In this document: one piece after another, positions 1 to 64,000 of the stretch
Numbering within the stretch: position 1 is the stretch's first letter
Layout of the letters: every line of letters starts with the position of its first letter
DNA from: Urechis unicinctus
Taxonomy: Eukaryota > Annelida > Polychaeta > Xenopneusta > Urechidae
Assembly: GCA_034190875.2 (NCBI GenBank)
Contig: CM067355.1
Coordinates: 30,434,958-30,498,957, forward strand
Direction: 5' to 3'
Length of the DNA: 64,000 nt
Notes under the pieces: generated by a model
Database searches by the model: none
Told to the model about the DNA's origin: nothing
The model's input: the letters and a program-made list of their open reading frames with translations, nothing else
Made by a program: the position numbers and the translations under genes

Positions 1-1495
1 ACTTATAAACCCTGAGGTTCCCCTTTAACTATCTAATTGATCAGTTCATCCACTGAGTAAATGTAACTGCCTGATTTACATTACAGATTGATACAGTGGA
101 AGGTGATTGCGTTAGCGGCAGATTGAGTAGTTACCTCATGGATAACACTGAGACAAGTGATATTACAACAAACTGTGCAGTCTAAGAACTATCAATGCCA
201 TGAGTAGCAAACACATCGAGTAATGACATACATAATGATTTGAAGGCAGTCATATTGGAAATGATAACTGACTGGATAGAGTGAGTAATGATGGGCCCAA
301 CGTTCTGTGGCTCAGTGACCTGCAGACTACATGCTTGCTATCCGTATCAACAACAAAGAAAAGTTATTTAGATTGTGGTATCACGATTCAATAATGCATC
401 CCCCAAATATATAGAACCATCTCTCATGAGGGTTATCCGGCTATTTGGCATGTTCATGAACTTACCTATCGCAATGGGACTTATCCTGACCTTTTTGTCA
501 ATCAATCAGAGGAGTGAATACCTGTTTTCTGTGTGAGTCACTTTCAGCAATTGAAATATTACAGCAGCTGTCCTTTATATGCAATAGATAGTATTTTCTG
601 AAGCATCTTTGGCATTGTCATCAAAATGTAGCAACGTGTTCGCAGCATCCACAGATGAGATCACCATAAAAACAGCGCGCATGTGTTTGTGCTCTCTCAT
701 CATGGTGAGTCCAAACGTGATATAGAGAACCAAACATGTGGCAGGCGAAAGGTTTTTTGGAAGTATTGCCTGTCAGACAAGACATAAACGGGGCTGCAGG
801 AGATCACATCGTCCCGGGAAAAACGCCAGATGCTGACCAACGGTCGTGATATCAACGTGATGGGAGAGAAAGAAGTACTGCGGGGCGAGAATAGCAGCTG
901 GTCACGTGTTATTTGGGACGAAGATGATTATTAGGGTGGCAAGACTTAATGGACAGATTAATGCATTGCACAGCAGAGATGAAAGCTATGGCATAACCAT
1001 GTAAAACTCTGTGATAGTTTATAGTGTTCTAATAGCAAATATATATTGTCTGATAAGGGAAGGGTGGTAGTGATCTGACGAAGCTGTGACATCATATCAC
1101 TTTGGTTCCGCATAACCTCAGATAACTTGTATTAGGACGAACTGTGTATTCTCCTGGTAATGCCATCCAAGTTCAGATCACATGATATGAACGCTTGTCG
1201 AAAGGCAATAATATTACAACTTGTCTTTACTCCGTCGTCTACTGTGTTATTAACATAAATGCATGTTGCAATTACGCTCTCAAACCAACATGATTTTTTT
1301 AAATTCTAGCGAAGGGGAATATGTGTCCTATTTCATTAAATAGACTAAATGGAACATGTTCTCTTTTGTTTAACCTAACTTAATCGTGACATTAGAAAGC
1401 TACCCAGCATTGAAATGGTCGGATCCTTAAGCAATGCTGTACATGGTGTGATTGATAATAAAGTCAGAATACGTATTATTGTTATAATGATTGTT
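1..1495. other. No gene seen; part of an old duplicated block
   Basis: No open frame with recognisable protein similarity is visible here. About 585-680 (GCATTGTCATCAAAA and flanks) resembles 18733-18800 and the equivalent part of the tandem units at 35.3, 41.0 and 46.8 kb, so this stretch includes a divergent, broken copy of the DNA found upstream of the sulfotransferase first exons. The rest is unassigned. Confidence 0.5.
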
Positions 1496-1768
1496 GATAT
1501 GGTGGATTACTAACGTCATGGCATGAGAGAATAAGATATGGTGGATTACTAACGTCATGACATGAGAGAATAAGATATGGTGGATTACTAATGTCATGAC
1601 ATGAGAAAATAAGATATGGTGGATTACTAACGTCATGGCATGGGAGAATAAGATATGGTGGATTACTAACGTCATGACATGAGAAAATAAGATATGGTGG
1701 ATTACTAACGTCATGGCATGAGAGAATAAGATATGGTGGATTACTAACGTCATGGCATGAGAGACCAA
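1496..1768. repeat. 39-bp tandem repeat, seven copies
   Basis: Seven head-to-tail copies of a 39-bp unit beginning GATATGGTGGATTACTAACG start at 1496, 1535, 1574, 1613, 1652, 1691 and 1730. Copies differ by single substitutions. Because 39 is a multiple of three, long frames encoding a 13-residue repeat stay open on the minus strand; these are by-products of the repeat, not genes. Confidence 0.95.
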
Positions 1769-2556
1769 GAGAATACGCGTTAGTCAGCACACATGCTTTT
1801 TTTATACATTCATTCATTTCCCTATAATACGACTTTTCCCTCTCAGTGTAACGTCAATAGCAGAACGAGAAGTTACGTTTTAAAGCAATTGTCGTGCAAT
1901 GTGTTAGAAGGTGTACTTGCTGATTTTTTTCAAATTCATCATCACTGCGCTGTATATCATAAACGGCCTCGGCCCTGAAGATGCAAGATCCAATTATTTG
2001 TTTCTACAAATCACGAACAGCATGATGTAGTGATGACTATACATTTATATGTTTGCGAAGGTATTCTATGACTGAACTAGGACTAGGCCTGACCATTTAA
2101 CCTCATGTATCGTACCCATGACGAAAGCAGTTCCAGCCAGCTCCACTTAACCAAACATCAATAGTCGCACATCATGTTCAATTAGATATGACTGCGTGTG
2201 TTCCTGTTAATCTGCAAGATATGTGCTGTATCATCTTACTTAATAGATATTCCTACTTGAACAATTGGAGACTTTCCTTTTGAATTCGCCAACTGCTAGC
2301 ACATCTCAAGTGACATGACGTCGAGCTTTTCCTAGTTACCAATATACAAAGACACAATATTATTTGCAATTTAAGTTCGATTTGTCATACTTGTGAACCG
2401 GGTGTTTATAACAGCGGCTCAAACAGGCTCAATCATTCAAAGAAAATACTCGTTTATGTGTTTAAAAATAACTAATTCATTTACATAATCTAAATACATG
2501 TATGGTTAATACAAAGACGACCGAGTGAATAACTTATAGATAAAAACGATGATAAC

Positions 2557-2790
2557 ATGGCCGACCTAAAGCTGTCAGGTCTTAAGAGGAGACTTTAAAG
2601 TGAAGACAATCTGCCCTACTCCTAGCAGCAGAGGAAGCTAAACTGAGTAGGGACAGACAGATGAATGAAAGCAGCGAGAAAGCTGATGAGATCAGCAAGA
2701 AGGTGAAACAAAGCAGCCAAAGGACGTAAACGACTGATATTAGCTGGACATAAGCTGAGCTTTATCAGCGCGAACGTGTCGAGAGGGTGA
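2557..2790 (+). pseudogene. Broken helical ORF, possibly transposon-derived
   Basis: An ATG at 2557 opens a frame starting MADLKLSGLKRRL and hits TAA. After an apparent frameshift, another frame gives a charged helical stretch (AEEAKLSRDRQM ... SEKADEISKKVKQSS) ending in TAA near 2730. The short basic start followed by a coiled-coil-like segment resembles the N-terminus of some retroelement gag-like proteins, but I cannot name the family. It could also be chance. Confidence 0.2.
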
Positions 2791-2969
2791 AAACAAGCTT
2801 ATTTGTCAGAACAATTAGGCTGCCACGAACTGTCTTATACAATAAAATATTATCATACCACTACATAAATGTACACCACACAATACAAAACAATTGCTAA
2901 TGGCAAACATACACAAACACTGTCAAATAAACATATGGATTTGTGATCTAACATAATTGGTGGTAATGA

Positions 2970-3640
2970 TTAACAAACGAATTATACGATAAACATGATG
3001 CAAATAAACCGGAAGCATAGCAGTATCCTGGCGGGGAATTACAAAATCCCTATAGATTGAACCGCGGCAGAGCAAGCTGTTTATCCGAAAATACGCGTCG
3101 CCTCCCTTGAATACACAGTTATGCATTGACCCATGCAACACCACGCACCTGCTGCCAGCCCGAGCAGCACTGCCGCGCCACATTGTATTTGGGTTTTGAT
3201 TCGTTCAATAATTCATTCAGCAAAGTCGGCTTGGTGTTATAGTGTCTTGCAAACAACACTTCGTAACACGTTCCTGTGTAATTAAGTTTCTCTGAATACC
3301 TGCTGTAGATTCGCCATGTCCGGGGTTCACACATTTACGGTACCAATTCAGAACGTAACCAGAAAATATATTTCTGTTGCGACTTTGAGCAGGAATATTT
3401 CCTGGAAACAGGCGCTATACAAATGCCTTACATGTTATGCACAAACATCACAACGTAAATACACACTTTGAACAATACAGGTGTCAGGCAACACATGGAA
3501 AGACGTTCTCGGGTGAAATAGCCGAATGATACCGTATTGGCGTAGAATCCAACTTCCATGTGGCATCCAACCAAGTATGTCTAGTCTAATAAAGTATAGT
3601 CAATTCAAGTATCCTTGATCAGTTTCACATGCATCTGAAT
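2970..3640. repeat. Divergent copy of tandem-unit spacer
   Basis: This stretch aligns by eye with 18800-19275 and with 35390-35840, 41110-41560 and 46870-47300. Shared landmarks are AAATAAACCGGAA, GTGTTATAGTGTCTT, GATTCGCCAT and TTCTCGGGTGAAATAGCCGA. It is the most diverged member of that family and shows the cluster was already duplicated before the recent 5.7-kb triplication. No gene is visible in it. Confidence 0.75.
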
Positions 3641-5471
3641 GATTCTGACACAGCCAACGCACAAAGCTTTGCAACCAATGCCATGGAATGTTTACTACAT
3701 AGTTCGGCCCCTTTTATTGTAGCATTTTCCCCATTAAAACCTTACATACAATTGAAATTGTTTGCCAGTGGACTTGTAATAGATAGTTTCCAGGGGCTGT
3801 GTGTGCCTCCACACCTCAATACTCAATGACATTTCAAGTCCGTTTGTGACATATCCGTTTGGAGATGACGTAGTAAAGGTTCTCGGGTGCCGTCACTGTC
3901 ATCCTGGAGAGAAATGAATCGCTCCAGTTTCTTGAAAAAGAAACCAGAACCCCTTGTGGCTGCAACTTTGATGATCGCTCTGCGAACGAGGTCAATTCAG
4001 AGAATAGAGAGCTTTACTTTGGCATCCACCCTTGGACTGCTACCTGCGACATGCCTGCACATACTGTCACACGTCAAGCTTGTTCTTTGATCAGATCCCT
4101 CTGTCATCAGAGGGAACTAGCATTAATTGGGCACCGATATTGCTGATCCTTCCGTGCAGCAAGCTCCTCTATAGCGCGTTACTCTCCATAACGATGAGAA
4201 CCTGGGTAAACTTGTACAATGTTGTTGATTGATATTGTTATTGCTAATTTGTCTCGGCTGCGCAGCCAGTTATAAAGTGCTTGTGTTGTGTCACGTATAC
4301 AAGCAGAGTATTGAAGTACACTATTATCTTTAAACCAAAGGGACAGTTCCAAAACTAATAGCATACATGGTTCATGACTCGTAGCATCAAGGTGAAACGT
4401 TTTGGTGTTGTGCGTCTCTTCTCTATCATTCTTTACAAGGTCTTAATTTAACAGAAAATGCACTCAGCGAGATATTCGTCCAAATTTAGCGTAATTGTAT
4501 TATTCCAGAGATTTCAAGCAAACGATTTCCAACAAAGTCTACATAGCAACACAAAAATGCTGTACCGACAACTTAACTAAAATTCACGCGACCCGGTAAA
4601 TCGATGAAGTGCGCTGCTAAATAAGTCCAGCAAGGACTCCTGTTGTACAATGTAGGGTTGACACTCGGTTTATCTAACACAATATGGTGTCATAAAGCCC
4701 TTGCTAAACGGGAATAATTGAAAAGCTGGAAGTATTGCATTGCATGTTCATAACGTATCTAAGTCTACTCTGAATAATTTATGCCCCAAAGCTAGTGGAT
4801 ACATGAAATATCAGCTGACAACAATCGACACATTCGCACGCCGCGTGTTCAGCTGTATGCTTGCACGTTCATTGGCGGGTCGATATATTATCATGGAAAT
4901 GATATGCTCAAATACTGACTATAGGAAAGACACTTGCTGAGAGAACAGAACCACAATCAGAAAAACCGGAAGCAAGCACATCAAAGGCTGCTCTGTGGAA
5001 AGGAAAACCGGATGTAGCAAATATCGTCCTGTATTAACTGATGGCAATGTAGAAGATGTTTTCAAAAATACTGATCATTCGTGAAGTAGCAGGTGTTGTA
5101 TTGATTCTCATTTGCTGTAAGCTGTTCGCTAGGTCACGTGATCTCCAGAAAACAGCGACTGATAAGCACTTTGACACACAACAATGACAGACAGATGTAA
5201 CGAGTGATAATGAATATAATAGTCGTTGTCAATCGAGTTGATGCCGTGTCGGCTTAATTAAACATAACCTCATATATACGTAGCCTGTCAACTTGGCTCA
5301 GCTCCAATGCTCTCATCGAGCAGTAAATCCATATCATCCCATCCCTCACCGCATCTTCTAGTTAACCCGACTCAGGACCACTTCAACATCGGTATAAGAA
5401 TTTGAACTGTGAAACACAAGGTTAATTGTGTACTGCAATATCATCGGTTGTGAATAGAAAATTTGGAGTTG

Positions 5472-5520
5472 ATGTTGTTGTTGTTGATGATGATGATGAT
5501 GATAATGATGATGTGGAGTT
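5472..5520. repeat. Trinucleotide microsatellite (GTT/GAT)
   Basis: A run of GTT triplets passes into GAT triplets inside duplication block copy 1. The same compound tract, with other lengths, recurs at 25326-25402 and 52642-52712, so it predates the block duplication. Confidence 0.9.
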
Positions 5521-6714
5521 GGAGGTTGGTGAAAGATGCAGATGATAATGAAAGGATCTGGTTGATACATTAGCCCAACCTCTAACTCCGGTCACTGAGG
5601 CTTTAAAGCCAGACCACAGACCATGCACTGCTGGCAAAGTGCTAAAAGCTACGCTAAGTGGCGTGTTGGCTCATGCCCGACAGCATATGCCTCTGTACAC
5701 CATGCCGTTTGTGTTTATTATAACCACCTGGAAAATTCTGGTAGCTGTACTCTCGACAAATAAGATATCTCCATTTCTGCAATGTAAGTAGTAGCTTCAT
5801 GTGCGTTTTCTGAATTTATTGCAGCTCCACCTGAACGTGAAAATGCTGGCCCCTTATTGTTCAAGTTCTCAACCCCGAGTCAGTGTTCTTATATTCTGCA
5901 ACACTGTTTCACGCACAAACTTTGCCCACGCAAATCTGACACAAAAGCGTTTTCAGCAAATGAATAAAGAGGAAAGAGAAAAATCAGAGGAAGAAAAATA
6001 AAAATGAAGATCTATTTCTTTATCCTAGGCATACCAGAATTACAACAACTGTTGTTATATGAAAAATACAGGTGCTGAAAAACGGGATGCTCAAGACTTT
6101 AAATATCAACTTTCTCATCAACGCCGAATATAAAATGTACCTTAAACTGGTATATATGCAATGTATGTTACAATGTGTTTTATGTTGAGCACATCAAACC
6201 CTAATTATAACGACTAGTTGTAGATAAGCGTCTTAGAGGTGATTATAAGCTGCACGCTTTCTTAGCTAGTTGTAGTTGCTATCCAATCATTTCCTTGATT
6301 TTCCTATGAGGCTGCTTACAATTTGAATTATTTCGCCTTTGATCTGCATCATCTGCTGCCATGGCTATCACAAGGGGAAAGGTAATGCCTCATGCAAAGC
6401 CTGCCTTCTATTGACGTGGTTCAGACTGGGAAATATTGCGGCTCTTATTATCACTGTTATTTTAAGTGGGATACATTTTCATAGGCAATATGTTTTGGGG
6501 TACTCGATCAACGAAAACCTTTTCACAGTAGGTGTTCCTGTTCGTCATAAATCATTTGTCAAGTTTCCTCTGATAACATCGCGCTGCTTATTGAGCCTAC
6601 AGCCATTCATGCACACGCACATAGAGACATTTCTGTTCTGCGTATCAGGTTTAAATTATTCACCAACACAAAAGCATATTATTTGTTTGGCATTCATATT
6701 GCAATATATCTGTT

Positions 6715-6862
6715 GTAAAGTCTACGTGGCTCAATTATGTTGTCTTGGGACTATACTGTCGCTAGTTACACTAACGAATGTGCTATGAATTCCAGAAATT
6801 ATGTGTATTACAGAGAGCAATGACACCCAGTGTTTGATACAGATAACCACGCAACAACACAG
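6715..6862 (+). pseudogene. Remnant of sulfotransferase exon 1
   Basis: The bases from GTCTACGTGGC onward match the first exon of the minus-strand sulfotransferase (33903-34253), which starts [13 protein letters not shown] and encodes a signal anchor. Here the start codon is not visible and the frame is broken, so the transmembrane segment cannot be read through. It lies about 460 bp upstream of the recognisable second exon at 7324 and is probably the dead first exon of the same plus-strand copy. A sister remnant is at 53624. Confidence 0.55.
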
Positions 6863-6916
6863 GTATGGTTCATTCTTCAAAGGAGGCGTTAATTATGCCA
6901 CATCATAAAATTGATA

Positions 6917-6932
6917 CCCCCCCCCCCCCCCC
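6917..6932. repeat. Poly-C run (16)
   Basis: Sixteen consecutive C followed by ACCACCACC. A mononucleotide run of this length is prone to length error in assemblies. Confidence 0.9.
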
Positions 6933-7769
6933 ACCACCACTCCGTAGGCGCCAAAGGATACATTTCTTTTTTAGACAATCAGCGAAGATTTCTCTACAAT
7001 GACGTCCAGAAATTGAGCCAATAATCAAAGGGATTCTTTATCAGATGATATGGCGAGGAAATCGGTAGGTTGACGAACGATAACTGTCCAGATGTAATGC
7101 TTTCCTGAAATAAGAGATTTAAGATACAAACCAACCGTACATCTTCAGTCAAGATATATGAGGTTCTATTTCGAGCACCGCTTGTGTAATATTAATCCAT
7201 ATATACTTCCGAAGTAAGAATAAAGTGGCGCCTATAAGATATACGTTAAATTTACTCATTTACCCAGGAGATTGCAGGATTGTTTGCCAATAATCACTAT
7301 TTTATAAGTTCTTGGCTGGTTAGGAACCAATTCCTCTTCTCCAGGATTTAAGAAATCTCTGTTGGCTAGAGCGAGTCAATGCTGCTTACAGCAGTACCGA
7401 CAACAAAATCGTCTTTTCAACCTATGGAACGAAACAGAAAAAGGCACTGAACAAAATGCGACGCATCATCGTGTCACATTGTTTGAGCAATAATGGTATG
7501 TTGTGGAGACTGAGATGCTTGCCCTACTTTTACATCGCTAGTGTTTCTATGTGCGACACCATTGATTTGGCAAGCACCCTCACACGACATCCCCTTATTA
7601 TAAAACGACTGCTGAAGGAACCTTCCTACTGGAACAGAATTCTTTATCATGGTGAAAACAAACTAATGATATATTTGTCTATTTCAATGATACTAGTTAG
7701 TGTTGCACTAAAAAGTGCATTGAATGAGAAAAATAGTATGTACAAAGGGGGTTTTGGGACATCTTGTTT

Positions 7770-8705
7770 GTTTCAACCCACAGGAGCTAAAATCATTTCC
7801 CTTTAATACAATGACAGTTCTGGAACACCTGGGTTTTTTTAACCCACAGGGGCTAAACAGCCTTACACAGCCACCTTTTCTGTACACATGGACCTGAAAA
7901 AAGTTGCCACGGCCCCACAGCAGCCCCATAGCCGTGTTTTGAAAGTTTTCTTTATGGAACAGGCTTTTAAATAGATCCTCTTTGACGCGCTCCTCCATCT
8001 TGCCTAGGGTTATCACGCAAACCGCAAACTAAGACGCAAACCCTGTACAGAGCCTCCGAACGCCAAAGATACAGCTAGAGAATAGAACTCCAAATAGCCA
8101 CAGGACCAAACTACCAGTGTGAAATACAGGAGCATGAAAAGAACAACCATCTGCCCACAAATAGCACCATCATCTTACAGAGAGCACCATCAGCCATACA
8201 AACACAACCACCATAAATAACACAGCTGCAAACAAAACATAGACAAAACGGATCTAACAATTGCCAAAGAGCATAACCAGCCAACAAACCGACAAAGGCA
8301 GCAATCAGACAGGTAAAGATAAAACAGCAGAGCAACCACTTCCGGCAATAGACAGAGAACAAACAAAACAGCCACAGTGGCACAAACAACACACAGTAGT
8401 ACCATCAGTAGAAACCTCAGCAGCACTTTTGGGACACGCACAAAAAACAGAAGTACCACCACACAAACACATACAAAAATACAACAAAACCTACCATACC
8501 ATGGAACATACACAAACAAACAAAAAAACATATTGAACACATCCACAAAAAACACATTGGGAGCACCATCAAAGTGGCACAAAATACAGGCATACAACAA
8601 ACACAGGCATGCAAACAACACAGACGAAACAACCACACAGGTCTTTTAGGTGTCCTAGATCCGGCATTATTGTATGGAAAGTTTTTGACCCCTGTTGGTT
8701 GAAAA
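7770..8705. mobile_element. Non-autonomous inverted-repeat element (tentative)
   Basis: About 65 bp at 7770-7832 (TTTCAACCCACAGGAGCTAA ... CTGGAACACCTGGG) is matched imperfectly, in inverse orientation, at 8640-8705 (its complement reads TTCAACCAACAGGGG ... GGACACC). Between them is strand-asymmetric, CA-rich DNA with loose internal repetition and no credible protein. A second TTAACCCACAGGGGCTAA at 7839 repeats the left end. It sits where exons 3 and 4 of the surrounding pseudogene should be. The superfamily and target-site duplication could not be determined. Confidence 0.4.
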
Positions 8706-8850
8706 AATGAACCAGAAGCTGTATTGCATATACTACTGGAATACTTCGCTGTTATTTTGTACAAATAACCCGACAAAATGTTCGTGTGAACGGTAACAAA
8801 CAAGTATATCAATAACATTGCGTAGCAAGAGAAAGTTTGGGGCTAGAGAA

Positions 8851-9172
8851 AGGGTTGAGCACGAGAAAGGTTGTATAAGGAGAACGGATGGAACAACTGA
8901 TAGGGTGGGGCATGAGTTATTTATAGCAGAAAAAACATTGGAGAAAGAGAATGGGTGGAGCAAGAGAAGGGGCAGAGAAAGAGAAAAGAAAGAGCAAAAG
9001 AAAGGTACAGCAAGAGAAAGGATGGAGACAGAGAAATTGTGGAGCAATAAAGGGTGGAGCACGAGTAAGGTGTATCAGTAGAACGGATGGATCAACAGAA
9101 AGGGTGGGACATGTGAAATTTATAGCAAAAGAAACACTGGAGAAAGAGAAAGGGTGGAGCAAGATATGGAAA
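8851..9172 (+). repeat. Purine-rich repeat, 200-bp period, two copies
   Basis: AGGGTTGAGCACGAG at 8851 recurs as AGGGTGGAGCACGAG at 9051, and about 120 bp after each start align well (GAACGGATGGA, TTTATAGCA, CATTGGAGAAAGAGAA or its variant). The strand is almost pure A and G with many GAGAAAG sub-motifs. The open frames across it are compositional. Confidence 0.8.
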
Positions 9173-10314
9173 CGAATCTAAACATTTACGGAATATTCCT
9201 TATGCTTTCCATATAACAGCTAATCATCATTTCAATCATGTGTTATATTAGTTTTCCCATAGACTTTTAAATACATGTTAAATCCAATGTTGTTTTTGCT
9301 TCATTCACCAGTTGTATCCAGTTCCAACATATTCATCATTGTCCCCCCATGGCTAGTGGGTATCGATGAAAAGACCCAGTAGCCGACGCTGCTGGCAAGT
9401 CTGAATATTTGCATGTAGAAGCTTTCCAATGTCATAAATGCATAATCACAATATGTCTGTATGGCACGTATGTGTGTTTCTAGATTGTTGTCCGAGTATC
9501 TGTTCTTTGTACCAAATTTTGAAAAGAGTAAAGAAAAATTCAAGACATTTGTAGCACGTGCTGTTAGTATAGAGGAATAGTGCTTCGCTAAAGGCTACTC
9601 CAAGCCACATGCAAAAAATGCCACTGCAATGACCGAGTAATACCTGTATGTGAAAACACTGTTTACTTGCTTAGCTGTCATGATATAACTTGTCGTGTAA
9701 AAACCAATATAAGATAGAAGATTCAACAATTAAGCTATGAAGCAATGAAACGTGTCATGTATGTATATAATTCATTTTGCAGCGTAGAATATGGAGGGCC
9801 TTTATAGTATCTTTACACGGGACTGGTTACAAGTGTTTCCAAGAAACCAGATACATATCACTCGATTGGAGGACTATTCCAAAAACAGGATGCATATTGC
9901 CAACGAAATTGCTGACTTCCTTGACATTGGTTTGTTGATGTAGTTTTTGTACTAAACTGCCTCATGAGAATGTTATCGATGTCGTAAGCTACTAAGTTTG
10001 AAAATACTACGCCTTGTTACATTAAAAGTGTTAAAGTTTAGAATGGCTGTAATATATGGTACGCTATATATTTTCACTGTTGTTTTTTTATTTCAGAATG
10101 CAATAATTAATAAGCAATTATTTCTTGTTTCTAGACCTCTTCTTATCTCAATTCATTGCCCGTTACGAACTCAGGAAAGGCCCAGAAGAACGCTGTCTGT
10201 GGCAAACTGTGGGACGATACAAAGAGCCTAATTGACAATTAATACAAACCGTGTAATAAAATGCTGGCTAAACAATTAGAAGATGATAGATACTTGTGGC
10301 GAGATTTGAAGTAA

Positions 10315-11751
10315 GTTTCAATCCAGAGAGGATATCTTGGGTGAAATACACCGCTCATTAGCACTCGTTTTTTTCGTTTAATCATTCCACCACTCACACT
10401 TTAAACCAGTGAATGCATTTCCTCGGTTCCTGAGCTTAAGTCCTAATTCGTTCAAGATGATATGATATGGTGTGAATAATTGTAAAGACTGAAGTATTGC
10501 ATTGAATATTTTTACTTACCAGAGTCAAGTACTTAATGCTCAAAAGCTAGTGTGTACTAATGCATACAACACGCGCTATAATATCAGCTGACATTAAGCA
10601 ACACACTCGCATGTCACATGTTTTGCCCCGCATGTTAAGCTTGCTTGTTCATTGAGGGTTGGTATTTTAATAGGGAAATGATTCATGAACAAATACAAAA
10701 AAGTATACTTGTTGACTAGCGCGTTTTCTCTTGGTTCTTTTCACCATGCCGATAGTAGTCCACAATGCCACCAGGTTATATAAAGATATCAATTATATTC
10801 TGACTGTATAATAAATCGCGTGGTTTGCATCATTGCATAAGAATATTGCCATATCATTGCCTGGTATCTGTGTAAATTGTACAATCTAGATGGGACAAAA
10901 ATGGTCCTACACGTAACATACATGGGTAAAGAAATGCTGGTAATTGTAACAGAAGCAACCGTTGTATACCTACGTCTATTACGCATTTATGTTGCATTGG
11001 AATTGTGATGCTAGATTATATGGCAAGGCCAAAGGGAACAATAAAGAATGTGCACCTATTTACTTTTGATGCCACAGCTATATGTTACACTTTCACAGAG
11101 GCGCTACCAGCCGTGTCACTTGTTTCATCCACAAAACGTCAAAATGTTGTAATGGAAATGACGCTAGCCCATATATTTGTTGTAGATTTGGGTTTTGATT
11201 TTTACTCCTGACTACTCTCATGTTGCTCTCATGTTACATCATTGCTGCCTTTAACGAGCTTGTTAATCAAAACAATCAAACGTCATCGAGATGGGCGAAT
11301 CCTAAACTTATGATTGCAGCACCCTCAATTCCTAAAGGAGCAGCAGCAAATCACTGGACGCCAATGACTAAATACAGTAAAGGAGATGGTCGAGGAGCAC
11401 ACCGCTACTTCTAGCTCCTCTCACTGAAACCCTCAATGTAAGAGCAGGAGAGAATGACAATGTTGGAAGAGTACAGAAGTCAACTATACACAAAGCAATC
11501 GGCTTAAGTATAGAAGTACAAATACTCAAAGAAGTGCTAAGAAAGCATGTGTTATTGTATCCTTTGGCTCATTTCCCTCGTTACCAGTCTAGCTAATCTG
11601 TACAGCGCGTCATGTCGATAGCGCCAAGCTGAGCAATATCATACGACCAGCTGAAATGTAATCAAATACTCAGCTTGCTTGCCACTTATGTCTCAACGAT
11701 ATCAATAACATCATCAAGAGGAAGTTTAGTACCAAAAGTAGATCAACAAAC
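10315..11751. other. No gene seen
   Basis: Spacer between the plus-strand pseudogene and the next minus-strand one. I looked for the terminal sulfotransferase exon (NYYKPW ... FLWRD) on the minus strand and did not find it. A short stretch near 11310-11400 (AATCCTAAAC ... GGTCGAGGAGCAC) loosely resembles 15540-15635, as expected for paralogous flanks. Confidence 0.5.
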
Positions 11752-13603
11752 CTGTGTCTAGGAATTCAGCTATTTCGTATGCATTCTATTTGCGGAATAG
11801 TCCTCTAATCGAGTGATATATATCTGTTTTCTCGAAAATACTTGTATCCAGTCCCGTATAAAGATATAATAAAGTCCCACCCAAATTCGCAGCTGCAAAA
11901 TGAAGACATGTTCCATCGCTTTCTGATAAGACTTCGAAACTGATTTGTTGATTCTTCTGTCAGATATTGGTTTATGCATAACTAGTAAATACTATTTCCA
12001 CACACAGGTATGACTTGGTTGTCGGTTGCAGTGTCATATACACATGTGCGCTGGGAGGAGCTTTTAGCAAAGCACTCGTCTTGTATATTAATCGCACGGG
12101 TCACAAGTTCCTTGAATTTCTCGTTACTCTTTTCCACGATACTCTGATAACATGAGCCATATCAATAAACATTGTGATTTTGCACTTATAACATCAGCAA
12201 GGAACGAAGATTTTGAAATGTTCTGAATCATAACCTTGTGGTTGGATTACGTAGAATAAGTACGATCTTAGCATTGGGCGTAAGTTGATGAATCATGTCT
12301 GCCACTAATTTCCTAGGAGCGGCTCTATTCTGATTTGCTGTCATTTTTCGCCATCCAATAAACTCAAACAAATAGGTAGTGGTAAAATCTCCTGTCAACA
12401 AGTATCAAAGAAATGCTTAGAACTAACACAAAGATGAACCGCATTGTTCAGTAAAATATAAGTTTCAGAAACACACAAAGTAACTGCAAACGTATACCTG
12501 TAATCTTGTGGTGCTGTTTCGTTTTGGTGATGTCGTCATGAACAGGCTGGGAACGAATTATCTCAGAGATGGGGTCGTAGTAGTCTACATAATGACGAAA
12601 TGGGAGAGGCACGCCCAATCGATTACCTTGCCGCCGTATGTGACCTATATTCGGTAATCCTGGATAATTCACATTTATCAATGAAAACAATAAACAGAGG
12701 AGGAGTGGTCGATTGGAACAATAGCCGTTTACCTGGACAACCGACATGATCCATGCAAACTAAATTGTTTTTTACATTTTTCAAGCACATGTTACAATCA
12801 AGATGTTCGTCTCCAGCCTACAGAAAATATTCATGATTATTTCATGAGGTCATCTTCAAGAGTCCTTTACAGTGAATGGTACAAGACATTAATCTCTTGT
12901 TATAACATTCCTGCTGATATTGGCAGTAGACGTGATCATACATACAGATAATGATACACAAACGTGAGTTAATTTCAGGAAATGTTTAATATTCACAGAT
13001 GAGCATATGGTTACAGGACGCTCAGTACAAACAAGGAGACGGACCTTGTCAGCTTACCAACACCATAACATACCATGTTCCTTCCTGTGAACCTTGCAAA
13101 GTGAGAGGTAAAATGCTGATAGATCTACTTGCCTGTTACTTTTCACAGCGATACCTTGTCAGATCACTTGAACATATAACTGTGAACTATTACCGTTTTA
13201 TACACAATTTAGTTTAACAACAGTAGCATTATAATTTTGAAGATATCATTAATTTATATTCACCTTGATAACGAATTCTATTCCAATACTCAGGTCCCTT
13301 CACCAGAGGCGGTATAATCTGGGGATGTCCTGAGAACATGCTTGCCAAATCCGAGGTGCCGCACTTAGAAACCCCAGCGATATAGAAAAACGGCAAACAT
13401 CTCAATCTCCACGACACACCACCGTTGTCCAAACCACGCGACAAGATGATCTTGCGCATGTCGTTTAATGCTTTTTTCGGTTCCCAACCATAGCTTCCAA
13501 GTGGTCTTGATAATACGAGACTGCTGTCCTTATAGGTGTACGTGGCATTTACATGCTCCAACCAACATGGATTTTTATAATTCTGGAGCACCGGAATGGG
13601 TTC
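11752..13603 (-). pseudogene. CHST15-like sulfotransferase, damaged copy 1
   Basis: Minus-strand sulfotransferase read from high to low coordinate. Exon 2 is 13264-13603 (EPIPVLQNY ... FYIAGVSKCGTSDLA, intact PAPS loop). Exon 3 is 12498-12626 (PLPFRHYVDYYDPISEI). Exon 4 is 12235-12391 (TANQN ... LTPNAKIVLILRNP, the 3'-phosphate-binding strand). Exon 5 is about 12006-12148 and lacks its LLSEYLFLLPN start. Exon 6 is 11752-11892 (LRIWVGLYYIFIRDW). Exons 2-4 are open with matching phases. Exon 6 is 7 bp shorter than in other copies, which shifts the frame to a stop after NRMHTK. No exon 1 or terminal exon was found. The damage is limited, so this is a recent loss or a gene with local assembly errors. 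Confidence 0.8.
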
Positions 13604-13747
13604 CTAACCAGTATTGCAAAAAACCCAAAAACAAAACAAATCAGAGGCCACTTAATAATGGCGAAACATTCGTGCACTCTGTGCAGTTAAAGCGAATTGT
13701 GCTCATTAAGATTCTTTAAAAGCTACTTGAATACTGTTGTTGAATTG

Positions 13748-13871
<124 letters not shown>

Positions 13872-13963
13872 TTTTTTATACCGATATCGAAACCGAAACA
13901 GCCATATTCAAAGCCCGCATCATCATCAAAAAGAAAGCTTAGTACCAAACTCGATCAACAAAC

Positions 13964-16900
13964 CTATCCCGAGGAATTGAGCTATTTCGTTGGCAATACG
14001 CATTCTGTTCACGGAATAGTCCTCTAATCAAGTGAAAAATATCTGGTTGCTCGAAAACACTTGTAGCCAGTCCCGAATAAAGATATAATAAAGGCCCACC
14101 CAAATTTGCAACTGCAAAATGAATGATGCACATGCATGACAGGTTCCATTGATTTCTCATAAGACGACTTCGTAGCTTAATTATTGATTCATCTGCCCTT
14201 TATTGGTTTATGCACGACAAGCTAAATCACGACAGTTTAGCACGTAAATGGTATTTCCATACACAGGTATTACTCGGTTGTCAGCTGCAGTGTCATATAC
14301 ACATGTGCGATGTGAAGAGCTTTTAGCAAAGCAATCCTCTTGTATACTTATCGCACGGGTCGCAAGTGCTGTGAATTTCTCGTTACTCTTTTCCACATTA
14401 GAAAAAGAGGAAAAATAAAATCTGACAGTAATCTAGATACACACAAATACGGGTCATATCAATATAAATTGTAATTATACATTCAGAATATCCGCAAGTT
14501 TTCACATGGAGTGCAGGAACGGAGATTTTGAATTGTGTTGAATCTTTGCATAACCTTGTGGTGGGATAACGCAGAATAAGTAAAATCTTAGCATTGGGTG
14601 TAAGTTGGTGAATTATGTCTGCTACTATTTTTCTAGGAACAGCTTCATTCTGATTTGCAGTCATGTTTCGCCCTCCAATGAACTCGTGAACATAGCTTGG
14701 TGTAAAATCTCCTGTCAACATATATCAAATATATGTTAAGAACTTACACAAAAAGCCATGACATTATCAATTAAAGCATAGATTTCGTGAAGCCAACAAT
14801 TAATAATACTGACCATTAATTTGTCGATGCTATGTCGTTTTTTGATGTTGTCATAGACATAATACGAACGAATAATCTCAGAGATCGGGTCGTAGTAGTC
14901 GACATAATGACGAAATGGGCGAGGCACGGAAGCCGTCACTCGATGATCTCTGGAACACATTCATTTATTGTTTAAAACAGTTAGGGGTAGTGGGGGTGGG
15001 GGTAGGCAGGTGGTTCATACGTCGAACAGCCAAAGTGCTTATCCCCAAGGCATAAAACAGTTTCAAGCTGTTGTATCTTGTCATGCCATATCAAGTAGTA
15101 TTTTACAGTGAATGGTGCCAGACAATATTCTCTTTGTTGTACCATTCCTGCTGACAATTGATCATAAGTGCAGAGAACAAAAAAAACGCCACTCAATGAC
15201 ATCAGTGTTCACCATGTGATGAGAAGACTCTACAGGGTCAAGGATGATACCGTCAAGATTGAAAGAAGAGAAGCAGACGTTAGACTTTCATGTATACCGT
15301 ATCATGCACTAGTAAAGGCTATTGTTACTTGCACAGGCAATTATCTGACTTTCATGTATACCGTATCATGCACTAGTAAAGGCTATTGTTACTTGCACAG
15401 GCAATTATCTGGCAACAATAGCATCTCAAGCAAGATGAAAGATAAACAGACACATATTACCAGGTCCAATACACACTCTATAATGCTTTATATATAAAGA
15501 ATCGAACGGTCATTGAGATGAAGTGAGCAACTAATGATAGTGAATCCTAAACATATGGTAGCAAAAGACAAGCAGCAATTCAATAATTGCCAACGAATAC
15601 GCAAAACAAAGGAAGAGGACGAGGAACACGCCATGACAGTTCACCGACACCATAACTTACTAGGTCCTATGAGTAAAACAAACAAGGCAAGAGTAAGAAA
15701 TAATGACTAGTTTGGAACTATATACACTAGGCATATCAAGAAAAATCCTTGGGATCCAAAGATGATCGAATGGTATGGAAGTGATCTATATGTTATACAA
15801 TCTTGTAAAGAATAGTAATATATATGTGACACGAATAACTAAAACAAATGGGAATTTGTGTCCTATTACTTATTTGCACTCGTTACCAGTATAGATCATA
15901 TGCAATTACATATGTCGACGAACTGCTAAGAGAAAAGGACAGTTACTCAAAATGACTATATAGCCAACCTTCACAATGCCGAAATAGCAAAGAAAACTAT
16001 AGCAAGAGGGTATAAACCAAATTATACAGTTTTCTGGAAACTACCTCTTTGTTCTCCTTGTTATAGATATACTTGCTAGTTACTATTCACAGGGACATCA
16101 TGTCAGATAATTTGTACATATAACTATGAACTATTCTCGTTCAATGCGCCATAGAGTTCATTATCAACTAGTTGTATTGAATGTTAAAATTAGCAATGAT
16201 TCATATTCACCGTGATAACGAATTCTGTTCCAGTAGGCAGATTCCTTCATTAGAGGAGGCACTATCTGGGGATGTCCCGAGAGCGTTTTTGCCAAATCAG
16301 TGGTGCCGCATTTAGATACCCCAGCAATGTAAAAGTAATTTTGTAATTTTGGAGTACAGGAATAGGCTCCTAACCAGAATAACAAAAAATATTATTATCA
16401 TTACTGACGAGCAGTTTGTGCAATCTGTTTACAGTAAATGCACATTGTGCATATAAAAAAAATGAGATTATTTAAGACCTGCTTGAGAACTGATTCAATT
16501 GCTGACATATTTTTAACCAGACAGGTAAATTTAGCTCAGAGTTGAAAATATCATTCATGATGTATCATTCCGATATTCCCGAACTGATAATAAGATTCGT
16601 AAGACAATTGTTATCAGTAACTTATAAACAAATTTGAATCATGACGAAATATCCATTTATTGGCCCTTTCAAACTGTTTACAACAATGAATAGATGCACA
16701 AATAGCAATTAACCTGTTGTAGATGTTGTAAATACCTACAACATCTCATTAATAAATTTTACGTATGTGGCGCAGTAACAGAAGTCATTTTATTCCGACT
16801 TCAGAGGAATATATCGGTTAATATCATGCATATGGTGTTCGAAACTGACACTCCTATATCTTCACTCTAGATCTACGATGGGGTAGGCTCCAAAATATCG

Positions 16901-17755
16901 TATTAAGGGGAAACCTTACATCTGGACGAGCATAATCGTGAGGTGTTAACCAGCCAATATACTCCCCATTCTATCTGACAACGATGATAGAAGGCATATG
17001 GCACACACGCGTTGGTGAGCCGTAAAAACCTATACATAATTTACCTGATAAATGTGTGTGATAAAGCCAGGTGAACGAATATAAGGCCTAAAATCTGTTG
17101 TTAGTGTGTCGTTCGTAGTTTAATGACCGTTTTAGGCACATATTCGGGTTTAAGGATCGGGCGAGGAATAATGAACATGGTGTAGTTCGCACATTGCTAG
17201 ATGAGAGGCTTATCTTAGCAATGATCCAGAACTCAATTAGCTATGTGGTAAGACACAGCTTATAGTTCTAGTTACAGTGGTACTTTAAAGGTCTTTGATT
17301 ATATTATGTGGTGTTGGTAAGCAGCTTCAACAGAAATGGAAAGTGGAAGTCACATGGCAAGCCCAGAACCTTTTGTTCGTCCCTGTAGCTAGCAACGAAC
17401 CACACCTTCCTGATAAATCAATAAATACTTACCGCTGTGGCATTGTCTATTGGAGTCAACATCCGACTTGATTGTTACGTCCTGGTATCCCTGTAGTGAG
17501 TGGCTGCCTTTTGTAACGTCATTTTGAAATCCACGAGGACTTAGGCCAGACAAGGTATTTGCCTTTTTCTAACCTGACATAAATAATGTTTGCTTTGAAG
17601 AACCAGACCTATCCAACAATACCGACCTGGTCGTGTTGTCAGCGTTTTATGCGCCATATAAAAACGGGTATGCATAGTACAATCGTTAGTGTGACTAGAG
17701 AAAATACAGTTTTAGCGTCCCACGACAACCGAGTTGAGCCATGTAGACTTGCCAT
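13964..17755 (-). pseudogene. CHST15-like sulfotransferase, damaged copy 2
   Basis: Minus strand. Exon 1 17433-17755 keeps ATG, signal anchor and the GTAAGT donor, but has a short internal deletion and a CAG-to-TAG change within MSGQKK. Exon 2, about 16208-16373, has lost the DNA between LQNYK and YFYIAGVSKCGTTDLA, out of frame. Exon 3 14814-14938 is 1 bp short. Exon 4 14555-14711 is intact (TPSYVHEFIGG ... LTPNAKILLILRYP). Exon 5 14265-14432 is 2 bp long. Exon 6 13964-14111 has full length (148 bp) but an in-frame TGA at 14038-14040, where other copies have CGA in TRLEDY. No terminal exon was seen. A clear pseudogene, useful as outgroup for the copy at 30.5-34.3 kb. Confidence 0.85.
15283..15410. 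repeat. Perfect 64-bp tandem duplication
   Basis: The 64 bp starting GACTTTCATGTATACCG at 15283 are repeated directly at 15347-15410 with no difference that I can see. It lies in the 1.3-kb intron between exons 2 and 3 of copy 2. The lack of divergence suggests a recent slippage event, or an assembly duplication. Confidence 0.9.
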
Positions 17756-17939
17756 GTTCATAGGTGAGGGAATAGATGCGCCGATAACAACTTGAACCTG
17801 TTCGATCTAGCACAGCTGTTCCATTCCAGTATGAAACGCAAACACATTGTATGCGTTGGTAAATAATTAAAATGTTAGATGTAGATACTTCAGAGCTGAA
17901 AACGTTTCTTTGCGCGTGTGTGAATCGATTAGCGATCGT

Positions 17940-18078
17940 CATCAGAATATATATGAATATGTATGTGAATTTAAGTTTGCATGTAAATATATATATATAA
18001 ACATATGAAAACATATATATATACATATATACATTCATATATATATATATACACATTTGCATAAATATATATATTAAT
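17940..18078. repeat. AT-rich compound microsatellite
   Basis: Interrupted TA and ATAC repeats immediately upstream of the damaged exon 1 of copy 2, in the same relative place as those at 34.5, 40.3 and 46.0 kb. Confidence 0.85.
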
Positions 18079-18079
18079 A

Positions 18080-18475
18080 TATTAAGTGTGTAGCTGGTGG
18101 AAGTCTTGTGGGTGATGTTGGTGGGGGAGTAGTGGGTGATATTGGTGAGTGTGTATTAGGTTTTGAGGGTGTGATGTAGTGGACGATGTTGCTCGGAGTT
18201 TAGCGGTAGGTGTTTGTGGAGGTGTAATGGGTGATGTTCGTGCGGATGTAATGGGAGGGGTTATTGGGGGAGTAATGGGCGGTATTGTTGGGGAGTAAAG
18301 GTGTGGTGTGGCTGGTGAGTAATATGGTGAAGGTAGGGGAGTAATGACTTGTGTTGCTTGGGCAGTAATGGGTGGTGTTGCTAGGGTAGAAATGGGTGGT
18401 GCTGCTGGTGGTATAGTGGGTGGTATTGCTCGGATGTAGTGGGTGGCGGTGTTGGAGATGCAGTTACGTTTCTCA
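18080..18475. repeat. G-rich minisatellite (GTAGTGGGTGGTG type)
   Basis: Degenerate tandem copies of motifs such as GTAATGGGTGGTGTTGCT. The plus strand is G/T-rich and the complement yields Pro/Thr-rich frames (ITPPTTPP) that are not genes. The same array lies upstream of each sulfotransferase first exon (34680-35050, 40395-40775, 46140-46545). Confidence 0.85.
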
Positions 18476-20333
18476 AGACCTTTCTTCAAGCTTCAGGCTT
18501 TTTGGAGAAACAACAGAGCACCGGGCAGCGAGCAGCGATATTCTCAAGAAACGTCCTTAACGAATACGGCGGTTTAAAGAGAGGAAGTGCAAAGTGTGTA
18601 TTTAAAAAGCTGAATTTGTTTCCTTTTGTTCATGAACAAATGTTTGCAGAACGGTATAATGAGATCCTTTTAACAACACCTGACACCAATTAATCAATAC
18701 CCGTGTTAATGCGCAGGCCTTTTCGTGCAATGATCTTCTGCATTGTCTTCAAAAAGTAGCAGCGTATTTGCAGCATCAACAGATGACATCACCATTATTA
18801 CAAATTATACGATACAAATATGCAAATAAACCGGAAACATAACAGTATTTGTGTGTTCAATCGTTCAATGTTTCATTTAGTTAGACGTCGAAGAAAGCGG
18901 AAGTCGAACGGCTGGGTGTTATAGTGTCTTACAAACCACACATTGTGACATGTACCTGTTTATTTATGTTTCGCTAAATATAATGTTGTAGATTCGCCAT
19001 ATCTGAGGTTTACATATTTCCGGTACCCATTCAGACTGATCCATAAATTATGCTTCTGTTGCATGAATATGAAAACGTAAATACACACTTTGCACACCAG
19101 AGAGTGTCAGACAACACGTGGTTAGATGTTCTCGGGTGAAATAGCCGAATGATGCCGTATCGTTGTCAAATTCAACTTCCATGTAGCATCCACCCAAGTA
19201 TGTCTAGTCTAATCTAGAAATACACCATCCATGTGCCCTTCGTGATTTTCATATTCATGTAAACGATTCTGACAAAGCCAATCGTTAGGTGGCGCTACCG
19301 TGTTACAAACAAAAGCACATGGGATTACTGGGCTGGCGCACTGTGATTGATGAGAGCGGGAAAAATGTCTCTTCATAGAGCATTGCCACTGTCAAAAACG
19401 TCGCATAATAGGTTTATGAATAGCGAAAATAGCAAGTACCCTACTAAATATTTGTCAACTTGATAAATTATGGAAAACAGTTCGCCTCTAACAGCGTTCC
19501 AGCATTCTCATAATAGTTTGATGTATGGTGACTATAAGCACTTCGATAACAGCATCCTATTGAAGTAATGGTTTTATGCATGTATGATAAAAGCACACAG
19601 CAAATATAAATGTTTTCTTTATAAAACCTATTTAGACTGTGATATGTCACGCATCACACAACATTAAAGAGAAAAAATACCATGCAATCCGAATGCCATA
19701 GTTGCTGCTGAGTAAATATGTCCTACCTGTCGCGTATGTATGTATAAGGAGAGGCTACATTTTTACCATATCAGACGATGAAGAGCCCCTACAAAGGTGC
19801 GTAAATGTTAGCAGTATATAGGATAGCGAATTCGGTCCCTCTTAATTCACATGAATGCACAACAACAATAATGCGCCTGGTTGGTACACAAAGTGAATGA
19901 CACTTAATATATTAATATGGTTCCTTAGCCAAATGGATTCGTTTTCATTTGCGTCATTTGTATAGTTCATGATGTTATTACCTGATATTAACTGATGTTA
20001 ATCAGAAGATGGAATCTCTAAAATGATAATTATGAGACACTACACCACAATCACATTGAGTTAATCATGCCCATGCACTTAATTTACGGGCATCAATAAT
20101 TTGCATGTGGCAGCCACAAGGAGATGACAAGACAAAATTGATTGCAATGACGCTGTTTTTTTTCGAACATGAATCGTGAATAAAACGAAGAATGTTGTCA
20201 GTGTAATTTATCCATAATCAATACCAATGTCAAAGGCCAATATATTCCCTCCGGCCAGATAATACCGGGGTTAAAGTAGCCAAGGCTGTTTTATACCCAA
20301 GGTTTTTTCTGGGCTCGACCATTTTATACCCCG

Positions 20334-20357
20334 ACAAAGGGGTATAATCTGGTCTAG
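20334..20357. repeat. Perfect palindrome TTATACCCC/GGGGTATAA
   Basis: Two 9-bp arms separated by GACAAA. The surrounding 20270-20400 has further TATACCC and GGGTATA motifs in both orientations, suggesting the edge of an inverted-repeat element. In the tandem units only the right-hand part (TAGTCTGGCCCAGGCC) survives. Confidence 0.7.
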
Positions 20358-20395
20358 AGGGGTATAGTCTGGCCCAGGCCAAAATATACCAAGGG

Positions 20396-20662
20396 GTGTT
20401 AACAAGTCTGAGCTTCTTTACAACCTTTTGTTCTATGCTAAAGTTATACCCTGTTATAATTTGGTCTGCTACATCGGCAATGAATGAAAGTAAATATTTA
20501 CCAACAAAATGCAACAAATTTGAGAGACCTTCGTTTGCATTAAATTTTGCACTTTTAACGTCGCAGGTTCCTTTTGTGGTAGAATGGTTAGTATACGGGG
20601 TTAATTGTTCGGCTTTTATTAAGGTCGTCTACAACTTTCGAGATTTGGTCATCAGTGCTTAA
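20396..20662 (+). other. 88-codon frame conserved in four copies, unknown
   Basis: A plus-strand frame of about 88 codons (with ESKYLPTKCNKFERPSF and FIKVVYNFRDLVIS) is open here and in the equivalents 37372-37638, 43099-43365 and 48823-49089. In each case its stop codon lies in the TTAA (CTAA in one) at the transposon's left edge. No ATG or family is evident. The opposite strand is also open here but has a stop in the tandem units. It may be the tail of another element or a chance frame preserved because the units are young. Confidence 0.25.
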
Positions 20663-20898
20663 AGTGCCTATCGCATGAAAAATCATATAATTAATTACGG
20701 AAATGTAACCAACAGGCACATATTCTGTCTATGTATCAGTCATCAAAGTGCGCACTTTCGGATCGAAATTCAACTTTAAAAAGGAGTCCGGTGTATCGAT
20801 ACGACGAGCTCATGAATAATTAATCGCCTCCGAGTAACGTCAGCTCCGGCGTTGTTTTTGTTGCGAGGCGCGATCTGTGCTACGATTAGCGCAAAAAA

Positions 20899-22196
20899 GT
20901 GGCTGGTTATTTCGCTATTTCATCACTTCAGGAGAGCAAAGAAGAGACAGGGGATGGCATAGATCATTTGAAGACCATCCTTGCATCGGCAGAGCAAATT
21001 TTTCCTTACAGATTCGAACCAGAAATGAGCGATTCAGACGTCTCCGATGAAGAGAAAAAAGATACTGGCGATGTCACTGCTGCGTCTCACGCGGGTCATC
21101 CTGCCCAGGACATAGGGCTGCTACAGAACAATGCTTGGTAAGCTATGTCTGATTGTACTTGTGCACCAGTTCATCGTTTATGTGTTGACATGTATCGAAG
21201 TTAATCCATAAATTTCACCAACAAAATATGTAAACTCTTTTCCTAACAGTATACAACAGAGCTTTGCAGCAAATAATTCTTCCATATCAGACAGCAGACA
21301 TGAGATATCACAAAGTTTTTGTCTTATCAAGTTGATGCAAGGGTTCATGTTTACAAAGTAGTACCATGTAAGTGGAAATGCTCCTACACACGAATTGTAA
21401 ACAAACTACAACTAATTTCGGACTAGCTGCTGTTAATAAATAGAGATGCACTTTTATATAAAGCTGGCCTAATAACAATGTTTTTAAAGTTGATGTACAT
21501 TGATTCTAAGTTAGAACATATATAGGAGAGAAAGTACAACAGCTGTTTTCTTATAGGATTTTCAGTTAGCCCATAAATGAATGTATAACTGGATTTAAGG
21601 AAGTGAAGATTATGGTATTATATTATCATTATGGTCAGTGTTACATCAGAGTTTCTATGAATGTCGAGGCTAACACAACCTGTGGCTACTGTCAACCAAT
21701 GGCAGAGGTGGAAGAATCAGTGTGCTGTGTGGAGATTACTCCAGTCATGACCTCCCCAAAAAACAACCCCATTCCAACTGGTTGTATAACCCCGCATCCT
21801 GGTTTCAGACCAATCTGTTTGAACCCTTGGGCCTTGCAAGTGGCATATTTCTCCTACAGACAACAACAGGGGCACATGTCAGATAATGATGTACAAAGGT
21901 GACGGTTTGTCATATTGTTTACACATAAATCTGTACGAAGTCTAGCAGTCATTATTTACAATTGCATTATACTTATTGGTATGAAAAAAATATTTGAACA
22001 GGGATAAATCAACAATGGCACATAGTTATTTTACAGGCGTTACTGGTATGCTACATACAGACAGTTTGTTCGCTGGTGCTGGGAGCATCTAGGACAACAG
22101 GTAAGAGTTCCTTTACTAGCCTGCGATGTTACAACTATATGAGAGAACTTCCCAGCACCAGACCACCAAGGATTCCTTTACCCTCCACTCACCTAG
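20899..22196 (+). pseudogene. P2X7 ballast-domain-like protein, broken
   Basis: Resembles the zinc-binding cytoplasmic ballast of vertebrate P2X7, which also occurs as stand-alone invertebrate proteins. Exon 1 (20899-21137) reads FPYRFEPEMSDSDVSDEE and ends with a GTAAGC donor splitting a Trp codon. Exon 2 (remaining part 21681-21898) has CGYCQPMAE, ESVCC, GCITPHPGFRPICLN and LQVAY. Exon 3 (22037-22196) has RYWYATYRQFVRW, LACDVTTI and ends QGFLYPPLT then TAG. The start codon is missing (GTG in an otherwise suitable place), the exon 2 acceptor and first codons are deleted, and exon 3 has TGA at 22140, where Arg (CGA) is expected before ENFP. It lies within the transposon, convergent with the transposase, so it is probably a transposon passenger or second gene. 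Its role there is unknown. Confidence 0.75.
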
Positions 22197-22451
22197 GACT
22201 TGTCTTGATACATGCGGAACCTACTCTGGCGTGCCTCAATGACTTGTCGTCGATCGAGCCTCACCCCATCTGCACACACTAGATGTGGTGCTTCTGTCTT
22301 AGGTAGGGTTGTCTCATAGCAAACCAGCAAGAACTCAGCCATCAGGCACTCGACATACTGAGTAATTAAGTCGCATCTTGCACACCAGACTTTCGTTTAT
22401 AACCTTATATCCCCATGGTAATTGAATTTGTTGTTGTTAACATTTTATATA

Positions 22452-23441
22452 TCAGTAAAAATATTCACCAAATGTTACCTTGGTTGCTACTTTAGTGGCA
22501 ACATGTCCCTGCTTAAATTTGGGGTATCTTAGCTTGAAGACTGAATCCCTAGCTTCTGTTGTCGCCTGTTCTTTTCCCCCATTTTCATTATAAATGGAGG
22601 GCAGCCAGTCTGAATCTGTGAAACAATGAATCAATTATACGTGACCTACATATATTTGGCATAACAGCACATGTAAACAAATTTAATGACTCACAAATTC
22701 TATACAGAATATACATACACCACCATGAATGAGCACTGTTAAAAGCAACAAATTATTATCATAAGAATGGTACTTGCGTTGGCAACGATACCCTCATAGA
22801 AGATGACCAGCATCTAGGGGCGAAGTGGTTGACCAAACTATGGAAGGCTTCAACTGATGATGTTTGCAACTCGCCTGACATTTTGCGAACATCCTGGCAG
22901 AGTAGATGGTTGTTGACCAACTTCTCTAGCTTAAAAGCTACATGACTGCCTGTTACTTTTAGAATCAAGTTATGTATGTAATTTTGTAGCTCTATCATTG
23001 CAGTATTTTGTAGAAAATTTGACATAAGCATCTCGTAAAATATGCAAGGGCATATAACTAGGCCATTTACTAAATAATGAATAAAATATGATGCCCAAAA
23101 ATGGGGTGGGAGGGGTCACTTGCCTCACCATCCTTTCTTGCTTGCTTGACAGCAGAGGCCTTGGCAAAAAGAGTAGGCACAGCATTTCGCCTCAAAACCC
23201 GCTTGCACCTGGTATCCAACCAAATCTCTTCTCAAAGTTTCGGTGCCTGCTTAAAACATTCCTCGGTGAAATGAACCGAGCACACTAATGATTACTTGCC
23301 GGGGCCCATCCATTTGTCTCGCGATCGCAGTACCTGGACAGGCCATTGTTTTTTCAAATCGTCCTTACCAGGAAACTTGAACAAGCGCACGCCGTCCACA
23401 CTGGTACGAGAGCAGCCCCAAACACAGCAATAATTAACCAT
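22452..23441 (-). pseudogene. THAP-domain transposase, N- and C-terminal pieces
   Basis: Minus strand. The start at 23441 gives MVNYCCVWGCSRTS, then FKFPGKDD, a Trp-containing segment, CSVHFTEECFK and RNAVPTLF: the C2CH zinc ligands, Trp and AVPT-F box of a THAP DNA-binding domain. Two stops interrupt it (TAA before CSVHF, TGA after KQAPKL). Further on, 22780-23000 reads ELQTSSVEAFHSLVNHFAP and, after frameshifts, 22452-22630 gives ATTEARDSVFKLRYPKFK, matching the C-terminal part of THAP/Kolobok-type transposases as I remember them (SS.E.FH...N.FAP, then LAA.HYNEN). The catalytic core between THAP and tail is missing. The family call rests on several motifs; the exact exon limits are uncertain. 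Confidence 0.7.
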
Positions 23442-23899
23442 CGTGTTCAATTAGTCACAAGATGGCTGAAAACGATCAAAAATCCCAAGAATATGGGAGA
23501 CCAATTCCGACAAATTACAATGTAAACAACGGGAAACTCCCTGCGTCTCTGAGAACGGGCTTGCTTCACTGATGTCACACACCTGGGTCTGACCTATATA
23601 ATGGCTGCCGCAGCGTTTTTTCGAGCGCGCTAATTAGAACTGACATTTGATCAAATATTGGCCTTAACTGATCAGATGCGACGTTATAGTTTAATGATCA
23701 CATTATGAATTGATTTCAGCGAAGTACCTATAACCTTGCGATAGGCACTTTAACGTACCCAACATAGCATCATGATTGACACTTACCACCATTGCCTCTT
23801 TCGTCCATCGTGAGCATAATTTGCTCCTGCATAATTGGACACACTATCTACGCTGATAGAATGTCAAAATTGACACTTACATGCAGCTGTATGACAATG

Positions 23900-26265
23900 A
23901 TAATTTCCTAGGTGGGCAGCGTCGACGGCTTCTCGGAAAAGCTGGTATTGAAACTCTCTACCGTTTTGCACGCAGTTTGCTTCAGTTGTTCGACCTCGTT
24001 TCGCAGCTTCTCATTGTCGTTGAGGGAGAGGAATGAGGCAAGGAAGAAATCACTTGGTAAAGGAATCGCCCCAGCTTCTTGCAAAACAAACCAGAACCAC
24101 TTGTGGCTGCAACTCTGATGATCGCTCCGTGAACAAGGTCAATTGAGAGAATGGAGAGCTTTACTTAGGCATCCACCCTTGCTACCTGCGACATGCCGTC
24201 AGATACTGTCAATGTCATGCTTGTCTCTTTGATCAGATCCCTCTGCCGACACAAGGGAACAGCATAAATTGGGCACCAATATTCCTGGTCCTTCTGTGCA
24301 GCAAACCCTTCTATAGTGCTTTACTAGATAGCGATGAGAACCTGGGAATACTTGTACAATGTTGCTGATTCATATTTTTGTTGCTAATTTGTCTTGGCTG
24401 CGCTGACAGTTATAAAGTGTTTGAGTTGTGTCACTTCTTATTGTTAGCATACTGAAGATATCAAATCATATACAACCAGGGTATTAAAGTACATCGTTAT
24501 CATTTTACCAAAGGGACAGTTCCAAAACTAATAACATACATGGTTCATGTCTCGTAGCATCAAGGTGTTGTGTCTCTCTTCTCTCTCTTTATTTACAAAG
24601 TCTTAATTAATTAGAAGATGCACCCAACTAGACAGTCGTCCAAATTAAGCGTAATTGTATTAGACCAGATATTTCAAAGAAATGATTTCCAACAAAGTCG
24701 TAATAGCAACACGAAAAAGCTGGGCCGACAAGTGAACTAAAATTCACGCGACCCGGTAAATCGATGAAGTGAGCTGACGATAGAGTCTAATAAGGACCTC
24801 GTGTTGTAAAATGTAGGGTGGACACTCGGTTTTTCTCAGACAAGATGGTGTCATAAAGTACTTGCTAAACGGGAATAATTGAAATGCTGAAATTATTGTA
24901 GCGCATATTCATAACGTACCTAAGTCCACTCTGAAATCACAATCAGAAAATCCAGACAGGCTGCTCTGAGGAATGGAAAACCCGATGTAGCAGATATCGT
25001 CCTATTTGAATTGATGGCAATGTAGAAGATGTTTTCAAAAATACTGATCATTCGTAAAGAAGCAGGTGTTGTTTTGATTCTCATTTGCTGTAATCTGTTC
25101 GCTAGGTCACGTGAACTCCAGAAAACAGCGACTGATAAGCACACAACTTGGCTCAACTCCAATGCTCTCACCAAGCAGTAAATCCATATCAGCCCATCCC
25201 TCACCGCATCACCTAATTAGCCCGACTCAGGACCACTTCAACATCGGTATACGAAATTAAACTGTGAAACACAAGGTTAATTGTGTACTGCAATATCATC
25301 GGTTGTAAATAGAAAATTTGGCGTTGATGTTGTTGTTGTTCTTGTTGATGATGATGTTGATGATGATGATGATGATCATGATGATGATGATGATGATGAT
25401 GATGTGGAGGAGGAGGTTGGGGAAAGATGTAGATGGTAATGAAAGGATCTGGTTGATACATTAGCCCGACCTCTAACTCCGGTCACTGAGGCTTTAAAGC
25501 CAGACCACAGACTATGCACGGCTGGCAAAGAGCTAAAAGCTACGCTTAGTGGCGTGTTGGCTCATGCCCGACAACATATGCCTCTGTACACCATCCGTTT
25601 GTGTTTATTATAACCACCTGGCAAATTCTGGGAGCTGTACCCTCGACCAATTAGATATCTCCATTAATGCAATGTAAGTAGCAGTTTCCTGTGCTTTGTT
25701 CTGAATTTATTGCAGCGCCACCTGAACTTGAAAATGCTGGCCCCTTATTATCCTAGTTCACAACCCCGTTTTATGCACAAACGTTGCCCATGGAAATCTG
25801 TCACAAAAGCGTTTTCAGCAAATGAAAAAGCGGAAGAAGAAAAATTTAGAGGAAGAAATACCATAAAATGAATTTCCCCACCCCTCCCTCCGTTGGCGCA
25901 AATGGATACATATTAGAGAATCAGCATAGATTTCTCTAAAATGACGATAAAATAGACAACGCCACAGCGGCAAGTGTAAATGTATTTACTGGAAAATTAT
26001 CATCTTTATCAGATGATATGGCAAGAAAATCGGTAGGTTAACGAACTATACCCGTCCAGATGTAATGCTTTCCTGAAATACGAGATTTAAGGTACAAACC
26101 AACCGTTCATCTTCAGTCAAGATATATGAGGTTCTGTTTCGAGCATCGCTTGTGTAATATTTATCCATATATACTTCTGAAGTCAGAATGATGTGGCGCA
26201 CATTACATGTACGTTAGATTTACCCAGGAGATTGCAGGATTGTTCGCCATCAATCACTATTTTAT
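23900..26265. repeat. Segmental duplication block, copy 2
   Basis: Aligns with 3860-7322 and 50890-54040 through many shared stretches (TTGTGGCTGCAACT, CATACATGGTTCATG, CACGCGACCCGGTAAATCGA, the GAT microsatellite, CCACCTGAACTTGAAAATG, CCGTCCAGATGTAATGC). It lacks the 6000-6900 segment of copy 1. On the minus strand 23905-24125 has an open helical frame ending NEVEQLKQTACKTVESF (see findings). Otherwise no gene is visible. Confidence 0.8.
25326..25402. repeat. Trinucleotide microsatellite (GTT/GAT)
   Basis: The copy 2 version of the tract at 5472, longer and richer in GAT, interrupted once by GATCATGAT. Confidence 0.9.
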
Positions 26266-26267
26266 AG

Positions 26268-26713
26268 ATTGCTGTCCAAGTATCTGTTTTTTGTACCAAA
26301 TTTGGAAAAAAGTAAAGTAAAATTCGAGACATTTTTAGCACGTGCTGTTAGTAAAGAGGTCGAGTGCTTCGCTAAAGGCTACTGCAAGCCACGTGCGAAA
26401 ATGCCACAGCAATGACCGAGTCATACCAGTATGTGCAAACACTGTTTACTTGCTAAGCTGTCATGATTTAACTTGTCGTGTAAAAAACCAATATAAGATA
26501 GAAGATTCAACAATTAAGCTGTGAAGCGATGGAACCTGTCATGTATGTGCATCATTCAATTTGCAGCGTAAAATATGGAGGGCCTTTATCGTATCTTTAC
26601 ACGGGACTGGATACAAGTGTTAACACGAAGCCAGATAAATATCACTGGATACGAGGACTATTCAGCAAACAGGATGCATATTGCCAACGAAATAACTGAA
26701 TTCCTTGACATAG
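26268..26713 (+). pseudogene. CHST15-like remnant, exons 5 and 6 only, plus strand
   Basis: Directly after duplication block copy 2. Exon 5 (about 26268-26430) reads LLSKYLFFVPNLEKSK, then ECFAKG, and is frameshifted before its CCA|GTATGT donor. Exon 6 (about 26567-26713) follows TTTGCAG and gives, in one frame, YRIFTRDWIQVL ... EDYSANRMHIANEI. Its start is one base short, as in the copy at 9783. Exons 1-4 and 7 are absent: the intron DNA of block copy 2 runs straight into exon 5. This mirrors the plus-strand pseudogene at 7.3-10.3 kb and shows that block plus gene duplicated together. Confidence 0.8.
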
Positions 26714-26739
26714 GTTTGTTGATGTAGTTTTTTTGTACT

Positions 26740-27904
26740 AAACTGCCTCAGTTGATGGGCTGGTCACCTCTTCAAGGACCTGAGGGAAGCGATCGCCCTC
26801 ACAGGCCATCATCGAGATCTAACATATTTAACATACCATCGACACATCGTGCAGCTCCAGAGGCCAGGTTTTAAATGGCGACCTCCTTTTCGTGTAGTAC
26901 CTGACCGCCATGCAATGCTCACATTTGATTCAATTTTATCAGTGCACAGTGTACGTTATTGACCTACGCATAGATCGCCATCACCATACTGGCGACAAAA
27001 ATCACAGAGAGCGGTGGCTAGGCACGGTTTACAGTCGTAAGCTCCCAGGCACGTATGACAGAAGCCGGATGCGTTCTGCAACCAGATAGTTCACTCTCAA
27101 CAACCAGCGTCAAGGGAGCACATCAATTACATTGCTCAGTGATCAGAAGGTGACAATGCTTGCGCAGCATACAATATGGAAAAACGTGGTGGATTCTCCA
27201 TTAGTCGTGGTGGGGTCGCGAAGAACGCCATGCTTGGTAAGGTGACTCCTCCCCTGCTTGATGAGGTGACTCCTCCCCTGCTTGATAAGGTGACACCTCC
27301 CCTACTTGATAAGGTGACTCCTCCCCTGCTTGGTGAGGCGATGACGGTGGACTGGGATCCTTAGTTGTCTTCTTACTACTGCCTTTAGTACCCCTCTGAT
27401 GATGGTGTTTGTGTACACGCACGCAATACGACTTTTTTGGCGCGCCGTCAGAGCAAAGTACGCGCTGTGGACGCACAGTGTCAACTCCTAGCAAGCCGGG
27501 AGCACTATGTGAGAGTGCAGTCAATCGCCAAATACAACTCTGTTGGAACGCGGCAGCACGCCACTTGCGCTCCTTAGACACGCCTCTGTCACCTTAAGGA
27601 CGCCATGACATCTCCGTCTTGTGAAAATTTTACATAAAAGTGCAACGTTTTTCAGAATTTTCCCCCGATCATGCTGTCTGACATGACAACTCCATTTTAA
27701 AAGCAGTAGAGTGTGACCGACGATTAAGCCAGCGACAAATGAAGCGGGAACAAACGGCGTTTGTGATTGTTTCAACAACTAGCGGCATACTAGCGCTTTG
27801 GCTTTGGGGCTAACAAGTCTCTTACAATAACAAGTAGAATTACAGCAACTGCAGCTGAAACGGCTCAAACATTTATGCAAGCCTGCTGTTTGACACTTAC
27901 CTTC
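26740..27904. other. No gene seen; mixed repeat debris
   Basis: After the exon 6 remnant the sequence shows no recognisable protein. 26760-27130 has a more coding-like base composition, and a plus-strand frame around 26810-26960 vaguely recalls a transposase HTH/linker, but stops and frame changes prevent a call. The only clear structure is the 24-bp tandem repeat at 27239-27334. Confidence 0.4.
27239..27334 (+). repeat. 24-bp tandem repeat, four copies
   Basis: Units start at 27239, 27263, 27287 and 27311 (AAGGTGACTCCTCCCCTGCT with small changes). The plus frame encodes an 8-residue repeat, VTPPLLDE or VTPPLLDK; the minus frame is open too. Nothing shows that it is translated. Confidence 0.9.
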
Positions 27905-28834
27905 TAATTATTCCAGAGAGTGCAGCTGCATTCTTTTCAGCAAGTTTGGCCAGAACTCAGCAAGGGATCTGCAGATTTTTTCAACCGTTTCTTCTACAAA
28001 TCCGTTTTCTGGAGGAAGTGGAAGAGCCAATAGCGTAGCTCCGCCGGTTAGTGCTCCTAGCCATCCCGATTGCAGTGATTATGCAGGCTATAGTAACCCT
28101 CTGTTCTTGTATGAGAGTGCGAATGCACTCAGCCTGTGTTTTTTCCTCATATAGTAAGCGATGGATTGTTTCTCGTATTCAACTGTCTAACCTGTCTTTC
28201 TTACGTAGAGCTTCAAGTTCATTCGTTCGAAACTTTTGCACTGGTTCATCTGTAAGTTCCTGTAGCTTGTGATCGCTACTAGCAATGTGACCGTCAATAC
28301 CGCTAAGTCAAGCTTAGCTGTTGATAAGTTCACCTCGGAAAGTCTGCGTTTTCTTATCACGCCCCACAAGTTCACGGAAATTCAGCTGATCATCTGATCT
28401 GACTTGTGTCCCTACGTCGAATATGGCACCATGAACTTCCTCTGCTTGTTGCAGTTCTAAATGGTCGGCCACAGTACAGGCTGCATTGTTAACTCTTTGT
28501 AGGGCTGCAACTGCTTCTTGATCTGTGGGATCACGAGTGATGACAACGTGAGGGTTATTCTTACAAGTGCGTCGAACCCAGTAAGGACCCAACCACTACC
28601 CCTATATCTTCTTTATTTGATGCAACTAACACAGGATCAGCTTGCAATCAAAATGATGATTGTTATCTTATCCACCAATTTGTGATCCAATCTACATTAT
28701 CTGGGTCAACCATAGTACGGCCACTCTCGCCTCATAGGCTTAGAGGGTTTGGTATAATCTGTCTTGCCTTGTCCGCCAGCAGCATCAAAGTATTGTTCGT
28801 CAAACTCTGGATTGTCAAACTCCATATTACACAT
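27905..28834 (-). pseudogene. Decayed mobile-element protein of unknown type
   Basis: Minus strand. 28834-28706 reads MEFDNPEFDEQYFDAAGG and soon stops (TGA at 28706). 28592-28314 is open: YWVRRTCKNNPHVVIT, LQRVNNAACTVADHLEL, AIFDVGTQVRSDDQLNFREL, then GRDKKTQ and RGELINS. After a stop the same frame resumes with a helical region and EQRVTIACIITAIGM before breaking down near 27910. This combination (N-terminal EFDNPEF box, NNAAC..AD segment, DQLNFREL, hydrophobic VTIA..ITAIGM) recurs in hypothetical proteins of cnidarians and molluscs that I associate with mobile elements; I cannot name the superfamily. The middle appears deleted, and several stops make it inactive. Confidence 0.5.
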
Positions 28835-30515
28835 TGAGTTGTCAACTTTTTAAATACAAATCAACATGTTACTCCACAGACGAACACTAGATCCACACCA
28901 TCGGCTGAGTAAACTGCATGCAGCCCAAAGTATCTGACATTCTGTTGTCATTACAAGCACTCCATCTACCACAGCATCAGCGATAACTTTATTGTGCCTG
29001 GAACAGCTCACATAGATTTAACTATAAGTTCGACATCAAAAGATGCAAATATAACTGTGGTTGAGAGCCATCGTTAAGAAAACAGTAATCATGCTCAGTT
29101 GGCTATGAAATTCGTAGGATCTACACAGGAGGTTATACCATTTAATATGAAGATATCCTGCGTGAGAATGAATAAAAAGACCAAATATGAAACTTCCCTT
29201 AGACCAAGTCCGGTGTATCCAATGTGGGCATTCTGGCACAAGAGAAAGAGTTAACAGATGTTTACCCCGCGATTCCTAGGCATTATACAATCTTAACATC
29301 ACCACGCTTGATGCTATCAAAGAAAGTGTACCAAATCAGCTGTACAACCAGGGGATGCACGCCTACCAAGCAAGGGACGAGGCTGGAAAACACTTTGCTG
29401 CATCGCTCCATCATCGAGCAGGACCACCTGATGGCAACTGTTGCAAAGGACCTGCAGCTTTTAGACGTCAGCCTTGGAGTATAATGCACTGTGATTTGAC
29501 ATGCGGATCAACGACAACAACTATCTGCACGGCTGAAGTCGCAATGTAAAGAACCCAACACTGGTATCGCTGGTGACCTGTTGGAAGGCTTTTACAGGGG
29601 CACGTTTAAAATAGATAGTCATTCTCTGCCTCATAGTGCGCCATAACAAGGCTTACCATAATCCCCCATGAATTTGGAAAGACAGTAAAATATTACTTGT
29701 AGATCATGAGGAACAGCTTCATGATTGGTTGTGAAGTTGTTGCTTCTGCCAGTTGTAGGGGGAACTAACCCTGTGCATCATCAACGACTGGTCTGCTGAC
29801 CAAGATGCATGCTGCACTCTCAGAGTTGTCATTTAGTGGAAGCAAAGTGTAAATGATCTAACGCAAAACAAACAACTTACGTGAGCAGACCCGCTGGGTG
29901 GCATGGTTTCACTGCAAATATCGTGACTCATTTGAAGACCTCACAGGGGAATGGGCTGCAGTTAGTATACAGGTGGCCGACAAAAAAATGCATGCGGTGT
30001 TAGTGTTAATGACTGATCAACCTGGTTTTTATCAGGTGCTAAGTTGATGTAAAAAAAACTACTGTTTATAAGGTGCTTAGCTTTGTTTATTGTAATAAGT
30101 ACAGAAATGTCTATTGTCCCGGTCGCTCTGACCTACTTTATGCTCTGAGAGTGTTGCAGACTTGAAGAATTGGTAAGACCAGTGAGAGGGAATTTACTTC
30201 TAGTTACAAAATGTGATTAACTCAATGAACATTTGCTTGAAAGCGAGCCAAGTCCTGCTTTTGACCGAGCTAACAGGAACGCCCAACCCCTTAAAATGAG
30301 TCATCTCTTATTTCAAAGTGAAAGGAGTTTATTTCAATAATTACCTGGGCATGTTCATCTACGCTTGAGACCCAAGACTGCCTTACAATTTCTGACAATA
30401 TAATTAACAACACAGTAGTTTTTATTTTTCGCGCATATGATCATATCCCAGTCCATTTACACATGCAATTACCTTTATTGCAACACAAGACCACCTCTTT
30501 GGAAGGGCAGGAAAT
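28835..30515. other. No gene seen
   Basis: The longest open frames are short (up to 86 codons, 29224-29484 plus) with no recognised domain and unrelated frames opposite. Probably old element sequence belonging to the neighbouring pseudogene. Confidence 0.45.
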
Positions 30516-33500
30516 TTACTGTGAATCTCGCCACAGGAATCTATCATCTCCTAATAATTTAGCTAGCTTTTGGTTCCACGGTTTGTAGTAATTGTCAATG
30601 AGGCTCTTTGTATCGTTCCAAAGATTACCAAAGACATTTTTCTTGGCCCTTCCGGAGTTTTCTACGCGCATTGCATTGAGACGTCTGGATTGAAAGGCGT
30701 CTAAAAACATAAAATCATGGCTAACTAAGTATTGTAATCTTAAATATAAATCAATATTGAAGATTTATAAACCAAAATATTTTATACCCATTCAGATTTT
30801 TGTAAACGCTAACACTTTTATTGCAAAAACGCATTGTATTTTTAGACTAAATAGCTGAATGACATCGATAGCATCATCCAAAGGAAGTGTAGTAGCAAAC
30901 TCGATCAACAAACCTATGCCGAGGAATTCAGCTATTTCGTTGCCAATACGCAATCTGTTCATGGAATAGTCCTCTAATCGAGTGATATATATCTGTTGTC
31001 TCGGAAACACTTGTAGCCAGTCCCGAATAAAGATATAATAAAGGCCCACCAAATTTGCAACTGCAAAATAAATGATCCACAAACAAGTCAGGTTCCATTG
31101 CTTTCTTATAAGACGACTTCGTAGCTTAATTATTGATTCATCTGTCCTTTAATGGTTTATGCGCGACAAGTTAAATCATGACAGCTTAGCAAGTAAATAG
31201 TATTTCCACACACAGGTATGGCTCGTTTGTCAGTTGCAGTGTCATATACACACGTGCGCTGGGAGGTGCTTTTAGCAAAGCACTCCTCTTGAATACTTAT
31301 CGCACGGGTCACAAGTTCCTTGAATTTCTCGTTACTTTTTTCCACATTAGGAAGGAGAAAAAGGTACTCAGACAATAATCTAGATACACACAAATACAGG
31401 TCATATCAATATAAATTGTAATTATGCATTCTGAATATCAGCAAGTTTCCACATGAAATGCAGGAACAAAGATTGTGACATGTTTTGAATCTGTTCATAA
31501 CCTTGTGGTGGGATAACGCAGAATAAGTACGATCTTAGCATTGGGTGTAAGTTGGTGAATTATGTCTGCTACTATTTTACTAGGAACAGCTTCATTCTGA
31601 TTGGCAGTCATGTTTCGCCATCCAATGAACTCATGCACATAGCTTGGTGTAAAATCTCCTGTCAACATGTATCAGATATATTTTTAGAACTAAAGAAAAA
31701 AGAGCTGTAGCATAATTGATTAAAGCAAAGATTTCGTGAAGCCAATAATTAATACTACAGACCAGTAATTTGGCGATGCTGTTTCGCTTTTGTGATGTTG
31801 TCATAGACATAATTAGAACGAATAATTTCAGAGATTGGGTCGTAGTAGTCGACATAATGACGAAATGGGCGAGGCACGGAAGCCGACACTTGATGATCAT
31901 ACTTCAGTATTGCGCTCGTCGGAGGTATGCCTGGATGACATTCAATTATTGTTTAAACCAGTTATGGGTAGGGAGTGGAGGTGGGGGTGGAGGGGGGGGG
32001 GGGGGGGGGGGGGTAGGCAGGAGGTGTATACGTCCAACACCCAAAGTGCTCATCGCCACGGCACAAAGTTGCTAGCTGTTGTATCTTGTGATGCCATTTG
32101 TAATAGTATTTTGAATGGTGCCAGACAATATTCGCTTGTTGTACCATTTCTGCTGATGCTGACAGTTGTGAAGCTTGGCTATATAGACATGTTGAGTAAT
32201 TGTCGTTTACACTAGGCATATCTAAGATCCAAAGATTATCCTATGGTATGGAAGTGATCTATGTATAATACAACCTGGAAAAATAATAGCTACAAATATG
32301 TGACACGAATAACTAAACAAAATGGGAAATTGTATCTTTTTACTTATTTGCACTCGTTACCATTATATATCATATGCAACTTTATATGTCGACGAACTGC
32401 TAAGAAAAAACGACAGTTATGCAATATGTATATATAGCCAAGCTACACAATATCAACAACTGCCGACATATCAAAAAAAAATATAGCAAGCGGATGTAAG
32501 CTACAATCTACAGTTTTCTGAAATCTACCTCTTCTTTCTCCTTGTTATAGATATTCTTGCTAGTTCACAGGGACATCATGTAAGATCATTTGTACATATA
32601 ACTATGAACTATTCTCGTTCAATGCGCCATAGAGTTCATTATCAACTAGTTGTATTGAATGTTAAAATTATCATTGATTCATATTCACCGTGATAACGAA
32701 TTCTGTTCCAGTAGGCAGATTCCTTCATTAGAGGAGGCACTATCTGGGGATTTCCCGAGAGCGTTTTTGCCAAATCAGTGGTGCCGCATTTAGTTACCCC
32801 AGCGATGTAGAAGTAGGGCAAGCATCGCAATCTCCACGAGACACCGCTGTTGCCTAAACCACGTGACAAAATGACGCGACTCATGTTGTAAAGCTCCTTT
32901 CCCGCTTTTCTACCTGTTGATATGAGGATCGTGCTGTTTGCGTAACTGTACGTAGCATTGACTCTCTCTAGCCAACAAGGGTTTTTGTAATTTTGGAGTA
33001 CAGGAATAGGTTCCTAAACCGAGTAACAAAAACAAACAAAGATATCATTTCCAACGGGCAGTTTGTGCAATCTGTTTACAGTAAATGCACATTGTGCATA
33101 TTAAAAAAATGAGATTATTTAAGACCTGCTTGAGAACTGATTCAATTGCTAACATATTTTTAACCAGACAGGTAAATTTAGCTCAGAGTTGAAAATATCA
33201 TTCATGATGTATCATTCCGATATTCCCGAACTGATAATAAGATTCGTAAGACAATTGTTATCAGTAACTTATAAACAAATTTGAATCATGACGAAATATC
33301 AATTTATTGGCCCTTTCAAACTGTTTACAACAATGAATAGATGCACAAATAGCAATTAACCTGTTGTAGATGTTGTAAATACCTACAACATCTTACGTAT
33401 ATGGCGCAGTAACAGAAATCATTATATCCCGGCGTCAGAGGAATATATCGATTAAAATCATGCATATGGTGTTCGAAACTGACACTCCTATATATTGACT

Positions 33501-34253
33501 CGAGATCTGCGATGGGGTAGGGTCCGAAACCTCGTATTATGGATAAGCCTTACATCTAGACGAGCATAATCGTGAGGTGTTAACCAGCCAATATACTCCC
33601 CATTCCATCTGACAACTATGATTGAAGGAATATGGCACACGACCATGGTGTAGTTCGCACTTTGCTAGATGTAAGGCTTTATCTTAGCAATGATCCAGAA
33701 CTCAATTTGCTATCTGGTAAGACACAGCTTAATAGTTCTAGTTACAGTGGTACTTTAACGGCTTTTGATTATATTGTGTTGCGTCTGTAAGCAGCTTCAA
33801 CAGAAGTGGAAAGTGGAAGTCACATGTCGAGCCTAGAATCTTTTGCTCGTCCCTGTAGCTAGGAACAGACAACACCTTCCTGGTAAATCAATAAATACTT
33901 ACCGCTGTGGCATTGTCTATTTGAGCATCAATATCTGGCTTCATTGTTACGTCCTGGTATCCATGTGATGAGTGGCTGGCTTTTGTAACGTCATTTTGAA
34001 ATCCACGAGGACTTGGGCCAGGCGAGGGATTTCTTTTTTTCTGACCTGACATAAATAATGTTTGCTTTGAAAAACCAGACCTATCCAACGATACCTGCCT
34101 GGTCGTGTTGTCAGCTGTAGTCAGCCTTTGAATGTCATTGTTCTCTATTCCCCATATAAAAACGGGTATGCATAGTACAATCGTTAGTGTGACTAGAGAA
34201 AATACAGTTTTAGCGTCCCACGACAACCGAGTTGAGCTACGTAGACTTGCCAT
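30516..34253 (-). CDS. CHST15-like carbohydrate sulfotransferase, best copy
   Basis: Predicted type II Golgi enzyme moving sulfate from PAPS to a glycan. Exons on the minus strand: E1 33903-34253, E2 32689-33013, E3 31763-31888, E4 31502-31658, E5 31214-31379, E6 30914-31060, E7 30516-30700. Phases join correctly throughout, giving about 485 residues. E1 has a short cytosolic end, a signal anchor ([18 protein letters not shown]) and a stem with NTT and NAT sites. E2 holds the 5'-phosphate loop FYIAGVTKCGTTDLA. E4-E5 hold the 3'-phosphate site LILRYP ... LLSEY. E6 has GLYYIFIRDWLQVF and RLEDY. E7 ends in NYYKPW and FLWRDSQ. Oddity: E6 is 147 bp against 148 in copy 2 (TTTGGTGGG for TTTGGGTGGG), a 1-nt deletion that would shift the frame. 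This could be real decay, an assembly error, or be rescued by a donor 4 bp further on. The substrate is unknown. Confidence 0.75.
31992..32013. repeat. Poly-G run (22)
   Basis: Twenty-two consecutive G in the intron between exons 2 and 3 of the sulfotransferase, preceded by GGAGGTGGGGGTGGA. Copy 2 has only GTGGGGGTGGGGGTAGG at the same place (about 14991). Its length is likely unreliable. Confidence 0.9.
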
Positions 34254-34499
34254 GTTGATAGGTGAGGGAATAGATGCGCCGATAACAACTTGAACCTGTT
34301 CGATCTAGCACAGCTGTTCCATTCCAGTATGAAACGCAAACACATTGTATGCGTTGGTAAATAATTAAAATGTCAATGAAGACACATCGGAGCAGAAAAC
34401 GTTTCTTTGCGCGTGTGTGAATCGATTAGCGATCGTCATCAGAATATATATGAATATATATGTGAAGTTTGCATGTAAATATATATATATGAAAACATA

Positions 34500-34500
<1 letters not shown>
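34254..34500 (-). promoter_or_regulatory. Candidate promoter/5' region of sulfotransferase exon 1
   Basis: The DNA just upstream of the exon 1 ATG (minus strand) is conserved in all three tandem units and at 17756-17990, including CGATCTAGCACAGCTGTTCC, ATTGTATGCGTTGGTAAATA and CGTTTCTTTGCG..TGTG. No clear TATA box can be placed with confidence, because TA microsatellite begins directly beyond. The promoter role is inferred from position only. Confidence 0.35.
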
Positions 34501-34672
<172 letters not shown>

Positions 34673-34679
34673 TATAGGG

Positions 34680-35050
34680 TGTAGTAGCTGGTGGAGTTGG
34701 TGGAAGTGTTGTGAATGATGTTGGTGGGGGTGTAGTGGGTGATGTTGGTGAGTGTGTTGTGGGTTTTTTTGGTGTGATGTAGTGGACGATGTTGCTCGGA
34801 GTTTAGTGGTAGGTGTTTGTGGAGGTGTAATGGGTGATGTTCGTGTGGATGTAGTGGGAGGGGTTATTGAGGTAGTAATGGTGTGGTGTAGCTGGTGAGT
34901 AATGGATGGTGAAGGTGGGGGACGAATGTGTGGTGTTGCTTGGGCAGTAGTGGGTGGTGTTGCTGGGGTAGTAATGGGTGGTGTAGTGGGTGGTATTGCT
35001 CGGATGTAGTGGGTGGTGTGGTGGGAGATGCAGTGGGTGATGTTTCTCAG
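34680..35050. repeat. G-rich minisatellite, unit 1
   Basis: Degenerate tandem GTAGTGGGTGATGTTGGTG-type motifs on plus, about 370 bp, with runs of three to five G. The complement reads as Pro/Thr-rich frames. Matching arrays are at 18080, 40395 and 46140. Followed by a conserved non-repetitive piece containing AATATGGCGGTTTCAAGAG (about 35140), whose function is unknown. Confidence 0.9.
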
Positions 35051-35844
35051 AGTTACGTTTCTCAAAAATTTTCTTCAAGCTTCAGGCTCTTTGGAGAAAC
35101 AACAGAGCAACGGGCAGCGATATTCTCAAGAAACGTCGTTACCGAATATGGCGGTTTCAAGAGAGGAAGTGCAAAGTGTGCATTTAAGAAGCTGAACTTG
35201 ATTTCTTTTGTCCATGAACGAATGTTTGCAGAACGATAGATGGAGATCCTTTCAAGAACACCTGACACCAATTAATCAGTACCGTGTTAAATGCGCAGGC
35301 CTTTTTGTGCAATGATCTTCTGCATTGTCATCAAAAAGTAGCAGCGTATTTGCAGCATCAACAGATGACATCACCATTAATACAAATTATACGATAGAAA
35401 TATATAAATAAACCGGAAACATAACAGTATTTGTGCCTTCAATCGTTCAATGATTCACTCAGTTAGACATTGAAGAAAGCGGAAGTCGATCTGGGTGTTA
35501 TAGTGTCTTACAAACAACACATTGTGACACGTACCTGTTTATCTAAGTTTCGCTAAATATCATGTCGCCATGTCTGAGGTTCACACACTTCCGGTACCCA
35601 TTCAGACTGATCCATAAATTATGCTTCTGTTGCATAAATATGAAAACGTAAATACACACTTTGCACACCAGAGTGTCAGACAACACATGGTAAGACGTTC
35701 TCGGGTGAAATAGCCGAATGATGCCGTATCGTTGTCGAATCCAACTTCCATGTAGCATCCATCCAAGTATGTCTAGTCTAATCTAGAAATACACCATCCT
35801 TGTGCCCTTGGTGATTTTCATACGCATGTGAACGATTCTGACAA

Positions 35845-36540
35845 AGCCACCCCACAACCCATTGAAGGGACTTCGACATGGAGGATTCTGACACAGTGAC
35901 GCACAGCCCATTATAGGAACTTATTCTTTACCCATAGCTTTAATGATGAAGGATGGAAAGATGTTAATGAAGCAGGGAATGATCGGAATTACGTTCACAG
36001 TCACAGGGAACACACGCGCGATGACTTGCTTCTATCTGATGTAAACGCCTCGGGAAAGAGAAGAGGTTGCTGTAGAGTTCTGCGTTTGTTGTCCAATGCG
36101 TTGTTTTAGGATATGGCACTTATTGACTTCATAGGCAGCGTATATGAGTGTTGGCCGATATCAATTTATATACGTGGGTATTGGGAGCAGCGCTTTGTCA
36201 CGGTAAAACGCTATGACCGCCAATAAATCCGGTCTCACAAATAGTCTTGACGAATGGGGCTTGATCTTCCTTGGCCGAACATCCTTCATTGAGCTTGGTA
36301 AGGCCTGAATATTATGTTATTTCCGTTAAAGATGTATGTAGTTTGAGGGATTTTTCTTTCAATCGATTTGGTATCCGCAATGAGGACTTTGCAGTTAGTA
36401 AGCTCGTTTTGGTCTCGCCTCACTTCTCCAGGTTTCAGCTCCTCGGTCATATTAAAGAGTTTATAGCTATGCTAAGTGGGCTCACTTCGAGTGGCTCGGC
36501 GGTGATCGCTTCCCTGATTATAATACATTTCAAACTTAAG
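35845..36540. other. Segment present in tandem units, absent at 19.29 kb
   Basis: Between GATTCTGACAAAGCCA and GATGGCGCTACCGTG the tandem units carry roughly 700 bp that the single copy at 19265-19295 lacks. No inverted ends or target duplication are evident, so it is not clear whether this is an insertion here or a deletion there. The first 60 bp contain a partial internal duplication (GATTCTGACA ... CAGCCCATTATAGGAAC). No protein is recognised. Confidence 0.5.
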
Positions 36541-36585
36541 ATGGCGCTACCGTGACTCAAACAAAAGCACATGGGAATACTTGGC

Positions 36586-36593
36586 TGACGTCA
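36586..36593. promoter_or_regulatory. CRE-type palindrome TGACGTCA
   Basis: A perfect 8-bp cAMP-response-element core in the unit spacer (GGCTGACGTCACTGCG). The single copy at 19.3 kb has a mutated form. Function is unproven; an 8-mer occurs by chance about once in 65 kb of random sequence. Confidence 0.25.
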
Positions 36594-37817
36594 CTGCGAT
36601 TGATCAGAGCGGGAAAAATGTGTCTTCATAGAGCATTGCCACGGCCAAAACACGTCGCATAATAGGCTTATGAATAGCAAAAATAGCAAGTACTCTACTA
36701 AATAAATGTCAACTTGATAAATTATGGGAAACAGTTCGCCTCACACAGCGTCCGCGCAGTTTACGATCCTGGTTCTTTCTTGTCCGCACTCTGTCCGCAC
36801 TGTGGATGGTAGTTTCAGATTGTCGATAAATGTCTGAATCTAGGGAACTGACCTGGGATCGACATAAACATTTTTGGCATGTCAGGGGGATGTGAAGGTT
36901 TTGAGCGAAGTTATAGCCACGCTGAGCTGCGTGACAATTATGAAACTTGAAAGACACCCCCGACATCAGGCGACGATACCATGAAATCAACAAAAGCACA
37001 TGGGACTGTTGATCCAACGTCTCGGGGCTCGGCGGCTGTTAAAGATATGAAGTCATCTGATTGGTCGAGTAAACAGAGCATTCCACGTGGTTTTAAGAGA
37101 CGCTATGACAAGACGCTATGACAATAACACTTCGGCTAACAGGTGGCGTCTTCACATATTTACTCGGGCGGAAGCTTCGAGTGAGCTCTTTTAAAGAAGC
37201 TATAAACTCTTTGTCATTTCGTCCATATCGTTCCCAGAATGTGTTTCCATCTTCATATCATTTGGAGCGTGTTCCTTTTTGAAATGTGCCCTAAGGGAAC
37301 AATCTGTGAATTAAAAGTTTATAATGCAAATCTAACACATATAGTCTGGCCCAGGCCAAAATATACAAGGTGTGTTAGCAAGTCTGAGCTACTTTACAAC
37401 CTTTTGTCTTTGGCCAAAGTTATACCCTGTTATAATTTGGTCTGCTACATCGGCAATGAATGAAAGTAAATATTTACCAACAAAATGCAACAAATTTGAG
37501 AGACCTTCGTTTACATTAAAGTTTGCGCTTTTTACGTCGCAGCGTCCTTTTGTGGTAGAATGGTTAGTATACGGGGTTATTTACTCGGCTTTTATTAAGG
37601 TCGTCTACAACTTTCGAGATCTGGTCATCAGTTCCTAAAGTGCCTATCGCATGAAAATTCATGTAATTTATTTCGCCAGATTACGGAAATGTAACCCACA
37701 GGTACCTATTCTGTCTATGTAACAGTCAAAGTGCGCGCTTTCTGATCGAAATTCGACTTTTAAAAGGAGTCCGGTGTATCGAGAAGACGAGCTCATGAAT
37801 AATTAATCGCCTCTGCG

Positions 37818-37825
37818 TGACGTCA
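37818..37825. promoter_or_regulatory. TGACGTCA (CRE) upstream of P2X7-like exon
   Basis: A perfect CRE palindrome about 70 bp upstream of the P2X7-like reading frame, followed by the GC-rich AGCTCCGGCG. It is also present at 43545-43552 and 49269-49276 and is mutated (TAACGTCA) in the 20.8 kb copy. A place in the element's own promoter is plausible but inferred. Confidence 0.35.
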
Positions 37826-37884
37826 GCTCCGGCGTTGTTTTTGTTGCGAGGCGCGATCTGTGCTACGATTAGCACAAAAGGGCT

Positions 37885-38640
37885 GCTGGTAATTTCGCTA
37901 TTTCATCACTTCAGGAGAGCAACAAAGAGACATGGGATGGCATAGATCACTTGCAGACCATCGTTGCTTCGGCAGAGCAAATATTTCCTTACAGATTCGA
38001 ACCAGAAATGAGCGATTCAGACGTCTCCGATGAAGAGAAAAAAGACACTGGTGATGTCACTGCTGCGCCTGGGTCTCATGCGGGTCATCCTGCCCAGGAC
38101 ATAGGGTTGCTACAGAACAATGCAAATTGCTACAGAACAATTCTAAATTTCACCAACAAAATATGTAAACTCTTTTCCTAACAGTATACAACAGAGCTTT
38201 GCAGCAAATAATTCTTCTATATCAGACAGCAGACATGAGATATCACAAAGTTTTTGTCTTATCAAGTGGATGCAAGGGTTCATGTTTACAAAGTTGTACC
38301 ATGTAAGTGTAAATGCTCCTACACAGGAATTGTAAACAAACTACAGCTAATTTCGCACTAGCTGCTGTTAATAAATAGAGATGCACTTTGATATATTATC
38401 ATTATGGTCAGTGTTACATCAGAGTTTCTATGAATGTCGAGGCTAAAACATATTTGCCATACAATATGTAATCCTTTATTACATACATTAATATTCCCAT
38501 CACTACATTATCTTACAGGTGTTTGTGTGGCTACTGTCAACCAATGGCAGAGGTGGAAGAATCAGTGTGCTGTGTGGAGATTCCTCCAGTCATGACCTCC
38601 CTAGAGAACAGCCCCATTCCAACTGGTTGCATAACCCAAC
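37885..38640 (+). pseudogene. P2X7 ballast-like exons, unit 1
   Basis: Exon 1 (about 37885-38124) reads ISSLQESNKETWDGIDHL, FPYRFEPEMSDSDVSDEE and HAGHPAQDIGLLQNNA, but the splice donor present at 21138 is deleted. Exon 2 keeps a perfect acceptor (TCTTACAG at 38511-38518) and starts CLCGYCQPMAEVEESVCC, then is cut after GCITQ by an internal deletion that joins it to the transposase tail. Exon 3 is missing. No ATG is visible at the start. Zinc-ligand cysteines are conserved up to the break. Confidence 0.7.
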
Positions 38641-39645
38641 TGGTTGACCAAACTAAGGAAGGCTTCAACCGATGATGTTTGCAAGTCGCCTGACATTTTG
38701 CAAAAAATTCCTAGCAGAGTAGATGGTTGTTGACCAACTTCTCTAGCTTAACAGCTACATTACTGCCTGTTACTTTTAGAACCAAGTTATGCAGTTTGTG
38801 CAATCTGTTTACAGTAAATGCACATTGTGCATATTTAAAAAATGAGATTATTTAAGACCTGCTTGAGAACTGATTCAATTGCTAACATATTTTTAACCAG
38901 ACAGGTAAATTTAGCTCAGAGTTGAAAATATCATTCATGATGTATCATGCCGATATTCCCGAACTGATAATAAGATTCGTAAGACAATTGTTACCAGTAA
39001 CTTATAAACAAATTTGAATCATGACGAAATATCAATTTATTGGCCCTTTCAAACGGTTTACAACAATGAATAGATGCACAAATAGCAATTAACCTGTTGT
39101 AGATGTTGTAAATACCTACAACATCTCATTAATAAATCTTAGGTATATGGCGCAGTAACAGAAGTCATTATATCCCGACGTCAGAGGAATATATCGATTA
39201 AAATCATGCATATGGTGTTCGAAGCTGGCACTCCTATATATTGACTCGAGATCTACGATGGGGTAGGGTCCGAAACCTCGTATTATGGATAAGCCTTACA
39301 TCTAGACGAGCATAATCGTGAGGTGTTAACCAGCCAATATACACCCCATTCCATCTGACAACTATGATTGAAGGAATATGGCACACGACCATGGTGTAGT
39401 TCGCACTTTGCTAGATGTAAGGTTTTATCTTAGCAATGATCCAGAACACAATTTGCTATCTGGTAAGACACAGCTTAATAGTTCTAGTTACAGTGGTACT
39501 TTAACGGCTTTTGTTTATATTGTGTTGCGTCTGTAAGCTTCAACAGAAGTGGAAAGTGGAAGTCACATGTCGAGCCTAGAATCTTTTGCTCGTCCCTGTA
39601 GCTAGGAACAGACAGCACCTTCCTGGTAAATCAATAAATACTTAC

Positions 39646-39996
39646 CGCTGTGGCATTGTCTATTTGAGCATCAATATCTGGCTTCATTGTTACGTCCTGG
39701 TATCCATGTGATGAGCGGCTGGCTTTTGTAACGTCATTTTGAAATCCACGAGGACTTGGGCCAGGCGAGGGATTTCCTTTTTTCTGACCTGACATAAATA
39801 ATGTTTGCTTTGAAGAACCAGACCTATCCAACGATACCTGCCTGGTCGTGTTGTCAGCTGTAGTCAGCCTTTGAATGTCATTGTTCTCTATTCCCCATAT
39901 AAAAACGGGTATGCATAGTACAATCGTTAGTGTGACTAGAGAAAATACAGTTTTAGCGTCCCACGACAACCGAGTTGAGCTACGTAGACTTGCCAT
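39646..39996 (-). CDS. Second copy of sulfotransferase exon 1
   Basis: Complete first exon: ATG at 39996, [13 protein letters not shown], signal anchor [18 protein letters not shown], luminal stem with NTT and NAT sequons, and a phase-0 end before a GTAAGT donor at 39645. It differs from the 33903-34253 copy by a few substitutions (for example Ser for Phe after the RSG motif). No exons 2-7 follow in the same unit, so it could work only as an alternative first exon spliced over about 6.6 kb to exon 2 at 33013. Expression is unknown. Confidence 0.7.
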
Positions 39997-40254
39997 GTTG
40001 ATAGGTGAGGGAATAGATGCGCCGATAACAACTTGAGCCGTTTCGATCTAGCACAGCTGTTCCATTCCAGTATGAAACGCAAACACATTGTATGCGTTGG
40101 TAAATAATTAAAATGTTCGATGAAGACACATCGGAGCAGAAAACGTTTCTTTGCGCGTGTGTGAATCGATTAGCGATCGTCATCAGAATATATATGAATA
40201 TATATGTGAAGTTTGCATGTAAATATATGTATATATATAAACATATGAAAACAT

Positions 40255-40270
40255 TTATATATATATACAT

Positions 40271-40365
<95 letters not shown>
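40255..40365. repeat. Compound microsatellite, unit 2
   Basis: (CATA)n-(CA)n-(TA)n tract upstream of the second exon 1 copy, shorter than the one in unit 1. Confidence 0.95.
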
Positions 40366-40367
<2 letters not shown>

Positions 40368-40394
40368 CATAAATATATATGTTAATATATATAG

Positions 40395-40775
40395 GGTGTA
40401 GCTGGTGGAGTTGGTGGAAGTGTTGTGAATGATGTTGTGGGGGTGTAGTGGGTGATGTTGGTGAGTGTGTTGTGGGTTTTTTTGGTGTGATGTAGTGGAC
40501 GATGTTGCTCGGAATTTAGTGGTAGGTGTTTGTGAAGGTGTAATGGGTGATGTTCGTGTGGATGTAGTGGGAGGGGTTATTGAGGTAGTAATGGTGTGGT
40601 GTAGCTGGTGAGTAATGGATGGTGAAGGTGGGGGACGAATGGGTGGTGTTGCTTGGGCAGTAGTGGGTGGTGTTGCTGGGGTAGTAATGGGTGGTGTTGC
40701 TGGTGGTATAGTGGGTGGTATTGCTCGGATGTAGTGGGTGGTGTGGTGGGAGATGCAGTGGGTGATGTTTCTCAG
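40395..40775. repeat. G-rich minisatellite, unit 2
   Basis: Degenerate GTAGTGGGTGGTGTTGCT-type repeats on plus, upstream of the second exon 1 copy. Internal repeat number differs slightly from unit 1. Confidence 0.9.
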
Positions 40776-43365
40776 AGTTACGTTTCTCAAGAATTTTCTT
40801 CAAGCTTCAGGCTCTGTGGAGAAACAACAGAGCAACGGGCAGCGATATTCTCAAGAAACGTTACCGAATATGGCGGTTTCAAGAGAGGAAGTGCAAAGTG
40901 TGCATTTAAGAAGCTGAACTTGATTTCTTTTGTCCATGAACGAATGTTTGCAGAACGATAGATGGAGATCCTTTCAAGAACACCTGACACCAATTAATCA
41001 GTACCGTGTTAAATGCGCAGGCCTTTTTGTGCAATGATCTTCTGCATTGTCATCAAAAAGTAGCAGCGTATTTGCAGCATCAACAGATGACATCACCATT
41101 AATACAAATTATACGATAGAAATATATAAATAAACCGGAAACATAACAGTATTTGTGCCTTCAATCGTTCAATGATTCATTCAGTTAGACATTGAATAAA
41201 GCGGAAGTCGATCTGGGTGTTATAGTGTCTTACAAACAACACATTGTGACACGTACCTGTTTATCTAAGTTTCGCTAAATATCATGTCGCCATGTCTGAG
41301 GTTCACACACTTCCGGTACCCATTCAGACTGATCCATAAATTATGCTTCTGTTGCATAAATATGAAAACGTAAATACACACTTTGCACACCAGAGTGTCA
41401 GACAACACATGGTAAGACGTTCTCGGATGAAATAGCCGAATGATGCCGTATCGTTGTCGAATCCAACTTCCATGTAGCATCCATCCAAGTATGTCTAGTC
41501 TAATCTAGAAATACACCATCCTTGTGTCCTTGGTGATTTTCATACGCATGTGAACGATTCTGACAAAGCCACCCCACAACCCATTGAAGGGACTTCGACA
41601 TGGAGGATTCTGACACAGTGACGCACAGCCCATTATAGGAACTTATTCTTTACCCATAGCTTTAATGATGAAGGATGGAAAGATGTTAATGAAGCAGGGA
41701 ATGATCGGAATTACGTTGACAGTCACAGGGAACACACGCGCGATGACTTGCTTCTAGCTGATGTAAACGCCTCGGGAAAGAGAAGAGGTTGCTGTAGAGT
41801 TCTGCGTTTGTTGTCCAATGCGTTGTTTTAGGATATGGCACTTATTGACTTCATAGGCAGCGTATATGAGTGTTGGCCGATATCAATTTATATACGTGGG
41901 TATTGGGAGCAGCGCTTTGTCACGGTAAAACGCTATGACCGCCAATAAATCCGGTCTCACAAATAGTCTTGACGAATGGGGCTTGATCTTCCTTGGCCGA
42001 ACATCCTTCATTGAGCTTGGTAAGGCCTGAATATTATGTTATTTCCGTTAAAGATGTATGTAGTTTGAGGGATTTTTCTTTCAATCGATTTGGTATCCGC
42101 AATGAGGACTTTGCAGTTAGTAAGCTCGTTTTTGGTCTCGCCTCACTTCTCCAGGTTTCAGCTCCTCGGTCATATTAAAGAGTTTATAGCTACGCTAAGT
42201 GGGCTCACTTCGAGTGGCTCGGCGGTGATCGCTTCCCTGATTATAATACATTTCAAACTTAAGATGGCGCTACCGTGACTCAAACAAAAGCACATGGGAA
42301 TACTTGGCTGACGTCACTGCGATTGATCAGAGCGGGAAAAATGTGTCTTCATAGAGCATTGCCACGGCCAAAAAACACGTCGCATAATAGGCTTATGAAT
42401 AGCAAAAATAGCAAGTACTCTACTAAATAAATGTTAACTTGATAAATTATGGGAAACCGTTCGCCTCACACAGCGTCCGCGCAGTTTACGATCCTGGATC
42501 TTTCTTGTCCGCACTCTGTCCGCACTGTGGATGGTAGTTTCAGATTGTCGATAAATGTCTGAATCTAGGGAACTGACCTGGGATCGACATAAACATTTTT
42601 GGCATGTCAGGGGGATGTGAAGGTTTTGAGCGAAGTTATAGCCTACGCTGAGCTGCGTGACAATTATGAAACTTGAAAGACACCCCCGACATCAGGCGAC
42701 GATACCATGAAATCAACAAAAGCACATGGGACTGTTGATCCAACGTCTCGGGGCTCGGCGGCTGTTTAAGATATGAAGTCATCTGATTGGTCGAGTAAAC
42801 AGAGCATTCCACGTGGTTTTAAGAGACGCTATGACAAGACGCTATGACAATAACACTTCGGCTAACAGATGGCGTCTTCACATGTTTACTCGAGCGGAAG
42901 CTTCGAGTGAGCTCTCTTTAAGAAGCTATCAACTCTTTGGTCATTTCGTCCATATCGTTCCCAGAATGTGTTACCATCTTCATATCATTTGGAGCGTGTT
43001 CCTTTTTTAAATGTGCCCTAAGGGAACAATCTGTTAATTAAAAGTTTATAATGCAAATCTAACACATATAGTCTGGCCCAGGCCAAAATATACAAGGTGT
43101 GTTAGCAAGTCTGAGCTACTTTACAACCTTTTGTCCTAGGCCAAAGTTATACCATGTTATAATTTGGTCTGCTACATCGGCAATGAATGAAAGTAAATAT
43201 TTACCAACAAAATGCAACAAATTTGAGAGACCTTCTTTTACATTAAAGTTTGCGCTTTTTACGTCGCAGCGTCCTTTTGTGGTAGAATGGTTAGTATACG
43301 GGGTTATTTACTCGGCTTTTATTAAGGTCGTCTACAACTTTCGAGATCTGGTCATCAGTTCTTAA

Positions 43366-44518
43366 AGTGCCTATCGCATGAAAATTCATGTAATTTATTA
43401 CGACAGATTACGGAAATGTAACCCACAGGTACCTATTCTGTCTTTGTATCAGTCAAAGTGCGCGCTTTCTGATAGAAATTCGACTTTTAAAAGGAGTCCG
43501 GTGTATCGAGACGACGAGCTCATGAATAATTAATCGCCTCCGCGTGACGTCAGCTCCGGCGTTGTTTTTGTTGCGAGGCGCGATCTGTGCTACGATTAGC
43601 ACAAAAGGGCTGCTGGTAATTTCGCTATTTCATCACTTCAGGAGAGCAACAAAGAGACATGGGATGGCATAGATCACTTGCAGACCATCGTTGCTTTGGC
43701 AGAGCAAATATTTCCTTACAGATTCGAACCAGAAATGAGCGATTCAGACGTCTTCGATGAAGAGAAAAAAGACACTGGTGATGTCGCTGCTGTGCCTGGG
43801 ACTCATGCAGGTCATCCTGCCCAGGACATAGGGTTGCTACAGAACAATGCAAATTGCTACAGAACAATTCTAAATTTCACCAACAAAATATGTAAACTCT
43901 TTTCCTAACAGTATACAACAGAGCTTTGCAGCAAATAATTCTTCTATATCAGACAGCAGACATGAGATATCACAAAGTTTTTGTCTTATCAAGTGGATGC
44001 AAGGGTTCATGTTTACAAAGTTGTACCATGTAAGTGTAAATGCTCCTACACAGGAATTGTAAACAAACTACAGCTAATTTCGCACTAGCTGCTGTTAATA
44101 AATAGAGATGCACTTTGATATATTATCATTATGGTCAGTGTTACATCAGAGTTTCTATGAATGTCGAGGCTAAAACATATTTGCCATACAATATGTAATC
44201 CTTTATTACATACATTAATATTCCCATCACTACATTATCTTACAGGTGTTTGTGTGGCTACTGTCAACCAATGGCAGAGGTGGAAGAATCAGTGTGCTGT
44301 GTGGAGATTCCTCCAGTCATGACCTCCCTAGAGAACAGCCCCATTCCAACTGGTTGCATAACCCAACTGGTTGACCAAACTAAGGAAGGCTTCAACCGAT
44401 GATGTTTGCAAGTCGCCTGACATTTTGCAAAAAAATTCCTAGCAGAGTAGATGGTTGTTGACCAACTTCTCTAGCTTAACAGCTACATTACTGCCTGTTA
44501 CTTTTAGAACCAAGTTAT
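43366..44518. mobile_element. Truncated TTAA transposon, unit 2
   Basis: Left end AGTGCCTATCGCATG preceded by an intact TTAA (43362-43365). Contains the P2X7-like pseudogene at 43612-44365 and the same internal deletion as unit 1, and ends at the unit junction. Confidence 0.75.
43612..44365 (+). pseudogene. P2X7 ballast-like exons, unit 2
   Basis: Exon 1 is nearly the same as in unit 1, with substitutions (SDSDVFDEE; AAVPGTHAGH). Exon 2 (acceptor TCTTACAG, exon from 44246) reads CLCGYCQPMAEVEESVCC and is truncated after GCITQ. The donor of exon 1 and all of exon 3 are missing, as in unit 1, so both descend from one damaged ancestor. Confidence 0.7.
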
Positions 44519-45377
44519 GCAGTTTGTGCAATCTGTTTACAGTAAATGCACATTGTGCATATTTAAAAAAATGAGATTATTTAAGACCTGCTTGAGAACT
44601 GATTCAATTGCTAACATATTTTTAACCAGACAGGTAAATTTAGCTCAGAGTTGAAAATATCATTCATGATGTATCATTCCGATATTCCCGAACTGATAAT
44701 AAGATTCGTAAGACAATTGTTACCAGTAACTTGTAAACAAATTTGAATCATGACGAAATATCAATTTATTGGCCCTTTCAAACTGTTTACAACAATGAAT
44801 AGATGCACAAATAGCAATTAACCTGTTGTAGATGTTGTAAATACCTACAACATCTCATTAATAAATCTTACGTATATGGCGCAGTAACAGAAGTCATTAT
44901 ATCCCGACGTCAGAGGAATATATCGATTAAAATCATGCATATGGTGTTCGAAGCTGGCACTCCTATATATTGACTCGAGATCTACGATGGGGTAGGGTCC
45001 GAAACCTCGTATTATGGATAAGCCTTACATCTAGACGAGCATAATCGTGAGGTGTTAACCCGCCAATATACTCCCCATTCCACCTGACAACTATGATTGA
45101 AGGAATATGGCACACGACCATGGTGTAGTTCGCACTTTGCTAGATGTAAGGTTTTATCTTAGCAATGATCCAGAACTCAATTAGCTATCTGGTAAGACAC
45201 AGCTTAATTGTTCTAGTTACAGTGGTACTTTAACGGCTTTTGATTATATTGTGTTGCGTCTGTAAGCAGCTTCAACAGAAGTGGAAAGTGGAAGTCACAT
45301 GTCGAGCCTAGAATCTTTTGCTCGTCCCTATAGCTAGGAACAGACAACACCTTCCTGGTAAATCAATAAATACTTAC

Positions 45378-45728
45378 CGCTGTGGCATTGTCTATTTGAG
45401 CATCAATATCTGGCTTCATTGTTACGTCCTGGTATCCATGTGATGAGTGGCTGGCTTTTGTAACGTCATTTTGAAATCCACGAGGACTTGGGCCAGGCGA
45501 GGGATTTCCTTTTTTCTGACCTGACATAAATAATGTTTGCTTTGAAGAACCAGACCTATCCAACGATACCTGCCTGGTCGTGTTGTCAGCTGTAGTCAGC
45601 CTTTGAATGTCATTGTTCTCTATTCCCCATATAAAAACGGGTATGCATAGTACAATCGTTAGTGTGACTAGAGAAAATACAGTTTTAGCGTCCCACGACA
45701 ACCGAGTTGAGCTACGTAGACTTGCCAT
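45378..45728 (-). CDS. Third copy of sulfotransferase exon 1
   Basis: Intact first exon with ATG at 45728, signal anchor and GTAAGT donor at 45377, nearly identical to those at 33903 and 39646. It lies about 12.4 kb upstream of the single exon 2. As with the second copy, a role as alternative first exon is possible but unproven. Confidence 0.7.
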
Positions 45729-45984
45729 GTTGATAGGTGAGGGAATAGATGCGCCGATAACAACTTGAGCCGTCTCGATCTAGCACAGCTGTTCCATTCC
45801 AGTATGAAACGCAAACACATTGTATGCGTTGGTAAATAATTAAAATGTTCGATGAAGACACATCGGAGCAGAAAACGTTTCTTTGCGTGTGTGTGAATCG
45901 ATTAGCGATCGTCATCAGAATATATATGAATATATATATGTGAAGTTTGCATGTAAATATATGTATATAAACATATGAAAACAT

Positions 45985-46000
45985 TTATATATATATACAT

Positions 46001-46037
<37 letters not shown>

Positions 46038-46042
46038 TACAT

Positions 46043-46110
<68 letters not shown>
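45985..46110. repeat. Compound microsatellite, unit 3
   Basis: (CATA)n-(CA)n-(TA)n tract upstream of the third exon 1 copy. Confidence 0.95.
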
Positions 46111-46111
<1 letters not shown>

Positions 46112-46139
46112 TTTGCATAAATATATATGTTAATATATA

Positions 46140-46545
46140 TAGGGTGTAGCTGGTGGAGTTGGTGGAAGTGTTGTGAATGATGTTGGAGGGGGTGTAGTGG
46201 GTGATGTTGGTGTGATGTGTGTTGTGGGTTTTTTTTGGTGTGATGTAGTGGACGATGTTGCTCGGAGTTTAGTGGTAGGTGTTTGTGGAGGTGTAATGGG
46301 TGATGTTCGTGTGGATGTAGTGGGAGGGGTTATTGAGGTAGTAATGGTGTGGTGTAGCTGGTGAGTAATGGATGGTGAAGGTGGGGGACGAATGGGTGGT
46401 GTTGCTTGGGCAGTAGTAGTGGGTGGTGTTGCTGTAGGGGGGTAGTAATGGGTGGTGTTGCTGGTGATATAGTGGGTGGTATTGCTCGGATGTAGTGGTT
46501 CGTGTGGTGGGAGATGCAGTGGGTGATGTTTCTCAGAGTTACGTT
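46140..46545. repeat. G-rich minisatellite, unit 3
   Basis: Degenerate GTAGTGGGTGGTG-type repeats with the longest G runs (GTAGGGGGGTAG near 46435). Confidence 0.9.
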
Positions 46546-49317
46546 TCTCAAGAATTTTCTTCAAGCTTCAGGCTCTTTGGAGAAACAACAGAGCAACGGG
46601 CAGCGATATTCTAAAGAAACGTTGTAACCGAATACGGCGGTTTCAAGAGAGGAAGTGCAAAGTGTGTATTTAAGAAGCTGAACTTGATTTCTTTTGTCCA
46701 TGAACGAATGTTTGCAGAACGATAGATGGAGATCCTTTCAAGAACACCTGACACCAATTAATCAGTACCGTGTTAAATGCGCAGGCCTTTTTGTGCAATG
46801 ATCTTCTGCATTGTCATCAAAAAGTAGCAGCGTATTTGCAGCATCAACAGATGACATCACCATTAATACAAATTATACGATAGAAATATATAAATAAACC
46901 GGAAACATAACAGTATTTGTGCGTTCAATCGTTCAATGATTCATTCAGTTAGACATTGAAGAAAGCGGAAGTCGATCTGGGTGTTATAGTGTCTTACAAA
47001 CAACACATTGTGACACGTACCTGTTTATCTAAGTTTCGCTAAATATAATGTTGTAGATTCGCCATATCTGAGGTTTACATATTTCCGGTACCCATTCAGA
47101 CTGATCCATAAATTATGCTTCTGTTGCATGAATATGAAAACGTAAATACACACTTTGCACACCAGAGTGTCAGACAACACATGGTAAGACGTTCTCGGAT
47201 GAAATAGCCGAATGATGCCGTATCGTTGTCGAATCCAACTTCCATGTAGCATCCATCCAAGTATGTCTAGTATGCATGTGAACGATTCTGACAAAGCCAC
47301 CCCACAACCCATTGAAGGGACTTGGACATGGAGGATTCTGACACAGTGACGCACAGCTCATTATAGGAACTTATTCTTTACCCATAGCTTTAATGATGAA
47401 GGATGGAAAGATGTTAATGAAGCAGGGAATGATCGGAATTACGTTCACAGTCACAGGGAACACACGCGCGATGACTTGCTTCTAGCTGATGTAAACGCCT
47501 CGGGAAAGAGAAGAGGTTGCTGTAGAGTTCTGAGTTTGTTGTCCAATGCGTTGTTTTAGGATATGGCAGTTATTGACTTCATAGGCAGCGTATATGAGTG
47601 TTGGCCGATATCAATTTATATACGTGGGTATTGGGAGCAGCGCTTTGTCACGGTAAAACGCTATGACCGCCAATAAATCCGGTCTCACAAATAGTCTTGG
47701 CGAATGGGGCTTGAGCTTCCTTGGCCGAACATCCTTCATTGAGCTTGGTAAGGCCTGAATATTATGTTATTTCCGTTAAAGATGTATGTAGTTTGCGGGA
47801 TTTTTCTTTCAATCGATTTGGTATCCGCAATGAGGACTTTGCAGTTAGTAAGCTCGTTTTGGTCTCGCCTCACTTCTCCAGGTTTCAGCTCCCCGGTCAT
47901 ATTAAAGAGTTTATAGCTACGCTAAGTGGGCTCACTTCGAGTGGCTCGGCGGTGATCGCTTCCCTGATTATAATACATTTCAAACTTAAGATGGCGCTAC
48001 CGTGACTCAAACAAAAGCACATGGGAATACTTGGCTGACGTCACTGCGATTGATCAGAGCGGGAAAAATGTGTCTTCATAGAGCATTGCCACGGCCAAAA
48101 CACGTCGCATAATAAGCTTATGAATAGCAAAAATAGCAAGTACTCTACTAAATAAATGTCAACTTGATAAATTATGGGAAACAGTTCGCCTCACACAGCG
48201 TCCGCGCAGTTTACGATCCTGGATCTTTCTTGTCCGCACTCTGTCCGCACTGTGGATGGTAGTTTCAGATTGTCGATAAATGTCTGAATCTAGGGAACTG
48301 ACCTGGGATCGACATAAACATTTTTGGCATGTCAGGGGGATGTGAAGGTTTTGAGCGAAGTTATAGCTACGCTGAGCTGCGTGACAATTATGAAACTTGA
48401 AAGACACCCCCGACATCAGGCGACGATACCATGAAATCAACAAAAGCACATGGGACTGTTGATTCAACGTCTCGGGGCTCGGCGGCTGTTTAAGATATGA
48501 AGTCATCTGATTGGTCGAGTAAACAGAGCATTCCACGTGGTTTTAAGAGACGCTATGACAAGACGCTATGACAATAACACTTCGGCTAACAGGTGGCGTC
48601 TTCACATATTTACTCGGGCGGAAGCTTCGAGTGAGCTCTCTTTAAGAAGCTATAAACTCTTTGGTCATTTCGTCCATATCGTTCCCAGAATGTGTTTCCA
48701 TCTTCATATCATTTGGAGCGTGTTCCTTTTTGAAATGTGCCCTAAGGGAACAATCTGTGAATTAAAAGTTTATAATGCAAATCTAACACATATAGTCTGG
48801 TCCAGGCCAAAATATACAAGGTGTGTTAGCAAGTCTGAGCTACCTTACAACATTTTGTCCTAGGCCAAAGTTATACCCTGTTATAATTTGGTCTGCTACA
48901 TCGGCAATGAATGAAAGTAAATATTTACCAACAAAATGCAACAAATTTGAGATACCTTCGTTTGCATTAAAGTTTGCGCTTTTTACGTCGCAGCGTCCTT
49001 TTGTGGTAGAATGGTTAGTATACGGGGTTATTTATTCGGCTTTTATTAAGGTCGTCTACAACTTTCGAGATCTGGTCATCAGTTCTTAAAGTGCCTATCG
49101 CATGAAAATTCATGTAATTTATTTCGACAGATTACGGAAATGTAACCCACAGGTACCTATTCTGTCTATGTATCAGTCAAAGTGCGCGCTTTCTGATCGA
49201 AATTCGACTTTTAAAAAGAGTCCGGTGTATCGAGACGACGAGCTCATGAATAATTAATCGCCTCTGCGTGACGTCAGCTCCGGCGTTGTTTTTGTTGCGA
49301 GGCGCGATCTGTGCTAC

Positions 49318-49975
49318 AATATTTCCTTACAGATTCGAACCAGAAATGAGCGATTCAGATGTCTCCGATGAAGAGAAAAAAGACTGGTGATGTCACTGCT
49401 GCGCCTGGGTCTCATGCGGGTCATCCTGCCCAGGACATAGGGTTGCTACAGAACAATGCAAATTGCTACAGAACAATTCTAAATTTCACCAACAAAATAT
49501 GTAAACTCTTTTCCTAACAGTATACAACAGAGCTTTGCAGCAAATAATTCTTCTATATCAGACAGCAGACATGAGATATCACAAAGTTTTTGCCTGATCA
49601 AGTGGATGCAAGGGTTCATGTTTACAAAGTTGTACCATGTAAGTGTAAATGCTCCTACACAGGAATTGTAAACAAACTACAGCTAATTTCGCACTAGCTG
49701 CTGTTAATAAATAGAGATGCACTTTGATATATTATCATTATGGTCAGTGTTACATCAGAGTTTCTATGAATGTCGAGGCTAAAACATATTTGCCATACAA
49801 TATGTAATCCTTTATTACATACATTAATATTCCCATCACTACATTATGTTACAGGTGTTTGTGTGGCTACTGTCAACCAATGGCAGAGGTGGAAGAATCA
49901 GTGTGCTGTGTGGAGATTCCTCCAGTCATGACCTCCCTAGAGAACAGCCCCATTCCAACTGGTTGCATAACACAA
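49318..49975 (+). pseudogene. P2X7 ballast-like exons, unit 3
   Basis: The start of exon 1 is deleted (CTGTGCTAC joined to AATATTTCCTTAC). FPYRFEPEMSDSDVSDEE is kept, but two bases are lost in the AAAAAAGACACTGG stretch, shifting the frame. Exon 2 (from 49855) still begins CLCGYCQPMAEVEESVCC and is truncated like the others. Confidence 0.7.
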
Positions 49976-50187
49976 CTGGTTGACCAAACTATGGAAGGCT
50001 TCAACCGATGATGTTTGCAACTCGCCTGACATTTTGCAAAAAAAAAATTCCTAGCAGAGTAGATGGTTGTTGACCAACTTCTCTAGCTTAACAGCTACAT
50101 GACTGCCTGTTACTTTTAGAACCAAGTTATGCATGTAATTTTGAAGCATCTCGTAAAACATGTAAAGGCATATAACTAGGCCATTTA

Positions 50188-50463
50188 CTAAATAATGAAT
50201 AAAATATGATGCCAAAAATGGGGTGGGAGGTGTTCACTTGCCTCACCATCCTTTCTTGCTTGCTTGACAGCAGAGGCCTTGGCAAAAAGAGTAGACACAG
50301 CATTTTGCTTCAAAACCCGCTTACACCGTGGTATCCAACCAAATCTCTTCTCAAAGTTTCGGTGCCTGCCCAAAACATTCCTCGGTGAAATGAACCGAGC
50401 ACACAAATGATTACTTGCTGGGGAACAGCCCCAAACACAACAATAATTAACCATCGTGTTCAA
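50188..50463 (-). pseudogene. THAP domain remnant, unit 3 transposon
   Basis: Starts MVNYCCVWGCS as at 23441, then an internal deletion joins it to the second half of the domain out of frame. The CSVHFTEE, RNAV-TLF and KQARKDGEAS motifs can still be followed by switching frame. DNA-binding function is lost. Confidence 0.65.
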
Positions 50464-50894
50464 TCAGTCACAAGATGGCTGAAAACGATCAAAAATCCCA
50501 AAAAACGAGAGACGAATTCCGACAAATTACGAGAACAGGCTTACTTCACTGATGTCACACACCTGGGTCTGACCTAGATAATGGCTGCCGCAGCGTTTTG
50601 TTGAGCGCGCTAATTAGAACTGACATTTTATCAAATTTTGGCCTTAACTGATCAGATGCGACGGTTATTGGACCGGTATGTGTTTATTGATCACACTATG
50701 AATTGATTTCAGCGAAGTACCTATAACCTTGCGATAGGCACTTAAACGTACCCAACGTAGCATTATGATTGACACCATTGCCTCTTTCGTCCATCGTGAG
50801 CATCCTTTGCTCCTGCATAATTGCACACTCCATCCACGCTGATAGAATGTTAAAATCGACACTTACAAGCAGCTTTATGACAATGATAATTTCC

Positions 50895-51155
50895 TAGTTG
50901 TGGTGGGCAGCAGCTTCTCGGAAATGCTGCTATTGAAACTCTCTACCGTTTTGCAGGCAGTCTGCTTCAGTTGTTCAAACTTGTTTCACAGCTTCTCATT
51001 GTCGTTGAGGGAGAGGAACCAGGCGAGGAAGAAATCAAGTGGTAAAGGTTCTGGGTGGCCGTCATCGTCATCCTGGAGAGAAAGGAATCGCTCCAGCTTC
51101 TTGCAAAAGAAACCAAAACCACTTGTGGCTGCAACTTTGATGATCGCTCCGTGAA
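50895..51155 (-). pseudogene. Conserved helical coding fragment, unknown
   Basis: On the minus strand the frame reads AIIKVAATSGFGFFCKKLE, LSLQDDDDG, LAWFLSLNDNEKL, one stop (TGA; CGA in the copy at 24000), then NKFEQLKQTACKTVESFN. The same frame is open at 3870-4000 (AIIKVAATRGSGFFFKKLE) and 23905-24125 (NEVEQLKQTACKTVESF). Conservation of frame in three diverged blocks suggests real former coding sequence with a coiled-coil end. The family is not recognised. Confidence 0.4.
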
Positions 51156-52641
51156 CAAGGTCAATTCAGAGAATAGAGAGCTTTACTTAGGCATCCACAT
51201 TTGCTACCTGCGACATGCCGTCACATACTGTCAATGTCAAGCTTGTCTCAGATCCCTCTGCCGACACAGGGGACCAGCATTAATTGGGCACCGATATTCC
51301 TGGTCCTTCTGTGCAGCACGCCCCTCTATAGTGCTTTACTCGATAGCGATGAGAACCTGGGCATACTTGTACAATGTTGCTGATTCGTATTGTTGTTGCC
51401 AATGTTTCTTGGCTGCGCTGCCAGTTATAAAGTGTTTGAGTTGTGTCAGTTCTCACTGTTTGTTTACTGAATATGTCAAATCATATACAAGCAGGTTATT
51501 AAAGTACATCGTTATCATTTTACCAAAGGGACAGTTCCAAAACTAATAACATACATGGTTCATGCCTCGTAGCATCAAGGTGTTGTGTGTCTCTTTCTTC
51601 TCTTTCTTTATAAAGTCTTAATTTATTAGAAGATGCACCCAGCGAGACAGTCGTTCAAATTAAGCGTAATTGTATTAGTCCAAAAATTTCAAAGAAATGA
51701 TTTCCAACAAAGTCGTTATAGCAACACAAAAATGCTGGGCCGACAACTGAACTAAAATTCACGCGACCCGGTAAATCGACGAAAAGATGTACAATGTAGC
51801 GTGGACACTCGGTTTTTCCCAGACCATATGGTGTCATGAAGTACTTGCTAAACGGGAATAATTGAAATGCTGGAATTATTGTAGCGTATGTTCATAACGT
51901 ACCTAAGTCCACTCTGAATAATTTATGCCCCAAAGCTAGTGCATGTAAGTGCATAAAATGCGCACTGAAATATCAGCTGACAACAATCCACGCATTCGCA
52001 TGCCGTGTGTTCAGCTATATGCTTGCGCGTTCATTGGCGGGTCGATATTCTATTATAGAAATTATATATGCTCAAATACAAAAGGGCAGAAATACTGACT
52101 ATAGGAGAGACATATGCTGAGGTAACAGAACCACAATCAGAAAATTCAGACAGGCTGCTCTGAGGAATGAAAAACCTGATGTAGCAGATTTCGCCCTGTA
52201 TGAATTGATGGCAATGTAGAAGATATTTTCAAAAATACTGATCATTCGTGTAGCAGGTGTTGTATTGATTCTCATTTGCTGTAAGCTGTTTGCTAGGTCA
52301 CGTGATCTCCAGAAAACAGCGACTGCTAAGCACTTTTACACACTGCAGTGACAGACAGATGTGACGAGTGATAATGAATATAATGATGGTTGTCAATCGA
52401 GTTGATGCTGTGTCGGCCACTAGGCTTGTTTGAACATAACCTCGTATATACCATGGCCTGTCAACTTGGCTCAAGCTCCAATGCTCTCACCGAGCAGTAA
52501 ATCCATATCATACCATCCATCACCGCATCTCCTAGTTAGCCCGACTCAGGACCACTTCAACATCGTATACGAAATTGAACTGTGAAACACAAGGTTAATT
52601 GTGTACTGCAACTCCATCGGTTGTAAATAGAAAATTTAGGG

Positions 52642-52712
52642 TTGATGTTGTTGTTGTTGGTGGTGTTGCTGTTGTTGATTATAATAATGATGATGATGAT
52701 GACTATGGTGAT
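52642..52712. repeat. Trinucleotide microsatellite (GTT/GAT)
   Basis: The copy 3 version of the tract at 5472 and 25326, more interrupted. Confidence 0.85.
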
Positions 52713-53623
52713 GCAGATGTTAATGAAAGGGTCGGGTTGATACATTAGCCCGACCTCTTACTCTGATCATTGAGGCTTTAAAGCCAGACCACAGACCATG
52801 CACTGCTGGCAAAGAGCTTATAGCTACGCTTGGTGGCGTGTTGGCTCATGTTTATGCCACTTGTGTACAACACACCGTTTATGTATCTCAAAACCACCTG
52901 GATAATTCTGGGAGCTGTGCCCTCAGCCAATAACATGTCTCCATATTTGCCATGTAAGCAGCAGTTCCATGTGTTCCATTTTTATGAATTTATTGCAGGG
53001 CCACCTTAACGTGAAAGTGTTCACAGAACAGCCTGTCAGAAGTAAGCACCATAGAGTAGATGAAAGCTGGCCCCTTATTGTTCCAGTTCTCAACCCCGAT
53101 GTTCTTATATTCGGCATCCTTCTCTCATGCACAAACTTTGCCCAGGCAAATCTGGGACATAAGCGTTTTCAGCAAATAAAAAAGGGGAAGATGAAAAAAA
53201 AGAGGAAAAAAAAAAGAAGATCTATTCTTTTCTCCTGAGTATAGCAGGATGACTGTTGGAAAATACAGGTGCCGAAAGGCGAGATGTTATCTTATCACCC
53301 CCGCATAAAATGTGTATCTCAAACTGGTATATGTGCAGTGTAACACAGCTTGTTTAAGTTGAGCAGAACAAACCCTAGTTATAACGATTTGTTGCAGATA
53401 AGCGTCTTAGAGGTGATTATAAGCGGCAGGATTTCCTAGCCATTATCCAATCATTTCCTCGGTTTTTCTTTGAGGTTGCTTACAATCGTAAGATACCAGG
53501 TTTTAACTATTCACCAACATGAAAGCATATGATTTGTTGGGGATTCATATAAGAATATATAAGTTGTACAAATTGAAGCTGACACAAGTTTTTATTGGCG
53601 CATCGTTGGTCATAGCTATCAAT

Positions 53624-53775
53624 ATGGCAAGTCTACGTGGCTAAATTATGTTGTCTTGGGACTACATGGTCGCTTATTACACTAACGATTGTGCTATGCA
53701 TACCAGTTATTATGCAGGTAACAGAGATCAATGACACCTATTGCTTGATACAGCTGACCACACAACAGCACAGGT
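53624..53775 (+). pseudogene. Sulfotransferase exon 1 remnant, plus strand
   Basis: ATG at 53624 followed by GCAAGTCTACGTGG, i.e. MASLRG then TAA at 53642, where active copies read MASLRSS. In a shifted frame the signal anchor is still partly legible ([14 protein letters not shown]). No later exons follow, so this is the left-over start of a plus-strand copy such as that at 7.3-10.3 kb. Confidence 0.6.
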
Positions 53776-54044
53776 ATGGCCTCATTCTTCAAAGGAAGCG
53801 TTTATTATACCAGTTACAAAAATGGATAAACCCGCACGCCCCGCCCCCTCCCCCCGCAAGTGGATATATTGTTGAGAATCAGCGTAGATTTCTACAAACC
53901 AACCGTACATCTCTCAACTATTTCAATCACTGCTTGTGTAATATTAACCCATATATACCTTCGAAGTCAGAATAAAGTGACGCATATAACATGTACGTTA
54001 GATTTATTCATTTACACATGAGATGTTTAGCTGCGAAGAAATTG

Positions 54045-55975
54045 CAGGATTGTTTATATATTACCTCATTCCCTGGGATAGAGGGACAACCCTCTTTCAA
54101 AAAGCCCTCCTAAAATCAAAAAGAAATTATCACAACACCCTCAACACATTGTAGACCTTTTTATTAGACTCCAAACTGACAATATCATCAGACAAATCAA
54201 CCAGCGTAGTGTCATAAAATAAAAAGATTGCAAAATCCGTCGCCAAAAGAGGTCAACAAATTGATGATATAATATCTGAGGAGATTGCAATATCCTTCAG
54301 AGGAAACAATCACCCAAAAAATTGCCGTTCAAACTCTGAAAGGGCTACCTGCGTCAGCGGAAAAAACCGCCACCCCAGCATAAAAAATGGGGCTTTAAAG
54401 GGTATATACATCCGCAGAAGAAAGGACATAATTTGCATAATAAAATAGAGCTACAAAGGGTACGTACATATACCACTCACGATTATTCAGCATTTCTTCG
54501 ACAACTCCCACGCTCGGTACTTTTGCAACAGTGAGATCCAATCGCTCTGCGACTGAAAAGGGTAACGCAGGAAGTTTCGTGACCAAGTGAGCGATAACAT
54601 GGGTGGGGCGATCATACGGTAAAAGAGTCGATGCAAAGATGTGACAGTTAAAGCGTCACGGGTCAGTGTGAACCATAGCAAGTTCAAAACGTTCGGCTGA
54701 AAGTGTATCACATACTGTATAATCAAACATCATCTCAAGAACAAGAATTATATTGCACAAACAGTACCATAGCAATAAAACGCCAACAATTAAAGTGCAT
54801 GCTTACCATTACACTGTGTATTAACAACACACATCTGTGCTTCATATGTTTAGTGAGTGGGGCTATAGGTAGTGGGTGATTACATACGCGCCCCACCCTT
54901 CCGTTCTAACTATAAAAGATGACTTAAAGCTTGCGTCATTGTGTTACATATCACACCTTCTCTTCGGTTGTCGGCTCAAAAGGACATGATAAACTAAAAC
55001 TAGATACAGCAATTAATAGTAGTGACAGTAATGGTAATTCGACCGCCTGATCCGTTCATTAATATATTCCGCTGCACTGACAGCCAGAGGCAGCATATAA
55101 CCTTGATGATGAGGTATGTAGTACGATGCCAGTGTTTATTATCAACGTATTGTGGCTGGGGTAGACCAATGTCTTTAAAACGGGGTGCTATTCATCGGGT
55201 GCTCAGACGGAATCGTATAGGGTTAACATATCTAGCTGCGACAAGGAAGTAAAACGACAGTTGAAATGCCTCTGAGAGCTACGTCGGTTGATAGAGAAGC
55301 ATGGCTGGGGTCGACGCTCTCCACTTAGCTTTGGGAATGTTTGTGATCTTGCTGAGTGTGAGGTGGAGTGTTTTGGGGCTGGGAGTGAAAAGTTTGGGAG
55401 GGGCCTGTTCGAAAAGGATAACCCATTGCGATGAAGTGTATTCTTAATGTTCTGACTTAACGTCACTTTGAGGCTGCGAAAGAAGCCTGGATCGCAATGC
55501 CTCATCGATGGGTGAATTTGCTTGATAAAACGCGACAGAACACCCAAATAGCTGTTGCGCAACCACCTTGTTAGTCCAAGAAGCAGTTAACTCGGTTTCC
55601 ACATTTATGCAGATATGATTTCCTTAACTGTCAGGCGAACCTCCTTTACCACACACGCTGCAGCCACATCGGCTTATCTGCTGATACCGAATCTGTGCTT
55701 AAAAAGCCAACACCTGCATAAAAAATACCATCGCCTTATCTGACACCTAATAAATACAAGTCTCATAGAACAAGCACTCAAACGTTGGTTCAACTTTACA
55801 GAAACACTGCGTCGGCAGGAAACCGCCCAATGATTCATATACATATCTCTGTATATCCTTAAATACATCCCATAATTAGTTTTGGAATCTTTTTTCACTC
55901 GTACTTGCAATTTCTACAGGCATATAATTTCCATATAATGTGTGGACTGTTCATTGAATGCGTCATTTGTTATAG
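54045..55975. other. No gene seen
   Basis: Unique-looking spacer. Two minus-strand frames (54487-54726; 55203-55562, 119 codons, basic and Ser-rich) have no recognisable domain, and no exons for the signal peptide of the downstream receptor were found, although they are expected somewhere here or in the unseen 5' part. Confidence 0.45.
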
Positions 55976-56532
55976 CTTGTATATTTGGAAGTCAGCCAGG
56001 CTGTTATTTTGCATGTAACTGCGCCAATAATGCTACTTGTGCGACGAAACAACTGGTGCGTGTCCTGATGGCTGTAGAGACGGCCAACCACGACCTCCTG
56101 GTAATGAGGGGGCATTCGACTGGAGAGGACCCGTATGTAGGATAGGTAATGGAGAATAGGATACTTTTTTTCAATGTCACAATGTTAGTCTAATTGTCAA
56201 CAAAGCAATCATGGGTGAAACTATAGGTAACGTGGCGTATGGGAAGCCAGCAACACAAAGCGGAACACACATTATAACTGGATAGCTGGTAGAGCGGTTG
56301 ATGGCAGACTACCGACATCAGACTATAGGGAAGAGGGGGAATACTGCGCCCATACAAAAATAGAAGCACAAGACAATGCCTGATGGAGTGTGGACCTGGA
56401 GGGAATATACAGCATACACAACATCACTATATTCAACAGGAGACACTCAGATAGGCATGCATCAATGTGTATATGTAAGGGTGCACATGTATACGTACCT
56501 ACGTATGTACTTATGTATGAATGTATGCATGG

Positions 56533-56943
56533 ATTTATGTACGTACGTACGTACGTATGTATGTATGTATGTATGTATGTATGTATGTATGTATGTATGT
56601 ATGTATGTATGTATGTATGTATGTATGTATGTATGTATGTATGTATGTATGTATGTATGTATGTATGTATGTATGTATGTGTATGTATGTATGTATGTAT
56701 GTATGTATGTATGTATGTATGTATGTATGTATGTATGTATGTGGTGTATGTATGTATGTATGTATGTATGTATGTATGTATGTATGTATGTATGTATGTA
56801 TGTATGTATGTATGTATGTATGTATGTATGTATGTATGTATGTATGTATGTATGTATGTATGTATGTATGTATGTATGTATGTATGTATGTATGTATGTC
56901 TGTATGTATGTATGTATGTATGTATGTATGTATGTATGTATGC
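56533..56943. repeat. (ATGT)n tetranucleotide microsatellite, about 410 bp
   Basis: Long ATGT array in the intron splitting the FTP domain, interrupted by a few changes (GTATGTGT near 56680, GTGGTGTATG near 56742, GTCTGTATG near 56898). It opens long MYVCMYVC and HTYIHTYI frames on both strands, which are artefacts. Confidence 0.97.
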
Positions 56944-58900
56944 CACATGTATGTATGAATGTGTGCATGCATTTATGTATGCAATGATCGGTGAATATAT
57001 ACATGAAGATACGGTCATAATTTTTATTTGTGCATATATAAATTAGTGTTTGAATGAATGGAAGCCCGGCTGATTGCTGTTTGTTGTATTCAAATTATTT
57101 CCGTGCTAATGTGTGTTAATTGAAAACGATTTGCTATATAGGTTTTGATTGAACTAGATGGGGACCGAACCGGCCATATCAACATCACTGTCAGTAATTC
57201 CAGTGATTTCAGCGGTGCCAGTGAATGTGTATTCTATCTCGGACCATTGGAAAATGGAGAGGACGTGACTCTGGCATGTGTTGAACGTCTCGTTGGCCGC
57301 TATGTCAAGCTTCAGAGAACTGGCGGTGTTGATCCAAACATCCTCAACATCTGTGAGGTGGTTGTGAAGGGGCATGAAATCGTTATGGCTTGTAAGTTAA
57401 TTCATAACTTTCCGTATTCATTATCTATTGTTTTACCGCTTTATGTTTTGATCATGAATATTGTCCATGAAGGCGTTGATTGATTTGCTTTGACGCATAG
57501 TATCGGTTAGCTTTGATCCTATAACTGTAGGTGTTAAACCTAAGCTCATTGCTGAACCCTCTTTTAGCTGGTCTATTCTGCATCTTTGAGTTGTTGTTGA
57601 TGTTTACAAGAAAGCCAAAATTATGCACATTGCTCCATTTAAATCGTCGATGATGTATATAAATGTACATAATCTGACTAATGTAATTAAAACATATTCT
57701 AGCTGATATATTACGCATAATACACAATGCATGGCACCTTTGTGAAACGCACCTTCAATACCTTGAGGATGTTTTTTTTCAGATTGCGGCAATTGTCTCA
57801 TTCGCTGTGGTGAACTTTCATTAATTGTTGGTTGTGGAGAATGCTTTGGATATGTACCATCGCACGGCTTGACACGTGAGAACAAGAAGCTAAATTTATA
57901 CTCAAAGTATCAGAGTTAACATACTTTCGCTTACAAATCAAAATTGTTTTAAAGCTGATCCAGATGATCGGAGGCGCCATCTTGATTTTTATTTAGCGTG
58001 TACCGCAGGAAATTTCGGAATCAACTGTCTGCTCTCCTGTTCTGATCATCACTGTAAGGGAGGTCATACAACATGCAATCACGTTACTGGAGAATGTGTC
58101 AATGGATGTGACAACTGGTATCTCGGAGATAAATGCATCGAATATATAAGTAAGTGTATCGGTTGTTACCAAAAGTGGTGCAAAAAATATATTACAATCG
58201 GCTTCAGCTAAAGGGAACACTTGGTAACAAGTTGCTCATAGTTCATTATATTTACACAAAAGATTCTGAATGAGACAAGCTATTGTGAAGTAGAAGTAGT
58301 AAACATAACGCTGACAAAGCGTCCCATTTCATCATCATCCTGTAATGACATGCTTTCTATCAACGTCGCGTACAGACGAACCGAAACTTGGTAATGAGTC
58401 GTCAGTTCTTCCCAAATCAATGTCTCTTGGGCTCGTGAAGATACCATCTTTGCAAACCAGTCACAATATTATCGCTACCAGGTCCAGTATAAAATCCTAC
58501 ACGACTCAGAGTTTGAACCTGGTCCCTCATCACCTCAAGTAGTTGGTAAGAGCGAATACAGCGCCGTCATTGACTGTTTGAACTACAACACGTTGTACAC
58601 ACTGAGAGTGAATGCATACAGACAACACGGTGAACTGTTCCAATTGTCCATTTGGCCAACAGCGGAAGTGAGGGTCAAGAGATCCTGCATTGGTATACAA
58701 AACGTTTACAAAGTTACATTCGAGAAACATCTGTTGACCTCAATATCTCATTGAAAGCTATTTTATCTTATGATCACAGCCCCTGTCCCAGTCAACATCA
58801 CTAGGATCACAGCTGGTACAGCGACTTGGCCGTTCTCTATTGGCGTGGAGTGGCAGGCGAGTCCATGTAGATGTCCTTCCATATGTATCTAAGCACTATT

Positions 58901-59000
58901 NNNNNNNNNNNNNNNNNNNNNNNNNNNNNNNNNNNNNNNNNNNNNNNNNNNNNNNNNNNNNNNNNNNNNNNNNNNNNNNNNNNNNNNNNNNNNNNNNNNN
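58901..59000. other. Assembly gap, 100 N
   Basis: Exactly 100 N, the usual placeholder for a gap of unknown size. It falls inside the second FN3 domain of the receptor, so part of that exon and possibly whole exons are missing from view. Confidence 0.99.
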
Positions 59001-59762
59001 ACGAAAATATCGCATCCGATTCTAAGACTATGACGTTCACAATACAGGGTAATTAACGCAGTCAACCCGTTCGTTGAATAAAAATGATTGACACATTACA
59101 GGTCATAAGTGATATCACACGACAATATAACTTGGTGCACTGTTTCAGATACCACCGTGTCGACAGTTAGCACTCAGACAGCTACGACCGAAGGTAATCG
59201 TACACTTGTTTAAGTGGTTGTCAGTGTGATTGTTTGCTAATGCAAATGTCGTTTATTACTCTGTTTGTAAAAGATGGTGACTCCAGCGAATACTTGATGA
59301 CACTATTTGCCGTTCTCTTCGGTATTTCTGCTGTCATAAATATTGGCTTCGTATTCAATTGTATACGGAGTAAACTCTTACTGCTACGACGAGCAAACCC
59401 ACCGCGGGGTCTATTTGACGGAGCCCCTCTAATACAGATGCAACCTATTGCAACGATTGCTGCCTATGAAGGATTGGTAATGGGTTGCTGCATTGATGGT
59501 TCTGTATACGCATGCGCTGTCCGTTAGAGTTTTCCCTGATTATGGTGGTCCTTTGCCCGTGTAGGGTCCTGTATCCAGAGCGCCAGAGGGTCCATATGAT
59601 GAGCTCCAAATGGAAGAGAACCAGGTTCCTGCCGAGCCGGAGTATGAAAGGATGTGATGCATTGCATAGGGCGCTTTTATCATCTCGTAGTTTCCCCTCG
59701 TACGTAATACCTTGGCTTCTCCTAACAAAATGATGCGATGTGTAAGTAAACATCATGAGACT

Positions 59763-59768
59763 AATAAA
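59763..59768 (+). terminator. Polyadenylation signal AATAAA
   Basis: AATAAA about 105 bp after the receptor's TGA (59655-59657), in CTAATAAAACAAAA. Position and hexamer fit the 3' end of that gene. Confidence 0.6.
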
Positions 59769-59799
59769 ACAAAAATTATCTCATAACTTTACGGTGTTT

Positions 59800-60369
59800 T
59801 TTTTGGGTGGACATCATGTGAACATGTGTCGCTTGGTGTATTCAGCTTTTACTGGAGTTGATAGTCTGGACTGATGAGGTCATCAACAAAGCTAAGCCAA
59901 TAGTCAATGGTCAGTTGATGACAAGATTCGCTGTACTGTATGGATCACCTCTCAATAAAAACTTGGTTTAATATACTTGATGCAAGAATATATATTTGCG
60001 CAATACTGATGCAGAAAGAAATGATAAAATCAGACAAAATGTTACCACACAATACATAGGTCTGCGTTAGCGTCATCACCCACATCAAAGTACACTGAAA
60101 TGGGCGTGCTGATAAGGTAATGAATTCATTTGCTACCGGAACCGATAAGAGAGGTGACTTCCTGTGTAATGAAACAGGTCAAATTACCGAATTTACGATA
60201 GAAGAAGTCTTCAGGAATAAGCATTATGGACTAGGTAGTTGAATGCCTTCTGGGGGTTTATTTGAACATAAGCATTAGATATCAAAAGCAGCTTATCATT
60301 GAATTAGGTTGTGAGCTCCAGGTCGGCCACGAAACATGATTTCAAAGCTTCAAAGCAAACAGCACTTAC
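59800..60369. other. No gene seen
   Basis: Intergenic stretch between the receptor's 3' end and a microsatellite. No recognisable coding or repeat structure was noticed. Confidence 0.5.
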
Positions 60370-60374
60370 GCCAA

Positions 60375-60681
60375 TATATATATATATAAATATATAGATA
60401 TATATATATATATATATATAGGATATATAAATATTAGGGAGATATATATATATATATATATATCTATATATATATAAGAGAGAGAGATATCTATATATAA
60501 ATATATATATCTATAGTATATATATACTATATCTATATATATATATATATGTATATACATATATATTATATATTCATAAATATATTTATGTATATAGACA
60601 TATACATATATATATATATCTCTATATGTATATATATATATATAGAATATATATATATATCTATATCTCTCTATATATATA

Positions 60682-60740
<59 letters not shown>

Positions 60741-60811
60741 CTCTATATATATATATCTCTCTATATATCTCTCTCTCTATATATATATCTATCTATATAT
60801 ATATATATATT
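60375..60811. repeat. (TA)n/(TC)n-rich low-complexity tract
   Basis: Over 400 bp of TA repeats with interspersed CTCTC and TAGA motifs. The YIYI and LYIS frames in it are compositional. Confidence 0.95.
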
Positions 60812-61106
60812 ATGAATTGATATCAGCAAAGTACCTATAACTTTTCGATGGTATCGGGTCACTTCGCCCTGGGACACTTCGCCCCCGGGACAGTTCGGCC
60901 CCACTGGGACAGTTCGCCCCGGGTCAGTTCGCCCTCGCTGGGACAGTTCGCTCCCAGGTCAGTTCGCTACCGGATCAGTTCGCCCACACGCAATGCTACA
61001 CCCATGTTTTACATTATGTCTACCGTCCATCATCCCCGGATAGAGTGCTGTAAGGGCGTTTGGACGGGCCGCCGTCTCGGGACGATGTGCCCCTTGAACA
61101 AAACGA

Positions 61107-61435
61107 AGATAGGAATATCAACACAATTAAGCTCTTAATAAACATACATGACAAGAATATGAGAATAGAGGAATACGAACTTAGAGCCCACAAAAAAATA
61201 CATGTAACTCAATACGACACGGGCTCTTTATTCAACATTCATAAAACATACATAAAAAAAAGAAGATAGGAATATTAACACAACTCAGGCTCTTTATTCA
61301 ACATAAATAAAACATACATGATAATAATATGAGAATAGAGGAATACGAACTTAAAGCCCACTAAAAAATACATATATCGCAATACGACACGGGCTCTTTA
61401 TTAAACACTAATAAAACATACATACTAATACTGTA
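61107..61435. repeat. Left subterminal repeat array of the MULE
   Basis: Two imperfect copies of a roughly 165-bp unit containing AGAATAGAGGAATACGAACT and CAATACGACACGGGCTCTTT. The inverse of these motifs recurs at 62500-62995, forming long inverted repeats. Confidence 0.8.
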
Positions 61436-61452
61436 TTGGTTCTTGTGTTTAG

Positions 61453-62484
61453 CTTGCAGAAGAGCATGTCCCCACCAATTTTTTCCTGAAAGATGTCCGC
61501 GTTGATGACAAGAGGCACTTGCTCTTTGCGTCACCGCACCAGCTGGCTATCATGTCCTCCGTCAAAACATGGTATGTCGACGCCACCTTCTAAGTCGTTC
61601 GACATCCGTTCACCCAACTGCTGAGTGTGCACGGCTTCATTAAGTCAGGTGATTGCATGAAACAGGTGCCCCTTGCCTTTTGTTTGATGAGCCGGAGGAG
61701 GAAGAAGGACTACAAGCGCGTGTCCAAAGCTCTGAAGAGGTCTTTGCCTCAGGAGGCCCAGGTTGAGACAGTCGTGTCAGACTTTGAAAAAGGTATATTT
61801 CTAGGCTCTTACATGGTTAGTGATGTGGAAGTTGTGGTTACGGTTAGTATTGGTTGATGTATGCAAGTACAATGCTTTATGTGTGACAGGTATTTGGCAA
61901 GGCGTTCGAAAGGTGTTTGCTAACGTCCAGGTGCAAGGGTGTGCCTTCCATTGGGCCCAGGCGGTATGGAGAAAAGTACAGGATGTTGGCCTTCGTACGG
62001 CATACAGTGAGGACCCTGCTGTTTGCAAGATGATACGCCGTCTCCTCTCTCTCCCCTTCCTTCCAGCGGAACACGTCGAGCCTGCGTTCAAGAAACTGCA
62101 AGACCGGACCATCAACAACAGACTGCAGGAGCTCTTCGTCTACGTTTCGAACACCTGGCTCACATCAACTACCTGGGATATCGCCAGTTGGAGTGTGTTT
62201 TGACGTTCCATCAGGACCAACAACGACGTCGAAGGATGGCACACCAGGGTGACCTCAAGGGCTGGAGGTTTCCAAATGAACTTCTCAACATCCTCCACGA
62301 AGAAGCCCGCCTGGTTTCCATTCAAGCCCGACTGGTGTCAGAAGGAAAGCTGCGTCGACATCAACGAAAGAAATTCACATATCTGCAAGGGAAGATAACC
62401 AAGCTGTGGGACGACTACGAGGCCACGAACATCAGCGCATCCCAGCTTCTCCGTGCCTTCGGTAGAGTGTATGCTCCTGTGTAG
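61453..62484 (+). pseudogene. MULE transposase, inactivated
   Basis: Exon 1 61453-61792, a 97-bp intron 61793-61889 (GTATAT...ACAG), exon 2 from 61890. Motifs: WYVDATF with the first catalytic Asp (61579-61581), VSDFEKG with the second (61780-61782), CAFHWAQAVWRKVQ (the C..H motif of MULEs), LPFLPAEHV, and NNDVEGWHTR with the catalytic Glu (62231-62233). Lesions: TAA at 61591 directly after DATF, TGA at 62201 before the Glu block, and a frameshift near 62270 after which SEGKLRRHQRKKFTYLQGK is read in another frame to the stop at 62484. The usual N-terminal DNA-binding part is missing. All three acidic residues survive, so decay is recent. Confidence 0.88.
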
Positions 62485-62499
62485 TATCATGTATGCTTT

Positions 62500-62995
62500 T
62501 AGTTCATATACCACTATTTACTTCGTATTCTTGTATTCTTGTCATGTATGATTTATGAATGTTGAATAAAGATCTCGAGTTATATTGAGTTAAATGTACG
62601 CGTGTGTGCGCTTTTAGTTCATATTCCTCTATTTGTATTGTTGTATTCAAGTCATGTATATTTGTGATGTATATTTATGTGCATGCATGTGTGAGCTTCT
62701 AGTTCATATTCCTCTATTTCCTCTATTTAAGTTCATATTCATATTTATTTTGTATTCATGTATTCTTGTCATGTACGTTTTATGAATGTTGAATAAAGAG
62801 CCCAGGTTATATTGAGTTATATGCATGTGTGCGCTTTTAGTTCACATTCCTCTATTCTTATATTTGTGTCATGTATGTTCAGTTAATGTTGAATAAAGAG
62901 CCTAAATTGTGTATGCATGTGTGCGTTTTTAGATAATATTCCTCTATTCATATCGTATGTGTGTTGAATAAAGAGCCCGTGTCGTATTGAGTTAT
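62500..62995. repeat. Right subterminal repeat array of the MULE
   Basis: Several imperfect repeats with GTGCGCTTTTAGTTCATATTC and GTTGAATAAAGAGCC, the inverse of motifs at 61107-61435. They contain AATAAA hexamers downstream of the transposase stop, which may have served as its polyadenylation signals. Confidence 0.8.
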
Positions 62996-63503
62996 ATGGG
63001 TTTTTTTGTGCGGTTTAAGTTCGTATTCCTCCATTAACTTCGTATTTTTGTTTTATTTAAATGATTTTTATAAGTGATCGATTACTGCCATATATAAAAT
63101 AAACCACACATTCTTCTGGTGCTCGGTATCTGTATCTGTACGCGATATGTTCAAGGCGCATTTCGTCCCGAGACGACAGCCCGGCCAAATGCGCTGGCCG
63201 CCGAGTCAAAACGTGGGGCGAACTGACCCGGGAGCGAACTGACCCGGGGGCGAACTGTCCCACCGAGGGCGAACTGACCCGGGGGCGAACTGTCCCGGCG
63301 GGGGCGAACTGTGCTGGGTGCGAACTGTCGCGCGGGCGAAGTGACCGGGAACCATAGATTCCTAGATAGATAGATATATAGGTAGGTTGATAGATACAGA
63401 GAAAATGAGACATAAGGAGAGAGGCGGAAATACACCTACGAAAATAGTAAAACGGAGACATACGGACCGCGAGGGATGGAAGTTCGGCCCTCAATAGGTT
63501 AAT

Positions 63504-63640
63504 AAAGGCCGCTGTATTTGCTGTCTAGACTTTTCAAGTTGGTCACGTAGCTTGATTTCAGCTGCACGGCTGTCAAATTTGATTTCTATCCCTAGGGCAG
63601 CATTCGATGAACGTGGCTCTGAACTCGAGCTTTGCATATT
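63504..63640 (-). other. Short helical ORF, uncertain
   Basis: A minus-strand frame from an ATG near 63640 reads SSSEPRSSNAALGIEIKF, then SRAAEIKLRDQLEKSRQQIQ, and ends in TGA about 140 bp on. The last part looks like a coiled coil. It may be the final exon of an unrelated gene or chance. Confidence 0.2.
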
Positions 63641-63859
63641 TGGTCATTATAAAGGTCTGTTAAAGTCATGCATTCCCAAGACGATTCAGTTATCTAGTAG
63701 ACGTACATGGCAAACTGGTGTGGGTTTTTTTGTCAAACTTTATATGGCATGTCAGTGAATTGGTGGTTTAAAGAATGAGCGAGAGAGTGAAATAGATATC
63801 ATGGCCTCTACTATTCCAGGTATTTCATCAATTGCTGTGTTGCTTCGGATCCTTTTCAG

Positions 63860-64000
63860 GTGACAACCATAGGTGTAATTACATAGAGCGAGTTGTTGGG
63901 TATCTTGTTGTGTACGATAAATACCGGATGGAATACGCGGGCCGCGAAACTAGCTATTCAGAATGCGGTATTGAGGAAAATATCAATTGGAATAGTAACC
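63860..64000 (+). CDS. Partial exon, possibly FTP-domain second half
   Basis: After CTTTTCAG (63852-63859) a phase-1 frame runs open to the window edge: CNYIERVVGYLVVYDKYRM ... YSECGIEENINW. The order Cys, VVG-Y-VVY, then a late Cys recalls the end of an FTP/fucolectin domain (compare VGRYVKLQRTG ... NICEV at 57300). If so, a second FTP receptor begins here on the same strand. The match is short and the exon is cut by the window end. Confidence 0.4.

Follow-up and report, generated by a model that had tools for sequence, protein, structure and literature searches.

Kolobok elements move by means of a DDE transposase at TTAA. The closest described system is the Kol0 group of these elements (Kolobok-1_XT type), for which Kojima and Bao (2022, PMC9587614) reported KolX as the second gene and proposed that P2X7 arose by fusion with KolX. 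According to the same paper, nanor is another likely domesticated KolX, and some piggyBac elements encode a protein resembling the KolX C-terminus. On the receptor side, Rump et al. (2020, PMC7016195) proposed that a P2X4-like gene had been fused to a ballast exon, and placed the P2X7 ballast in one long exon, exon 13, of 170 aa. No paper besides Kojima and Bao 2022 joined Kolobok and P2X7 among the matches listed. The central inference, namely the ballast as a transposon gene and its link with P2X7, was already published in 2022.

The window studied here is a stretch of 64,000 nucleotides from Urechis unicinctus. The element found in it (Table 1) resembles Kol0 Kolobok, as far as described in the parts of PMC9587614 consulted, in the TTAA target, the 5'-RR/YY-3' ends, the DDE transposase and a KolX with the ballast signature; it differs in that many internally deleted copies are present and that KolX consists of three exons with two phase-2 introns. 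With the Xenopus Kolobok families, in the consulted parts of PMC6004289, it shares THAP and DDE transposases, non-autonomous relatives and TTAA, and the word KolX occurs 0 times in the main text of that paper. We attribute the window element to a high-copy Kol0-type Kolobok family, of which it would be a decayed, non-autonomous member whose relatives of about 5.5 kb encode a convergent THAP/DDE transposase and KolX (probability about 0.93). The Kol0 placement is provisional, being derived from KolX and the motifs and not from a tree.

The window element and its two genes

The original prediction of TTAA-flanked inverted ends at 20659-23753 was borne out by the occurrence of AGTGCCTATCGCA in the stretch 20659-20675 and of its exact inverse in 23737-23753. 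The inverted ends are perfect over 13 bp with TTAA outside both, and the termini inside the TTAA read AG...CT, which fits the 5'-RR/YY-3' ends of Kolobok. Allowing up to 3 mismatches, 6 end matches were found in the window, compared to 0.13 expected from shuffles. Three further left ends lie at 37635, 43362 and 49086, and the 290 bases before each of them agree with those before 20659 in 270-272 of 291-292 columns. A tandem array of ~5.73-kb units extends over 33058-50133, and its junctions near 38791 and 44519 cut the element. Because the flanks are shared and the array is present, we read the four end-bearing stretches as a single insertion multiplied by local duplication and not by transposition.

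Table 1. Features of the Kolobok-type element and of its duplicated copies in the window
Feature	Position	Strand	Remark
Whole element including both TTAA, 3095 bp; internally deleted Kolobok-type copy	20659..23753	.	identical inverted ends
Left TTAA	20659..20662	.	
Left terminal inverted repeat (TIR), AGTGCCTATCGCA	20663..20675	+	
KolX exon 1; AAA where ATG expected, donor GT kept	20896..21137	+	alignment with 13 other copies
Rest of KolX exon 2 (CGYC...ESVCC...CITPHPGF...ICLN); 5' end and splice acceptor deleted	21681..21898	+	
KolX exon 3 (RYWYATYRQFVRWCWEHLGQQ...PPLT stop); in-frame TGA 22140-22142	22037..22196	+	
Transposase last exon (IYNENGGKEQATTEA, NENGGKEQATTEA...YPKFKQG...TFGEYFY stop)	22452..22619	-	
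Transposase piece with TSSVEAFH and ELQTSSVEAFHSLVNHFAP; upstream D,D core deleted	22786..22998	-	
Transposase THAP region and AVPTLF box; two in-frame stops	23166..23441	-	
Right TIR, exact inverse of AGTGCCTATCGCA	23737..23749	-	
Right TTAA	23750..23753	.	
Left part of same insertion, duplicated; cut at tandem-array junction	37635..38791	+	
Left part of same insertion, duplicated; cut at tandem-array junction	43362..44519	+	
Duplicated copy, both ends present, more deleted	49086..50746	+	

The two genes of the element are convergent, as had been proposed, with the THAP gene on the minus strand and the P2RX7_C (ballast) gene on the plus strand, and the stop of the ballast gene at 22196 faces that of the transposase at 22452. 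THAP was recognized by Pfam (PF05485, E = 3e-10) on a minus-strand read-through in which a stop was typed as X; on its own, the longest open THAP piece gave 1.4e-4 and 23.0 bits, just below the cut-off of 23.9. The transposase relative P0010 from Fundulus (676 aa) carries THAP (PF05485) and the Mutator-like PF20700, and these were its only Pfam matches at E up to 0.1. The window pieces match P0010 only at residues ~8-102, 522-567 and 587-621, and include TSSVEAFH, which we take to be the motif carrying the catalytic E. The transposase tail that had been predicted is real, whereas the D,D core is absent from the window copy. Searched alone against the protein database, the tail gave 21 candidates and no match.

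For the ballast gene, Pfam P2RX7_C (PF20478) matched the exon pieces when joined, the stop being written as X, at E = 7.8e-7 and 29.6 bits (cut-off 23.5); single window exons tested alone gave no match or fell below the cut-off, and five other window frames scanned against Pfam gave no match. The KolX alignment comprised the window copy and 13 other copies, two of these from the window. The ballast motifs had been described as intact-looking, but the gene is damaged in several places: AAA stands at 20896 instead of the ATG of most other copies, the exon-2 acceptor and first codons are deleted, so that TTCGYC (21675-21692) is read for CLCGYC, and TGA interrupts exon 3. The sister copies near 38.5, 44.2 and 49.9 kb do have CLCGYC. 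Exons 1 and 2 join in frame as NNAW-CLCGYC, and for this reason the frame lying between them (IQQSFAANN...) was not accepted as an additional exon.

Copies of the element across the genome

In the genome searched (1.19 Gb, 926 contigs), exact AGTGCCTATCGCA occurred 1,362 times, against 11 for a reversed control pattern. TTAA adjoined 1,126 of the 1,362 ends, against 0 for the control. On contig 1 alone, the 58 ends listed formed 11 facing pairs, five of them spaced by 2.8-2.9 kb and six by 0.37-0.67 kb. At the level of exons, at least 236 KolX matches were found (150 of 5,187 candidates scored), and the transposase search yielded at least 135 matches (66 of 3,330 candidates scored).

Seven copies of 2.8-2.9 kb (L009-L015) were fetched from contigs 1 and 2 by their ends alone. 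All seven matched both KolX and THAP and none matched the DDE core of P0010. A stop at one common KolX codon, before VMTS or VMIS, was shared by 7/7, a frameshift in KolX exon 1 by all except L013, and a Gly in place of the Cys of the CIT motif by all except L010. These copies are 91-99% identical among themselves and 84-87% identical to the window copy. They represent an abundant 2.9-kb subfamily in which both genes are broken and which presumably moves in trans. Five still shorter copies (L016-L019 and one in L020) retain at most exon-1 scraps of KolX and likewise lack a DDE-core match. On C2, a TIR pair spanning 5.6 kb (L052) looked full-length from its size but was set aside, as P0010 found no match in it; elements appear to be nested there.

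Longer copies were obtained from KolX matches (L054-L057) or by the spacing of the ends (L053), and all five showed DDE-core matches with KolX convergent on the other strand. In L057, THAP, GGDGRAD (GGDGRADSPGHS, GGDGRADSPGHSAKFGSY), ITDRHVYVQ, YDMWHVAKG (DxxH) and SSVEAFH (TSSVEAFHSLVNHFAPK) follow one another in the same order as in P0010; judged by the motifs and their order, GGD, TDRH, DxxH and SSVEAFH presumably hold the catalytic residues. KolX exon 1 of L057 carries a 7-nt deletion, and most of that exon is lost in L056, which has matches from THAP to the tail; the right TIR is present in both copies, and in neither was a left TIR found within 3 mismatches. L053 lacks KolX exon 1. In L054, the KolX frame runs uninterrupted between its ATG and its TAG, and both introns have GT-AG borders (P2RX7_C, E = 7e-17); its transposase core is duplicated, and neither a THAP match nor a right end was present within the fetched stretch. 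L055 still contains the DDE core; its KolX is interrupted by two stops, and THAP was not matched. Both exact TIRs together with both genes unbroken were seen in none of the fetched family-1 copies. An intact member devoid of the ballast gene, the case named beforehand as speaking against the ballast as a second gene, did not occur among the fetched copies.

The longer relatives would encode a THAP/DDE transposase that is expected to bind the element ends and to direct insertion into TTAA, together with a KolX predicted as a 210-residue protein from three exons with the P2X7 ballast signature. The transposase of the long copies would also move the shortened copies in trans. The KolX stop of L055 is the one common to the 2.9-kb copies and, since L055 keeps its DDE core, the damage to KolX in that line seems to predate the core deletion. 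That KolX is broken in the long copies L055 and L057 as well makes a joint loss of KolX and transposase less likely.

KolX in other families and its relation to P2X7

Families 2 (L071, L078) and 4 (L081) were selected by their transposase only, and KolX was convergent with it in 3/3 of these loci. In L071 and L078, KolX lies on the strand opposite to the THAP and DDE matches; L071 has ends AGTGCAAGTAA with TTAA, 6.2 kb apart and with 2 mismatches in 14, and no TIR pair was found in L078, where the stretch ends too early to include one. The KolX of family 2 matches P2RX7_C at E = 1.3e-15. Most of the 12 fetched loci of this family (L058-L069) are 97-99.6% identical, L063 and L067 less so; at E ≤ 1 they contained no KolX within 1.5-kb flanks, which stop short of the place that KolX occupies in L071 and L078. 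L081 holds THAP, DDE and convergent KolX inside TTAA-AGGTCAACT ends 4.86 kb apart, and the elements of families 2 and 4 also begin with AG. Family 3 (L070/L080, on C3), taken from near a KolX match, has KolX convergent with a DDE gene; neither a TIR pair nor a THAP match was found there. The transposase cores are 41% (families 1-2), 46% (1-3) and 36% (1-4) identical, and 34-46% across all families. KolX was seen in 4/4 families examined. Because both genes occur in the longer copies and the ballast gene is convergent in three other divergent families, the ballast gene, judged by sequence, is KolX, the second gene of Kol0 Kolobok elements, in agreement with the original prediction of a second gene in a Kolobok-like family.

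The intron positions of KolX were read by eye in families 1, 2 and 3. Both introns are in phase 2 in all three: the first splits the Trp codon (TG|G) of W-C-x-C-G-x-C and the second immediately precedes the RYTAYRQF block. No intron positions of KolX were found in the main-text parts consulted of Kojima and Bao 2022 (PMC9587614). The dN/dS of KolX was 0.45-0.52 for the window copy against L054, L055, L057 and L012, values that include neutral decay and fit past constraint. Pairs without the window copy ranged from 0.48 to 1.7, and the values obtained with L056 are distorted by an unrelated stretch in exon 1.

Nine relatives of the window KolX were obtained at E ≤ 1e-3 among 27 candidates, those named being from Crassostrea, Branchiostoma, Ylistrum, Engraulis, Ptychodera and Actinostola. 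When these nine were combined with the window pieces into a profile, it found P2X7 in the PDB at 3.9e-8 (9e3m_A, residues 474-593), and family-2 KolX alone did so at 2e-7; the damaged window KolX alone gave no match with phmmer against the PDB. In comparison with the P2X7 ballast (PDB 9e3m, 6u9v and 8tr5; Pfam P2RX7_C), the W-C-x-C-G-x-C, CIT, LPSC and IR..FP columns align, whereas ESVCC has just one of its two Cys paired with a Cys (HMM alignment, 9e3m_A). The P2X7 ballast is moreover a receptor tail from one exon, and KolX a free protein from three. The AlphaFold model built from 9 sequences for P0001, a KolX homologue, had a mean pLDDT of 41.1, too low for use. Viral contigs searched with the KolX alignment returned 14 pattern matches and no relative. 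P2X receptor exons gave 15 matches in the genome, all on contig 15, and one 3.35-kb stretch downstream of one P2X exon contained no ballast at E ≤ 1.

Alternative explanations and significance

Taken alone, the window would be compatible with a ballast gene having landed by chance in a single THAP transposon, the copies there stemming from local duplication. This explanation is in effect refuted by the presence of KolX in 7/7 of the 2.9-kb copies that were fetched by their ends, and in the long copies and three divergent families, always convergent with the transposase; in the consulted parts of PMC9587614, moreover, KolX is published for Kol0 in general. A domesticated host ballast gene might sit by chance in transposon debris, and domestication of KolX has been proposed for nanor and P2X7 (PMC9587614, parts consulted), but the window copy has neither start nor acceptor and contains a stop, and the genome-wide exon-level matches number at least 236 for the 150 of 5,187 candidates scored, which makes such a gene highly improbable. 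The TTAA target is shared with piggyBac. An assignment to piggyBac is nevertheless in effect refuted too, as THAP, DxxH and the 5'-AG...CT-3' ends are Kolobok features and the transposase within the ends is of Kolobok type; its relative P0010 has no Pfam match besides PF05485 and PF20700 at E up to 0.1.

The attribution to a Kol0-type Kolobok family leaves the role of KolX to be considered. At even odds, and as a guess, KolX may be an accessory protein, small and zinc-folded, that works together with the transposase or with the complex at the ends; it might alternatively counter host silencing or serve nuclear localisation. KolX could also be a passenger that does not contribute to transposition. 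The 2.9-kb and shorter copies spread despite a broken or nearly absent KolX, which indicates that KolX is not needed in cis, and L055 keeps the DDE core yet carries the KolX stop of the 2.9-kb copies. Against a passenger stand the presence of KolX in 4/4 families, both introns lying at the same sites in the three families in which they were read, and the dN/dS of 0.45-0.52 in the four pairs with the window copy, neutral decay included. We consider a passenger gene unlikely, though well above the explanations dismissed in the preceding paragraph.

For the origin of P2X7, we tentatively suggest, at clearly less than even odds, that KolX has been a standing partner of the Kol0 transposase through deep divergence with its introns unchanged, and that the P2X7 ballast derives from a KolX that had no introns or had been reverse-transcribed, or else lost both introns after the fusion. 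Plain exon capture is disfavoured in that reading because the P2X7 ballast is one uninterrupted exon and KolX is split by introns; direct capture from such an element would probably need the loss of two introns or an intron-less donor.

The window element belongs to a candidate new family of Kolobok. Added to what was published are the gene content in four families, a KolX with two phase-2 introns as against the single P2X7 exon, and an abundant subfamily of 2.9-kb copies in which both genes are damaged. The published identification of the P2X7 ballast as a transposon protein is confirmed in one genome and four Kolobok families. Two questions are sharpened, the role of KolX in transposition and the route from a three-exon transposon gene to a single receptor exon. 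The Urechis unicinctus genome suits both, because one long copy has an open KolX and family 2 has many copies that are 97-99.6% identical.

Other Kolobok families and host P2X receptors

Two additional Kolobok families were represented by loci L071 and L078 (second family) and L081 (fourth family), located on contigs C2, C15 and C14 of the host genome, respectively. At all three loci, KolX, the ballast-type second gene of these elements, was convergent with the transposase gene, and the two families had TTAA-flanked ends of a different kind. Copies of the second family were mostly 97-99.6% identical. In the third-family KolX, exon 2 was without the middle of the ballast, that is, the part with the CC and CIT motifs; the same two intron positions were kept. 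All 15 PF00864 matches to host P2X receptor exons lay on a single contig, and no ballast was seen in the single stretch checked, which lay downstream of one such exon.

Coordinates of the third-family KolX and the host P2X receptor exons
Feature	Location	Domain
Third-family KolX	L080 1412-2292, with L070	
Host P2X receptor exons	G000 (host genome) contig C15, near 15.86, 48.03 and 66.67 Mb	PF00864

Tandem array around the Kolobok copies

A tandem array with a unit of about 5.73 kb (units approximately 96-98% identical) occupied window positions 33058-50133; each unit carried one conserved minus-strand frame, and the unit junctions fell within the Kolobok element. A further, less similar unit of this type was present from 16.4 kb onward. 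Neighbouring exons, which resemble a carbohydrate sulfotransferase (KCGTTDLA), gave no match in a Pfam search.

Other repeats and a possible transposase fragment in the window

Frames at 61805-62484 presumably resemble a MULE-type transposase fragment; a Pfam search with the frame at 61805-62203 returned 0 matches. At 1457-1807, seven copies of a 39-nt unit were repeated in tandem and in register. A long short-unit array at 56392-57042 showed a spacing of mostly 8 nt, its frames giving YIHT and MYVC repeats.
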